Below, in pieces: positions 1-60,532 of a stretch of DNA of 60,532 bases. A program made the position numbers and the translations under genes. This stretch comes from Rhypophila decipiens. Taxonomy: Eukaryota; Ascomycota; Sordariomycetes; Sordariales; Naviculisporaceae. Numbering within the stretch: the stretch's first letter is position 1; the number at the start of each line of letters is the position of its first letter. The stretch is from NCBI GenBank assembly GCA_033297075.1, contig MU858262.1, forward strand, positions 1 through 60,532, written 5' to 3'. Below the pieces are notes generated by a model. That model saw only the letters and a list, made by a program, of their open reading frames with translations, ran no database searches and had not been told where the DNA came from.

Positions 1-1
1 A

Positions 2-67
2 TTTGAACATCTACCAATCATTCCGGACCACTTCCGAGAAGAGCCTGGCGATCTGCGCTCGTACTAG
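2..67 (+). CDS. possible 3' end of a gene cut by the window start
   Basis: Frame 2 is open from the first bases and ends with TAG at 65-67. The 21 visible residues end in GDLRSY and are charged and coding-like. There is too little to name a family. The end overlaps the stop of an opposite-strand open frame (64-246), so at most one of the two is likely to be real. Confidence 0.25.
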   Translation, partial: FEHLPIIPDHFREEPGDLRSY

Positions 68-246
68 GACCTGTAAACGGTAGGCGGTACGAGGAACTCA
101 GAGGGTTTGATGCCGTTCAGTCGCCGTGCGATATCGTCACCATCTTTCGAGGCGTGGAACTCATGGATGGCACGGGTCAGACACGTGTCATAGAGCGTCT
201 TCCTCAAGGTGTCGGCTTGCGGAGAAAATCTGCTGTATCCTTTCTT
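64..246 (-). pseudogene. coding-like fragment downstream of the FTA2-like gene
   Basis: The minus strand is open for 61 codons between a TAA at 247-249 and a TAG at 64-66. The peptide contains RKTLYDTCLTRAIHEFHASK and ends in VPPTVYRS; its amphipathic make-up looks like real protein. There is no ATG. It lies just beyond the stop of the FTA2-like gene on the same strand. It could be that gene's original C-terminus separated by a frameshift, an unseen last exon, or a relic of another gene. I do not recognise the family. Confidence 0.3.
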
Positions 247-388
247 TTAGCGAACCCACTCCCAGTCTGAGTCTTGGAAGGAGATTCACAATCTGTGAAT
301 TTCTCTGGTTTGGAAGTTTTTTCTTTGTGTCATAACTATTCAACTTTTATGCCGCTCGATGGGGGACTAATAGTTCGAGTGCCGTGGT

Positions 389-1217
389 TCAGAGATTTTG
401 CTTGGTTGCTTTTGTGACCTTCTCAAGAAGGTTGTCGAGCTGTAAATGAGGAACAGTCCATGCCACTCCGAAATCAAACTGCTTGCCACCTAGGTAGTTA
501 TTCATCTTGATATCTCTGTTGATGATGCCTAGCGAGTTGAATGCTTTGATATCCCTGAGCATCTGGGGGACCATCTTTGGCACAAAATACTCGGTTGTGT
601 CCACCCAGTCCTTGAACAACGCACGAACCGGAGTTTCGTCGTCCAGAATCGTACGTCTGAAGCAAGAAGGAAGCTCCGAGCCCTGGTCTCTGATGACGCT
701 TTCCTGACCTGGCGTGAGCAGAACATATCCATGGCAGGCGACCACGAGATGCTCGCTATTTGTCTCCTTTAGCCGGCTGTAGGCACGGCATTCGCAGTGG
801 AAGGGGTCATCCTGAAGAAATGACTTCCTTTGGTAGGCTTGGTAGCTAGGGGTAACGGGACCGCACAAAAACTCGAACTATGGGAAGCCGAACTGTCAAA
901 TCATCAATCAGCTGTCGTCCTAGGAATGGAGATCGCTCAAAACTCACAGCTTTCAGAGCGTAGAACTGCTCATCAATCCTGACCTTCCGGACAGAAGACA
1001 TTTCCGTTACAGCAACCTCGTGAACCCATTCGATATTATCGACTTTTCCAAAGGGGCGGAAGGGGTACAATTTCGGCCTTTCGCATGGAGGAAGAAGAAC
1101 TCGTCCTCCTCGCGGGAATGTAATGAGTCTGGATAGAGTTATCATGTCCTCCTCGGGAACTGGAAAGTCACAGACGTCCCCCTTTGGATATATGTAGTCC
1201 TCGTGGTCGTCGGCCAT
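389..1217 (-). CDS. FTA2-like protein (Sim4/CCAN kinetochore family, kinase-like fold)
   Basis: Two exons, 1217-948 and 877-389, are joined across a 70-bp intron (GTGAGT donor, CATAG acceptor), giving 252 residues. The ATG at 1217 is the first in frame; the frame is open slightly upstream only through a GTG. Kinase-like landmarks are visible: ALKAF near the intron resembles the beta-3 lysine strand, INRDIKMNNYL resembles a catalytic loop, and QFDFGVAW resembles the DFG strand. This pattern is typical of the fungal FTA2 family, which is named after a Sim4-complex kinetochore subunit but is expanded in filamentous fungi with many members of unknown role. Kinetochore function is therefore not implied. 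The C-terminus is short and may be truncated (see the fragment at 64-246). Confidence 0.62.
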
Positions 1218-1583
1218 TTTTGTCACTTCGAGGGCGATAGTTTAGTATCGCTGGCGTTAGTTGTTGGTGATTGGCGTTCGCCGACGATGTAATCGCGCTG
1301 GACGACAGGTGGATTTGAAGACAACGAAAATTGCAAATCTGAGGTGATGCGTCTTGTCCAAATATTGCGGTTGCAAAGAAAGATCTAGAACTTGAAATGT
1401 GACCCCTACTGGTAATTACAGAAAGCCTTACCGTACCATTACATTTCTGGATTTCTCTTGCGAGAACCAATCACGTTGCTTCTTCGTCCTCAGAGCTGGC
1501 CTCACCATCCAATCATAGGCCATTGTCAATAACAAGTGGGGCACGAGGTTCAAATGTTTCAACGGCAGTGACCTGTGCCCCGC

Positions 1584-2060
1584 TGTCATGACCTGACACC
1601 ATGCGTCAGGCATGAGTGCCTCAGGCGGCGAAGTGCCCCACCTGTGGCAGCCAATAAGGCAGGGGAAGGATCGGCCAATCACCGCGGACCCAGGGGAAGG
1701 AGGACCCGGGAGTGGGTCCTCCTTTAAACGGGTCCATGGACCCGGGGACCCAGGCAAGCCAGGGAAGTAACGACGGGTCCACGGGTCCAGTACATAGGTA
1801 CACGTTCATTACAGCCAGATAGTTTCCTATATAGTAGGAAGGTGCTGCGCACCTTCCGTCCGAGGGTTCTTGGACTCCTCACGCAAGCAATCAAGTTCAT
1901 TGTCTACTATCTTGTTCAAGCTTACAAGCTCTTAGTTAGAGCAACCTGATCAGTGACAGTACTTACAGTACTTACCGCGTACAACCTCCTTTCCAACTGT
2001 CAAACCCCGTTAGGCGTCCGGCCTTGCAGTCTGTACCTACCCAGGTGTCAGGTTGTAACA
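1584..2060 (+). mobile_element. putative solo LTR or LTR remnant
   Basis: The block begins TGTCATGACC and ends GGTTGTAACA, the TGT...ACA ends expected of a retrotransposon LTR, and is 477 bp long. It holds a TATA-like CCTATATAG near 1826-1834 followed by a perfect hairpin (1837-1857, 9-bp arms) and another 10-bp-arm inverted repeat at 1698-1723. The AT-rich sequence directly after 2060 could be a mutated primer-binding region. No 5-bp target duplication is visible at the ends, so boundaries and identity are uncertain. Confidence 0.35.
1837..1857. repeat. perfect inverted repeat (9-bp arms, 3-bp loop)
   Basis: GGAAGGTGC and GCACCTTCC flank TGC. It lies just after a TATA-like stretch inside the LTR-like block, where an LTR transcript would start. 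Confidence 0.8.
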
Positions 2061-2312
2061 ATTAGTAGTTAGAATAGCTAAATTTAAGCTATTTAAAGAC
2101 TAAGGAACTAGAGAAGTATTTTAAATTAACTAATTATTCTAGCTAATAGTATAGTATAACTACTTTTTCTATACTAAGCTAAGTCTATAAGTTAAATTAA
2201 ACTATTAAAATCGGTATTTAAGTAATTTAAGCTATTATAGAATACCCTTAAATAACTCAAGTCTTAGGGTAGATTTGGCTTGTTTGACTTGTTTTTCTCC
2301 TTGGGTCAAATT

Positions 2313-2365
2313 GGACTAGTGGCTGTATACGAAAGTAAGGTAGTAGTGCTTGTTTATTAAGCCCC
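2313..2365. mobile_element. 3' terminus of a decayed hAT-type MITE copy
   Basis: GGACTAGTGGCTGTATAC followed by TAGTGCTTGTTTATTAAGCC aligns, with a few mismatches, to the last 55 bp of the intact MITE at 58367-58839. The 5' end was not found; it may be hidden in the AT-rich DNA at 2061-2312. Confidence 0.5.
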
Positions 2366-2430
2366 TAACTAAAGAACATTAAAGAGATAATTGGTAGTCG
2401 TCTAGAACTTAGTCGCCCTACACTGCATGA

Positions 2431-4631
2431 TCAGGAGGCGAATCTAAAGTCCAACCTCTTGTTTCCCGAGTCCTTGGTCGTCGCCAGGTACTGAGCTCGC
2501 TGCTGGTCCGTCATGGCATTCCATATCTTGTCTCTCTGGCTGTTTTTGTAGGTATACCATAGCTTGGTTGAGAGGTACAAGAAAATGTTTACAAAGACAA
2601 CCGACAATAGCACGGAATTCCCCCGTTGGTATTTGGGTGCGTCGTCCTGCCGGTAGACGTTGGAGGCTATGATGCTTCCTCTGAGAAGGGTCAGTACAAC
2701 CAGGACCACCGGATCAAGCAAGGGATAGAAACGTACCCTTGCACACACATGTTGTACATGGCCGCGCCAATGGTGCGGCTTCGGACCGTGTTGGAGTTTC
2801 TCGAGACCCAACCCACTTGAATCGGATGGGCTACGATACAGTGTCAGTACAGTTGAGTGCTGCGATGAGAGTTTGTTATAGACCTGCTCACCATATGGGT
2901 TCCCGAGGAATACCGTCATGACTAGCCAGACCGTCCATTTTGACACTTCGGAAGTGTCTACGAATCGCAACCAAAGCAGGAAAGGGACGGCCCAAAATTG
3001 TGGTATCGCGGCCACCAAAGACAGTTGATTCAGAGCCTCACTGAGGTAGGTCAGGATTAACATGTTCATCACTAATTCACATTAGCAAACATACAATAGT
3101 TGAAGAGCTTCGGGATCAGAGGCTGAACTCACCATGAAGTAGCTGTGAGGGGATGACGAGCAGGTTAGTTTGAAATGTCGTAAAGCCCATGCCCTTGAGT
3201 GAGAGGGTCAGGTAGATGTTGGGCGTCGCGAAAGGGACGTGGTTGAGGAGACCGATCAGATACATGGGCCAGAGGTCGTAGTCGCAGAGGCTCTTCCAAA
3301 GTAGTCGAAATGTAATTGGCTCGCGGTTATGCATGCCTCCCTTTGATGGGTCGTCGCGGATCACTCTGTTTACTAGGATCACCTCCTCCCTGTGCGCCTG
3401 TCAGTCAACAACAGCCACGATGCAGCCACATCATGCAGGAACAGCAACTTGCCTCCTAGTGAACCATCCCTTCTCGCCCCTGAACCAACTTGCTGTCTGT
3501 GTCGGACCAGCCGGCATCAGTCCAAACGAGAGGAGCCCAAATACCATGGTTATCATTCCCTGTAGCCCTCAAAGTCAGCCAAAGCTAGATGAAAAGAAAG
3601 ATGCGAACTGCGGCCATGCGAAAAGCAAGACTCACCTCAACAAGAAACAGCCACCTCCACCCCGAATAGCCCCAAACGCCGCGCATATGCAACAGTGCAA
3701 AGGCCGAAAAGGCAGCAAAGATATCAGCCACAACCATGGCCGCCCAAAAGAATCCCAATCTCAACGACAACTCATGCGACTTGTAAAAATACGACAAGTA
3801 CAAGACCACGGTGGGAATGAAGCCGCCCTGCATAATGCCCAACAGCACCCGCGAGATATAAAAGCCCGTCCGCCCACTCAACGTGAACTGACTCGACGCA
3901 ATGACTGACCAAACCACCATCTGAAGCGGTATCCACCGATCCGGACCAAGCCATTTACTCGCCAGCTGGGAAGGGACCTCAGCGAGCAAGAAAGACAAGG
4001 CAAACAGTGAGTTTCCGACGTTATAGTCGTTTGTATTCAGCCCAAGCTCAGGGAGCAAGTTATCCGTCACAGCTTGCCGGATATTCGCCCTGTCCATCTC
4101 GAGAGCGCAAAACATGAGACATGTCCAGACCATGATTTTGAGGTCGATTTTGCGGACCAGGGCTCGCTCTTCTCGCCATGTCCAGCGCGCCGAGGGATCA
4201 AAGCGGTGCATGTTTTCCCAGTCTGGGTGTGGCTGGTACTGCGGTGCTAGGTCTGGATCGTCGAATACACTTGGTTGAGTGGCTATACCATCCAAATCGA
4301 GGTCCTTGCCTTTACCTCGGCTCGAGGAAGAGGCGAATGAGAACCATGATGGTCTGCGGCTGGTTTTGGGCTCCGGTTCGCCGAGGGAGAGATCTAGGCC
4401 GTCTGTGCCGAGGAGATTCGTTGTGGCGTCGATTTCGGATACGGAGTATTCCGACTTTTCATCGTCGTCGGCGTCATGTTGGTTCTGGCTATTCCAGTCG
4501 CGAAGTCTAGAGTCGTTCAAGTTAACGTCGTGAGTATCAGGAGGAGCAAGAGGTGTGATATGTTGAATGGCAGATCTGGAACCGGAGCTTGGACTGAATG
4601 TGGAATAAAGAGAAACGAGTCTGGCTGACAT
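2431..4631 (-). CDS. MFS transporter, anion:cation symporter (DAL5-like) family
   Basis: Six exons (4631-3636, 3559-3453, 3389-3133, 3071-2892, 2830-2737, 2680-2431) join in frame to 627 residues. The intron at 3452-3390 uses a GC donor (GCAAGT). The first ~160 residues are hydrophilic, Ser/Asp-rich and probably cytosolic. The membrane part starts at about residue 165. Family marks include [10 protein letters not shown] at the end of helix 1, [13 protein letters not shown] in the first half, [10 protein letters not shown] between the halves, and the late AWVSRNS-like [15 protein letters not shown] with [13 protein letters not shown]. These are typical of fungal ACS-family permeases that carry organic anions such as allantoate, pantothenate or sulfonates. 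The substrate cannot be read from sequence. The ATG at 4631 was chosen because upstream in-frame sequence resembles a leader; an in-frame non-standard extension is open to 4844. Confidence 0.88.
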
Positions 4632-6031
4632 GGTGCCAGCGGCTTCTAAGCAGGGAAGAATAGGGTAGAGAGAATGGATAAAAGCGGGACGTTCCGCCAG
4701 GCACGTGGATTGCCGGTATAAGTGAAATAGGACAGGGAACAAAGGCAAGGAAGGGAAAAAGAACAAAATGTCAAGGGTGAAGTAACAGACCTTATGAAGT
4801 CGCGTTTGCTTTGGTTGGTGCCTGATAAAGCAGCGACGAACCAATGCCGACCGTCATGTTGCTCGTATTCACCCGCTTCTTGTTTCCCTGTGCCACGTTC
4901 TGATCTAATGGAAAGATTGGACATTCTTGCCGGCGCAATGGCAGAAGTAAGGCGTAATCTGATATCAAACTGCGTGCTTGCTCGCGCGAGCGCGGGGTGC
5001 AGTGACATGGACTGGAAGTGTCACTTGCATTGGTCGTCTGACGCTATGCCGACGAGATAACACCTTATTTCTGCCTTAAATCCTCCTATTAGGCCGTTAG
5101 GTGGGCTAGGGCGGTCATGTTGAGCGTCTCAGACTCCAACGGCCAAGATCTAGGAAAAGGGGTGGATCTTCTACGGACCATGGATCTCTTTGCTTTACCT
5201 ACTGCAGATAGTGTCAGATCAGGTCCGGGTTCCACGATAAACGATGGTTGATGTGCAGTTAGCCCCAAGCCAGAAACCGCCGGTCCAAAATGACGTGCTC
5301 TTTTAATCGAAACAGTTGTTGACGTGTCTGACCAAAGATGGCGTGCTTTTAGCAGGGATTGCGCGTCGACCAATCAGCTGTCTCAAATGACCAACCGGTG
5401 CGAATAACACCATGACAGAGCAGGTTTGGGAAGATTTGGTAAGAAGAACAGATTTAGGGGCTTGATAGGCACCAGTCCGATTTAACTTGTAGCAAGTGAA
5501 GGCATTTATCCCAGCCAGTCAAAACCTCCAGTCTAGTTAAGACATGTACTCCTACCAGCGACGAACTTTATTCTAACAAGTTAAGGCATGTATTCTAATC
5601 TACAAAAGTATTTATTCGAATCTAGTTAGGGTATTGACTCTAGCTAGTCAAAAGCTCTATTCCAGTTAGGGTATCTACTTACGCTACTTGAGGCCTACAT
5701 TCCAACAAGTAAAGGCATTTATTCCAATAAAGTTAGAGTATGTATTCTACAAGAGTAGTGTCTGTATACTAGACGCCCACATTTACATCAACTAGTTATT
5801 CTATAACTGTCGGGTTGGAGTCATGGACACTACGTGATCTCCTTCCCTGTCGTCGTCGTAGGGTGACCAGCAACAAGGAAAAGAGCTCAAGGAACAGAAG
5901 ACCACACCTTGCCAAAAACCATGAACGCTTCTCAACCTTGAACACCGTTGGGATTTCTCATCTGCAGATTAAAAGCCTCACCAGTCCTACAATGCAGCGT
6001 CGATCTTAGTCATGTAGTCGATGTCAAGTCA
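4632..6031. other. intergenic with one MITE copy
   Basis: No gene is supported. 5457-5777 is a degenerate MITE. The rest shows no conserved frame. Confidence 0.6.
5457..5777. mobile_element. hAT-type MITE, copy A (321 bp)
   Basis: The 5' end GGGGCTTGATAGGCACCAG and the 3' end GTGTCTGTATACTAGACGCC are diverged inverted termini of the family seen intact at 31258 and 58367. It is flanked by CAGATTTA (5449-5456) and CACATTTA (5778-5785), a 7/8 match that fits a decayed 8-bp target duplication. The interior consists of degenerate ~20-bp units of the type TTATTCTAACAAGTTAAGGC. Confidence 0.75.
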
Positions 6032-6757
6032 TTATTCCAGCACGTTGCTTGAAGTATTTACGGAGTGCCTGGTTGTGCCCCACAGATGATCCTCGACAGC
6101 TTTAATTCGTGCCTCACTTCTTTCAAGCTTCCCTCCGACCATGTACTTTCCGCAGTTCTCTCGAAAAGACTTCCCATCGAGATGGCGCCCGGTATCCCCT
6201 TGTGCAGAGTGCTCCGCCTCAAGCAATTCCCGTTGCTGGGTATACAACCTGCCAATAAAGGGCCAACCGAACTCACTGCAGTCAATATTTGCGCCGTACT
6301 GGCAACCCTGTACCAAGATCGATCTCGGTGGCCACTCTCCCGGCACCCAACATCCACGCCGCCAAAGGGCAATATCTCGGTCCTTGAAGTCACATGTACC
6401 ACCAAATGGGTCGCAACAGTCGCATGGGGGGTGGGCAACAGGATCGATGACAACAAGAAAATCGTGCGCTTGACCAGCTGAGATAATGGAGAAGGGGGGA
6501 TTTTCATTGTTGGTTCCTCGGACACACGATCCTGGCCGAAATGTCTCTCTTTCTTTTATTCTTCCATCTTTTTTATCTTTTTTATGTTGGCCCTTCTGGG
6601 GACATGAAATGGGAAGCGATAATCCGATCCCGGATGTCGGATGACGGATCACGGATAACGGAAGGGCCGTGCAAAAGACGGAAGACGGAAGACGGAACGC
6701 GAAAAGGGGCAACTCAAAAGTCGCTGCCTGACATGGGCCCATGTCTGTGAGTTTCAT
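6032..6757 (-). CDS. hypothetical protein, doubtful
   Basis: This is an open frame of 241 residues starting with ATG at 6757. The first ~90 residues are low in coding character, but residues ~95-235 look protein-like. They include a Cys cluster (PPCDCCDPFGGTC) and later RGCWVPGEWPP and SFRENCGKYMVGGK, then a charged helix (KLERSEARIKAVEDHLWG). No domain is recognised. The true first exon may differ, or this may be a decayed gene. It is the only long frame between the MITE and the Zn2Cys6 gene, on the strand of its neighbours. Confidence 0.35.
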   Translation of the reverse strand: MKLTDMGPCQAATFELPLFAFRLPSSVFCTALPLSVIRHPTSGIGLSLPISCPQKGQHKKDKKDGRIKERETFRPGSCVRGTNNENPPFSIISAGQAHDFLVVIDPVAHPPCDCCDPFGGTCDFKDRDIALWRRGCWVPGEWPPRSILVQGCQYGANIDCSEFGWPFIGRLYTQQRELLEAEHSAQGDTGRHLDGKSFRENCGKYMVGGKLERSEARIKAVEDHLWGTTRHSVNTSSNVLE

Positions 6758-7150
6758 GTACGAAGAAAATCGTCTGTGTGGTATAGGCAGATAGTTTGAT
6801 ACTTATGCAGGTGACTTTATACTTCAACGATAAATGTGACTGGGTTTACGTCTTTGCCTGGGCATTAATTTTTGTCCCTCGATTCTATCCGTAGATGTGA
6901 CTTGAAATGTTGTACTGAGTAGACGTGTGCAGCTAACACCATCTGATCTTGTTTATGGCGAGATTGGTACGTGTATTGGGGCTTGTATTTCTCGTCTTCT
7001 ATTCTATGAGGACCAAAATGCTATGTATATCATGGATGTATATGTGTATATGGGAACTCCAGTAACGACGGACCATGTAATGCAAGATAAAAGTAAAACG
7101 GTCGTTAAACAAAGACAAGTGAATTTGAGTCATTGGATACCCTTGGATAA
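6758..7150. other. intergenic, nothing recognised
   Basis: The sequence is AT-leaning, downstream of the Zn2Cys6 gene and upstream of the doubtful ORF. No RNA gene, repeat or conserved frame was seen. Confidence 0.6.
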
Positions 7151-9309
7151 TCATCCCTGGTGACCATAATGTGACTGCTGCGAACTTGGTCCCGCCTGTT
7201 GTCCGTAACCGGCCATGGGATCATACCACAGCGCTGGATCAATTTGGCCGCTGCCGCCGGTATGATGAGCCTCCGTGACGGGTACTGATACCATGCCGCC
7301 CATGTTAGGGTCTGGTGCTGTGCTCCACTGTGAGCTCATCCATTGCAGCTCATCATCGACCACGTGAGAGTGATGGTATGCTTGTGGATACCCCTGCTGC
7401 ACCATGCTTATTTGCTGGGGAAGTGGCATTGACGTCAAGCTGTGGTGGCCAGTGGTGCATGTGCTCGGTGGTAAGGAGACTGCTATGGCGGCGGCAGACA
7501 TATTCCCTGGTGGAGGTGTGCTGAGCCTGATGTCGGGTGTTGATGATCTGTGTAGAAGAGTGATATCTGGAATGGAGGAATGACCGCTGTTGGTCCTTGA
7601 TGAGCTTGAGACTGTCATGTCACCGCAGTCGACCAGGTTGGCAAGCTCAGAGATCAAACCGCGTGAGAGGATGATTTTTTCTTGGAGCGTGTTCCAGAAC
7701 TGGTCGCCCCAGAGATCAGGCTCCCGTGGAGTGGTGCTATTGGCTTCGAGTACGGCGATTGTGTAAACAAGGTGGAAGACGGGTGCCGTTGGAAGGGGGG
7801 CCGCAATACTCGAAGTGGCAGCGGCGGAGACGTTGCTAAGTCGAGAGAGCCATGAGTCTAGCCAGGATTTGATGGTGCTGGGCGTGTGGTTGAATCGCGC
7901 GCTACCGTATCTTTGAAGCCGGAGAGCCGCTGCGTTGAGAGCTATCGTGACTTGAGCTGATTGAGAGAGGTCTGTTAGTAACAAGAAGTTCAAGGAAGCC
8001 ATGCACCATACGGGTGTGGAACATACTGTCTTTGCTGAGCTCTCGTGGCGCATCCTGAATAACGCTTTCCAGTCCTTTCCATGTGGAAGAGAGGACGTGG
8101 TCAGGAGAGCTGGGAGAGATGCTGTTGGTGAGATGCTGGATCCGGACAAGAAGAACGAGCAGTTCATCCGACTCGTTGTTTCGATCCCGGTTCACTTCAC
8201 CCAGGCATTGTTGGATGTAAGGGGTAAATGGCGTAGGCTTGAGTTGGTTGAATTGTGTTGCCACGCTGAAATATCGACCATGTTAGTCAGTCGTCTCCCA
8301 GTCTTTATCGCACGTGTCTCGGTTCTCCAACATTATACATACCAGGACCGCAGATACCAAGCTCCCAAGAGCGCCCGCTGTTCGTCGTTTCGAGACGAGG
8401 GCATATCGCTTCCGTCTCTCACTCGCCTCCCCTGCCCAATACCAAGATCGGCGATCAGCGACTCAGTCAAACATAACAGGCTGTTCAGCTGGCTGTGCTG
8501 GATCTGGCAGTAGTGGTACCATCCAACGAGGACAAGGATTCCAAATAACAGATCCATGTTGCGCTCGCCTCGCACCACAATGCTGTCGGCGAAATGGGTC
8601 ATGATCTGTCCGACCTGGCCACGGATGTATTGTGGGTTCCGCAGGCTTGCAACCAAGCGGATGGAAGCCATGAGGAAGGGCCGGTGCATGTTCAAATCAT
8701 CGGCCGTCGCTTCTGTGGGTACGAGGACGAAGGGGAAACGAGGCATGAGCTCGTTTTGATATGTCTGAAGCAGGTCCTCGTCCGACTGTTGTTGTTCTCC
8801 CGCGTACATGGGATAAAGTCCCGGCACAGACAAGAGCCTGTTTCTTTGCTCAGATGGGCTGCTCTGGAGTGATAAAGGGCTGGTGTTGAGGAGCCATTGT
8901 TGTGGGCTGGGAGGATGGGAGATGGATCCGCACATGCTCATGGCCGGTGATGTCGACGGACTGCCCTCGGACGATGGGATAAGCGGCGATGCGTGCCGGC
9001 TATCGAATCCGCCATATGATGTCTCGTCGCTAAACTTTTTCCTACATTGCGAGTCACGGTTAGATGGCTGATGCGAGGCCTGGAGACCACGTCCGTATGG
9101 AAGACTCACTGTTGCCTCGGTTGCCTGGGCTTTCTGGGTTTATGGACTTGGTCGGTGCAGGTCTTTAGCAGTCTTTCACATCTGTCGCATTTGCTGCCCG
9201 GTATGTCTGTCGGTTTTCGCGAGCACTTGGCTTTGGCCGAGGCACACTGCGCGCAGGCCGTCCCCCACTTGGTAGTCTGGATCGATTTGGCCTTGGACAT
9301 GTTTTCCAT
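7151..9309 (-). CDS. Zn(II)2Cys6 transcription factor
   Basis: Four exons (9309-9110, 9041-8343, 8265-8027, 7956-7151) give 647 residues. All three introns (68, 77 and 70 bp) have consensus donors and a CTAAC-type branch. The DNA-binding domain is at residues 19-51 with C19, C22, C29, C41, C44, C51 (CX2CX6CX11CX2CX6C), followed by a basic stretch (HKPRKPRQPR). The middle holds a fungal-specific regulatory region (RFPFVLVPTEATADDL, then NPQYIRGQVGQIM and TQFNQLKPTPFTPYIQQCL), as in many binuclear-cluster regulators. The C-terminus is Ser/Pro/Gln/His-rich. ATG 9309 is the first real ATG; an in-frame TTG lies 21 bp upstream. The target genes are unknown; the adjacent MFS gene lies 2.5 kb away. 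Confidence 0.9.
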
Positions 9310-12300
9310 GGTCGAGTGAGAGGGCTTCAAGATGGGTGTCGAGCTCTATAGACTGGTGGACTGATGTCTGGTTGTTGGCTGCTAGTGTCCTGCAGAGCCG
9401 TTGATGTTGATGTTGATGTGCTTGTGTGTGTTGGTGTGGATGTTTGATACCCAGGTTAGGATATATCTCGATCCAAGTGGGAGTCGAGTCCCTTTTATCC
9501 AAGACGACTTGTTGAACCTGATGTCTGTCTGTCGTGGGAGGTCGCCGTGATCCCTGGGCCGGACCGGAGATCTCGCAGATATCCCAGTAAGTCGATCCTC
9601 GGTTCAATCATGGGTAGGGAACACCGATGGTGATGGATGAAGAAGAAGGTCCAAGGATCAATAAATGGAAGACAGTCCGGCCCCCGGTACTCTGCCGGGG
9701 TCGAATCACGAGCCCCAGCCCAGATAGCTGGGGGTAGGGCTGAGTTGTGTAGGGTATGGGGTGTATGCACTGCATGTAGTCGCATGGGTAGGATTGGGGG
9801 GAAAGCGTAGGGATAGGTGGGGACATGGCTTGACAGGGCCCGCCGACGACGGTGCTGTGCCATGCCATGACATGCCATACCATGTTTCTCTTCAGAGAAA
9901 GTGCACTACGGGGTAGTGTGTGTACAACTGGACATGCTCTACATGTACACTGCGACTAGACGAGAAGCTCAGGGGCCAAAACATGAGGGTGGGTGGACGC
10001 GGGAGCGAATACCGATCTCCTACCTTGTGCCTAGACGGGCCGTTTCTTTGGCTGATACCAAGACCACTGCACGCCTAACCTCCGAACCCAGCAAACCGCT
10101 AGCGCAGCTAATGCTTAGTGTCGAGGAAAGTTCCCGTGCTAACCGTTCTTTCTTTTCACGTCTCTACCCCGTATGTCCCCTTGATGTGGATGCAGATTGG
10201 AAAGGATGGAATGCAAATATTCATCCCTTTGCTATACAGAGTGCATTACCGCCATGTGCCATACACCCAAGTGAGTAGTGACAGCAAGAATAGGTCGATC
10301 AAGATCCTCCCGCTGCCAGATCTCTTTATCCTCTGCAGGCTTACATGTACATGAGCTGACGAAACGGTGCTGTTTGTGTATCGATGATGGTGTCGAGCGA
10401 ATACGGATTTCCCGAGGTGCGGATAATCCTCCAGTGAAGGATTGTGCAAATACACTTAACCGCGATAACTGGACAAAAATAAGAATTACGCGCTGCATGC
10501 ACATTGCTTGATAGTCTCGAGGTCTGCGTTATACTCGTCAAACTCATTGGTACAGCTAAATGCAGCTGACGTCCTTACGTAAGGTCTGCCACCCTCTCTC
10601 GACAACCGAGTCAAGTCCTGGCATCCTCAGGCTCTCACGGTTCTTGGCGTAGGATTGGCCTTGGGGGCAGGGTGAGAATTCAGGACATGACCGAACAGGG
10701 CAGAAGGAGGCGCCTGATGGGGCCTAAGGCGGTGTTTTATTTTTGTATCCAGAACGGGCGCTAACCGGTTTGGGCATCTGAAGGATCAGGGCGCCAAAGG
10801 GAAAAAAGAGACAATGCAGCAGGTTTCAAAAAGATGAATACTGGGACTGCACCGAGCTATACCGCAAAAGGACCACACTTCCGCGCCTGTTTGGTGGTCA
10901 AGACAGAGATGAAAGAGGAAGGGTTCCACCAATCAGCCGTTGAGTGGATTTGTTTGATCAAATGTGCCACAGATCTCCCCATCAAGCCCAGGGACGTCCC
11001 CTGGGACTCTGGGAGGCTGGAGCTACGTTACGTGAGAACATTGCTGTCAGTGTCGACAAGTGACTGTGAAGATATCCACCGCTCGCGGCATCTTGTCCCG
11101 ATGGCATGGTCGGATGGATGGCAGAATTCTCCCGTACGACTACTGTTCAACTGCTGTCCTGTAGTCATAGTGTAGACTGTATTGTAGTGCACTCCACTTC
11201 CCGATTGATCATTGAGCAAAAAATCCAAATAATTGAGACACCATTTTGGTCTATTTCTAGTGTTTGGGAACGGCCCGCCAATCTCGTTTTGGACAAAGGC
11301 AATGGGGACTCGTCAACTGGATGTGGTTTAGAGCTACACTAGACGCACGTCTTGGTAGCACTAGGACGGCGATGGAGAGAATTACCGCGCTTAACCCCAG
11401 CCCAGGGGACCAACTGTCAGGGGCAGAATGTGCTGCGCAGGCGCACCCAGACAAGTTGAGGAGCAGACGACCAGTGCACTGCACTGCACTTTGCTGCTTT
11501 GTTTCTGCACCCGGCACATGTTTCGGGGGCTTCAAATTTCCTCTCCCCTCACTTTCCATGCCCTCGCTCGAGCTTCGTCCCGACTCCCGACCTGCCAGAT
11601 GTTTGGTGATGCGACGCGATTCCTGGTTGATGGTGCAGGTGCAAGGCCGTGCACGCATATGCAGCCCCCCCAGCCAAGAGTCCTTCTCGAAGCTTTTGTT
11701 TACTCGGCTCAGGAGTCCCTGACAGATCGAAATCTGATTTTCAGCCCCGGGTATCAGATTAGATTTTGCAAACCGTCCCGATGGAAAGCAGAAGACAGCA
11801 TCCGCAAAAGTGCGCAATAATCCATAGCTGCCAATCCACCCGCTAAAAAGATCGGCAGGCGAGTCTTTAGTTCGTCCCCAAAATATGCCTTGCCTTCTCG
11901 CCTAGAGGGACCAAGACCAAGCTTGCGCACGGGTCTTGAAAGACACAATTTGGACTGGGCTCTCAACTCCAATCCAAACGGCCTTTCATCCCTTCCTAAG
12001 ATAGTCATTACCGGCGCTATGGCCCAAACAATCAACGGGTCTCCTTGGGTAGCACCCTGTCTGGGCAGACCCAGGCTACAGGTGTTGATGGGTGGACCTC
12101 GCGCTACAAGCTGCTTGTTAGTGCTAATGCGCAGTCCCTGCAGCGGTCCGCTAGCACGACTACACCGCCCCAATGTACATGTACCCATACCTATGGCATA
12201 AGGTGACCCAGCGAACGCAATTGCCGTTCTTCTTGACGACCCAAGCCCTTCACTTAGGTTCTGACTGCCACCCACGCTACTATAGTGTACTATGGTAAGC

Positions 12301-15300
12301 TTTGTCTTGAAACAACGTTGAAGTGGCTCAAGTGCTCAGTAGTGTACGGATACCGCTGTCAACCACTCCACGGCGAGTCACGGCGGTCACGGACTTGGCT
12401 TCCCGTCGATCCGTGCCCAATGACAACCGGCCCGGGAGACCATCACCGAGAACGAGGACGGCATCATTCAAGAACAAAATCTGCCTCGACACTAAAGGAA
12501 ACAATTGCTAGTGCACCGACTAGCCCAACAGTTCTGTCCCTTCAAACCGAAAGTTACAACCATACGACAGCTCGGCCACACGATCAGGATTTAACCGTCG
12601 CGACGACATACACCCAGAGCAGAGTTTCAATTGACCCCATATCCGGGCATTTATATGACCCCGTCGATGGCTGGTCTCCACTGAGCCCTACAGACAACGG
12701 ATAATACGCCTACGCCGTACGCTACCTGCACCGAACATTCTTTGGACTGTGACAATGTAACAGTGTAATTGCAAGACTAACCGTGCCATCAGGCCCATCA
12801 CGTAACACTAGCCTCTTGTGGCACTCCGTACAGCGCTCAAAGCATCCGGGGTTTTTCGGAAACAAAACACCGTTACAGGGACAATACCGTATCGTACGTA
12901 ATCCAGAGTCTCAGATATTTTACCTACAGGATACAGGATACAGGAAAATTACGCTACCAGCCACTGAACAGTCGTTGAAGAGGGAGGAGGTCCATGTGAC
13001 CACAATGCCTTGGTGTTCATCGGCACTCTGGATCGCAAAAAAGCAATTGTCGTTATCCACCTCGGTGCTCGGTGCGGTCGCCCCGGTATGTTTATCGGTA
13101 TCGCCTCGATCCCCGGGAAAACAATTGACCCCTATTCAGTTCTCTCCTCGATCTGGATCCCGGTCAGGTCGTCTGGGCCAGGACGTGCACTGCTCGTCTG
13201 CGCTGCCAGTTCGCAGTCCACCGACTCAAGCCTTTCATATGCGGATAGCTTTCCATATGCGGATACGTCGCCCTTGTGCTGGTCAATGTGGTCGCCGACT
13301 CACCTGCCTTAAACGTCCTCGCAAAAAAAGAGAAGAAAAGATCACGCATATTTACTTTGACAATTTCCCGACTTCAGTCACTTCATAACCTGGTTCTTGG
13401 ATGGTCCTCGTCAAAGCGTGCTCTTCTACGCCACACTGGCACTGACTCGTCTTGGGTCTGTCTTCTCCTTTATCAACCGTGGCCCTAGAGCTGCTTTGAG
13501 CTTAGCAAGTCTCGTCGTTGCCTGCCCAGAGCACAAAAGGGCGTACGGGAAGGATTCCCCAGACACTCTAAATGCACAAGTTCCCTACCGCTTCCCTTTG
13601 CCCTACGACCAGTAATCACAGATCGAGATGGGAGCGTGTGTAGATGGATGTATCTTTGCCCCCAAATGTTGATGGCCAATGGCCCAACGGCGACAAAGGG
13701 ATCGTGCAACATCTCAGATCTGAAATATCACCGCAAAGTCCAATCCTCGTGCCATCGACCACGCCTTTCACATGATGCGACAATTTGAATCAAGGGGACA
13801 GGACAAGGGAGAGGAGGGGAACGGAGATTTAGAAGCTTCGACGGATGCGGATACTGCACATGGCATATGCACCGCAACCATGTCACTCTCACTTTGCTGC
13901 GCGGCTGCGGAGACAGCTGTACACTGCAATTTTGTTAACCCTAGTGTAGGTATTCTGGCTACGTCCTCTCGAGTCTTGACGTGCAGCACGCAACTTGGTC
14001 TTCCCCTTTCCGTCTCGCCCCGTCTGGCTCTCCATCAGACTCCCTCCTGTGCCGTGCACGCACTGGCTGCTCTTGAGCTCTTGTTCCTGGTCCCGCCATT
14101 TGACATCCTGAAGGATCGACGCTACCGTAATGCTGCGACCATAGGGCTGATTACCAATGCTACACTGTTTATATATAGGAAACGGCCCCTCCGTCTCTTT
14201 TGGTCCAGTCATTGCACGACGGTAGCCAGACTGCCCAATCCAGGAGACCCGTAGAGGTCGTAAACTACCATACAATACTACACCTGTAGTAGTACATGTC
14301 AAAGAAGGTCGCGACCAAGCATTCCTGTCGAGATTTGATGATATCATTCTGGTGCCATCCCCAGTTTCTGGGACCCCTATCTCGGTGTCGAAAGTAGCAA
14401 CCCCGGACGCATACCAAGGAACCAAGCATTGGCTGAGTACCAGATAGACACGGGGTAGGCCAATGTGTGTCACTGTCTCCCTAGCCGTCTCCAAACTCTT
14501 ATCCGTCACGGCTCGAGACATGATTCGACTCGAGCGTGCAAGGTTCGGAGTTTTCACCGTTGAGCATTGCTGCCATTGCATCATTGATCTGGACCAATCC
14601 CGTCACCCAATTGGGAAATGTGCTCCCAGATCCAAAACGTGACAATTCAACCAGACGCAGCAAGCCAAACCGCCTTGATTGAAACAAAATCATTGACCGT
14701 CTCCTCCTTCCATCACCCCGCAGCCTTCTAAACATGTCTGAGCGTTATGTGCCGCGCCTGACCCCTTGTCCCTGCCGGCACCAAGAATCGGGAAGAGGGC
14801 TGGTCGCGACCGGGCTTGGCTGCCAGCTGGGATGATTTTACCAGGTCCTCGAACTAACAATTAACCTTCTTACCTCAGCAGCGACCCGTTCATGCACATA
14901 TCACCGCCGCCACAGTCTCATCCACATCTGACATGCAGGGGGCAGAGATTAGATATGATGCTGGACTGACAGATAATCGCTAATCAAGAGGCAACCAACC
15001 AGAGGCAGCCGATACTAGTCCCTCCCATTGACCAATCACGCAGCTCATAGGTTGTAGATCCTCTTTGAACCTCAACGGCTGCGGATTAACTTATGATGCT
15101 TGGAGCCCTGCAAAAGCTTGTTACCCCGGATCTTCCCTTATCGGCGACCCCAGCGCGCAGTGACCGCGCCCCCTTCAGAAGTCACTTGACCATGGACAGC
15201 AACATCCATCGTCGATATCGGTCCTGTCATTGCAAGCATCAGCATCTTGAACCTCGACACCAGACACGGCCATGTGTCTGATGTCGACGGCCTCCAGCTT

Positions 15301-18020
15301 TGGTCGACACTCAATGCTATCAACATCACCATCAATGTTGTCATTCAACCTGCTGTGCCTCAGTGGACTTTGCCGTGGCATGGATGATATCATGATGGGC
15401 TTGAACAAGTCACACACTTGGAAGCCGAATCTGCCTCGATAACTCCGATCCTGATGACAGCTTCATGGGAGACGGGGAGAATGGCATCATGTTTAGAGTC
15501 AGCAACTTGATCATGTCTCGTGCTAATCCCAGCTATGCCGTCGTGGTTGACCGAGGCCACTATCTTCCCGGCAATGGATCCCGAATGACAGGACCAAGTG
15601 CTTCACCTTTTTCAGCTAGGTGGGCCTGAGGTTCTGATCCTGACAAGTAAACCTCATAATAGCTACAAGCTACACCACACATGGCGATCTAAACACAAGT
15701 CAAGGTCAACGTGGCACGGGAGAGACTGCTGGTTACCCAATTTGAGAGTAAGCATTGACATGGGAAGGAAGCATATCCATAGCTCAGCGAGCATTAGGCC
15801 AGACAGCTGATGTTTGTGACAAGTTTGTATCTTTGTTTCTATTCAACGGTCAAGAAGGCACGGCTGATATCTGTCGCCATCAAACCTCGGAGTTTTTCTG
15901 TACATGCACCTCCCAATCTGAGTACTAGTAGTCATCCTCCAAGCCAAGCACCTTGTCCACCTTCAGAGCTGTGACGGGGTCCTATCATCCAGTCCAAGGC
16001 CCAAGGCCAGAGCGGCATGGCCTAATTCTCCCCGTCTCTGTCGGCATATGTCACAGTGTCTCCCGCCTTTCCAAACAAAGCGGCTGCCTCCCTTGATGAA
16101 CTACCAACTCCATCAACTGGAGAGACAACACCAAGGTACACCTTGCCCCATGGCCACGATCTCTCCCATTTGTTAGATCCACCCTTGCCACTGTCCTCAG
16201 CTATCCCCAAGCTCCAAACATCATCTCACTTACCCTGTCATATACGAGCTGAAGTCTCCTAGCCCGTCTCGACACCGACCTTCCTAATTCCCCGAACCCC
16301 TGAGCCATGGAGCCACATTGCTGCCCAAGGATCAACCACTGCAGGTCTCATTTCTCCCTGCTCCTCCTTGCCCCGGAAAGAATATTACTCTCAGCTTCCC
16401 ATAATAACTCATGTTTTATTCCCCGTCCGAGTGGAACTGAGACTGAGCTGCGCCGTCATTGGCCTTCACCTCGTGGGTCGTCACACATACCCACATGTGC
16501 ACCAGTTTATCATTCTTGTGGTACTGGTTGTGGGGAGTGAGCAAGTCTCTAAACGGGACCTACGCCCTTTGATACTATTGACGCTGGAGCAAGGCCAGAC
16601 CTCGGTTGTGTTCCCCGGAGGAATATCACACTCCCGTCGGATATATAACACATGCATACCTTATGTATTCCATCCACTTGGGCTCTGCCACGAGATATCA
16701 CAGCTATCACCAGGTTCTTGCCTTAGATCTAATTAGCTTGTGCCACGTCGGGAGTTGCATGCAAGTTTCGACCTTTGCTCGTCACATTTATGGAGTGACT
16801 GGATCGTGAATCTGGTCCTCAGGCAGAGAGTGACAAATCCAATTCTTAGCAGGCATGCCCCTTTTGTGGGTCACCATAGACATGGCACTTTCCCGCTCCG
16901 AAAGGGACAGGGTCCGCCCCTCCGCACCCCGGTTCTTAACCACCTTCCATTCTAGTCCTCGGGAAGCTCGTAGCTATTTTTGATTGAACTATCGAGGGCT
17001 GTGATAGATTGGCTGCCAGGTCCACACGTATGCCCGTTGCTCGGATAGTGACTCTGTGTGGAAGCTAGGGCTGTGAACTTGATAGGCTGCCAGTATCATC
17101 CCGCCTGTTCAAGTGATCGTCCCGATCATCAAGTTGGCGTTGATGAAACATGTTGTTTGTTCAAGTCACTCTCGGATGGCTTTACACATTCATTTCCTAC
17201 TCTGACTCGTCGGCTGGAGCCATATCGGTGTGACTAAAATAACTGAGACCGTTTCGTTGAGATGAGCCAATGAAGCGTCCACTATGGGCTTTTGTCAAGT
17301 CATTGGCAGATGTCGGGAGCCATGATATCATCCACATTTGGCATATATGCACAAGTAAGCATTCCATACTATGTCTCAGGTCTATATAACGTACCGCCAT
17401 TGCCTAACAGTAAAACGAATTGGACCCCTCTTCATGACACTCGTTGACCTCAAAGCACCGACTTGTTCATGACCGTGTAGTTATGTCGTTGTGTAACCCC
17501 ATCAGGGCGCGCAGTAGTAATCACGTTGACATTAACCGGTGAACGACTGATGACCGGGTCATGGCCGTGCAGAAATGGATATTAATATCAAGATATGACA
17601 ATGATGAATTGGGAACTTCATTACCGGGCGGTCGGGACTCAAACCCTCGGAGGATTTGCATTCCGACTGAGCGGTTAGAGCCTCACTTTGGATCGGAAAA
17701 AGAGGGGTACAGAGTAAGCAATCTGGAATTGATTGACCTATTGACTCTAAAAGCGCTGGAATTGAACGACGGGAGTTGCCGAGTTGCTGTTGGAAGCTGT
17801 TTGTGATGGTGGTGTCGAGGCTGTAGGACAACAACCCACGGAGGCTAATTAGAGGACCAGACAGAGAAGGAGAAATGAAAAGTCCCCTGCGTTGTTAACT
17901 CCTTTCTCGCCCTCACCATTAACTCTCAACATCCAAAGATTTCGCAAAACCTCAAGAACACAATCTACAATTCTCTGTGCCCAAGATAATTCATAACTAC
18001 CAAACCTCAAACAAAGCACA
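9310..18020. other. 8.7-kb gene-poor region
   Basis: No complete gene could be assembled on either strand. Base composition is ordinary rather than RIP-like AT-rich. Short coding-like islands exist: plus strand ~15185-15390 (contains VDIGPVIASISILNLDTRHG), plus strand ~15440-15630 (contains MGDGENGIMFRVSNLIMSRA), and opposite-strand frames around 16022-16210 (ends AGDTVTYADRDGEN). They could be exons of a gene too fragmented to join, or relics. A tRNA-like fragment lies near 17.64 kb. The rest may be long upstream regulatory DNA for its flanking genes or non-coding RNA, but nothing shows this directly. Confidence 0.5.
15440..15632 (+). pseudogene. coding-like island, possible exon or relic
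   Basis: A frame of about 60 codons contains CLDNSDPDDSFMGDGENG and YAVVVDRGHYLPGNGSRM, with C-ending codon bias like the real genes here. A second island in another frame lies 60-250 bp upstream (15185-15390). No clear start, and I could not fix a splice pair that joins both. The family is not recognised. Confidence 0.25.
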
Positions 18021-18389
18021 ATGCATCTCCTCAAGTCCCTCCTCCTCATCACCCCCCTCGCCGTCTCAGTGATGGCACTCGCAACGCCAGACCTCGCAGA
18101 CCGTGAAGCCGAAGAAGAAATGGAGCCCGCCATGACCCTCAACCTCGCGCGGGACCTCGGCCTGGCGGATCTCTCCAGGCGAGCCTGCAAAGACAACGGG
18201 TGCAAGTGCCGCAAGAACTTTGGAGGCGTCTGGTGCGCCCAGTGCACCAAGGGAGGCCAGTACGTTGTCACGAATCTCGGAAACGGCGGCATCGATCACG
18301 TCTATCAGTGTGCCAAGAATGGGGACTGCTGTGATTACGGGTATGCCACGGCCTGTAAGGGGGGAAAGGCTGGTCGCTGTGGGACCTAG
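18021..18389 (+). CDS. small secreted cysteine-rich protein (effector-like)
   Basis: One exon encodes 122 residues. A signal peptide is evident (MHLLKSLLLITPLAVSVMALA, cleavage near residue 21). An acidic propeptide follows (DREAEEEMEPA) and ends in SRRA at about residues 57-60, a likely Kex2 site. The mature ~63 residues hold ten cysteines (pattern C..CxC..CxxC..C..CC..C..C), enough for five disulfides, plus basic and Gly residues. This prepro architecture is known from fungal effectors, killer-type and defensin-like secreted peptides. No named family is recognised, so function (host interaction, antimicrobial or other) is open. Its end faces the HET gene 200 bp away. Confidence 0.8.
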   Translation: MHLLKSLLLITPLAVSVMALATPDLADREAEEEMEPAMTLNLARDLGLADLSRRACKDNGCKCRKNFGGVWCAQCTKGGQYVVTNLGNGGIDHVYQCAKNGDCCDYGYATACKGGKAGRCGT

Positions 18390-18589
18390 TGATTGAATGA
18401 CTATCTTGTATGCCAAAATGGAGGCGGGTGGGTGGAAAGTAGTGCAGTATTGTGAGTGAAAGTGACAAGTTTGATATGGTCCTTTGCTTCAAGTTACTGG
18501 TGGTTTTGTGGGAGAAAGCGTTGGTATTGGGCTGGTATGATACATGCATAGATAGATTACTTCAGGTTATAGCTCAACTATTTCTTAGA

Positions 18590-21280
18590 TTATCCCAGAA
18601 CGACCAATCTCTGCTCTGGGCCCTGTCTTGCCCACATATCGGCCGGGATTGAGTCTCCCAGAACCGCTACTCTATAGGCGACTTGGCCAGGGTAGGCAGT
18701 ATCATCAGGTTGATCGGCCTTGGAGCTTGGCCCGCCCCAATCTACCACCATGGCAAAGACGTCCATTTCCTGTCTTGGTCTGAAGTCGTACCTATACTTT
18801 CCAGCTGTAGTTGATCCCCCGTCCAGTGTCAGGGCAATAAAATCCAGCTTCGTGCCTCGTGCGGCTCGCCAGTCCGGATCAAGATGGATCGACCCGAGAA
18901 CCGTCCTGTTGTTCTCGCTATCGGTTGCAAAGACCCGGTAACTACCCTTTCTTCCCAGCACTTCGGAAGAGTCCTGCATGGTGAGTTCCACCTCGAATCT
19001 AGCATGATCAGTCCAGAAGAAGACAAGTTGTGACAGATTGAGTAGTGGGGCGTTTGGTAATTCTGGTAAGGATCGGATGGCCACCAGTGTTGCCCGCAGT
19101 TGCGTTTCGACCTCGGCAGGGCATGGTGCTTCGACCCATGAACATTGATCAGGCTCGCTGATAAGGGATGGACCTGGATAAGTATAAGAGGCGTCGTCCA
19201 GATACGATCTGGGTGTTTGGTAGGGCGGGTGGTCGGGCTGATAAAGATAACCGTACAGCGGAGTGTGCGTCGGAAACGATACGAACCGGTCAGCGTTGGG
19301 GTCGTAGTGGTAAAAGATGACTAGACGTCGATGGTTTGCCGAAAGAGTCAACGTGAGCCAGAGGCTGCGATATCCGCTGGGAAGAGCAATGGTTTCTTGA
19401 ACATTAAACTTCCATCCAGCCCACGACCAGCTGGGGAACCCTGGGCGTCGATCCGGGTAACTGAACTGGCTCTGCGTCCAGAGCAGACTGGGTCCAAAGT
19501 ACCTCTTGGGAACGCCCCAGAAACACTCACCCAGTCGGTGCTCCAAGCCTGAAAGAATGCCACTGGCAGCGTTGAGAATATCCTCATGGTAGCTCAGAGT
19601 TCTAGTAAGAAGGATTTCAATCGGGTACGTATACGTTTCAGACCATGCTCGAGATCGATCATCACGAGGGAGATGATTGTCGGTATACAAGTCGCACTTG
19701 TCCCAGTCATCTAAAAAGCTGCCTGCAGGGAACATATGAGAATGCGAGAGCGATGCGTCATTGACTACATCATCGAGGATGAGATCCTCCAGCCAGGTGC
19801 GACTGCGGCATCGAAATAGGACATGACCCGAGGGCGTGAACACCAAAAGTCGTCGAGAGAGCAGCATCTCCTGCAGCGTCCATGCGCGTGTGTACCAGGC
19901 TGATGTCTGGACTACACCATGGATCCAGTTCGCATCCCGCGACGCTACAGACACCTTCTCGGCCGAGTCGTCAGGACCGAGAGCCTCAAGGTCGAGTTCC
20001 AATATCCCCATGGCCTCCAGGTCCCGATCAGAGCTCACACCTGGTAGGGGCGCCTTTGCATCGCTTCCATGGGCCGCGACGATGGTCATGACTGCCGAGT
20101 TGTAGATGGACCCCATTCGGCCCAGCTGTTCCGTCTTGTGGATCGTATCATCCTGGATAATACATAGGCTGTCGACCCATAGATAGCGCTCTTCCAGCAT
20201 TTGACAGAGGCGGATCGCGTCTCTGATGGTCCTGGGAATTGTGGGACCAGGCTTTGCCCCAGCATCATCATTCTCGTCGACCAAGGATATAGCACCCGGA
20301 GTTGTTAAGCGCTGAAGACTTTCGCCCGTGAGCCGCAGCTGCGCAACGTCGCCCCAAACGTATGACAGGGCAATGTACCTTGCAGTCGACAAGGCTGGGG
20401 CCAGGCATCGCCTCTCAACGTCGATGAGAAATATGCGCAGGGGATCACTGATGCCGTCCGTTGTGCTGTCCTTTCTGAAAATCTTTTGGTTGCAGTCCTG
20501 CTCTGACCCACAAACATGTTCCCCCTCACATCGTCGTAGCCAGTGGCGCAACAAACTAGAATTTATCCTTCTTCCCATTTTTCGCACCTTGAACACGTCG
20601 TCCGTGGTCAGCTTGTCCTCAATGCCATCTCCGTCGACGACAAGGTGGACGGTGTGACTGAAGGTTTGGGTACCGTGACCTGCAGAACTCCCGAAGGCTC
20701 TATTGTCGCCATCAGTCGCCGGAGCTTGTTCCAAAGTCTGGCTTTGAATAGGACCCATTGGTCGGATCTCCTTCGGATGTATGACCAGACACAAGGCCTC
20801 GCGAATGTAGCGGTTTTCATTGCCCAATAACCCTTTATACCCGATGATTTGGCCGCTTCGGACCTCACACCCGTCAATCATCAAATAGTCTCCTGTGCCA
20901 TTATGCCAGTGCCCACCGCTGGCACTGCCCTTTGAAAAGTCAAGCGGGAAAGAGGACGACGTCGATGACACTGCAAGGACCTTGGACAAATAAGTGCAAA
21001 ATACGCAATGAACTGCCGTCGTCTCTGATTTGTGATGGTCGTTGCAGTTTTGGTCAGTCTGGTCTTGTCTCCCTACTCCCGGGCCGCCGCCAAGCAAGGT
21101 CGCAAGGTCCCAAGTAAGAGTATCGACACGATCACCATTAGTATCCATCAACCGCTGGAATTTGGGGCTCAGGAACTGCTGCAAAGGTACTCTGCTACAG
21201 ATCGAGCACAGCTGGCTCGTTCTAGGTGGTGACGATGCTGGAGGAGGCGATTGGGTAGGTGGTTCGAGATGTTGAGCCAT
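18590..21280 (-). CDS. HET-domain protein (heterokaryon incompatibility-type)
   Basis: A single exon of 896 residues starts with ATG at 21280. The N-terminal ~100 residues carry CxxC-type cysteines (LCSICSRVPL, VHCVFCTYL). The HET domain (PF06985 type) spans about residues 300-470: RYIALSYVWGDVAQLRL, then LWVDSLCIIQDD and ARAWTLQEMLLSRRLLVF. The ~400-residue remainder includes FPSWSWAGWKF, a common post-HET motif. HET proteins trigger programmed cell death in non-self recognition or act as innate-immunity-like effectors in fungi. Most are uncharacterised and highly polymorphic. Its partner and trigger cannot be told from sequence. The absence of introns is common in this family. Confidence 0.92.
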   Translation of the reverse strand: MAQHLEPPTQSPPPASSPPRTSQLCSICSRVPLQQFLSPKFQRLMDTNGDRVDTLTWDLATLLGGGPGVGRQDQTDQNCNDHHKSETTAVHCVFCTYLSKVLAVSSTSSSFPLDFSKGSASGGHWHNGTGDYLMIDGCEVRSGQIIGYKGLLGNENRYIREALCLVIHPKEIRPMGPIQSQTLEQAPATDGDNRAFGSSAGHGTQTFSHTVHLVVDGDGIEDKLTTDDVFKVRKMGRRINSSLLRHWLRRCEGEHVCGSEQDCNQKIFRKDSTTDGISDPLRIFLIDVERRCLAPALSTARYIALSYVWGDVAQLRLTGESLQRLTTPGAISLVDENDDAGAKPGPTIPRTIRDAIRLCQMLEERYLWVDSLCIIQDDTIHKTEQLGRMGSIYNSAVMTIVAAHGSDAKAPLPGVSSDRDLEAMGILELDLEALGPDDSAEKVSVASRDANWIHGVVQTSAWYTRAWTLQEMLLSRRLLVFTPSGHVLFRCRSRTWLEDLILDDVVNDASLSHSHMFPAGSFLDDWDKCDLYTDNHLPRDDRSRAWSETYTYPIEILLTRTLSYHEDILNAASGILSGLEHRLGECFWGVPKRYFGPSLLWTQSQFSYPDRRPGFPSWSWAGWKFNVQETIALPSGYRSLWLTLTLSANHRRLVIFYHYDPNADRFVSFPTHTPLYGYLYQPDHPPYQTPRSYLDDASYTYPGPSLISEPDQCSWVEAPCPAEVETQLRATLVAIRSLPELPNAPLLNLSQLVFFWTDHARFEVELTMQDSSEVLGRKGSYRVFATDSENNRTVLGSIHLDPDWRAARGTKLDFIALTLDGGSTTAGKYRYDFRPRQEMDVFAMVVDWGGPSSKADQPDDTAYPGQVAYRVAVLGDSIPADMWARQGPEQRLVVLG

Positions 21281-21936
21281 TTGAGGCGATTCAGGTTGGG
21301 TTGACTGGAAATGAAAGACACGAGTTAAAACATGGTGGTCTACATAGTCATGGCGAGATGATAAGACTATGAAAGCTGCACCAGAGGTGAGGTATCAAAA
21401 CGAAGGGGTCGACCCAAGAGGAGTAATCAGCGCACCTGTTCAGACCGGTCCAAGTCTCGATTCTGGTTGGTCAATCTATCTGGATAATGATCCATAGTAA
21501 AACTGGACTCGTCGGTGCTGTTACTTGCTTTCTAAAGGAGGGCGCCAACTTGAAGTCGCCGACGTAATATTGGGAGCCGGAGGATGTGTAGATAGCAGCT
21601 GAGCTGAAAGCCCTAGCCCAGGCATCCAGTCTCTGGGACTACGGCACCTCATGTGACCTCCACACTGTCATTGGCCACAATTGGCCACCTGCCACATCAT
21701 CCCCCGTTTCCCTAAAGAGATTGCATATTGTGAACCCGCGAACTGATATGGTGGAGGAAGTCATGTGACACAACGAGCCCCTGAGTACACCGCCAGTTTG
21801 TCAACAAAAGCCCCTGACTCCACAGTTTGACACACTCTTTCCTCTTACTCCACCACACAACTCTAGGACCATAAAATCACAAACAAACCTCTGTCCACCA
21901 ACAATCCACATCGGAAGCCATCCCGGCTCTCTCCAA
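21281..21936. other. intergenic upstream of the HET gene
   Basis: The promoter side of the HET gene up to tRNA-Glu. No further gene or repeat was recognised. Confidence 0.6.
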
Positions 21937-22007
21937 TCGGGTATGGTGTAGCGGTAACATCAGTGACTCTCACTCACTAGCCCGGGGTTCGACTCCCCGT
22001 ATCCGAG
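21937..22007 (+). tRNA. tRNA-Glu (anticodon CTC)
   Basis: The acceptor arms TCGGGTA and TATCCGA pair (one G-U). The D arm contains the A box TGGTGTAGCGG, the anticodon loop reads ACTCTCACT with anticodon CTC, and the T arm holds the B box GGTTCGACTCC. The length is 71 nt including discriminator G. It lacks an intron. A T-rich run with TTTTTT follows directly and serves as the Pol III terminator. The D loop is one base shorter than is usual for this isoacceptor. Confidence 0.95.
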
Positions 22008-22040
22008 TTTCTTTTTTCTTCTTTTTTCCTCCTTTGTTTT
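22008..22040 (+). terminator. Pol III terminator of tRNA-Glu
   Basis: Runs of T (TTTCTTTTTTCTTCTTTTTT) begin three bases after the tRNA body. Confidence 0.75.
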
Positions 22041-22435
22041 CGACCTGACTCCAAGTCCCTTTTAACTACGGACATCTTTCATACCTTTTACACACGATAT
22101 TGCTACCGTTGGGCATCTCTTGACAGATGGGATGATCTACTAGGTTATATGTGCCGATATTGAGCGGCGATGATGGGATGCCGACAGAAGTCATGACGAA
22201 TGGTAGCACAGATCTCCAAGTGAATAACTCAAAGACCAAGATCCATACCTGCTCGCTATCCAGAGTAAAGCAATCCCATGACTAACCGAGTAGACAATGC
22301 GCCCCAAGATCAACTAATGTACCGTCAATCCATCGCTAGTTGTATATCCAATGCTCAACAAGACAACATCATAACGCCATTCCGAAATCACAGCCCAGCA
22401 ACACGTATCAAGTATGTGCGAACTATGCTCACCGC
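22041..22435. other. short intergenic, nothing recognised
   Basis: 3' flank of the GH3 gene and of the tRNA. No conserved frame or repeat was seen. Confidence 0.6.
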
Positions 22436-25378
22436 TCACCAGACACCCTCGACAGCGGCATCCCTCGAACTGCCGCCCACACCAAACTTATACTTGGCAT
22501 CTCCCTCCGTAACCATGACCCAATTCTGCTCCTCGACATCCCAATAACTCAGATCCCGTCTCGTAAGACCAAACTCGACAGTCTTCTTCTCCCCCTTCTT
22601 CAAAAAGACCTTGTCGAACCCCCGCAACACCCGTACCGGAAAGTCCACCTCGTTGCTATCAGGATAACTCATATACAACTGTGGCACAACCGCCCCGTCC
22701 TTGAGACCTGTATTCTCAACATCCACCTTGACAGTGACATAAACCTCCCACAAATCTGGGTTCCCGCCCTCAGCACCACCAGCCTGACTTAGCGGCTGCT
22801 TGGCGTTATACCCTTCCGGATACGGGTATTTCGAATCAATCAACCCCACTTCGTCCGCTGATTTTACATAAGGATAGATGTACTTCTCCAGCTTGTACTT
22901 GTCAAAGCCTTCAGGAGCAAGCACTTCCTCGATATCAGGTACCGCAGTCTCGTAACTAGGCGGTTCCGCCGCCGGAGAAGGCCTCGGCGCAGGTAACCTG
23001 CTCTTGGGCTTGACCTCGTCCACTCGTAGATTCGAATATCCAAACACGGTGTAACTCATCCCAAAGCCAAACTCGAACCTCGGCTCGACAGAATATTTGT
23101 CAAAATAGCGATAGTCGATATACAGCCCTTCTTTGAAGTCCTGCTGGGGAACGACTCCGTTGGGCGTGTACATGATCTTTGCACCGGGACCATAGTCATC
23201 AAGTGACTTTCCAATAGTGTACGGTAGATGGCCGGATGGGTTCGTCTCGCCAAAGAGGATATCCGCCAGAGCATTGCCCGACTCTTCGCCGGGGAGGTTT
23301 GCGAGAAGGACAGCCTTGACGTTGGGGAGCTCGATCCACTGCTCCATTAGCACGGGCCCGACCGAGTGGATGACTACAATGACGTCGCTTGTGCCCTCGG
23401 GACCGCACTTGGCAGAGACCTGCTGGATGAGACGGACACCTCCTTTTTGGAGATCGATGTTGGGTCGGTCGCCAGCGACGTCAGCCCACTTGGCGAATCC
23501 CTCGCCTGAGTCGGCGTTGGCAAAGACAATACAGAGTTCGAGAGAAGATAAAACGTTTTGTTCTGATGACTTGTCAAGGAGCGGGCCATCAGTAATGTAC
23601 TCGTGGAGTTCGACCTTGGACGAGTCAAACTTGTCGCGAAGGGCCTCGAGCGGGGTGACGAGGTAGGGGAACTCGACAGCGCCGGAACCCCAACCTGAGC
23701 CGAGGGTACCTTCGTTACAGCCCCGGTCTTTGCAGTAATTGGGTCCTTTGCCGGGACCGGCATCTTCGCCAAAGATACCGACCTTGAGCTTGCCAGTGTT
23801 GGCGGCGCGGTCGGCGGCTCGGGCGAGGACATTCCGGCGCAGCTTCAACATGGACTCTGTGAACCCGTGAGGGGTGAGAGGCAGTAGGGGACCTTCATTC
23901 TTGAGCAGCACGGTCCCCTCGGCGGCGACTTGACGAGCAATGATGGAGTGGTTGGCCTGGACGTTCTTGAACTGGTTCACTTCCACCTCTTCTTGCTTGC
24001 TGGGACTACCTGGGGACAAGACACCCATCTTGTCGTCTGTCCAGGAAGAAAAGTTTGGCCGGGTACGAGGGAACTTGGTCTCGTCATCTTGTCCAAGCTG
24101 ATACCATGCGGCGACAATGCGAGTCACCATGTCGTTCAACCTTTCCACCGGGACGCTACCATTCAGGACAGATTTACTCAGCTCGGGGCCCCACAGAGAT
24201 TCTCCGTTGGCCCATCTAAGACCGTCGCCAGGCATGGTCATGTCTAGCCCCGCCAGGGCCGTAGAAACACCCCCTCTTTGCGCAAGCCAGTCGCTCATGA
24301 CGAAACCCTGGAAGCCAAGTTCGTCCTTGAGAATACCATTGAGCAGCTTGCTATTCCCACAAGAGTACGAGTTGTTGACCTGGTTATACGAGCACATGAC
24401 TGATGCCACGCCCGCCTTGACAGCATCACCAAATGGCCACGCGTACAACTCGTGCAAGGTACGGTCGTCAATGTTGGAGCTCACAGCATGGGGGAGACCC
24501 CACTCCCAAGGCTGCCTAAAATGCTCCTGCTCGTTGGCAACAAAATGCTTGATGGTGGCCATGACACCCTCGCTCTGTATTCCGCGCGTGGTCTCGGCAC
24601 CGGCGACACCCTGAAGATAAGGATCCGCTCCGAAGCCCTCCCAATTCCTTCCGCCGGCGGGCATGCGCCCCAGAGGCCCGACACAAGGGCCTAGCAGGAC
24701 ATTGACGCCCTTCTCTCGGGCCTCGATAGCATGCGCCTTGCCACGGGCATACATCAGCTGCCTGTTCCAGGTCGCGCCGACTGTGATGCCCGCAGGGAAG
24801 GCGGTGATATTATCCGCGAACCGTATGCCCAGGGGCCCGTCCTGGAGCTGCAGCTGGGGAAATCCAACGTTCACTGCAGGTCCGTTGGTGCCCACGGCAA
24901 GACCCATCTGCCACCCTGTACCCGTGGTGACGTTGACCTTTTCGGCGAGGGTCATCTTGCTGACCATCTTTGCGGCTTTGGCATAGCTGTCGGCCCAAGT
25001 GCTAGCAATCCCGCCTTTCGGCGAGGGATACCACGGCGGCGACTGGCCGTAGGGAGGCTCATCTTGGAATTTTTTGTAGACAAAGGCCCCGCCCGCGGCG
25101 AGGATTATCCATATTGCTAGCCCGACAGCAAGGACGATGATGCAGCATCGGCTGCGTCCTGTGCACGGTCGCCAGAGTGACCACTGTCGTCGCGGGAGGA
25201 AGGCTGGCTTGGAGGCGGGGGATTTAAACGTAAAGGCTTCGCGGTCGAGAAACTCGGTGGCATCGAGGTCGGACTCGAAGTCGGAATCGTGATCTTCCTT
25301 GTCAGAGGAGCGGCGGCGGTGGCTGTCGGTCTGGGAATGAGCGCCGAGGAGCCCTCGGGCACTTGGGTCCTGAGCCAT
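22436..25378 (-). CDS. beta-glucosidase, GH3, type II membrane form (bglE-like)
   Basis: A single exon of 980 residues starts at ATG 25378 (an in-frame TTG upstream was ignored). The N-terminus is an acidic/basic cytosolic tail of ~78 residues. A single membrane span follows at about 79-101 (CCIIVLAVGLAIWIILAAGG), so the catalytic part faces the cell surface or secretory lumen. GH3 marks are KHFVANEQE, VMCSYNQVN and the nucleophile region GFVMSDW with D363. The second domain contains NADSGEGFAKWAD (probable acid/base Glu) and PGEESGNALADILFG, followed by PRFEFGFGMSYT. A C-terminal fibronectin III-like domain ends the protein. The architecture matches Aspergillus bglE-type enzymes. It likely hydrolyses short beta-glucosides or cell-wall glucans. 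Confidence 0.93.
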   Translation of the reverse strand: MAQDPSARGLLGAHSQTDSHRRRSSDKEDHDSDFESDLDATEFLDREAFTFKSPASKPAFLPRRQWSLWRPCTGRSRCCIIVLAVGLAIWIILAAGGAFVYKKFQDEPPYGQSPPWYPSPKGGIASTWADSYAKAAKMVSKMTLAEKVNVTTGTGWQMGLAVGTNGPAVNVGFPQLQLQDGPLGIRFADNITAFPAGITVGATWNRQLMYARGKAHAIEAREKGVNVLLGPCVGPLGRMPAGGRNWEGFGADPYLQGVAGAETTRGIQSEGVMATIKHFVANEQEHFRQPWEWGLPHAVSSNIDDRTLHELYAWPFGDAVKAGVASVMCSYNQVNNSYSCGNSKLLNGILKDELGFQGFVMSDWLAQRGGVSTALAGLDMTMPGDGLRWANGESLWGPELSKSVLNGSVPVERLNDMVTRIVAAWYQLGQDDETKFPRTRPNFSSWTDDKMGVLSPGSPSKQEEVEVNQFKNVQANHSIIARQVAAEGTVLLKNEGPLLPLTPHGFTESMLKLRRNVLARAADRAANTGKLKVGIFGEDAGPGKGPNYCKDRGCNEGTLGSGWGSGAVEFPYLVTPLEALRDKFDSSKVELHEYITDGPLLDKSSEQNVLSSLELCIVFANADSGEGFAKWADVAGDRPNIDLQKGGVRLIQQVSAKCGPEGTSDVIVVIHSVGPVLMEQWIELPNVKAVLLANLPGEESGNALADILFGETNPSGHLPYTIGKSLDDYGPGAKIMYTPNGVVPQQDFKEGLYIDYRYFDKYSVEPRFEFGFGMSYTVFGYSNLRVDEVKPKSRLPAPRPSPAAEPPSYETAVPDIEEVLAPEGFDKYKLEKYIYPYVKSADEVGLIDSKYPYPEGYNAKQPLSQAGGAEGGNPDLWEVYVTVKVDVENTGLKDGAVVPQLYMSYPDSNEVDFPVRVLRGFDKVFLKKGEKKTVEFGLTRRDLSYWDVEEQNWVMVTEGDAKYKFGVGGSSRDAAVEGVW

Positions 25379-26435
25379 GATGGCCAGGCTGTTTTTATTG
25401 ATTATCAATAGCGAGTCGGTACGGTCTGGGTCCGATCTAGGCTGGCATCGCTAAACGTGGAATATGGTAGCGGCGGAGTGGTGTAGGATCGTTCCGGTTG
25501 TCGGACGGTGACCTCGGGGCCTCACAGCTCAAACGAGCCTCCCGGTCCTGTTGCTGCGAAGGTGCGCAACAAGTTCAACCACAGCGGACGGCGAAATGAA
25601 ACAGGATGGTCAATATGCGATGCGACAAATACAATTCCAGAATATACAAAAATTGCAGAACAGAAAGAGCGACGAAAAGACGAGACAAAACCCTCGAGCA
25701 AGACAACATGAAGAAGCAATGAACAGTAGCCAGGCGACAGTTTGTCTTGGCAGTCAAGTGGAAGTGTCTGGCAGCGCCCCATTGGTGGCAGCTGCCATGA
25801 AGGCCCCACAACGCGGGAAGCCGGCTCCGGGTCATTTAGTGGATCCACCTGACAGCTCTCGTCTTTCCGACGGGACCACGTCACACACGGCGGAGACTCG
25901 CAGTAAAAATTCAAGAATCGCGTCCTTGGACTTGATCTTCTCCATCTTCATCAAACGGTCCTCTTTTTCGGGGCGCGCTCCAGTCTCTAGTGTAGACTGT
26001 CCTGGATCAGAAACTCCATCCTTGCGGAGCCTAGGGTGCGGATCAGGGATGGATGATCGGGTTAGGGTTGACAGTGCGATGGAGCCAAGACCGGCATAAT
26101 CCGCCGCCAACTCGACGCGATTCCGGTCGCAACCCCTGAAGTGGCGGGGACCCCTGAAGCATGAAGAACCGAGCCTCTAGGGAAGCCATCACGACACCTT
26201 TTCTTTCGACCGGCAATTGAACAATCCCTAGAAATCTTGGTATGTCATGTACTAAAGTTGACTGGACAGTATCCGTATTCAAGGGCTAATTTTGACGCCT
26301 TTTGCGATCGCAGCCACAGACTGTCATCGCACCATTCCGAGAGTGTTGCAGCCAACGGCCCTTGACCAAAGTCCGAACCACGGATCCCGAAACCTGACCT
26401 GACCCCTCGGTGAAGGAGCAAACACACAAGCCAAA
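25379..26435. other. intergenic between divergent GH3 and coactosin genes
   Basis: A shared ~1-kb promoter region. A telobox-like GGGTTAGGGTTG lies at 26059-26070, ~370 bp upstream of coactosin. No extra gene is convincing. Confidence 0.6.
26059..26070 (+). promoter_or_regulatory. telobox-like element
   Basis: GGGTTAGGGTTG holds the TTAGGG core. Such short telomere-like motifs are known in promoters of growth-related genes. Here it lies upstream of coactosin. A single site is weak evidence. Confidence 0.3.
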
Positions 26436-26876
26436 ATGTCGGGCGCAGACTCTCCCGAAATTCTCGCCGCCTACGACGATGTGCGCTCTGACAAATCACC
26501 AACCAACTGGTTGCTCATCTCGTACTCGGCAGCGACAGGCAACCAGCTGGTTCTCACCAAGACGGGCACTGGCGGCCTCGAGGAGCTGGCAAACGAGCTC
26601 GACGACACACAAGTGCAGTACGGCTATGTGCGCGTAGAATATGCCAACGACGCCGAGAGCAAGCGGGTCAAGTTCGCCGTCGTCATCTGGATCGGCAACG
26701 GCGCCAAAGTCATGCGCAAGGCGAGGGCCTCGATCGAGAGCGGTGCCGTGAAGAAGGTCCTTGCCCACCATAGCATACAGGTCGATGCTAGCGAGAAGCG
26801 GGATCTCGACGAGAAGGATGTCGTCGCGAGATTGAGGAAGGCGGGCGGTGCGGACTACAATGGTGGAAGGGGCTAG
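26436..26876 (+). CDS. coactosin-like actin-binding protein (ADF-H domain)
   Basis: A single exon encodes 146 residues, the usual coactosin size. The ADF-H domain fills the protein: PEILAAYDDVRSD, NWLLISYSAATGNQLVL, QYGYVRVEYANDAESKRVKF, VVIWIGNGAKVMRKARASIE and the end helix LDEKDVVARLRKAGG. Coactosin binds filamentous actin and opposes capping. It acts in the cytosol and cortical actin. There is no signal peptide. The C-terminus ends YNGGRG, as in fungal orthologues. The start ATG is preceded by CCAAA, a good fungal context. Confidence 0.92.
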   Translation: MSGADSPEILAAYDDVRSDKSPTNWLLISYSAATGNQLVLTKTGTGGLEELANELDDTQVQYGYVRVEYANDAESKRVKFAVVIWIGNGAKVMRKARASIESGAVKKVLAHHSIQVDASEKRDLDEKDVVARLRKAGGADYNGGRG

Positions 26877-27103
26877 TGCTCTGAATGGTTTTCTGGATAT
26901 ATAAAATAACTCTTTGTTTTTCTTTCACGGCTCCGCAAATACCAGGATTCCCCGACCGTTGAACAACTATTGACTTCCATTTGGCCTATGTGACAATTGT
27001 CATGAACATAATACAAAACAGCATCCATCCATTACACCATCGCGCGTCCATACCGCCCAGCGCAAATCTCTTGACAAGAACGCTAACAGCCCAGCACGCT
27101 TAT

Positions 27104-28228
27104 CTAGTTCGCACCCATGACAGCGTCACTGGACTCCCTCCGGCCAGTCTCCGGGCTCGGCGTCGCAGCCGCTGCCTTGTCCTCGGGCTCGGCATATGGC
27201 CTCTCGGCCTGGAGCTTCTCAATGTCATCCCAGTCTTGTCCCGGGTTGCACTCCCTCCAGCGGAGCCACTTGAGCAAGACATAGAATCCACACGCCAATA
27301 TGGCCCCGAGAGCCGGACCTACCCAGTAGATCCAGAAGTATCCCGGGAAGCTGCCGTTGACGACTGCTGGGCCAAGAGACCGGGCAGGATTGAGCGAGCC
27401 GCCCGTGAAGAAGACACCTGAGGTAGATAATTTTGTCAGCACGTTTCGTCTTCTCGCCATATCCCTCTCTAACTTACCAACCAGCTCGGCCAAAGTAAAA
27501 GCCACACCGATGGCTACGGGTGCAAGATAGGTGGACTTGTGTTTCTCGACCGCAACCATGATAATCACAAAGACCAGCTCGGCCGTCAAGAACATTTCGA
27601 TGAACAGGCCTTGCACGACGCTGGCATTTCCTCCCAAGGTGGTATTAACTGCCAGTGGCCCAGGGAACAGACCTGAGACGACGCCCGCGGCGGCGATCCC
27701 CCCCAGCAGCTGCGCAATGACGACTGCGATGCAGCGGGTCGCTGGGAGGCCGCCTACCAGGAAGAGGGCGAGAGTGACCTGACCATCAAGCTCGTCAGTT
27801 TCATGCTTATCATAAGGCGTTTGATTATGTAAAGGGGTATATGTACTCACACAGGGATTAAACAGGCCACCGGTAACGCGATAAAATGCCCAAACATTGG
27901 CCATGAGACTGAGCCCAAAACAAAGCGAGATAAATGTCACAGTCGTCGGGTCAGGTGGGCTCCCAGGCGAAGCTGCCACAGCTGCGGCAGACATGTTGGC
28001 TACCTGGGTCCCGGCAAAGGCAAAGAATAAAAAGAGAAAAGTGCCGACGAACTCGCCAATCGCTGCTACGAGGTTGTTGCGGATTGTCGAGGGGAGGGTG
28101 AGCATAGGCAACGGGCCGGATCCTGCTCCTGGAGCCCCATTTGTGGCTCTGGCTAGTCTGCTGGTTGAGCCCTCCCCTTCTTCAGGGGCAGCGGCGCTGG
28201 AGGGAAAGCGGAGGTTGGTCGGTCGCAT
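27104..28228 (-). CDS. aquaporin (MIP family)
   Basis: Three exons (28228-27851, 27778-27478, 27417-27104) join to 330 residues; introns are 72 and 60 bp. Six helices and two half-helices are visible. The first pore motif reads FNPC-VT with N124-P125-C126 directly at the intron, instead of NPA. The second is GGSLNPARSLGP with N236-P237-A238. The tails are short, which fits an orthodox aquaporin rather than a long-tailed aquaglyceroporin. GFYVLLKWLRW marks the last helix. It would conduct water or small neutral solutes across plasma or internal membranes. The C-terminal ~50 residues are charged and cytosolic. Confidence 0.9.
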   Translation of the reverse strand: MRPTNLRFPSSAAAPEEGEGSTSRLARATNGAPGAGSGPLPMLTLPSTIRNNLVAAIGEFVGTFLFLFFAFAGTQVANMSAAAVAASPGSPPDPTTVTFISLCFGLSLMANVWAFYRVTGGLFNPCVSTYTPLHNQTPYDKHETDELDGQVTLALFLVGGLPATRCIAVVIAQLLGGIAAAGVVSGLFPGPLAVNTTLGGNASVVQGLFIEMFLTAELVFVIIMVAVEKHKSTYLAPVAIGVAFTLAELVGKLERDMARRRNVLTKLSTSGVFFTGGSLNPARSLGPAVVNGSFPGYFWIYWVGPALGAILACGFYVLLKWLRWRECNPGQDWDDIEKLQAERPYAEPEDKAAAATPSPETGRRESSDAVMGAN

Positions 28229-30755
28229 CTTGGCTGGAGATGTGCTTCTTTACTGCTGAGCTTGCTTGACGAGGTTGGTGTTTTGGTCTGCAATGGACAG
28301 GGACAGAATGAGTTCAGTCGAGTGAACAGCCTCAAACTTTTGGCTTCACATGAATGAAAGAATGTGTTCATTGAGTCTGTCGAGAGAAAGGAGGGTCAGG
28401 ACCGCCCGTTCTTATAATAGCGCCAGCCCGTCTCGTCTCATAGTATGAGGTACGGCTTTGCCTTTCCGAATGCCCAATGGTCCCTCCCGGCTCCGACTCG
28501 TCGGTAGGCGGTGGCATCCGCCAGTCACGAGACAATGATGTGGTGGAGGGGCGGTCTAACAAAGAAACCCAAGTCTGGAGAGCTCCAACCAACGGCAAGT
28601 CGCTATTTCTGTCCTCCTTGCCCCGATTGGGAAAGGTCGTCTTAGACAATGATCGCGATCTTTGTAGTCGTGTCGCCTTCGTGGTGTGCTCATCGCCGTC
28701 ACCGCCCAAAATTGGGATTGCTTGTTTGCTTCTCTTGCGTCAGTTTGGAGCCCAGTACGACGCATTCGGTATATTCGTGTTTCGATAGTGGCGTTCCTTG
28801 TACTGCTGTTGATTAAACCGGTTCTAAGCTTACACCGAGATGAGGTTGAGTAGTACTTGGGCAGGACGGCTGGTAGTTTGACATGTTCGTCTGGTTCTTG
28901 CGACACTTTGGTGGACTGTCGAATTTTCTAGTTCTGCCTTTTCGGGCGAGCTGCATTCGGAGCACAATCTCAAGAGTCGGAAACGGGATCAGGAGCTTCG
29001 GATGATGGAATTAAGGTAGTCATGTCGGTGAAGATTCGTCTCCGGGCTCAGCAATACGAGAAGTTGACGTGGCGTTTCCCCATACAAAGCAGTTGTCTTG
29101 AAACAGTACAAATTACTATCCAATACTCGCCCCAATCACTGGTAGTGCACAAGCATCATGCTCGGAGCCCCTGAGACATCGAGACTGAGATGGTGAAATC
29201 CAGTGTAAACTTGGTTTGCCAAGATAAAATGTTTACATAAGGACCGAGACACAAGAATAGGAGGTACCATGCCCAAGGTCTCAAACTCAGGCATGCAGCA
29301 GATTCTGCGAGGCACACTAAGCGCTTTGTAACTTGAGTAACCATACCTGCTATCTCGAGCTAGAAAATGCCATGGTCCTCGTGGGGTCTGGTGATGTGAG
29401 CATAGTATGTAGAGATGTAAACAAACGGAGAGTTGAGGAAGCGGTATAACAAACCAACGTATAGTAGCTTATTAAGTGTGACCTGGCAGACTTGCATAAA
29501 ACCCTCATTCCACCGACCGACCCCTCGATGGTCAACTCTCATCCTCAGTGAGCAGCGATCTACGGAGCCGAGCATGATCTGGCAGTGGGCTTGTCGTGGA
29601 GCCTCCCAGCTAGTCTTGGTCCTTCCGTTAGCCGGAGCATGACCTCCTTGAGTCATTTATGATATCACGATAACACCGGGACCGTCCCGCAAGTTGGGCC
29701 GCAACGGTTCCGCGTGTAGCAAAACACGACAATGTGCAACTGTCTGTAGAACTCTACCCCAACTATCAAACGTCTTCAATGTTGTGCTCGGTGAGTCGAG
29801 GACATGTCATTCCGGATACCCAATTAAGGGCAGCCGATATCCCGATGGTCCATCACTTTGGCGATAACGGGTAGTCAGGCGTGGGACACCCGTCAAGACC
29901 TTCCTTGGCTGATGTCAACTCTAGTGGGTACGAGGATCGTGGGAGAATTCCTGGAAGCACAACATCGAGATCGGCTGCCTAGCCAGGAGGCACGTGGGGA
30001 CCGACGGTCTATAAGTCAGTCGAGCCAGCCAAGAGCGTCAAAAGATTCAATTAACCAGGGAACCGGACTCCTCCGACATGAAATGGAACTTGAAGTTTCT
30101 GCTGAGACAGGATCTAGGATGCGGCCGCTGAACAGCCATTTATACAAGGCTGACACACCCACGAAGCTCCATGATGATCAAAGTACAGATAGTTTGATCG
30201 GGATATGATAAACCGCCAACAGGCACCAGTCCAATTGGACTTTCTAGCCCAGCCTTTGCACTGATAGCAACGCCGACGACTCAAGCAGCCTCAAAAGAAG
30301 AACTGGAGGAAATCTGTGATGAACAAGCAGGGTAAAACTCTGGAATTGGACCCCTTGGTTTCCGGTGAAGCTCTGGGTGGACATATAGACACACGTGCAG
30401 GCAATCTCGGCCAGACTTCGCTGTATGAATTAATATGCGTGCACCTAGTTTCTATAATTTGTTTAGTCGGCGATTCGGTTTGTTTTACGGCTCGAATAGC
30501 ATTCTATGGCGAACAGTTCGAGAAATGGGGCAAGATATACAATACCAACACCCCGATGGGACCTCAACAATAGTAAAGGTCTTTTGAAGAAATTGCATCA
30601 TCACATCCTGATGCTGAAATTCATAGGCTTACATCTTCTCTCTTTAGTATTCTTTCGCGCCTTCAAGAGAAGTGCTTTAGTCATAGCCCTGTCTTGTATG
30701 TTCTCATCTGAGATCTTCGGGCCGCTATAACTTTTGGTTTATACAGCACCCTGAA

Positions 30756-31233
30756 ATGTCCTGGTTCCTGATCCTGATTGGGCTCATTTACTCGTTCATG
30801 ACCATCAGTATTCCTGTCATGTGCGTCCTATTTGCCTGTGTGGACGCCAAGCATCACCGTTCCCGCACGAAGACACGTTGGTCCGAATGGAGAAGCTATC
30901 CCCCCAGGGTGAGAATTCCTCCAGCAACAGCTCCTGACGAGGCCCATACCCCTCGTACCAGCGAAAAGGTGGCTCTTATCACCGTGGAAAGAGAATCTCC
31001 TGCCATTGCCGAGGACTTGACGATTCAGTGGAAGCCTTGCTATGTGTCGGGTTGGCCAGGTTGAGATACTTGAGCTACCCCCGAGAGAGGAAAACGAAAG
31101 CACTACCGGTCAGACGATCAAGATTACCTCTACGCGTAGTAGCGAGACAGGCGAACACAAGGACAATGAACACAACGACCGTATGAGCATCGTTAATGCC
31201 CTCCCAGTTTCAGAGAGCACGAGGGAGTGGTAG
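30756..31233 (+). pseudogene. possible single-pass membrane protein gene or relic
   Basis: An ATG at 30756 opens 102 codons. They begin with a strong membrane span (FLILIGLIYSFMTISIPVMC), followed by a basic, Pro/Thr-rich tail. Near 31060 the coding character shifts to another frame (VEILELPPREEN to 31233, rich in Ser, Thr and Glu), as if a frameshift or unseen intron separated one C-terminal tail. A second short ORF with a span lies upstream (30319-30573). Family unknown. A MITE is inserted 25 bp after the last stop. Confidence 0.3.
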
Positions 31234-31257
31234 TTGGCTTGTGGTGGCTATTTCTAT

Positions 31258-31412
31258 GGCGCCTAATATTCAGGCACCAGTCCAATTTAACTCTCTATAC
31301 TAGAGGTATTTATTCAAGCCTGTAAAGGCATTTATTCCAACAAGAGCAGTACCTGTATATAAGAAGACTAGGGCCTGTATATGAGGGGACTGGTGCCTGT
31401 ATATTAAGCGCC
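31258..31412. mobile_element. hAT-type MITE, copy B (155 bp, 8-bp TSD)
   Basis: Terminal inverted repeats run for about 26 bp. The left begins GGCGCCTAATATTCAGGCAC and the right ends GGTGCCTGTATATTAAGCGC plus C. The flanks are a perfect 8-bp duplication ATTTCTAT at 31250-31257 and 31413-31420. Eight-base duplications are the signature of hAT superfamily transposases. There is no coding capacity, so mobilisation would need a transposase in trans. Confidence 0.9.
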
Positions 31413-33411
31413 ATTTCTATTTCACAACTTGAATCATCGAGGTCTTTACAAGTCGCTTGCAAGGCCCCTGGTCACTGCAGGTATTGCAGGTTGACTAGGT
31501 ATTTACCGTGGAATACCCCGTACTGAATGGGCAATGAATCATGCATGCGGCGTACCGGTATGGGCGCGGACTTGAACGTGGAGGCTGCACAGTTTTCTGG
31601 AACGAAAGAACAAAAAGGAGGCCAAACAGTCGTCAGTGATCGGACGTATCATCGTCCTGTTACTCAGTCTTCACAGCAAACAGACAACGGCCTCAAGTCG
31701 AAAAGTAGTCGGGCACTAATAATAACACTATCGAGTTGCAGTTTGAAGCGTGAACCAACGAGGTCGATACCGTAATAAGCTGATCAAATTCCCAGATATC
31801 TCGCTTGGTCCAGCGTGGTGATAGGTTGATGCTTTGCCCATTTCGAGGTTGTTGATTTGAACCCTTTTGATGCAAGGTCGAGTCTGGAGTTGGGTCTGGA
31901 TTTGGAGGCAAGCGAACGCCACAAAGGTCTTGGCGTGGAGGTCGCTGGACGCGCGAAGTGGAGAACACCAATCCCGGGCGTTCTCCACTATCGCGGCCAA
32001 TCGGCATGCACCTTCCCGCCATCCTTGGCCCCGTTGGGCTGAACCCCCGCCGAGACATTTCCTGAGAAATTGCGGATAGCGATTGATAGAAAGCGCAACC
32101 CTTCCGCACAGAGCAAAAGAATCTCGAGCCAACAATCAACACCTGACATTCACGAGTGAACTGCATTATACGTGTAAGAGCCACATTGATTCCCTCGCCT
32201 TGATGAGGAACACGATACCCGCCGACTGCAGCCGATCTGACAATTTGATGATCTAGAGCAGCAGACATCCCGCACGGGTCTCGACAAGAGGAGGCAGTCT
32301 CGCACTCTCGCACCCCCAACTGGCCCAAGCTTCCTGCAGCAAACCATCCTTGTCGGGTTTACGGTATTCACTCTTCACGGATGGCTGGGCCATCTTATCT
32401 TTCCATTGCGACCTCTAATCCGACCACTCAACGGCCTCGGACGAGATGAGAATTGCTCTCACTGATCTCGTAATTCCCGCACAGGAGCGCGCCAGCAAAC
32501 ATGAAGTTCAAAGTGTCTAGCCTGAACAGGTCGTTCTTGACGCCTTTTTCTTATCAGCAACATGAACACGTCCTTTACGGAGTACTGGCTCACCAATCTT
32601 CGTATCGGTTATCGTGGACAACTCTTTCACAATGGCATCAAGTAACGGGGATTTGAGAAGTCTAGAGTCTAGACCCGTCAAACATTTTGTTGACATTTCC
32701 CCAGCACTTGGCATCTCTTGTCCCATTCCTGGCACTGGAGACAAGCACACCAAGCCTTTGACAAGCTTCACCAAGAAGATGCCAATTCCTCTTGTTGCTA
32801 ACCAAATCCCGGATGGCGGGGTTGGCATTGGAGCTCTGGGTCCTTTGTGGTGACCCTCTTGGCAGGTTCACTATCCAAGGGTCGCTATTGGCACTCTGCT
32901 CGCCTGCTGCACCCTCCACGACGCTCCATTACAGGGGTGCTCTCCATCTAAAACCTATGACAGATTGATTCGCCTTATCTCTGACCTGCACGGCAAAGCC
33001 CGTGGCGCCGGTAGTCTGTTTCACGCCTCGACCAAGCACACGACAGCAGCAATTCCGCATATTCGCTTGTGCACTCGAGCACATCGCGGAGAAGGGTCCA
33101 TCGTCCGAATTGGTGGTCAGAGTACCTGCTAGAGATCAACATGGCCGTATCTAAGTTTTGCCACGAGAAAGCAGAGTTCGGTTCTAGAACACGACCAGAT
33201 CACAACTTGTATGGCTCTAGGCTCGAGGATTCGATAAATGGTGGTGGGTGACTTGTGGTTGTCGATGGTCATGTGTTTTGGGGTATCGACGAGCTGGAGA
33301 TTACAGCCGCTCGACAAGCTCGATCAAGGCGGGACTTCTGAGTGGGGGAACAATGCCCACCTTGCACTTTCTGTCCATGTTGGGAGCTCAATGCTGGTCT
33401 CGAACTGGGGA

Positions 33412-33444
33412 AGCTATCCTGCATGTGGCCGAGGTAGGATAGCT
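33412..33444. promoter_or_regulatory. palindromic GATA pair upstream of DUR3
   Basis: AGCTATCCT (33412-33420) and AGGATAGCT (33436-33444) are perfect 9-bp inverted arms with a 15-bp spacer, each with a GATA core. Paired GATA sites within ~30 bp are the usual target of AreA/NIT2-type nitrogen regulators. It lies ~220 bp before the urea transporter ATG. Confidence 0.5.
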
Positions 33445-33534
33445 TGCTGTTCCTGCCTGCGCCCTCCTCCAAGCTCCCCGCAGAGATGGATATCACTGAA
33501 TCACTGTGGTGCGACCCTCTCCACCTTGGAAATG

Positions 33535-33543
33535 TATATATAT
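33535..33543 (+). promoter_or_regulatory. TATA-like element of DUR3
   Basis: TATATATAT lies ~125 bp upstream of the ATG and ~90 bp after the GATA palindrome. Confidence 0.5.
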
Positions 33544-33666
33544 CCCCCCGTCCCGGGTCCCGACTGCGTGCCGACAGAAAAGGATTCCCTCCCTCAACTC
33601 ACAGGGATTCCGCTTCTCTGCTGACCGACCAGTTCATCACACAACAACTGCTGGGTCCTCGTCAAA

Positions 33667-35854
33667 ATGGAGGTTGTCGAAAAGCAGGCCAACACCTCGC
33701 TCGGCCAGGGCGTGGGCTATGGCATCGTCCTGGGTCTGGGTGCCTTTTTTGCTTTGGGTAAGTCGTGGACTATTCACTACTACTATGGAGAGGCCTCAAT
33801 CGCTGACTAACATGGCTGTCAGGTATGATTGGCGTCACATTCATCCTCAGGCGTTACAACCGCGAGCTCCAGACCTCCGAAATGTTCAACACGGCCGGTC
33901 GAACAGTCAAATCTGGGCTGGTAGGCTCGGCCGTCGTGTCTTCGTGGACATGGGCGGCCACCCTGCTCCAGAGTTCGGGCGTCTGCTATCGATACGGTGT
34001 CTCTGGGCCCTTTTGGTACGCCTCGGGCGCGACGGTTCAGATCTTGCTCTTCGCCACGCTCGCCATTGAGCTCAAGAGACGTGCTCCCAACGCTCACACC
34101 TTCCTCGAGGTCATCCGGGCCCGATACGGAACCATTCCTCATGTGATCTTTATGATATTCGGACTCGTTACCAATATCTTAGTGTCGCTCATGCTCATCG
34201 TCGGTGGTTCGGCCACGGTCAATGCGCTCACGGGAATGCACACCATTGCTGCCATCTACCTGCTCCCCGTCGGTGTCGTTGCCTACACCCTCGTTGGAGG
34301 ACTCAAGGCCACCATCCTGACGGACTGGATCCACACCTTCATCCTGCTGATCATCATCATCGTCTTTGCTCTCAGCACCTATGCCTCGTCCGACCTGCTT
34401 GGCTCGCCCGGTGCTGTGTACGACAAGCTCGTCGAGGCTGCTCTCCGACACCCGGTCGAGGGCAACAAGGGAGGCAGCTACCTGACCATGCAGTCGCGTG
34501 AGGGTGCCATCTTCTTCGTCATCAACATTGTCGGCAACTTTGGCACCGTTTTCCTCGACAACGGTTACTACAACAAGGCCATTGCTGCTTCTCCCGTCCA
34601 CGCCCTTCCCGGCTACATCCTCGGCGGCCTGTCGTGGTTCGCTATTCCTTGGCTCACTGCCACCACCATGGGGCTTGCTGGGCTCGCGCTTGAGACCTCG
34701 CCTACTTTCCCCACCTACCCCGACCGCATGCCCGATGCCGATGTCAGCGCAGGACTTGTCCTCCCTTATGCTGCTGTTGCTCTCCTCGGCAAGGGTGGCG
34801 CCGTTGCGACGCTCCTGATCGTCTTCATGGCCGTCACGAGCGCTACCTCGTCGCAACTGATCGCTGTCAGCTCCATCTGCACCTACGACCTGTACCGGAC
34901 CTACTTCAATCCCAAGGCTGCTGGCAAGAACCTCATCTACATGAGCCACGTCATCGTCGTGGCCTATGCCCTGTTCATTGCCACCTTCTCGGTTGGTCTG
35001 TGGTATGCTGGCATCTCCATGGGGTACCTCTATGTCATGATGGGCGTCATCATCTCCTCGGCCGTGCTTCCGGCGACGCTCACCTTGGTGTGGTCTGGTC
35101 AGAACAAGTGGGCTGCCGCTCTTTCTCCAGTTCTCGGTCTAGCTACTGCGCTTATTGCCTGGCTCGTCACTGCCAAGAAGGATTGTGGCTCCCTTAGCGT
35201 CGCTTGCACTGGATCCAACAATCCCATGCTGGCTGGCAACGTTGCCGCTCTGCTTTCCCCCGTCGTCTTTGTGCCCGTCTTCTCCTTCGCCTTCGGGCTG
35301 CAAAAGTACGACTGGAAGTCCATGTTGGAGATCAAGAAGGGTGACGATCACGACTTGGCTACGGATGCTGGTCTCGACTTGGAGCAGATCCCCGGTGGCC
35401 ACGAGGAGACCGTCATGGAGTTTGAGGAGGAGCAGGCCAAGCTGAAGCGTGCCAGCTTTATCAGCAAGACAATGACCATTGTCATGGTAAGTTTATTCCA
35501 CTCTCTGACTTTTGCCACGATTATCCAACACTAACCTTTTGTCTTCAGACTCTTGCCTTCCTTGTCCTCTGGCCCATGCCCATGTATGGCTCGGGCTACA
35601 TCTTCAGCAAGCCCTTCTTCACCGGTTGGGTCACGGTCGGCATCATTTGGATCTTCTGTTCCTTCTTTGGCGTCGGCTTGTTCCCCGTCTGGGAGGGCCG
35701 CAAGAGCCTGGCGCGCACGTGCAAGTTCATCTACCAGGATCTTACCGGAAAGTTCAACCCCAAGGCCATCTCTGCTCACGAGCCCGTCGTCGCCACCTCT
35801 CCTGGCGATGTGACTCCCGAGAAGGGTGCCAAGGAGGAAGTCACAGCCCACTGA
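33667..35854 (+). CDS. dur3: urea active transporter, sodium:solute symporter family
   Basis: Three exons (33667-33757, 33823-35486, 35549-35854) give 686 residues. Introns of 65 and 62 bp have GTAAGT donors; the first has a CTGACTAAC branch. The SSS signature is clear: RRYNRELQTSEMFNTAGR, then VKSGLVGSAVVSSWTWAATL and GPFWYASGATVQI, with about 15 spans. DNGYYNKAIAASP and MAVTSATSSQLIAVSSI are typical of fungal and plant DUR3. It imports urea with proton or sodium coupling at the plasma membrane for use as nitrogen. The C-terminal tail is cytosolic and charged. Regulation by nitrogen supply is suggested by the upstream GATA pair. Several DUR3 paralogues are usual in fungi. Confidence 0.93.
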
Positions 35855-37359
35855 GCAAGAAAGATGAGTATTGATGGATAGGTACTAATGGCTGCTTGAT
35901 TATTTGCTTTTTTGGCTTTTGCGCAAACCTTATACCCTCGTTTCCATTTTAGCGTTGGTGTTGCCTTGGCTTTGGGGAGTCGGGGATGATTTGATGTTAA
36001 TGGTGCAATATTTGGGGACAATTGATGATGAGATACCCTTTATCAAGACCATTTCTTCTTGCGAGGTGATTATTTTGAGCCTTGTGCCTCAGGCATCAAG
36101 TCGCTGTCCGTGTCAATGGTAAACATGCCTAATGTGCCAATGATTCCCACCTGTCCCTCTGCTTATAGAAGCCCAAAAGAAAAGGAGGGTGTGAACCCCA
36201 ACTTCAAAGAAAAGTCTTGGACCCTTATTAAGCCGCTCGTGTAATACTGCCTACCAATAGGAAGCCGTGTTTATTGCACGCGAGAGGCACGACATCCTTC
36301 CACATGCTGCTCTCCCGTCCGACTCGTCAGTTTGATATCAGCCGAGACCACCGATCGTGGTTCAAGTCCGAGCATTGACAACAAAAGACTGTGGTCCATG
36401 TACGGAATAAAGTGGTACCTACTTGGCCAGACATATCTCACCGAGTACACCACTGCTCAGGTGATTCATAAAGTTGAGGATGGACCCTTTCTATACCATC
36501 TGTTGCTTGTCTCTGAGATGGACTGGTTTTTGGTACTTGGCTCGGCCGCACTGTAGGTCGTCTGCGCATTCCGTAGGATCTAGCCCCTTGGCAGACTGGT
36601 AGCAAACATGTTCAAATGAAAAGCTGTGCTAGGAATCGGTTTGGCTTCCCGCTGCCGCTGCCGCTGCCGCTGTGCATGTACTACAGATAGGCAGACATCT
36701 ATAATTCCCACGGAATATTGCTGTTTATCCACGTCCTACCAAAATACCCTGAGAATCTTGAAATCATTACCCCTCTTGAGGCTGAGTCTGACCGGATCCT
36801 CATCATTAACTACACGATGCTCCGATCACCACAACGCGAACTTCCATGAACCATTCCTGTATTTTTAGACATCACCACCACCATTGCTTCCAACAATCGA
36901 CTCACATAACCTTGGGATCATACTCGCATGTCAAGCGCAGATGATCTTGAGCTCTACAGTTGCGTAGTGCGTGATTATTACCCACGCTGTCGTCCAACGC
37001 GCACATTAGGTCGTCTACAGGATGTATCTTCGAGACTGAGACTGGCTATTTTGTAGGTACTGGTTCATCTAACAGATGTCTTAGTATATGTAAGTATTTA
37101 TTGTTCTCAGTTATTATAAACAACCCAGCATGCTCGATAAATGCAGCTAACGACTTCACATCCTACAAGCAGCCCGAGATATTTAACACGGCATTGGTAC
37201 CGAACTCGGACATCACATCTTGGGAGCACTGCCTGAGTGTATAAATTCACCTCTTTTGTCACGACCATCAACCTACCGGACCTGATCAAACCGTCACGCA
37301 ATATCCTTGACAACCAGACTCGAGCTACCCCCCTACAAGTCAGAAGGAGCAAGATCACA
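35855..37359. other. intergenic, nothing convincing
   Basis: It contains a (CCGCTG)4 microsatellite at 36649-36672 and otherwise no gene-like frame. Confidence 0.6.
36649..36672. repeat. hexanucleotide microsatellite (CCGCTG)n
   Basis: Four consecutive copies of CCGCTG in non-coding DNA. Confidence 0.85.
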
Positions 37360-38615
37360 ATGGCGACTTGCAATCAGCAAGGAAACCCATCCCTCTATGG
37401 CCTCGGAATGCGAATATCCTTTTATTCCCTCTGGCTAGGGTCCCTCCTGGTATCATACCTCACCCCGTCATCGGTACCTAACCTCCGCCTACTGCAAACC
37501 TTCTTCATCCTAGCCACGTTTTTCGCCCTGGTCTTAGAATCCTCATGGGCTACGATTTCCCCAGTTGATGCATACATCACGCTCCTCTTGACCTCGGCGA
37601 CATTCTACATTTTTATCCCGGTTTATATCTGGAAGGTGCTGAGTATGTGTAACCCCTTTTGGGATCCTACTCGCTGGCCGAGGGTTCCTATGACGGGTTT
37701 TTATAAACGGTGGCAACTTTTAACGATGATTGCGCTTGCTGCGTATACGATTTGGTTTTTTGGGTCTGGGGTGGGAAGCTTGCCCTCTTGTAAAGGACCT
37801 GAAGGGGGACAAGGAAAAGGATATGGCTTCTTCTTCACTCAAGCTCCTCTCGACGCGGGCTTGTTTGTGGCGGTGAATATTGTGTTTGCTGTTGAGTTGT
37901 TGATAGGCGGATTGATCAGTTTGGGCGTTGATTTGGGTGTTATTTTCCTGCCGAGGTGGAGGAGGAGGCAGGAACGAAGGTTTGAGCGCGAGATGGATCG
38001 GTTTGAGATGAGAGGGGAGGAGTGAGTACCACCTTCACTGGCATTGGGTTTCCTGCTTGTTCATTGTTCATTGTTTGTTTGCTCGCTTGGATGCCGCCCA
38101 CAAGTTTCTTTGAGTTCGCTTACTCACTGTTTGACACGACCAGGCAGCTCACTAACCAACGTTCATGATGTGACAGATTCCCCTGGAAATCACCCCTCCA
38201 GCTCCTGCGAGCCATCTCCGACACGATAGTCTTCACCATAGTGATCATCGCCATCGAGCTCACCATCCAGTGGAATAACCTCACTCCAGAAGTGAGCGAT
38301 ATCTCGACATCAGCACAACTTGTACCGTTGTTTGTCGTCGCCGGTTTTCTTCTCCATGCATTGTACGTCTGGTTCAATCCCGACCATGACAAGGTCATTC
38401 GGCGGGCTTTGCATCCCAAGCGGCACGGCGGGAAAGACAACCGGAGAGGGAAAGGAAGATCGAGGTCGAGCTCGGATAATGGTGGCGGTGGCGGTGGCGG
38501 CGGTGGTGTATTTGTGGGTGTTGCCGTACCTGGGAGGCCTTATATTCCGCGCGGCGGTGGAGGAGGAGCCGCTGCGAATGTCGTGCATGTTGAACCTGGT
38601 CCGCAAGCCGGATAA
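37360..38615 (+). CDS. orphan seven-helix membrane protein with Gly-rich tail
   Basis: Two exons (37360-38021 and 38177-38615) join across a 155-bp intron to 366 residues. About seven hydrophobic segments are seen, e.g. LQTFFILATFFALVL, AYITLLLTSATFYIFIPVY, LLTMIALAAYTIWFF, LFVAVNIVFAVELLIGG and VPLFVVAGFLLHALYVWF. A basic loop (PRWRRRQERRFEREMDRFE) precedes the intron. The tail is basic, then poly-Gly (nine in a row) and again Gly-rich. No GPCR, transporter or enzyme motif is recognised. It is probably a fungus-specific membrane protein of unknown role. Confidence 0.7.
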
Positions 38616-38705
38616 ATAACACTGACTCCAGTTGTTTATTCTGATTTGTTTATATACTAAAGTTTGTTATGATTACCAGTCATAATTTGTAAATAGGGGT
38701 AGGGA

Positions 38706-38909
38706 GGGGCCTAAGAAACAGCCACCACCACTTTTATATGACCTTTTAGCTCAGTCGAGTCATATTTTCTACAGTTATGGCCTATTCCACCTCGTTGAGG
38801 CATTTAGCCTAGCTCGTCAAGGCATCTGTCCATGATACAAGAGAGGTGCCCATGTATAGGAAGACTGGTTCCTTTATATGAGAGTAATGGTGCCTGTTTA
38901 TCAGGCCCC
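38706..38909. mobile_element. hAT-type MITE, copy D (~204 bp, degraded)
   Basis: The left end GGGGCCTAAGAAACAGCCAC and the right end GGTGCCTGTTTATCAGGCCC match the family termini with mismatches. Internal motifs (GAGGCATTTAGCC, AGGAAGACTGGTTCC) also match. No target duplication is recognisable, so it is an older copy. Confidence 0.65.
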
Positions 38910-38958
38910 TTGATATTTTCACTTGTCGCAGATTTCAAGACGCTCCCTTTGGATACCC

Positions 38959-39084
38959 TTAATAATTTCCAATCTCCTTGACAATCCTGACCGTCCGGTT
39001 GCCTCGTTCCATGGTCTGGCCGAGCAGGTCGACATCTAGGCCAGCCAGGCTCAACACGCGGATGCCGTCCTTTTTGCTGCACCG
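38959..39084 (-). pseudogene. C-terminal exon relic of an unknown gene
   Basis: A minus-strand frame of ~41 codons contains KKDGIRVLSLAGLDVDLLGQ and ends IVKEIGNY before TAA at 38959. A plausible acceptor (GTGCAG) precedes it. Upstream minus-strand frames to 39372 do not give a convincing full gene. It sits 50 bp from MITE copy D. It is likely a decayed gene end. Confidence 0.3.
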
Positions 39085-40413
39085 ACGAAAATGGAAAACT
39101 TAACGAGCTTCCTCTTCGGTGGATTGTCTCGGCCGCTGAGCTGACATGTAGTGGACTTGTGGCTCGTATATAGCACTTTGTGTGGAGAATGACGAATATT
39201 TACTGCTTGGTTGACCTGTGATGTACTGATTTGGACTCCAAGCCACCTTGGCGGCTAATATAATATGGCTGAGAGTCTTGTTTACAGATTCGAATTTCGA
39301 AACGAAGCAAGTCAGTTTTACACGGTCAAGATGTTTTTCTGCTTGGCCTGCTACGCATTTCCTTGGTACCATGATCCTTCTGGAGCACCGGCCACAGTCC
39401 GCGGCGGCTTCTAGTCTTGCATAGTCCTGCTCATCTCACTTTGCTAGTGCTATATGGGTCATGGCAAATGTTTTCGTTCTCTATCTTGACCATCGATATT
39501 CGATCTTAGACCCCTCGTACCTCTTACCGATACATACACCTCAGCAGGATGCTTACCTGCATGTCGGAATTGCTGCGGATATCCAGTATCTTGTCTTCAT
39601 GTTGAACAGATGGGTTTGGGGCAAAGCACAAGCAAAGGTCTACGTAAATGTACACGGATAGGAAGACAACCTCCTGGCGGTAAGATATTACAGGTACTGT
39701 TACAATCCCCGTACTGGGTACAGTACCGCCCGACACACGACAGCCTAGGTAATGACCCCATACAAGTACAGTACATACATGTACAATACCGCTCGCTTGC
39801 CGGAAGGGTCTTGCCCAGAGCCACCAAAGGTCCAACGTTCATGCCGTGGAACACGCTCGGCGGTGCATCCTAGTTTTTGTATTATACCTTCCCCTGGCGC
39901 TGGTGTCTAGTGCCACTGCTGTTTTAACTCTTGTTTTCCAGCCACTTCACACCGCAGCGGAACCTGGAACACGCAGGAACGGCGTGCCCTGGGCCCACAG
40001 TTCTTGCAGGTCATCAGATTCATACCCATTTCCTTCATCGTCATCAGCTTGGTTTTAACTTTTCCCCACATGCAAGCTTCTGACGTTCATCGCTCAACGA
40101 ATCCAATTTGTTCCTCGAATCCCCATCACAACTGCAGCTTCATCGGCGTCCGCACCAGTTTTTGACGATACTTAAAGCCCGCTGCAGCAATACCAGTGTT
40201 AAACCGCAATCATGCCCGGTTCGTTTGCTGTTTGTCGAACTGCTGACATCCCAGCCGACCGTCCTGGGAGAAAGCAACAACGTCGAAGCAGCGCTGTCGA
40301 CACCGACAGAGGCCGGGACGGCGGCTACACTCACGCCTTCATCCTTCATCGACAATTACCCCACCGCGGTGGCTGAACAACTGGGCAGCCCGGCAAACAG
40401 ATTCTTCATCATC

Positions 40414-40680
40414 ATGGACAAGCAGTCGGCAGAGGACGACACGGTGGTACTGGCTCACACGACGAAAGATGGCCAAGTCGAGACAGTTCGCGCAACCTTT
40501 TCCCCGGCCCAGATCGTGACCACGGCTTTGGATGTTGGGTCTCAGGGGTTTGAAGGAGTCCAAGCCATTGTTGCTGATTCGGCTGATGGGGTGTACCGTC
40601 AAGGCCCTGAGAGGGACGAAGCTGAGACGCAACGGGAGCGAGGAGGGCCGGCGCCACGCAAGGTGCTTGGTGCTGAGTAG
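40414..40680 (+). CDS. hypothetical protein, doubtful
   Basis: The ATG at 40414 opens 88 codons (MDKQSAEDDTVVLAHTTKDG, later QIVTTALDVGSQGFEGVQAI, ending KVLGAE). Coding-like sequence in the same frame extends upstream to ~40160 without an ATG (FIDNYPTAVAEQLGSPANRF), so a first exon may be missing or the gene is broken. No domain is recognised. Confidence 0.3.
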   Translation: MDKQSAEDDTVVLAHTTKDGQVETVRATFSPAQIVTTALDVGSQGFEGVQAIVADSADGVYRQGPERDEAETQRERGGPAPRKVLGAE

Positions 40681-41329
40681 TTGGATCGATTCGGTCACCC
40701 AACTTGGAGCCTGTGGGCATTCACCAGAATCATGTCTTGGAGTTGTGGTAAGCTTTTTTTTTTTTTTTGCAGAGAACAAGAGGGTCACGAGAAGTTAAGG
40801 GCAGGGGAGGAGTTCAAGCATTCATTGCCACAATTTGGTTGAGAAAGATGGATGGAATGGCCAGCAGATACCTATGTTGGCATAAGTATCACACTTGGTG
40901 CTTCTCTGACTGTTTAACGAGGGCGGAAATATGCAAAGAAGAAATATATTTGGCACCTGGAACAGCGTTCTAGCGTCTATAGACTATATCCGGGTTGAGG
41001 CAGAATGTTTCCCTCTCTGCTTCGGCTTATCCTCATGCCTGCTTCTTTTTTGCTTCACGTTACAGCGCATTATTCCTCCATTTTCTCAACTGCGCATAGC
41101 TAGAAGCTGACAGGCTGAATCCCAAATGAGAACTCACAGGTTGTCCTCTGGTTCAGCCCTGACCTTCAAGTGCTTTCGTCCTTGGTGGCGGATCTCTTCA
41201 CCACACTCTCGTCTCCCTTTTGAGTGGTGGCCTTGTTCAAGCCTCTTCCTTCCTCGGGCTTCTTGAAAGTAGTCGACTTCATCCTTCTCAAAAGTCTCTC
41301 ATCCTGCTTCTTGTTGACAGATGGCCTGA

Positions 41330-41812
41330 TCAAGACGTCTGACTTTCATAGCCCCGCGCCTCGTCTTCGGCGGTCCATAGGTTCAAGTCGAGGTAGACGG
41401 AGTACGTGCAGATCTGTGAATGGTTAATCAACGCCCCTGCAAGCACCCAACACGCGCATATGTTTGCGTAAAGGGGGCTGAGAGTCAGTGGACTTACCTC
41501 ATTCTGCCTGCCCTTTTCGTCGGTTGTGTATTGCTTGTCCGTTTTGACAATGGGCTTGAAAGCTTTGATCCCAGGAATGGCGTCTAGCTTGGCCCGGATC
41601 TCGTTGGGGAATCGGATGTGCAAGAGATTGGCGGCCCTGGCGGCGTATTTGCTCGGTCCAGCAGTGATGTCGGCGACGGCGGTTTTGGAAGAGTCCGGTG
41701 TAATCTCGATTGCCAGCATGTTGCCCTGCTTGATGGAGGTTGAGAAGGTCCCAAGGTTGCTGATTGACTTTTTGAAGGCGTCGATGGGCTCATGAGCGTG
41801 AACGGCAGCCAT
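41330..41812 (-). CDS. small hypothetical protein, two exons
   Basis: Exons 41812-41498 and 41413-41330 give 132 residues. The 84-bp intron (GTAAGT donor, TTCACAG acceptor) has no stop and keeps the frame, so retention would add 28 residues. The protein has LGTFSTSIKQGNMLAIEITP, then ANLLHIRFPNEIRAKLDAIP and finally YSVYLDLNLWTAEDEARGYE. It looks globular, without signal peptide or membrane span. The family is not recognised. In-frame sequence before the ATG is also coding-like up to 41890 but starts only with TTG. It lies 480 bp downstream of the P450 on the same strand and may or may not belong to the cluster. Confidence 0.55.
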   Translation of the reverse strand: MAAVHAHEPIDAFKKSISNLGTFSTSIKQGNMLAIEITPDSSKTAVADITAGPSKYAARAANLLHIRFPNEIRAKLDAIPGIKAFKPIVKTDKQYTTDEKGRQNEVSPLTLSPLYANICACWVLAGALINHSQICTYSVYLDLNLWTAEDEARGYESQTS

Positions 41813-42293
41813 GTTGGAGATACGGTCGATAGATACTTGCGGGCGGGTTGCCGGCTGGAATGGGTCAAAGGAGGCAGTCGAGTTGGTCAAGCTGGTGCAG
41901 GTGTAGGTTGCTCAGTTCCTGGAACGACGTGGTCGAGTTTGGTTCTTTTACATGCTGCCAATGGTTTTTACATGTCGGTAATCTGATGAATCAACTACTA
42001 TCAGGTTAAAAGATCCTACTATAGCCAATGCGATGCCTTCAACTCTGTGCCGCGTCTCGTCTGACTCTTCATGGTTGTTTAGTGTATTGTGTACAATGAC
42101 GCAGACCCTTTCCATATTCAGCTGCATACTTCGGTCTAACAAGAAAACAAGCACGCAAACATGTAACGACAAGAAGCTATTGTTCATTTGTCTATATGGT
42201 AACGTTATGGAAACCATGTTTGTTCAACTCAAAGCTTGGGTGATGCTAGCCCACTAGTCCTCCATCCCATCCAGGTCCCTGACCGCCTTGTCA
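41813..42293. other. intergenic downstream of the P450
   Basis: Nothing beyond 3' flanking sequence was recognised. Confidence 0.55.
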
Positions 42294-44105
42294 TTACTCG
42301 TTGTTGTCAACCTTGGCACCTATTTTATCCAATATCTTGTAATGATCCACACCCCAAGTATCACACTCACTCCCCACCAGATCCCTGACCCATTGTCCCC
42401 GAGGCTCAATGCGACACTTGAACGGCAGGGGCTTGGTCACAACGCCGTCAGTCCCTTCCAAATCCACCTTGACTGGACTTCCACCATTGTCCAGCTCAGG
42501 CGTGACATCAAACGCCCACAGCAACCTGGCCATGGCAATCCACAAGCTGTTTCTTCCAATGTGGCGGCCTGGACAAATCCTGCGCCCGTATCCAAACCCA
42601 GGTGCTCGCTTCCACTCGTCACTCTCACGTATTGCCTGACTCATGAACCTCTTGGGAACAAACTCGTTGACATCATACTCTTGCCCAAATACCTCCTTCT
42701 CGCGCGTGATACTCCAAGCGTTAGCCACAACTACCGAGTTGGCCGGAATCTTGTATCCCTCGTACGTGCCCTCGACTTTGGTAAAATGCGGAAACCCCTG
42801 GGCTCCCGCTGGCCTCCATCGCAGGGCCTCCTCCATGATGGCGTCGATATAGACAAGCAGTCCGGCCTCTTTATCATCAAAGCTCGGGAGTCTCTCGCGT
42901 CCGATGACTTTGTCCAAGTCTGCTTGTGCTCTCTTCACCCAGCTCGGCGTTTCGCCATCTGCAGAAGAGACAACCCAGGCCAGCAGAAACCATACCAAGG
43001 TGCCGGATGTAGCATCCAGCGCTGCATCGGCCATGATGCCAATATTCAGGGCTAGTTCTTCATCATCCATTTCCAAGGTCTGTGATTCCTCTCCTTTCAA
43101 GTCCACCGCCGTGTTGGCAATTCCCACGGAGGAGACCATTCCATCCAGAGCCCTCTTCATCTGACGACTGACATTCCAACAGCCCTTCCCGGTGCCTCCA
43201 AGGTTCAAACCCCTAGCCAAATTCCCCAAATGCAAACCCCTCTGCCGTTCCCAATACCTTTCCGCATCAACCTTCCACTGCGTCATGAATCCAGGCAAGA
43301 ATCGCCCGAACTTATCACAGAAAGTAGCAAGGGCTGGGAAAGCATCGACCAAGTACCGTCCAGGTTGCGCAAGAGCGTCAAATTCGTGATTCACCGCGTG
43401 CGCCTCCACCAGAATTTCATCCGAGGCATCTCGAACTCGATATCCGTAGAAGAGGGTGTAGACGGTGCTTGCTATTGTGCGCTCTACGGCCCCGTGAGGA
43501 TCAATTGGCTGTTCAGAGTCGGAGAGCAGATCCCAGAGCAACTGTCGACTCTCGACCTCTTGGATGTCCGTGTAAGCCTTTGCAGCGCGAATCCCTAGCA
43601 CAGGGGCTTGCAATCGCTGACGAAGCTTGAAGCGCTCGTTATACGGGCGCAAAAGCATGTGGTAGCCTTTGAGGGCGGTCTCACCGGCAACGATTAGACG
43701 AGGTCGGTCGGAAAATGCGGCACCACGTTTCGAAAGCAGGTCGTGGGCTGCGAGGGAGGTGCTCAGGACGATGACGGATTGTCCTGCCATGTTGAGGTGC
43801 ATTATCCCGGGCCCGCTTCCACTTTGCTCAACAGAACTACTAGCAGGCGTCTCCGCCGACTTTTCATTGTTTGTTTGGACGCCACTGGTATTGGTGTAAG
43901 TCTCGCTCCATCGGTGGTATTGCAGCCAAGGATAGGACTTGGGGGCTTGGTGGAGATTTCCTATGATGGGAAGAGGAGGCGGGCCTGGCGGGAGTGGGAG
44001 AGAGGAGTTGGATGATGGCTGCCGGCGCCGGGAGAGAAAATAAACAGCGGAAAGTATGATGGAGCCAAGGGATAGCACGGCAGAGAGAAGTACAGAGGAG
44101 GACAT
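42294..44105 (-). CDS. cytochrome P450 monooxygenase
   Basis: A single exon of 603 residues starts at ATG 44105. The N-terminus has a membrane anchor (VLLSAVLSLGSIILSAVYFL) and the Pro-rich hinge LPLPPGPPPLPIIGNLH. The I helix reads IMADAALDATSGTLVWFLL, the ExxR motif is in MEEALRWRP, the PERF-like motif is FVPKRFM, and the heme loop is FGYGRRICPGRHIG with ligand C511. It is an ER-bound class II enzyme of the group-I-like type common in secondary metabolism. A ~30-residue Ser/Thr/Asn-rich insertion follows YHRWSETYTNTSG, near residues 72-105. It is divergent with the methyltransferase 1.6 kb away. It probably oxidises the prenyl-indole product of the nearby fusion enzyme; this is inferred from position only. 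Confidence 0.92.
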   Translation of the reverse strand: MSSSVLLSAVLSLGSIILSAVYFLSRRRQPSSNSSLPLPPGPPPLPIIGNLHQAPKSYPWLQYHRWSETYTNTSGVQTNNEKSAETPASSSVEQSGSGPGIMHLNMAGQSVIVLSTSLAAHDLLSKRGAAFSDRPRLIVAGETALKGYHMLLRPYNERFKLRQRLQAPVLGIRAAKAYTDIQEVESRQLLWDLLSDSEQPIDPHGAVERTIASTVYTLFYGYRVRDASDEILVEAHAVNHEFDALAQPGRYLVDAFPALATFCDKFGRFLPGFMTQWKVDAERYWERQRGLHLGNLARGLNLGGTGKGCWNVSRQMKRALDGMVSSVGIANTAVDLKGEESQTLEMDDEELALNIGIMADAALDATSGTLVWFLLAWVVSSADGETPSWVKRAQADLDKVIGRERLPSFDDKEAGLLVYIDAIMEEALRWRPAGAQGFPHFTKVEGTYEGYKIPANSVVVANAWSITREKEVFGQEYDVNEFVPKRFMSQAIRESDEWKRAPGFGYGRRICPGRHIGRNSLWIAMARLLWAFDVTPELDNGGSPVKVDLEGTDGVVTKPLPFKCRIEPRGQWVRDLVGSECDTWGVDHYKILDKIGAKVDNNE

Positions 44106-45681
44106 GGTTCCTGGGATGGATGAGTATGGTCGCTCAAGACTGGACTGAACGGCGTGGGAGAAAATGGATTCTTGCTTCTTCGGCGTCCCCTTTATCCTCA
44201 GGCCGAATGTTGTGGCCAAGGAACAAGATTGCTCATAACATGTCTGACGTGGACTAGATGTGGCTATAAAACAGACCCACCTCTCAACGAAATAGGAAGG
44301 GAAGTACGGCTTGATGACCTTGTAGGATTCACCATATGCGCCAACCACCCGCCCATGGACCAGCACGTGAGTAAGATGACCAGTAAAGAGAGCAATATAA
44401 GACCTTGTCATCTTGGCTTATGGCTGTTGACAAGGTACCTGCATATAAGCAGGACACCAACTGCATCGACAGGTTTGTTGATCTTGATCTTGAGCTGCCG
44501 TTTTGTTCTATGTTGGCGTCGGTACTGCGCGGATTCTAGTCTTGGATGGAGATACAGCATTCTACGGTGAATAAAACATCGAAGAGCGTTGATGAACTAT
44601 AAACAGGCCCTTTACAAGCCAAGTAAATGCATTGTCTCTACAATAAAAACGCATTAGCAAAGTCGCTGGCAGGCCTAGCAACCTTGTTTAACAAGTGTAC
44701 AACTTGCCTATTCACTGTAGAATACTGTAAGCCTGGCCAGAAGCGAGCTGCAGAACCTTATTACATCGCAAACTAGAAAACTCCGTTATTGGCAGATTGC
44801 CTGGTTGTCTCTAAGGCATTTCTTTCGTCACCGTGCGGTTTTGCTATCCGATTGACTTGCACTGGTGCCTTGGATATAGATAGAGCTCCTAATACGGGTT
44901 AGTAAACCAAGGAAGGTTGAATTCATTAACTTATTCCAGGCTATTTTACTTTGTTAAAGCACTGTAAACCAATGGAGGTTTTAGCATTCCTTGGTCCCTG
45001 ATTCACAGCCTCTAACCCTATCCCTTGTGCAGACGGTCCTGGACCAAGGAATTAAGAGGAGGGCCAACCTTGCTTTACTCTAGCCATTTTGTTTTGGCCT
45101 TTGCTTTGCCCTCCTTTACTTTACTTTGGCCTTGGCTTGGTTGTCTTAAGGACCGAAAGGTGCAGCACCGCCGCTGGCCAACATAAATGGCCGGCGCTCG
45201 ACCCGAGTTGGTACATTCTATCTCCGTAGCTTCTTCTTAGCCCCATAGGGACTTATCATAGCATTTCCCCTCTTATGGGAAGCCTATGCGGGCCTTGGCT
45301 CTGCATATACGTATTCGTTTATGGCTCGGATAGGTCGGATGGGGTTCCCGGGCCGGCTGTTCAAAGGTACGTTCTAATTATTGTGCGCGATGCTATCCCG
45401 TCATTAGCTAGCTGCCGCTGGCATGTCAAACCCAAGTAGTAACTGCCTCTACAACACCCACAGCATCGCTAAAAGTCCCATTTGGAGCATTGACTTGCAT
45501 ATGTGGCTGGGTCCTACATGAAGCCGGTGAGGGGTGCTTGCCTCCCTCTACCCCTTATATACCGCGGCGGAGAGGACATTGCCGTCTAATACTGTCCAGA
45601 AGCACTCTAGGAAGTGTTAGATGCTCCAAGTAATTCATCAAGAAATAAAAGGCCACCCTACAAGTCAGAGCCTTGGCTATA
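44106..45681. other. divergent promoter region of P450 and methyltransferase
   Basis: A 1.6-kb non-coding interval. It contains a TA-flanked MITE-like element (44555-44727), a 12-bp inverted repeat ATTCCTTGGTCC / GGACCAAGGAAT with a ~48-bp spacer near 44988-45060, and TTTACTTTACTTTGG-type repeats near 45110. No gene was found. Confidence 0.55.
44555..44727. mobile_element. mariner-type MITE (173 bp, TA duplication)
   Basis: The left end CAGCATTCTACGGTGAATA and the right end, read in reverse complement as CAGTATTCTACAGTGAATA, are 19-bp inverted repeats with three differences or fewer. Both ends are flanked by TA (44553-44554 and 44728-44729). CAG ends and TA duplications are typical of Tc1/mariner-derived elements. 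No coding capacity. Confidence 0.65.
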
Positions 45682-46548
45682 ATGTCGAGGCAATCACGCT
45701 CAGCGACGGTCGGTTCATACACCTTGCCCTCTCATCTCGATGGGGACGGTCGCCGTCTGAACCAGCAACACGAGGTCTTCCAGTTACGGTTCTCGTCAAA
45801 CCTCATCACCACAAAGTCTCTTCCTGCGGACTTTTCGGGAACTGTTCTCGACATCGGTACGGGCACCGGTATCTGGGCAGCCGAGTTTGCTGCCAAATAC
45901 CCGGCATCTTCGGTCCTAGGGATTGATCTCTTTGCACCATCCATCACCCCGGTTCCCGCCAATTGCCGCTTCCAAGTGTTAAATGTTGAGGATATTGACG
46001 ATGATGGGAAAATCCTTGCCCACGGAACCTTCGACATCATTCACACCCGGATGGTCTTTTGTGTTCTCCGCCACGGGCGGAAAGTCTTGCAGATGTGCTT
46101 CCACGCTCTCAAGCCGGGAGGGGTTGTCGAGTTCCAAGAGAAGCAAGACCCTTACCGGAGTGATGATCCAAGCGCGGAAGCTCAGGACACACCGCTTTTG
46201 AGACATGGACGACTGCGCACCAAAGCAGCTATGAACTGTGGGCTGGATCGAGCCGTGGCTAACAAAGTGCCAGGTTGGATGCGGGAAATGGGTTTCAGTG
46301 ACGTTCAAGTGAAGGAGTGGAAGATACCAATTGGCGAGTGGATGGACGGTAGAGACATGAAAATTGCTGGGCAAAAGTTTAGGGAGTGTCTAGAGTGGGG
46401 AACGCTGGGAATATGCAAGAGTGTTTTCATGGAAGGCCTGGGCTGGAGTGAACAGCAGGTCTTGCACAATGTGACGGATACCGTCGAGGATCTTGGTAAT
46501 GGCCGTGTTTACATGCTGGTTTTGGTCATTTCTGGGACCAAAGTTTAG
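45682..46548 (+). CDS. SAM-dependent methyltransferase, LaeA-like
   Basis: A single exon encodes 288 residues from ATG 45682. Before the core, RRLNQQHEVFQLRF is the marker stretch of fungal LaeA-like/TAM-type methyltransferases. Motif I is VLDIGTGTGIWAAEFA from residue 55, followed by SSVLGIDL (acidic residue for the SAM ribose). FDIIHTRMVFCVLRHGRKV and the post-motif ALKPGGVVEFQEKQD follow. Family members act either as tailoring enzymes or as global regulators of secondary metabolism. Inside this small cluster an O- or N-methyl tailoring step is the simpler guess. A start 9 bp upstream would need TTG. Confidence 0.87.
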   Translation: MSRQSRSATVGSYTLPSHLDGDGRRLNQQHEVFQLRFSSNLITTKSLPADFSGTVLDIGTGTGIWAAEFAAKYPASSVLGIDLFAPSITPVPANCRFQVLNVEDIDDDGKILAHGTFDIIHTRMVFCVLRHGRKVLQMCFHALKPGGVVEFQEKQDPYRSDDPSAEAQDTPLLRHGRLRTKAAMNCGLDRAVANKVPGWMREMGFSDVQVKEWKIPIGEWMDGRDMKIAGQKFRECLEWGTLGICKSVFMEGLGWSEQQVLHNVTDTVEDLGNGRVYMLVLVISGTKV

Positions 46549-47829
46549 AGGTTAGGTCTGTGTAAGCAAGATAACTCTAGTACCCGAACGTATGTGGTGG
46601 CGCAGGCGAAGGCTCGAAGCCGTCCTATCCTTCGAAAAATCTATAGCATTATCTCATTGATCATGTCGGAATCCTTTTCTGGAAAGGAGAGCGAATTTTA
46701 GAGTCTGGACTGGCAAACCACCGATACGATGGCTGTGTCATTATATGGAGTCCGTAACACGGCATGACGGAAATACACAATCAGCCGTTCTGGGACTCTG
46801 TGTATTACATGTACTTACTTGCCAGTTGTGCAACACATACATGTACGTTTTCTCCGTCTCACTCAGCACATACTACACATACCCGGAGCCTCGGGTTCTC
46901 GTCCACTCAGCCGCTGTCAGCATATCTGCCATGTCTATGCTTACATGTATCGACTTGCAGACTGGATGGGTGCCACTACATGGTCATGTCCCTCCGTCTT
47001 CAGGTTTAAACCGATATATCCGCGTTTCGGGCTTTACGGTAGTCGGCCCACTACCATAGCGGATGTTACAAATCACCCTGCTGACAAACATTGGTCCCTC
47101 GAGCTCTTCATTACATCGGGGTTTAAATTTCCCGCTAAGCTAGTAGTAGCCCTAACGAGCTCCAGGTCTTTCTTCGGACCTAAGAGAATCTCCCCGGATC
47201 ACATCTCACCGTCTTTTCGGCGAAACGGTATGCAGCTGTTGCCAGAGTTGTGTAACATGGAACCATCGACCAATTATTCGTGTACCAGAGGGGCCGAGGG
47301 CGAAGCCGCCACCCACGACAGCATGCGAGGCATCAACACGGGAGGCAGAATCACTGATGAGTTGCTAGAAGAGGCATTTCACCGCTTTGCTAATCTGCAA
47401 GCCTGAATGGGCCGGAAGAGACTAGCTGTGCCTGTGTGTATTAATACAGAATACAGCATTCCACGGTAAATAGTCAAGCTGCTGTACAATCCGAAGATGA
47501 AGGGACTTTGATAGTGACTTCCAATCCCTCAGTTGATTGTAACTAAGACCACAATATGCTAGAAAGTGGGCGCTGATACTACAAGAAAGAGGCAATGGCA
47601 AAAGTCACTCACAGGGTCAATATTTCCCTTGCTCATAACTTGACAGCTTGGCGTCGGAGGCTGTAAAAGTCTGAAAGGCCATCGTGATATGGGCTATCTG
47701 AGAAAAGATAAAAAGGGCGTTTCCACCCATGTTCCGAGATCTCGACTCCTTTAGAGGACAACAGCTTCCACAACCGTCAAAGTCATCAGAGAACGCAATT
47801 TCAAGGCAATCCACTGTTAGATCCTTACC
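46549..47829. other. intergenic upstream of the fusion gene
   Basis: It contains several frames up to ~195 codons (46819-47406) of low credibility. Near the start of the fusion gene are a truncated MITE end (47453-47490) and a CGAGATCTCG palindrome (47735-47744). Confidence 0.5.
47453..47490. mobile_element. single end of the mariner-type MITE
   Basis: CAGCATTCCACGGTAAATA, then GTCAAGCTGCTGTACAA, aligns over ~36 bp with the reverse-complement right end of the element at 44555-44727. No opposite end was found. It lies ~350 bp upstream of the fusion gene. Confidence 0.5.
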
Positions 47830-50715
47830 ATGGCTATCACCAGTACTTCTGGAGCCCCCCTCCAACCACCGGCCCATTTTGCTCTTGTTGTCAGGTCTCT
47901 CCCAAAAGTTACGGCTGAGGACCGTGACAAGATCCTCAAGGATGTCGAGTACAACGTCTTTGCCTTTCCCGCCGGCCTTTTGACGTGTGACTTTCTCTCA
48001 GACTCGGGCACTTCTGCCATGACTGATTTTCAGTGGGCAGCCGTAATGCGTGGAGACGAGAGTTATGGCCGAAACTGGGGGTACTACTGCCTGCTTGAGG
48101 TTTTCCGGGACATCTTTGAGCGAGGGAGTCAACATCAGCAACGTGCCATCCGAGACGTCTTGGCTGGAACTGTCGCCCCCATGAGTGAGGCAGACTTCTA
48201 TCGGTCCAGGCTCCTGGGATTAGCCTCTCAACGCGGCTTTGTCAATGGCGGCCACCATCAACTAGCTCGACCCAACTTCTTCATCGTTCCCCAGGGACGC
48301 TGTGCCGAGACATTGCTCTTCTCCACCATGAGCTCCCTCATTGCTCGGGAGAGACAAGACCCTGCCCCACGCTCGCCCGTCATCATCAGCAACGGCTTCT
48401 TCGACACCACCGGAGCGAACGCCAAGGCGGCTGGGTTCGAGTTGCAGACCTTTACTCAGCCAGGCTTGACTGACCCCTTCCCCCAAGACCTCATCGGCAA
48501 GGAGAACAACTTTAAGGGGAATCTCGACTTGGAGGCGACCCAGGTCTTTCTGAGCAACAACGCAGGGCGTGTCAGTATGCTACTGCTGACCATCACAAAC
48601 AACTGGGCCGCCGCTCAGCCCGTGTCCATGACCAACATCCGAGGCGCGGCCTCCCTTGCCAGAACCTTCAACATCCCATTCTTCTTCGATGCATGCCGCT
48701 TTGCCGAAAACGCTTACTTCATCCAGCGGTATGAGGATGGATATGCCAACGTCGATATCCTCGACATCGTCAAGGAGATGTTTTCTTACGTTGACGGATT
48801 CACCATCAGCCTCAAGAAGGATGGGCTAGCCAACATGGGCGGGGTTCTCTGCTTCCGCGACGAAGGCGTCTTTGCCCAGCGGTACCAAGGAGTCGGCATG
48901 CTTCTCAAGGAGAGCCAGATCCGATGCTACGGTAACGACTCGTATGGCGGCATGAGCGGACGAGACCTGATGGCGGCCGCGGCGGGTTTATACCAAGTGA
49001 CCAAGACGTCATACCTCGCCAACCGTATTACTCAGGTCCAACATTTCGCCGAAAGGTTGCTGGCGGAGGGCATCGCTGTGCTCTCTCCGCCCGGTGGGCA
49101 TGCCGTCTACCTCGATATGGATGCCTATTTCTTTGGATGCGCTAGGAAGCCAGAGGATTTTGCGTCAGCGGGTTTTACCATTCAGCTTATCCGAGACCAT
49201 GGAATTCGGGCGGCCGAGGCTGGGCCCTTTGGCTGGGAATATGATCTAAAGGCGGCCGACGATCCGGAGCGCGCCAAGATACCCAACCTGGTGCGGTTTG
49301 CTGTGCCTCGCAATGTCTACTCGGACGAACATATCAGTTACACCGTCGCTGCGATCAAGGACTTGCATAAAAGGAGGCATACCGACATCCCGAATGTTGT
49401 CATTACCAGGGGTAAAAACATGCGCCTTCGTCACTTTTCTGCAGGTCTCAAGCCCATCATGCCAACAACAACTACCAAGGGAGCCTGGCTGGATGAGGCC
49501 CAAAGGTCACTTGGAAATCTCTTCCAAGCAGTCGGACTTGACCAAAATGGGAGAAAGGAGCTGTCCAAAGCCCTTACAGTCGTCATGGGCGCCTGGGGTC
49601 AGACCCCCGTTGAACAATCTTCTTCCTGGACATCCAGTGTGGGCAACGATGGCTCCCCGATCGAATTTTCCGTTGCCGTGGATCCCACCACAGGCGAGGC
49701 AGAGCTTCGACTTCTTGCCGAGGCGCAACCAAGTCCCTCTGACAAGACGAACAACAACTTGAACCATCTCTGGGCCCGTCTCAGCTCGGCCGCCCTGAAG
49801 CTCAACGATACCATCTCGGCAGAATACAAGCCTTCCATCTCGTTGGCTCGATTTTCCCAAATCCGGGATCTCTTCCTGCCTTCCTCGCTTCCCGCCGACA
49901 AGCAGACGATAAAACTGGCAGCATGGCACAGCTTTGCCTATTCGGCACGCAAAGGTCCGCAATGGAAGCTTTACCTCGACCCTTCCAACGCTGCCGATGG
50001 CTACACCGCCCTGTCATCCACTCGCGAGGCCTTCACCCGTCTTGGGCTGTATTCTGCATGGAAAAGCGTGGAATCCATCCTCGGACCGTCCGATTCGGTG
50101 GTGTACTTCTCGCTGGATCTGACTGGGAAAGTCGACAGCAGTGCGCGGGTCAAGGTGTACATGGCTCATTCTGTGGACAAACAACAAATGACGCCTGCAA
50201 CATTTAGATCACAAGCTGCCATCATCGCAGACAAGCACGCCAAACTGTGTGGGCACTATCCAGAGAGTATCCCAGTAGACGGGTATGAAATCCAACGCTT
50301 CATCGCGGCAATGTCAGGCCCGGATTTCGACAAGACAGACTTGGATCTTGGCAATCGGAAACCGCTGCTCAGCTGCTTTGCTTTTACCACAACACGCAGC
50401 GATCGAGAGGCCCCGACAGCGGTGCTAGCAAACACAACAGTCCACTTCCCCATGGATGCATATGTCCCAGATGACGAGGAAGCCCATCGACGGACCGAGG
50501 CGTACTATTCAGCATCTGCAAACGAGGCAAAGGATATATATAACAAGGTCCTAGGTGCCGTGCAGACGAGACCTCTCAACAAGGCCAAGGGCATCCACGC
50601 TTGGGTGAGTTTGAAGCAGAATGTCACTTCCAAGACGGGATCCGATGATACGAAGAAAGGAGCTGGGGTGGAGAATACCTTTTACTTTTGTCCCGAGATC
50701 CTTGGAGGGAAGTGA
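47830..50715 (+). CDS. tryptophan indole-lyase / aromatic prenyltransferase fusion
   Basis: One intronless exon encodes 961 residues. Residues ~1-541 form a fold-type I PLP lyase of the tryptophanase/tyrosine phenol-lyase family. FFDACRFAENAYF has D287 for the pyridine N, and ISLKKDGLANMGG has K330 as the PLP lysine. The C-terminal RLRHFSAGLK has H535, the histidine typical of tryptophanase where tyrosine phenol-lyase has Phe; the phenol-lyase Arg before the GxF segment is Ala here. Residues ~550-961 match the DMATS aromatic prenyltransferase fold: SPIEFSVAVD with E612, WKLYLDPSN with K713/Y715, YFSLDLTGK, ARVKVYM with R773/K775/Y777, TVHFPMDAYVPDDEEA and HAWVSLK. Expected chemistry: L-Trp to indole, pyruvate and ammonia, then transfer of dimethylallyl (or a longer prenyl) to indole. 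It is cytosolic, without signal peptide. Prenyl length and position are unknown. Confidence 0.9.
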   Translation: MAITSTSGAPLQPPAHFALVVRSLPKVTAEDRDKILKDVEYNVFAFPAGLLTCDFLSDSGTSAMTDFQWAAVMRGDESYGRNWGYYCLLEVFRDIFERGSQHQQRAIRDVLAGTVAPMSEADFYRSRLLGLASQRGFVNGGHHQLARPNFFIVPQGRCAETLLFSTMSSLIARERQDPAPRSPVIISNGFFDTTGANAKAAGFELQTFTQPGLTDPFPQDLIGKENNFKGNLDLEATQVFLSNNAGRVSMLLLTITNNWAAAQPVSMTNIRGAASLARTFNIPFFFDACRFAENAYFIQRYEDGYANVDILDIVKEMFSYVDGFTISLKKDGLANMGGVLCFRDEGVFAQRYQGVGMLLKESQIRCYGNDSYGGMSGRDLMAAAAGLYQVTKTSYLANRITQVQHFAERLLAEGIAVLSPPGGHAVYLDMDAYFFGCARKPEDFASAGFTIQLIRDHGIRAAEAGPFGWEYDLKAADDPERAKIPNLVRFAVPRNVYSDEHISYTVAAIKDLHKRRHTDIPNVVITRGKNMRLRHFSAGLKPIMPTTTTKGAWLDEAQRSLGNLFQAVGLDQNGRKELSKALTVVMGAWGQTPVEQSSSWTSSVGNDGSPIEFSVAVDPTTGEAELRLLAEAQPSPSDKTNNNLNHLWARLSSAALKLNDTISAEYKPSISLARFSQIRDLFLPSSLPADKQTIKLAAWHSFAYSARKGPQWKLYLDPSNAADGYTALSSTREAFTRLGLYSAWKSVESILGPSDSVVYFSLDLTGKVDSSARVKVYMAHSVDKQQMTPATFRSQAAIIADKHAKLCGHYPESIPVDGYEIQRFIAAMSGPDFDKTDLDLGNRKPLLSCFAFTTTRSDREAPTAVLANTTVHFPMDAYVPDDEEAHRRTEAYYSASANEAKDIYNKVLGAVQTRPLNKAKGIHAWVSLKQNVTSKTGSDDTKKGAGVENTFYFCPEILGGK

Positions 50716-51211
50716 GAAGGCTTCAGTTCGTGGGATGGGAAAGAGGGTATAAATGGCTTTTCAAGTCCTCATATTTTAAACATATAGCACTTTTCACAGA
50801 TACATCCAAGAAATGGAGAATACGCATAAGACAGTCGTTCTTGGCGCCTACACAATGGCGTGCATATAATCAAGTGTGTCATAGGGCACCTGATTCATCA
50901 AAAGCCGCGGATAGGCGAAGCCTGACTCGTTGGCCCAGCATCCCTCGGGTTGCCATCAAGACACCAGCAAGGACCTCCCATGCTCTCCACGTGGTTTCGG
51001 ATCCAGGTCCCCACCCGTTTCTGGGTCAAACATGGCTCCAACACCATGCCACGGCCGAGTTTCGGGAATCTCGGGGCTCGTGTTTCGAAATTTCTCTGCA
51101 TCCGTTTTTAACTTCGTCCAGGCTAGCTCAGGCCGTCTGCCCATACTACCATACACATGTACCTTACCTCATGTCGAAATACTCGGAAGAAAACAACACC
51201 AAGAAGAAGAG
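50716..51211. other. intergenic between fusion gene and regulator
   Basis: 3' region of the fusion gene and promoter/5' leader of the Zn2Cys6 gene. Open frames here only extend the regulator frame without better starts. Confidence 0.55.
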
Positions 51212-53989
51212 ATGGAGCCATCTCCGCAGCAGCAATCACAGCAAGCACCGCCAACACCGGATGACGTACCCTATGACACAGCACTGGTCAGCGAAATCCT
51301 GAAAGCCAAGCGAAAATCACGCGGCATCAAGTCGTGTTTCCCGTGTCGCCACCGCAAAGTGCGCTGTGATGGCGGCATCCCCTGCTCCAACTGTGTCCGT
51401 CGGGACCATGCCTCATTGTGTCGAACGGCGGTGCCCAATTCCGCCTCTGGCACCACAGGCATGCAGTCAACGTCTTCTCAGGCTCATCGGCCGAGTGCGC
51501 CATCGATCGATTTGCTCATGAACCCAGTTACCAGCGAAAACCGCATCTCGCCACTCTCGGGAGCCGACTTCTTCCAGGGAACAACAGCTCATGGCATGAG
51601 CCAGTGCCAGTCACCAGCAGCCCAGCAGGGCGGAGGATTTCCGCCAACTCAAACGTTGCCTGGCTTGGCTGATATTCAATCCGTCTCATCGCCCTTCTCA
51701 TCATCGGAGCTTGGATGTCAGGATGTTCAGCACACCATCAGAGGACTCGAGAAGATCGAAGAGCAAATAGCCACGCTCAAAGCTGAGCTGCTCGGGCGAC
51801 GGCATGGATATGACACGCAGTCTACACCAGCAGCGTCGTTTTATGGCACTGCCACGCCTCCCAACCACCACGAACCTCTGACTCAGTCCACCTCGTCCAA
51901 ACGCCGATGGGGGAGGAGGTACATTGAAGGGGCGAGCGGCGCCGCCATTTTCCTCGGAGGACGAGCCGATCCTCCAGCTACCCTGGGATGTCATGACGAC
52001 CCCACGCCTCGCTCGACCGAAGACGCGCTTCACCTCGACAACATCATGCAGCCCGAATATTTTGCTCCCAGGACTTACCCCTTCACCAACCTCTGGACAA
52101 CTGAAGCTAGCTTACCGGATGTGTGTAGAACGCTGCCGCACAACTCGGATATTATACGGTATTGGCAGGCATTCGAGACGTATGTCTTTCCGTTTTACCC
52201 AGCTTTGGTAGCACTGGAGGAGTTTCGATCATCCATGTTCATGTTCCTGGGGCGACGATCTACGGCGGCTGCACCCAACACCAGCTCGGCATCTCCGTCG
52301 TTTGTGGAAACAACAGACCCTTCATGGCTGGCGCTGCTGTTTGCCGTGTTGGCCTGTGGAGCCCAGTTCTCTGACGACGCGGCCAAAGAGCGCGATCTGA
52401 GGTCAAAAGTCTTTAGTATGTTACTTTTTCCCGACAGAGTTCATGTTTCATGAGACCGACAGGATTAACAATACCAAGTCTGCTCTTCCTTCCAATGCCT
52501 CCGTACGGCCAATCTTTTCCACAAGACGGATATGAACCAGATCCAGGCCATGGCTCTGGTGGGGCACTCGTTGAGGAACAACCTCGAGACAAACAGCGCC
52601 TGGATCTTCATGGGTAAGTGACACCTTGTCTGATACTAGACTTATCCACACTGACAGCGTCTCTTCAAGGCACTACCCTCCGTCTGGCCCAGAGCATCGG
52701 TCTTCACGAGGCAGCTTCCATGCCTGTGCCAAACCAGCTTGACGAAGCGCAGGAGCGCCGCAAACGACAGGCCAAACATCTGTGGTACTTTTTCCCGCAC
52801 TCCCCATTCTCGGCGAAGCCGTCCACACGCCTAACGTCCCATTTTTGTTTCCGACAGGTGGACTCTAGTATGGCAAGATACCCTCCTCAGCATAACCTAC
52901 GACCGACCAACCACGTCAATCTTCACCACCACCGCCTGGACGGTCCCTTACAGCGCGTCCAGTCCCCCGTCGAACCAATGCCCCGAGCACAAACCGAAAG
53001 GCTACACCTTCGCCGAGGCAGTCTTTCACGTCTGCCAGATCCTGCTCGACCGTTCCAGACAAGAACATGCCACGGGTCCTTTGCAGTCCGGCACCCCAAG
53101 AACGGCCGAGATTCTCGAGCACAGCAAACGCCGCCTGGAACTGACCGTCCAGGAAGCAGCACCCTACTTCCGGGACGAGGCGTACTGCAAGACGATGCAA
53201 GAACATCTCGAACGACTAGCGCTGCAAATCCACGTTTCGTACGCAGCTTGTGCCATTTACCGGCTCTGCCTCGATCGGAACAATGGCACGTCAGGAGCAG
53301 GGTCCGAGCCGCCGCCTGCACCGTCCAACCCATCGGGCTACAAATGTCCCTGGAGCAGGGCAAAGCTCAAGGAAGAGTACATCGCCCACGCAGCCAAAGC
53401 AGTGCGCAGCTTCCTGGACATGTATCGTCTTTCGCCCAACGTCTGTCGCTCATGGGCATTCGTGCACAACGCAGTCAGCTGCGCCGTCACAGCAAGGAGG
53501 TTTCTGCCCGTTGTTCCGCAGCTCAATCCTGCTCCGCCGCCGCCGCCACCTCCTCCTCCCAGCCTGCCATCCGTCTCGAGAAGCCCCGGAGAGGCGCATC
53601 TAGGGCTGCTCCCCTATGACAGACGATCGAGCACCACGTCGGCGGGGATATCCAACCTCTTGAACAATAATGCCAGCACCAACACGAATACGGCCGCATT
53701 AATACCCATGCCAACGATGCAACAAGCTTCACATGCACCTCCCCCAACGACGACGACGACGACGACGACAACAACAACAACAAGCAACCCGTTCAGCACA
53801 ACCAGTAGTAACCACGAGTTCGAGAATCTAATCAGCGAGCTGATCACTGTGCTTGAACGGGAGGAGAAGCAGTCGGAATGGCGCGATGCGGATACGAATG
53901 TGCGCTATTTCGGGCCTTACTCGAGGGCACTGGGGTCGCTGAAGGAGACGTACTGTCAGGCTGGGTCTGGGTTCAAGGGCTGTTTCTAG
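51212..53989 (+). CDS. Zn(II)2Cys6 transcription factor, probable cluster regulator
   Basis: Four exons (51212-52415, 52479-52613, 52670-52784, 52858-53989) give 861 residues. The binuclear cluster is at 42-70: C42, C45, C52, C58, C61, C70 (CX2CX6CX5CX2CX8C) inside RKSRGIKSCFPCRHRKVRCD. A coiled linker (RGLEKIEEQIATLKAELLGR) follows. The fungal_trans (PF04082-like) domain has FPFYPALVALEEF, MALVGHSLRNNLETNSAW, GTTLRLAQSIGLHE and HLWWTLVWQDTLLSITYDRP. Low-complexity Pro8-9 and Thr11-12 tracts lie near 660-760. Intron 2 has two usable acceptors 12 bp apart (after 52657 and 52669); the later was chosen because it restores the family consensus. It follows the fusion gene by 0.5 kb and probably controls it. 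Confidence 0.9.
53746..53783 (+). repeat. (ACG/ACA) trinucleotide repeat in the regulator
   Basis: About seven ACG and five ACA codons in a row encode a poly-Thr tract. Length variation would be in frame. Confidence 0.85.
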
Positions 53990-55038
53990 CGGGATTGGTG
54001 CATGGTTAATGGTGGTGAATGGGCAAGTATCGCTTTAATAGGTTGGAAAATCGTTGGCTGTATTATGATGAGTTGGTTTTGTTCTTTGTAAATAGTTTTC
54101 TAGTTAGATCTTTTAGTACAGGGATGATGTGGGTGTCTGATCATCCTGTATTGGCGGGTAATAAATGACATTGTAATATGTGGTAACAAGCTGACAGTTT
54201 GGTAAATAAAGTCTGGTCGGATGTGATAATAAGGAGTGGTAGCAAGGAGTGGCAGCAACATAAAAATCGAGGTTGCCAGTGGGATAGATAATAAAACAAG
54301 AGAAGTGTCAAAAAAGGAATAAAAGAAGGAAAGAATGCAATAAAAGTGGGCCTGACCGTGGATTGAACACGGGACCTCTCGCAAATGAAGATATCATGAA
54401 CCGTAATTCAGAACCCAAAGCGAGAATCATACCTCTAGACCATCAGGCCGTGTTCCAGTGTTGTCATCCGACTCAGTGGATTGTTGTGAAAGAAGGTTCG
54501 AACTTTCCCTTTATATTGAAATTACTGGTTCCACCGCTGGCAGCGGCTTCACCGGCTGTGAGTCAGCCGGCAAAGTCCGCCCGTTTACCAGGCCAACCCC
54601 CGAAACCCTTGGCGAGGTCCACTGTATTTACCTAAACTCAGCTGTTCAGGGGCGCACGTAAGCAGACACAAAGCCCGAGCAAGACCGAAATTGTTTCATC
54701 TCTTCCTGTCATCTGACCTTATGAACTGTTGGATCAAATGACAACTATGAACCCAAACAACGGATGGGACAACAATAACATGTTTTCGGACCAGGTGAAA
54801 CGTTGTCTTCGTCCGATCTGGGTTTGCGCATAACTTATGACTTTTGCCATTCAGTTCCAACCTGGCATCCCAATCCCGGAACCTAGCATAAAAAAAACAA
54901 GTGCACACTGCAGAAGATGCCAAACTCTCTTTGAACTGCATGCCATACTCATGGCCTGAACGATCATCAAGTACAAAGACATCTGCCTCCAATTAAAATC
55001 TTGATGTCCCATTATAGACATTGACCCGCTGGACATAA
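53990..55038. other. intergenic with tRNA-Pro
   Basis: Apart from the tRNA, no gene or repeat is supported. Confidence 0.6.
54348..54449 (-). tRNA. tRNA-Pro (anticodon TGG) with intron
   Basis: On the minus strand the acceptor arms GGCCTGA and TCAGGCC pair, with discriminator C. The A box is TGGTCTAGAGG, the anticodon stem TCTCGC/GCGAGA flanks a TTTGGGT loop with anticodon TGG, and the B box is TGTTCAATCC-like. About 30 extra bases follow the anticodon, the usual tRNA intron site, and begin TCTGAATTACGG. A TTTT terminator lies just downstream. Confidence 0.93.
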
Positions 55039-55737
55039 CTACCCATTCCAAGGTAAAACCTCCTTCTTCTCCTCCCCATTAACAACAACAGGCTCGGTCC
55101 CAATCAAGAAAAAAACCAACCTCGCCCACTCGGTATCACTCGGGTTCTTCCACCGATGCAGTGTCCCCCTCTGCACCAGCACATCACCAACCTTGAGCCG
55201 TCTACTCTCGCCACTCTCAAGAATCATATCCATCTCCCCTTGCATCACAACCCCAAAATCAATCGTCTCTGTTCGGTGGAATTCCAGCGTCGCCCCAGGG
55301 GCCCAGTCGCAGTATCGAACTAGCGATTCACCCGGCTTGGGGAACCACACCCCTGGATTGGGCGCTGTCCGGTTGGCATTGGCTGCAATGGCTTGGATGT
55401 CGGACTCGGAGGTCATGTTGGGCGGTGTGGTAAAGGTTTGGTAGGCATCGAAGACGACCATGCCGATTGAGCCGTAGGCGGGTACCTCGACTGGGAAGGC
55501 TTGGGTGGAAGGGAAAAAGACTGCTTGGCCGGTTGAGGTCGAGTGGGTGGTTGTGTGCCGACGGGGAGCACCCAACGGAGAGGAGATTTTGGGCGGTTCT
55601 GGGTTTTCGGTGGATGGCATTTTGATACCCGGGTGCAACGAGGGTTTGTTATGGAATGGGTAAAAGGCTCGACAGTAGGAGTGGGTTGTGGCTAGCACGA
55701 TGGTGAGGGTCAGGATAAAGTTGGAGATGGACTTCAT
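55039..55737 (-). CDS. secreted cupin-domain protein
   Basis: A single exon of 232 residues starts at ATG 55737. A signal peptide or anchor begins it (ISNFILTLTIVLATTHSYC). The C-terminal half is a single cupin: PGATLEFHRTETIDFGVVMQ gives the first motif with one His, and VGDVLVQRGTLHRWKNPSD gives the second motif with its His. Before it, FPVEVPAYGSIGMVVFDAYQ resembles the N-terminal part of fungal cupin_2 proteins often found beside secondary-metabolite genes. The function (isomerase, dioxygenase-like or binding) is open. It converges on the tRNA and lies ~1 kb beyond the regulator; cluster membership is possible but unproven. Confidence 0.8.
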   Translation of the reverse strand: MKSISNFILTLTIVLATTHSYCRAFYPFHNKPSLHPGIKMPSTENPEPPKISSPLGAPRRHTTTHSTSTGQAVFFPSTQAFPVEVPAYGSIGMVVFDAYQTFTTPPNMTSESDIQAIAANANRTAPNPGVWFPKPGESLVRYCDWAPGATLEFHRTETIDFGVVMQGEMDMILESGESRRLKVGDVLVQRGTLHRWKNPSDTEWARLVFFLIGTEPVVVNGEEKKEVLPWNG

Positions 55738-56505
55738 GGTGAAGTCTGGGTCGCGTGTTAATTATGGGGAACTTATAAGTGAGAATCGGGGTGCTGGGAG
55801 AGAACAGCTTGTTGGCCATGATCTCTAGAAGGCTCGATCTCAGATCTAGCGCCGGCTCTTTATAGCCTATTTTTTGCTGGATGAAAGTACACGCTCGAGC
55901 ATGTTCTGGCCCGCTTTCCAAATTCCATCGAGAGGGCCCCGAAAACGGGATACAACTATCGCCGAGGACGGGTGCTGCAACCCGTGCATATAAATGGCTG
56001 TACGACGCGAGGCTTCCTTCCAGTTCGCTGGCTCGGACGACGGTTCCGGGATTTCGGGGTTCAAGGGGCTCGGTAGTTGCATTGAGGGAGGGCCGTCCCG
56101 CTCGCCGTCCCGTGTTTTCTGGATGGTAGTCATGTTTTTACGCCAGCGGGGAATGCCAAGTAAGAGAAGAAGAATTGCAACAAGGTCATCATGCACGGGT
56201 CTGCATCAACATTACAGAAGAACATTGTACTTGTGGGCATTTAATAGAAGAAGGACGCAGTACATGATGTAGCAACCACGAACAGCATAATCTGAATCGA
56301 GGTAGTGCCACCAATAATAGGTGCAGTAATCGTAGTCGGCGTTGATTGGGGAAGGTGGATGGATTGCTGCGAGTATCTCGGAAAAGCATAGATTGATTTG
56401 TACGTAAGGAGATCTAGTGTGAAGTGGCAAAATAAAACAAACAACAAAGGGAAGAATAGACATGCCCACTGTCTCCCAACCAAAACCTTCAGCCAGACAT
56501 CATCC
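55738..56505. other. intergenic upstream of the cupin gene
   Basis: No gene-like frame, repeat or RNA was recognised. Confidence 0.55.
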
Positions 56506-57240
56506 TCAGTTAATATCCTCATCGTCAGACATGTCCTCGTACGAGTAGTCCTCATCATCGTCATCGTCATCAGGCAACTTGGAAGCCATGGTCAAGCGGA
56601 ACAAGCTCAAAATGTTCCTATCGACCGGCTTGGTGGGCTTGCCCGCCGACTCAGTTCCGCTCTCATTAGGGACAACCTCCGCAAGGTCGAGCTTTCCGTT
56701 CAAGACCGTCTTTAGCACCTCGGCCGAGTTCTTGACCCTCACAAATTGAGCAGCTCCGTTTACCGGGCCAGTCGGCTTATCAAGTTTAGTACCAGCGCCA
56801 TCACCGGTTCCGGGCCCGTAAAACATGATGCCCGCCCAATCCGCAATCGAGCTGATAGCCCACTCGGCCCAGGCATCATATGCCAGCCGACTAGAAAGCG
56901 GATCGACGCCCTTGACATCCTCGTCTTGCTCAATCTTGAGCTTGGCGACGAGATCAGTCAGGAACTTGACCACGTCGGCGCGTTCTCGGTCGAGGATGTT
57001 GTCCTCGAGTGCCTTGATGATGCGGGAGTGGGGCACGTAGTGGTTATAGACCCAGTGCTTGGGCTTTCCGGTGCTGGGGTCTTTCTTCTCGGGCTCGCCG
57101 TCTTTGGAGACTAGTTTATGCCAGGCTGTCTTTTCAAAGAGGTCGCCGCGCTGGTAGCGGATGAAGTAAATCTTTCGTTTGCCGAAGGCGTCCTTGGGGA
57201 CGGTGGAGTTGGCGTCGTCGTAGTCGTAGAGGGAAAGCAT
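56506..57240 (-). CDS. conserved-looking orphan protein with acidic tail
   Basis: A single exon of 244 residues starts at ATG 57240. The N-terminal half is basic and aromatic (KRKIYFIRYQRGDLFEKTAW, HWVYNHYVPHSRIIKALEDN). It continues with an amphipathic helix (RADVVKFLTDLVAKLKIEQD) and WAEWAISSIADWAGIMFYGP. The last ~20 residues are almost all Asp/Glu/Ser/Tyr (PDDDDDDEDYSYEDMSDDED), a tail type seen in nuclear or chromatin-associated proteins. There is no signal peptide or membrane span. No family is recognised. Coding quality is high along the whole frame. Confidence 0.7.
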   Translation of the reverse strand: MLSLYDYDDANSTVPKDAFGKRKIYFIRYQRGDLFEKTAWHKLVSKDGEPEKKDPSTGKPKHWVYNHYVPHSRIIKALEDNILDRERADVVKFLTDLVAKLKIEQDEDVKGVDPLSSRLAYDAWAEWAISSIADWAGIMFYGPGTGDGAGTKLDKPTGPVNGAAQFVRVKNSAEVLKTVLNGKLDLAEVVPNESGTESAGKPTKPVDRNILSLFRLTMASKLPDDDDDDEDYSYEDMSDDEDIN

Positions 57241-57679
57241 TTTGGCTGGTTGTGGGTACTAGTATCAACTATTGAAGAGGCTGGGGTCTAATGGATATGT
57301 CTTTCAGTGAAAGATGAGGATTGCCCGAGTTGAAAGGTATTTCGACGAACTTTGGAGTGGTGATCGGTGATTATATCCCAGTGCAGGGAAAAGTTTAGGA
57401 TTATTGCTCGACTTTATACTTGAGTCTCGGAAGACAGACGTCGTCGTGTTCGACGTCGGAAAGAAACCACAATAATCGTAATCGCATTGCAAGCCGAAAG
57501 TATCATTCCTCGACAGCATCAGTCTCGGCCATGCCGCACTTTGTTCTCACCTCCCAGATGGCCTTCCGTTCTGTGAGCTGCTGGCGATATCACGACTAGG
57601 TCAAAATTGCCTCGTTGTACAAGAATACCGCGACCAGCTTCAAGAATTGTGCCCTCGGTCATATCAAAAATATAGCAGC

Positions 57680-58336
57680 TCATTCTCGTGATGCAGAATT
57701 GGGCGTCAGAGTGTCTTGGCCAAGACCAGAGATGGTAAAGTCCTCATCACCACTACAGACGATCTCCTGCACAAATGATATCAGGGTCCAGAGCTGTGGC
57801 TGCTTCGCCCCAGAATCTCGTACCAGCTTGACGGTACTAAACCTCTCTATAAGCCATGCCTCCACGTGGTGCATTTTTGATGGTTCGCTTTGCCTGTTTA
57901 GTCTTTGCGGTGCATATGGAGTGTTTGTTTTGAGACATCAACGACGAATAGGAGAACCTTGGAGGGCCGAAGGGGACCCCTATTGGACATGAGACCATCC
58001 AAAAGCAGCCGGATATGCCAATACCACGGACAGCTCCGTCCTTACGTCCTTACTTGCATCCTGACCATGCAGCTGTTGGTAAAAGCTCAGCCACAAAGTC
58101 TCCTCAAGGTATCGTCTGGGCACATCTAAGCCAGGAGAAAATTCTTCCGCAGTATCACGATCATGTTCGTGGCAACTTGGATGGCAGTGGCTCCCCGACT
58201 CGAAGGTTTCCAAATAGGATTCTTTGTCCGATTGCAATGATACAGTAGCCCAGGGTGCGTTACTTGGACAGGAAATGGAGGCATGAACACTGACGTTCGG
58301 GCCTTTCGGCCCCGACCATACCTTCTCCGAGCTCAT
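57680..58336 (-). pseudogene. two coding-like frames, possible broken gene
   Basis: Minus-strand ATG at 58336 opens 118 codons (MSSEKVWSGPKGPNVSVHAS, later RYLEETLWLSFYQQLHGQD) ending at 57980. A second frame with ATG at 57874 runs 64 codons (MHHVEAWLIERFSTVKLVRD, then LWTLISFVQEIVCSGDEDF) to 57680. They could be exons of one gene or relics; I found no convincing splice pair. The MITE copy C begins 23 bp upstream of the first ATG, and may have cut off the promoter or first exon. Confidence 0.25.
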
Positions 58337-58366
58337 GGTGTTGTCACACAGGCCGCAATAACTTTT

Positions 58367-58839
58367 GGCGCCTAATATTCAGGCACCACTACTCTTATAT
58401 ACAGGCACCAGTCCAATACTGCAAATTCAATTTCAAGGTATTTATTCTAACTAGTTAAGGCATTTATTCTAGCTAGTTAAGGGATTTATTCTAGCTAGTT
58501 AAGGCCTCTATTCTAGTCTAGTTAAGACATTTATTCTAGCTAATTAAGGTATTTCTTCTAGCCAGTTAAGACCTCTAGTTATTCTAGTCTAGTTAATGTA
58601 TTTATTCTATCCAGTTAAGGCCTCTATTCTAGTCTAGTTAAGGTATTTATTCTAGCCAGTTAAGGCCTCTATTCTAGTCTAGTTAAGGTATTTATTCTAG
58701 CTAGTTAAGGCCTCTATTCTAGTCTAGTTAAGGTATTTATTCTAGGTAGTTAAGGTATTTATTCCAATAAGAGTAGTGCTTCTATATAAGAAGACTGGTG
58801 CCTGTATAGAAGAGGACTAGTGCCTATATATTAGGGGCC
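58367..58839. mobile_element. hAT-type MITE, copy C (473 bp, 8-bp TSD)
   Basis: The left end GGCGCCTAATATTCAGGCAC is identical to copy B. The right end reads AGTGCCTATATATTAGGGGC plus C. Perfect 8-bp duplications TAACTTTT flank it (58359-58366 and 58840-58847). The extra length relative to copy B comes from an internal minisatellite. No ORF is present. Confidence 0.92.
58438..58765. repeat. minisatellite inside MITE copy C
   Basis: Units of ~20-24 bp like GGTATTTATTCTAGCTAGTT repeat about fourteen times. From ~58618 they form a 45-bp higher-order unit (GGCCTCTATTCTAGTCTAG plus GTATTTATTCTAGCCAGTT) at 58618, 58663 and 58708. Confidence 0.85.
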
Positions 58840-59250
58840 TAACTTTTGCTGTGTGTTTTGTGAGCTGTTGGGTGGGCTTTTTGTGTAGAGAGAACAGATC
58901 CCATTGTAACGAATAGTGAAGAGAAATGAAACACTTCAAAGAAGCGCTGTTTTGTCTTTCTGGTGAGACGTCTTCGTATGAACATTCTGTATGTCAAGAC
59001 TATTCTCGCATTTGTTCAACCGCCGAGGCAGGCATTCCAGGGAATGACTGGCTAACCTGAAAGTGGTCAGTGTTGCAAGTATAAAGTTATGTCCAAGATT
59101 ACATCTCAAGTATAAGTTTCTGGGAAATTCACCTCCATTTCTAGAGGTCGCGACTCCAAATCTAGGCGCCTGTGTCGCCGATTTTGGAGTCAAATGTCCC
59201 GCCAAGACCTTCTTCCACTAGGTACACTCCTGTGAGGACCGACCTCAAGA

Positions 59251-59500
59251 AGGTAGCACGTGACAACGCGTGGCAACACGGTCCCCAGCTGTTGAACTAT
59301 CAAGCCCGCTCCCGGAAGGGGTGGGCAAGTTCTCAAAGTCAATTGATGTGGCGCTCCCGGGCAGACACACGTACGACCTGTACGACAAGCTGAAGCGAAA
59401 AGAGGCTTGTATACTTGCACAACTCCGGACAGGTATGGCGAGGTTGAATGGATTTCTATATAAAATCAAGGCAACTGAATCTGTCACGATATGTATATAA
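59251..59500 (+). mobile_element. LINE-type retrotransposon relic (3' RT/RNase H part)
   Basis: The frame from 59270 encodes DVALPGRHTYDLYDKLKRKE followed by ACILAQLRTGMARLNGFLYK and IKATES, then TAA. This block is characteristic of the C-terminal region of fungal non-LTR element ORF2 after RNase H, which normally continues with a CxCG zinc-binding segment; that part is missing. It is a 5'- and 3'-truncated, inactive fragment. Confidence 0.6.
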
Positions 59501-59507
59501 CCCTTGA

Positions 59508-59532
59508 TTTCAAGTCGGCGTTCGACTTGAAA
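59508..59532. repeat. perfect hairpin (10-bp arms, 5-bp loop)
   Basis: TTTCAAGTCG and CGACTTGAAA flank GCGTT immediately after the LINE relic. Confidence 0.85.
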
Positions 59533-59870
59533 TTCTACATCCTTTTGAAGAAAGGGGGTCCGTAGCCTAGTGGTAGGGTTCTAGACTAGTGGATTCGTCA
59601 CATAAAGGCAGGATACCTCTTTCAGCTCTTTCTTCTTTTCCTCCTTTCTCCTTAGAGTAGAATCTTCGTCCCTACTTAGTACTTCAATACACAGTAGACT
59701 TGATTCTCGGATCCGGCTGCACGAGTCGTGACAGTGCATATGCATGTAGAGATTTGCAAATACCGCAAGCGGTGGTGGCCCAGGGTTAGGGTTGTCGTCA
59801 GTCAGCGGCTGATTTCGAGCCAGTCAGGCCTCTGATACCAGGGCAGCAAATATCTTAAAATAAGGGTGGG

Positions 59871-59906
59871 ATGGTGTGGATGATGTGGATGGTGTGGATG
59901 GTGTTT
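59871..59906. repeat. 9-bp tandem repeat (ATGGTGTGG)4
   Basis: Four adjacent copies with two mismatches in non-coding DNA. Confidence 0.75.
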
Positions 59907-60404
59907 GAAAATATTGGATGGGGGACCTGAGGGTCGGGAATATGCGACCTTCGGGGGCTGAAGAATCTAAGCCATGTGAGGGAGACTGTACCACCTTATG
60001 CAGCAACAGGTGGAACATATTGATTGGTGGTTCTCCTAAATCGCCTTAGGCGGTCTGCGTTTTCCGACGTGTCGCCAGGGTTGAGCGCGATAAACGGAGG
60101 TGCCGTGCTATTTGAACTGATTTGCTGTGAGATGCCCTAAGACCCTCGGCTGAGCGCCAACTGTGACCTGAACCTGCCACCCTACTTCCCAAGGGATCCT
60201 TGCAAATGTGATATCTTACCCCGCTTCCTAGTGAGTAGTTTTCGAACCTGAGGTAGGAATAACAACCTGGAATTGCCTCCTCCACATCTTCAGACGGTGG
60301 AGACAACCTCTATTTCAGTCTTTATATATATACTTTGTAAGACATTAGCGATAAGCTAACCCGCAAAACCGACTATCAACAGTCTGATCGTAGGGCAACA
60401 CAAC

Positions 60405-60532
60405 ATGAATCCCTTAACTTCGCGCGACTTGGATATAGAGGGGCAGCCCGGCACAGCCAACCAGTTCGGAGACGGGAACCGGATGTTCGCCAGCTTCGGG
60501 GGGTTGCAGAAGAATATTGAGGGCGGCAACTA
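60405..60532 (+). CDS. 5' end of a gene cut by the window (NLR-like N-terminus?)
   Basis: An ATG at 60405 in a good context (CACAACATG) opens a frame to the window end, 42 codons. The visible start is rich in Gly, Asn and Gln (ANQFGDGNRMF, GGLQKNIEGGN). Such Asn/Gly-rich openings are common in fungal NACHT/NLR-type and related proteins before the effector-NACHT boundary. This is only a resemblance; the rest of the gene is needed. Confidence 0.5.
   Translation, partial: MNPLTSRDLDIEGQPGTANQFGDGNRMFASFGGLQKNIEGGN

Follow-up and report, generated by a model that had tools for sequence, protein, structure and literature searches.

We have identified in Rhypophila decipiens a single open frame that encodes a tryptophanase joined to a DMATS-type prenyltransferase (PT). 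Our results suggest that the product is, with fair probability, a bifunctional enzyme that makes prenylindole in fungal secondary metabolism; prenylation would come first and beta-elimination second. Each domain is of a known family, and bacteria are known to encode the pair as two genes; the single-chain form is, as far as we could find, undescribed. If this reading is true, fungal secondary metabolism has a new enzyme of two domains, which public records list under tryptophanase or lyase names. The window referred to below is the whole stretch of DNA analysed, positions 1 to 60,532 of contig MU858262.1; papers are cited by PMC number, each for the part of its text that was available.

Architecture of the fusion protein

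The frame runs from ATG to TGA without interruption over 961 codons, as the initial annotation had claimed (Table 1). In support of this, the relative from Rhypophila sp. PSN 637 (P0002) is full length, 88% identical and collinear, with small indels only beyond residue 642, so that no hidden intron at the domain junction is needed. Two of the checks proposed in the same annotation, a search with the Beta_elim_lyase and Trp_DMAT profiles and a structure prediction, bore it out: the Pfam profiles are matched at residues 54-505 (E 2.6e-48) and 553-781 (E 1.5e-9, 38.2 bits against a cut-off of 25), respectively, and in the AlphaFold2 model of the full chain (mean pLDDT 88.2, pTM 0.88) each of the two domains is predicted to be confidently folded. 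In the fold search, residues 17-546 of the model match solved tryptophanases and residues 546-961 match bacterial Trp prenyltransferases, the latter domain having the prenyltransferase barrel fold.

Table 1. Features of the fusion gene and its neighbours in the window
Feature	Position	Strand	Basis
Cytochrome P450, candidate tailoring enzyme	42294..44411	-	Pfam PF00067, 153 bits; putative pathway link
SAM methyltransferase, candidate tailoring enzyme	45673..46548	+	Pfam PF13489, E 1.8e-17; putative pathway link
Fusion gene, tryptophanase + prenyltransferase, 961-codon open frame	47830..50715	+	frame, profiles, fold
Tryptophanase (PLP lyase) domain, residues ~17-543	47878..49458	+	profile and structure matches
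D192 = E. coli D137	48403..48405	+	alignment
K330 = E. coli K270, PLP lysine	48817..48819	+	alignment
A462 + A464 = E. coli V394 + I396, near the indole ring, small here	49213..49221	+	alignment; ring contacts PMC5805759
H535 = E. coli H463	49432..49434	+	alignment
Short interdomain linker, residues 544-552	49459..49485	+	model: end of last lyase strand, start of first PT helix
DMATS-type PT domain, residues ~549/553-961	49486..50712	+	profile and structure matches
E612, conserved DMATS glutamate	49663..49665	+	alignment
K713, conserved DMATS lysine	49966..49968	+	alignment
R773, K775, Y777, conserved R-x-K-x-Y	50146..50160	+	alignment
Zn2Cys6 regulator, first exon(s), candidate cluster regulator	50930..52453	+	Pfam PF00172, E 1.6e-6; putative pathway link
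Cupin, further along	55039..55737	-	

The lyase half passes the NCBIfam tryptophanase model PRK13238/NF009709 (459.4 bits, cut-off 285). Since it falls below the cut-offs of the narrow TnaA equivalog models (TIGR02617, 274.5 against 825.8 bits; NF053783, 307.7 against 750 bits), we read it as a divergent tryptophanase and not as a TnaA equivalog. In the alignment, D287, K330 and H535 correspond to the E. coli TnaA catalytic residues D227, K270 and H463, so the complete PLP lyase described by the initial annotation stands; moreover, Y79, D192 and R489 correspond to Y74, D137 and R419. This is the tryptophanase residue set (PLP lysine, D137, H463, R419, Y74) and not the tyrosine phenol-lyase set, T/M/M/R/F (PMC5805759). 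Judged by family model and residue set, the lyase half is predicted to be a tryptophanase. Indole- and phenol-lyases differ at five residues near the indole ring, in E. coli D137, F304, V394, I396 and H463 (PMC5805759); in the fusion they are D192, N369, A462, A464 and H535. The first of them, D137, binds the NH group of indole in solved complexes of tryptophanases (PMC11301627). Long-form tryptophanases (Butyricicoccus 8sl7; the Lokiarchaeal and the fungal stand-alone proteins) are, in contrast to this protein, not fused.

The Trp_DMAT match of the PT half is partial, covering profile positions 5-245 of 357; with PDB sequences the DMATS match reaches residue 930, and the NCBIfam DMATS subfamily model TIGR03429 was not reached (80.8 against 163.85 bits). 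E612, K713, R773, K775 and Y777 are conserved both family-wide and in the aligned bacterial DMATS, in agreement with the earlier description of a complete DMATS-type domain. We take E612 to be the general base at the indole NH, and K713 and the R773/K775/Y777 group to bind the diphosphate. The best structural neighbours of the domain are bacterial Trp 5-/6-DMATS, PriB, CymD and IptA, and the majority of the nearest solved PT structures, IptA included, are L-Trp prenyltransferases. With the bacterial tryptophan DMATS (IptA, SCO7467, PriB, CymD) the fusion PT shares the fold and the conserved E, K and R-x-K-x-Y, but it is 20-26% identical to them and is joined to a lyase. The canonical fungal DMATS (FgaPT2, DMATS1 and the copy on C145 of the same genome) share the superfamily fold and are much further away, at 13-16% identity to the fusion PT in the fold search. 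In the PT tree the canonical copy of this genome, whose terminal branch is 4.85 changes per column long, is remote from the fusion PTs and from the bacterial rows.

Distribution, bacterial counterpart and origin of the two halves

The fusion architecture is widespread and not peculiar to the Rhypophila genome. Of the 871 matches scored in the protein search, the best 120 were listed, and all distribution counts given here rest on these; both Pfam domains are present in 72 of them, the query counted. The fusions among the best 120 come from Ascomycota, one basidiomycete and the liverwort Riccia sorocarpa. Named sources in the same list are Podospora, Triangularia and Cladorrhinum (Sordariales, as we take them to be), Xylaria, Hypoxylon and Rosellinia (presumably Xylariales), Colletotrichum, Metarhizium, Clonostachys, Diaporthe, Lentithecium, Corynespora, the basidiomycete Mycena pura and Riccia sorocarpa. 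P0037, the Riccia fusion, has 52% identity to the query across 99% of its length and is located on a contig of 31.9 Mb, and a lyase-only relative (P0076) is on one of 52.3 Mb; contigs of such a size argue against simple contamination by a fungus. An artefact of annotation or assembly was also considered, and is ruled out by the 71 of 119 other listed proteins, from many sources, that carry both Pfam domains.

Public records label the fusion proteins ‘putative Tryptophanase’ or ‘beta-eliminating lyase’. A literature search, with most subscription papers beyond its reach, found no publication on the fusion, nor is it described in the available text of PMC3617294 and PMC11355416. A survey of tryptophanase diversity covers the Colletotrichum, Podospora and Metarhizium genes, and its main text, as available, holds no words beginning with prenyl or fusion (PMC8537960). 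As far as these searches go, the initial annotation was right that no fungal enzyme with this architecture had been characterised.

Its statement that bacteria encode a DMATS and a tryptophanase as two genes is likewise borne out. Among 40 DMATS loci fetched from GTDB genomes, 17 have a tryptophanase within the fetched stretch (Actinomycetota, Myxococcota and Cyanobacteriota); together with two plasmid loci these make 19 DMATS-tryptophanase pairs, which are separate frames in 19/19 cases, with the PT gene preceding the tryptophanase gene in 17. Note that a first scan of genome contigs with one Streptomyces DMATS as query returned no relatives. The precedent is the Type A actinobacterial cluster, where IptA adds a prenyl group to C6 of Trp and a gene for a tryptophanase is also present; this cluster is responsible for 6-dimethylallylindole-3-carbaldehyde, with 6-prenylindole as a likely intermediate, and its tryptophanase step was inferred, not assayed (PMC3617294). 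Like the Type A ipt cluster of Streptomyces sp. SN-593 (IptA, a 6-DMATS), the fusion combines a DMATS of Trp type and a tryptophanase, in our case for a proposed prenylindole synthesis, and the Type A members examined mostly have Ala/Gly at ring position 394, where the fusion has Ala. Unlike the ipt system, with its two genes at all 19 loci examined and a short-form tryptophanase from another part of the tree, the fusion is one frame with a long-form tryptophanase of a separate clade. Because of its single open frame, we regard it as a variant of the Type A ipt system and not as a member.

The tryptophanase tree has 74 rows, none of them from Blastocystis, and places the fusion with support 100 in a long-form clade of eukaryotes, Lokiarchaeota, metagenome proteins and one Fusobacterium sequence, and all 19 DMATS-neighbouring bacterial tryptophanases fall outside this clade. 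The nearest named prokaryotic proteins among the best 120 matches are Lokiarchaeal (51-54% identity). Fungal stand-alone tryptophanases are intermixed with the fusions, so that on more than one occasion the PT half was lost or was omitted from the gene model. The PT tree, with 73 rows, gathers 18 of the 20 fusion PTs and four stand-alone Daldinia PTs into one group (support 95); since the two Metarhizium fusion PTs lie outside it, on an unresolved branch, a single origin of the PT half is likely, not proven. Judged by these trees, the two halves are of differing source, the tryptophanase being nearest to Lokiarchaeota and the DMATS of bacterial type, so that the partnership probably arose apart from, and independently of, the actinobacterial operon. 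Direct descent from that operon was considered and is unsupported, the 19/19 neighbour pairs being separate frames whose tryptophanases lie elsewhere in the tree.

Ring position 394 and the state of the prenyltransferase

The fusion set comprised the 75 members of 780-1030 aa among the best 120 matches. A PT was called intact when six residues were kept (E612, R627, K713, R773, K775 and Y777), ‘changed’ including a gap at a scored site; by this rule 53/75 are intact and 22/75 changed or missing. The size classes and the intact-PT rule were fixed after the fungal data had been seen; 394 is one of the five published ring residues. The position (E. coli V394) is Ala in 38/53 intact-PT fusions versus 2/22 changed-PT fusions. 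Cys accounts for another 8 of the 53, and the changed-PT fusions have Phe (12/22) or Ile (6/22). In stand-alone fungal tryptophanases Phe is found in 10/16 and Ala in 0/16, and the Lokiarchaeal and metagenome rows have Cys (11/12) or Val. Across the alignment, 394 ranks first for association with PT state (phi 1 of 253 columns, mutual information 1 of 460), and it does so again in the fusions alone (phi 1 of 179, mutual information 1 of 413).

Comparison of independent pairs supported the association for fungi and bacteria together, with a mean of 7.9 pairs for it, 0 against and 4.1 showing no difference (median p 0.008). The narrower sets gave no such help: for fungi and Lokiarchaeota under the Ala/Gly rule the figures were 4.9, 0 and 4.1 (median p 0.0625). 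The fusions alone gave ~3.5 for and near 0 against (median p 0.125), and the first bacterial set 3 for and 0 against (p 0.25). From these alignments we infer that the pocket has been widened to fit prenyl-tryptophan.

Two other ring positions were tried as markers and rejected. Position 396 is Ala/Ser in 72/75 fusions versus Leu in 12/12 Lokiarchaeal and metagenome long-form relatives; taken alone, it follows PT state less closely than 394 does (phi rank 27 of 253), and in bacteria it does not split linked from unlinked rows, Leu being present in 14/19 DMATS-linked rows. Loss of His463 does not mark a prenyl-Trp lyase either, a non-His residue being found in 3/33 linked versus 5/52 unlinked test rows with a readable residue.

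The prediction set beforehand for bacteria was Ala/Gly at 394 in DMATS-adjacent tryptophanases and not in others. In the earlier bacterial set, for which 40 of the 47 places above cut-off were fetched in one search, Ala/Gly was present in 20/21 linked and 0/33 unlinked rows, a count that omits five tyrosine-phenol-lyase-type rows and two loci already among the pairs. The test set comprised 105 loci from new genomes: 61 of 67 from a first search (three in the earlier set and three partial ones omitted), 7 of 9 places from a second (two in the earlier set omitted) and 37 from a third, namely the 30 best-scoring loci and seven picked by hand. Both DMATS-adjacent rows of the third-search phylum come from the hand-picked seven, and one of them, a duplicate, was dropped. 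Setting aside 10 tyrosine-phenol-lyase-type loci, five others and one that was gapped left 89 readable tryptophanases, with Ala/Gly in 30/37 DMATS-adjacent and 2/52 other rows; loci L133-L197 carry only ~1.5 kb of flank, so that a more distant DMATS would be missed there. Four test rows with 98% identity or more to a row of the earlier set were then dropped, and three near-identical pairs within the test set were kept, giving Ala/Gly in 26/33 DMATS-adjacent rows versus 2/52 others, with Val kept in 7/33 linked rows; the Fisher p of 2.5e-13 overstates the evidence, because the linked test rows are clumped on the tree and yield only two independent pairs, which are uninformative.

Since the 394 pattern occurs in the bacterial short form and in the fungal long form, it would be a convergence of the two, with two lineages arriving at one solution. 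If this is true, one residue marks PT-coupled tryptophanases in fungi and bacteria alike, and would serve as a testable substrate marker.

Order of the reactions, rival readings and genomic context

In the proposed mechanism, the C-terminal DMATS domain would prenylate the indole part of L-Trp, probably with a dimethylallyl group, and the N-terminal PLP domain, its ring wall opened, would then beta-eliminate prenyl-Trp to prenylindole, pyruvate and ammonia. The simplest reading of the 394 pattern is that the lyases must admit the prenyl group, and hence that prenylation precedes cleavage. DMATS enzymes often tolerate other indoles, and all the residues needed for plain L-Trp cleavage are present; both points would suit the opposite order, in which the lyase cuts L-Trp and the PT captures the indole before it diffuses away, with the same prenylindole as product and a fusion that makes sense for retaining a diffusible intermediate. 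This was the reading of the initial annotation, free indole being made first and then trapped, and we now consider it unlikely: in the bacterial pathway the PT acts on L-Trp (PMC3617294), most of the solved structures closest to the PT domain are of Trp prenyltransferases, and an indole-first order does not predict that the lyase pocket should be wider in proteins with an intact PT.

Nor do we expect that just one half works. The 22/75 family members with PT catalytic residues changed or missing, the partial Trp_DMAT match and the missed DMATS subfamily cut-off could be taken to mean that the PT has no activity or uses some other, unrelated aromatic, so that the protein would function as a tryptophanase carrying a degenerate tail, but we judge this improbable. 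It is less likely still, and in our view very improbable, that the lyase runs in reverse, making tryptophan (or a ring-substituted tryptophan) from indole, pyruvate and ammonia for the PT to prenylate. The tryptophanase reaction is reversible in principle, the Blastocystis enzyme favours tryptophan formation from indole (PMC8448343), and an earlier tree set Sordariomycete tnaA beside Blastocystis (PMC8537960); however, fungi have normal Trp synthesis, so that the need is not apparent, and the bacterial pairs are tied to prenylindole and not to Trp supply (PMC3617294).

Taking prenylation before cleavage as the preferred order, we tentatively put forward a broader picture, which is possible without being the expected outcome in all its parts: a family of single-chain prenylindole synthases, found in many Dikarya and in a liverwort, that joins a long-form tryptophanase to a bacterial-type DMATS, was assembled apart from the Type A operon, prenylates first, and has its ring wall reshaped for prenyl-Trp as in the bacterial pairs, the wall re-closing where the PT decays. 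Such a family would offer a genetic handle on fungal, and perhaps liverwort, prenylindoles. Prenylated indoles are reported from the liverwort genus Riccardia, which is not Riccia (PMC10096483); a fungus-to-liverwort transfer, if true, could help to account for liverwort prenylindoles.

Finally, a P450 resembling the two query P450s lies near 3/19 of the bacterial pair loci and near 1/23 other DMATS loci, and on these counts we claim no bacterial P450 link. Around the fusion gene itself, a small secondary-metabolite cluster is plausible, with the P450 and the methyltransferase as candidate tailoring enzymes and the Zn2Cys6 protein as candidate regulator.

Altered active sites among the fusions

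Prenyltransferase catalytic residues are altered or absent in 22 of 75 tryptophanase-prenyltransferase fusions (proteins of 780-1030 aa among the best 120 of 871 matches), a class that includes rows gapped at the scored sites. Frequent among these 22 are the changes R773E or K775G (R. decipiens fusion numbering), and most carry a bulky lyase ring wall, the residues near the indole ring. They may be paralogues with a decayed prenyltransferase. Examples include P0019, P0027, P0035, P0038, P0041, P0045 and P0053, among others.

In nine relatives (P0040, P0046, P0050, P0063, P0064, P0069, P0078, P0082 and P0085), eight of them named Colletotrichum, the lyase His463 (E. coli numbering) is replaced by Val, although the prenyltransferase residues are mostly intact. 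Since the Proteus tryptophanase mutant H458A retains only 1.6% of kcat on L-Trp (PMC11301627), these fusions may cleave plain Trp poorly.

Separated domains and other fusions

Four stand-alone Daldinia prenyltransferases (P0128, P0136, P0146 and P0151) were placed within the fusion prenyltransferase domains in the prenyltransferase tree, and this nesting suggests that their lyase half was lost or split off.

In the genome of the liverwort Riccia sorocarpa, a fungal-type fusion (P0037) lies on a contig of 31.9 Mb, and P0076, a relative with the lyase alone, lies on one of 52.3 Mb. Prenylated indoles are on record for another liverwort genus, Riccardia (PMC10096483).

Tandem pairs of tryptophanase-family matches occupy single open frames of about 790-1380 aa on five contigs (G1222:C153, G1143:C155, G1147:C266, G1170:C662 and G1180:C341), apparently encoding fused double lyases. 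A further fusion type within the same prenyltransferase family joins a DMATS domain to an iron-containing haem-oxygenase-like domain, PF14518 (P0171, P0198, P0200, P0209, P0213, P0218, P0224, P0226 and P0235).

Other genes of the window and genome

The four window genes listed below have no evident link to the fusion; a second DMATS gene of the genome is also listed.

Other genes of the R. decipiens window and genome
Feature	Position	Strand	Pfam score
HET-domain protein	window 18590-21280	-	
Family 3 glycoside hydrolase	window 22436-25408	-	
Aquaporin-like protein	window 27104-28228	-	
Sodium:solute symporter	window 33825-35534	+	
Second DMATS gene, canonical fungal type (locus L006)	G000:C145:51815-52978	+	213.7 bits
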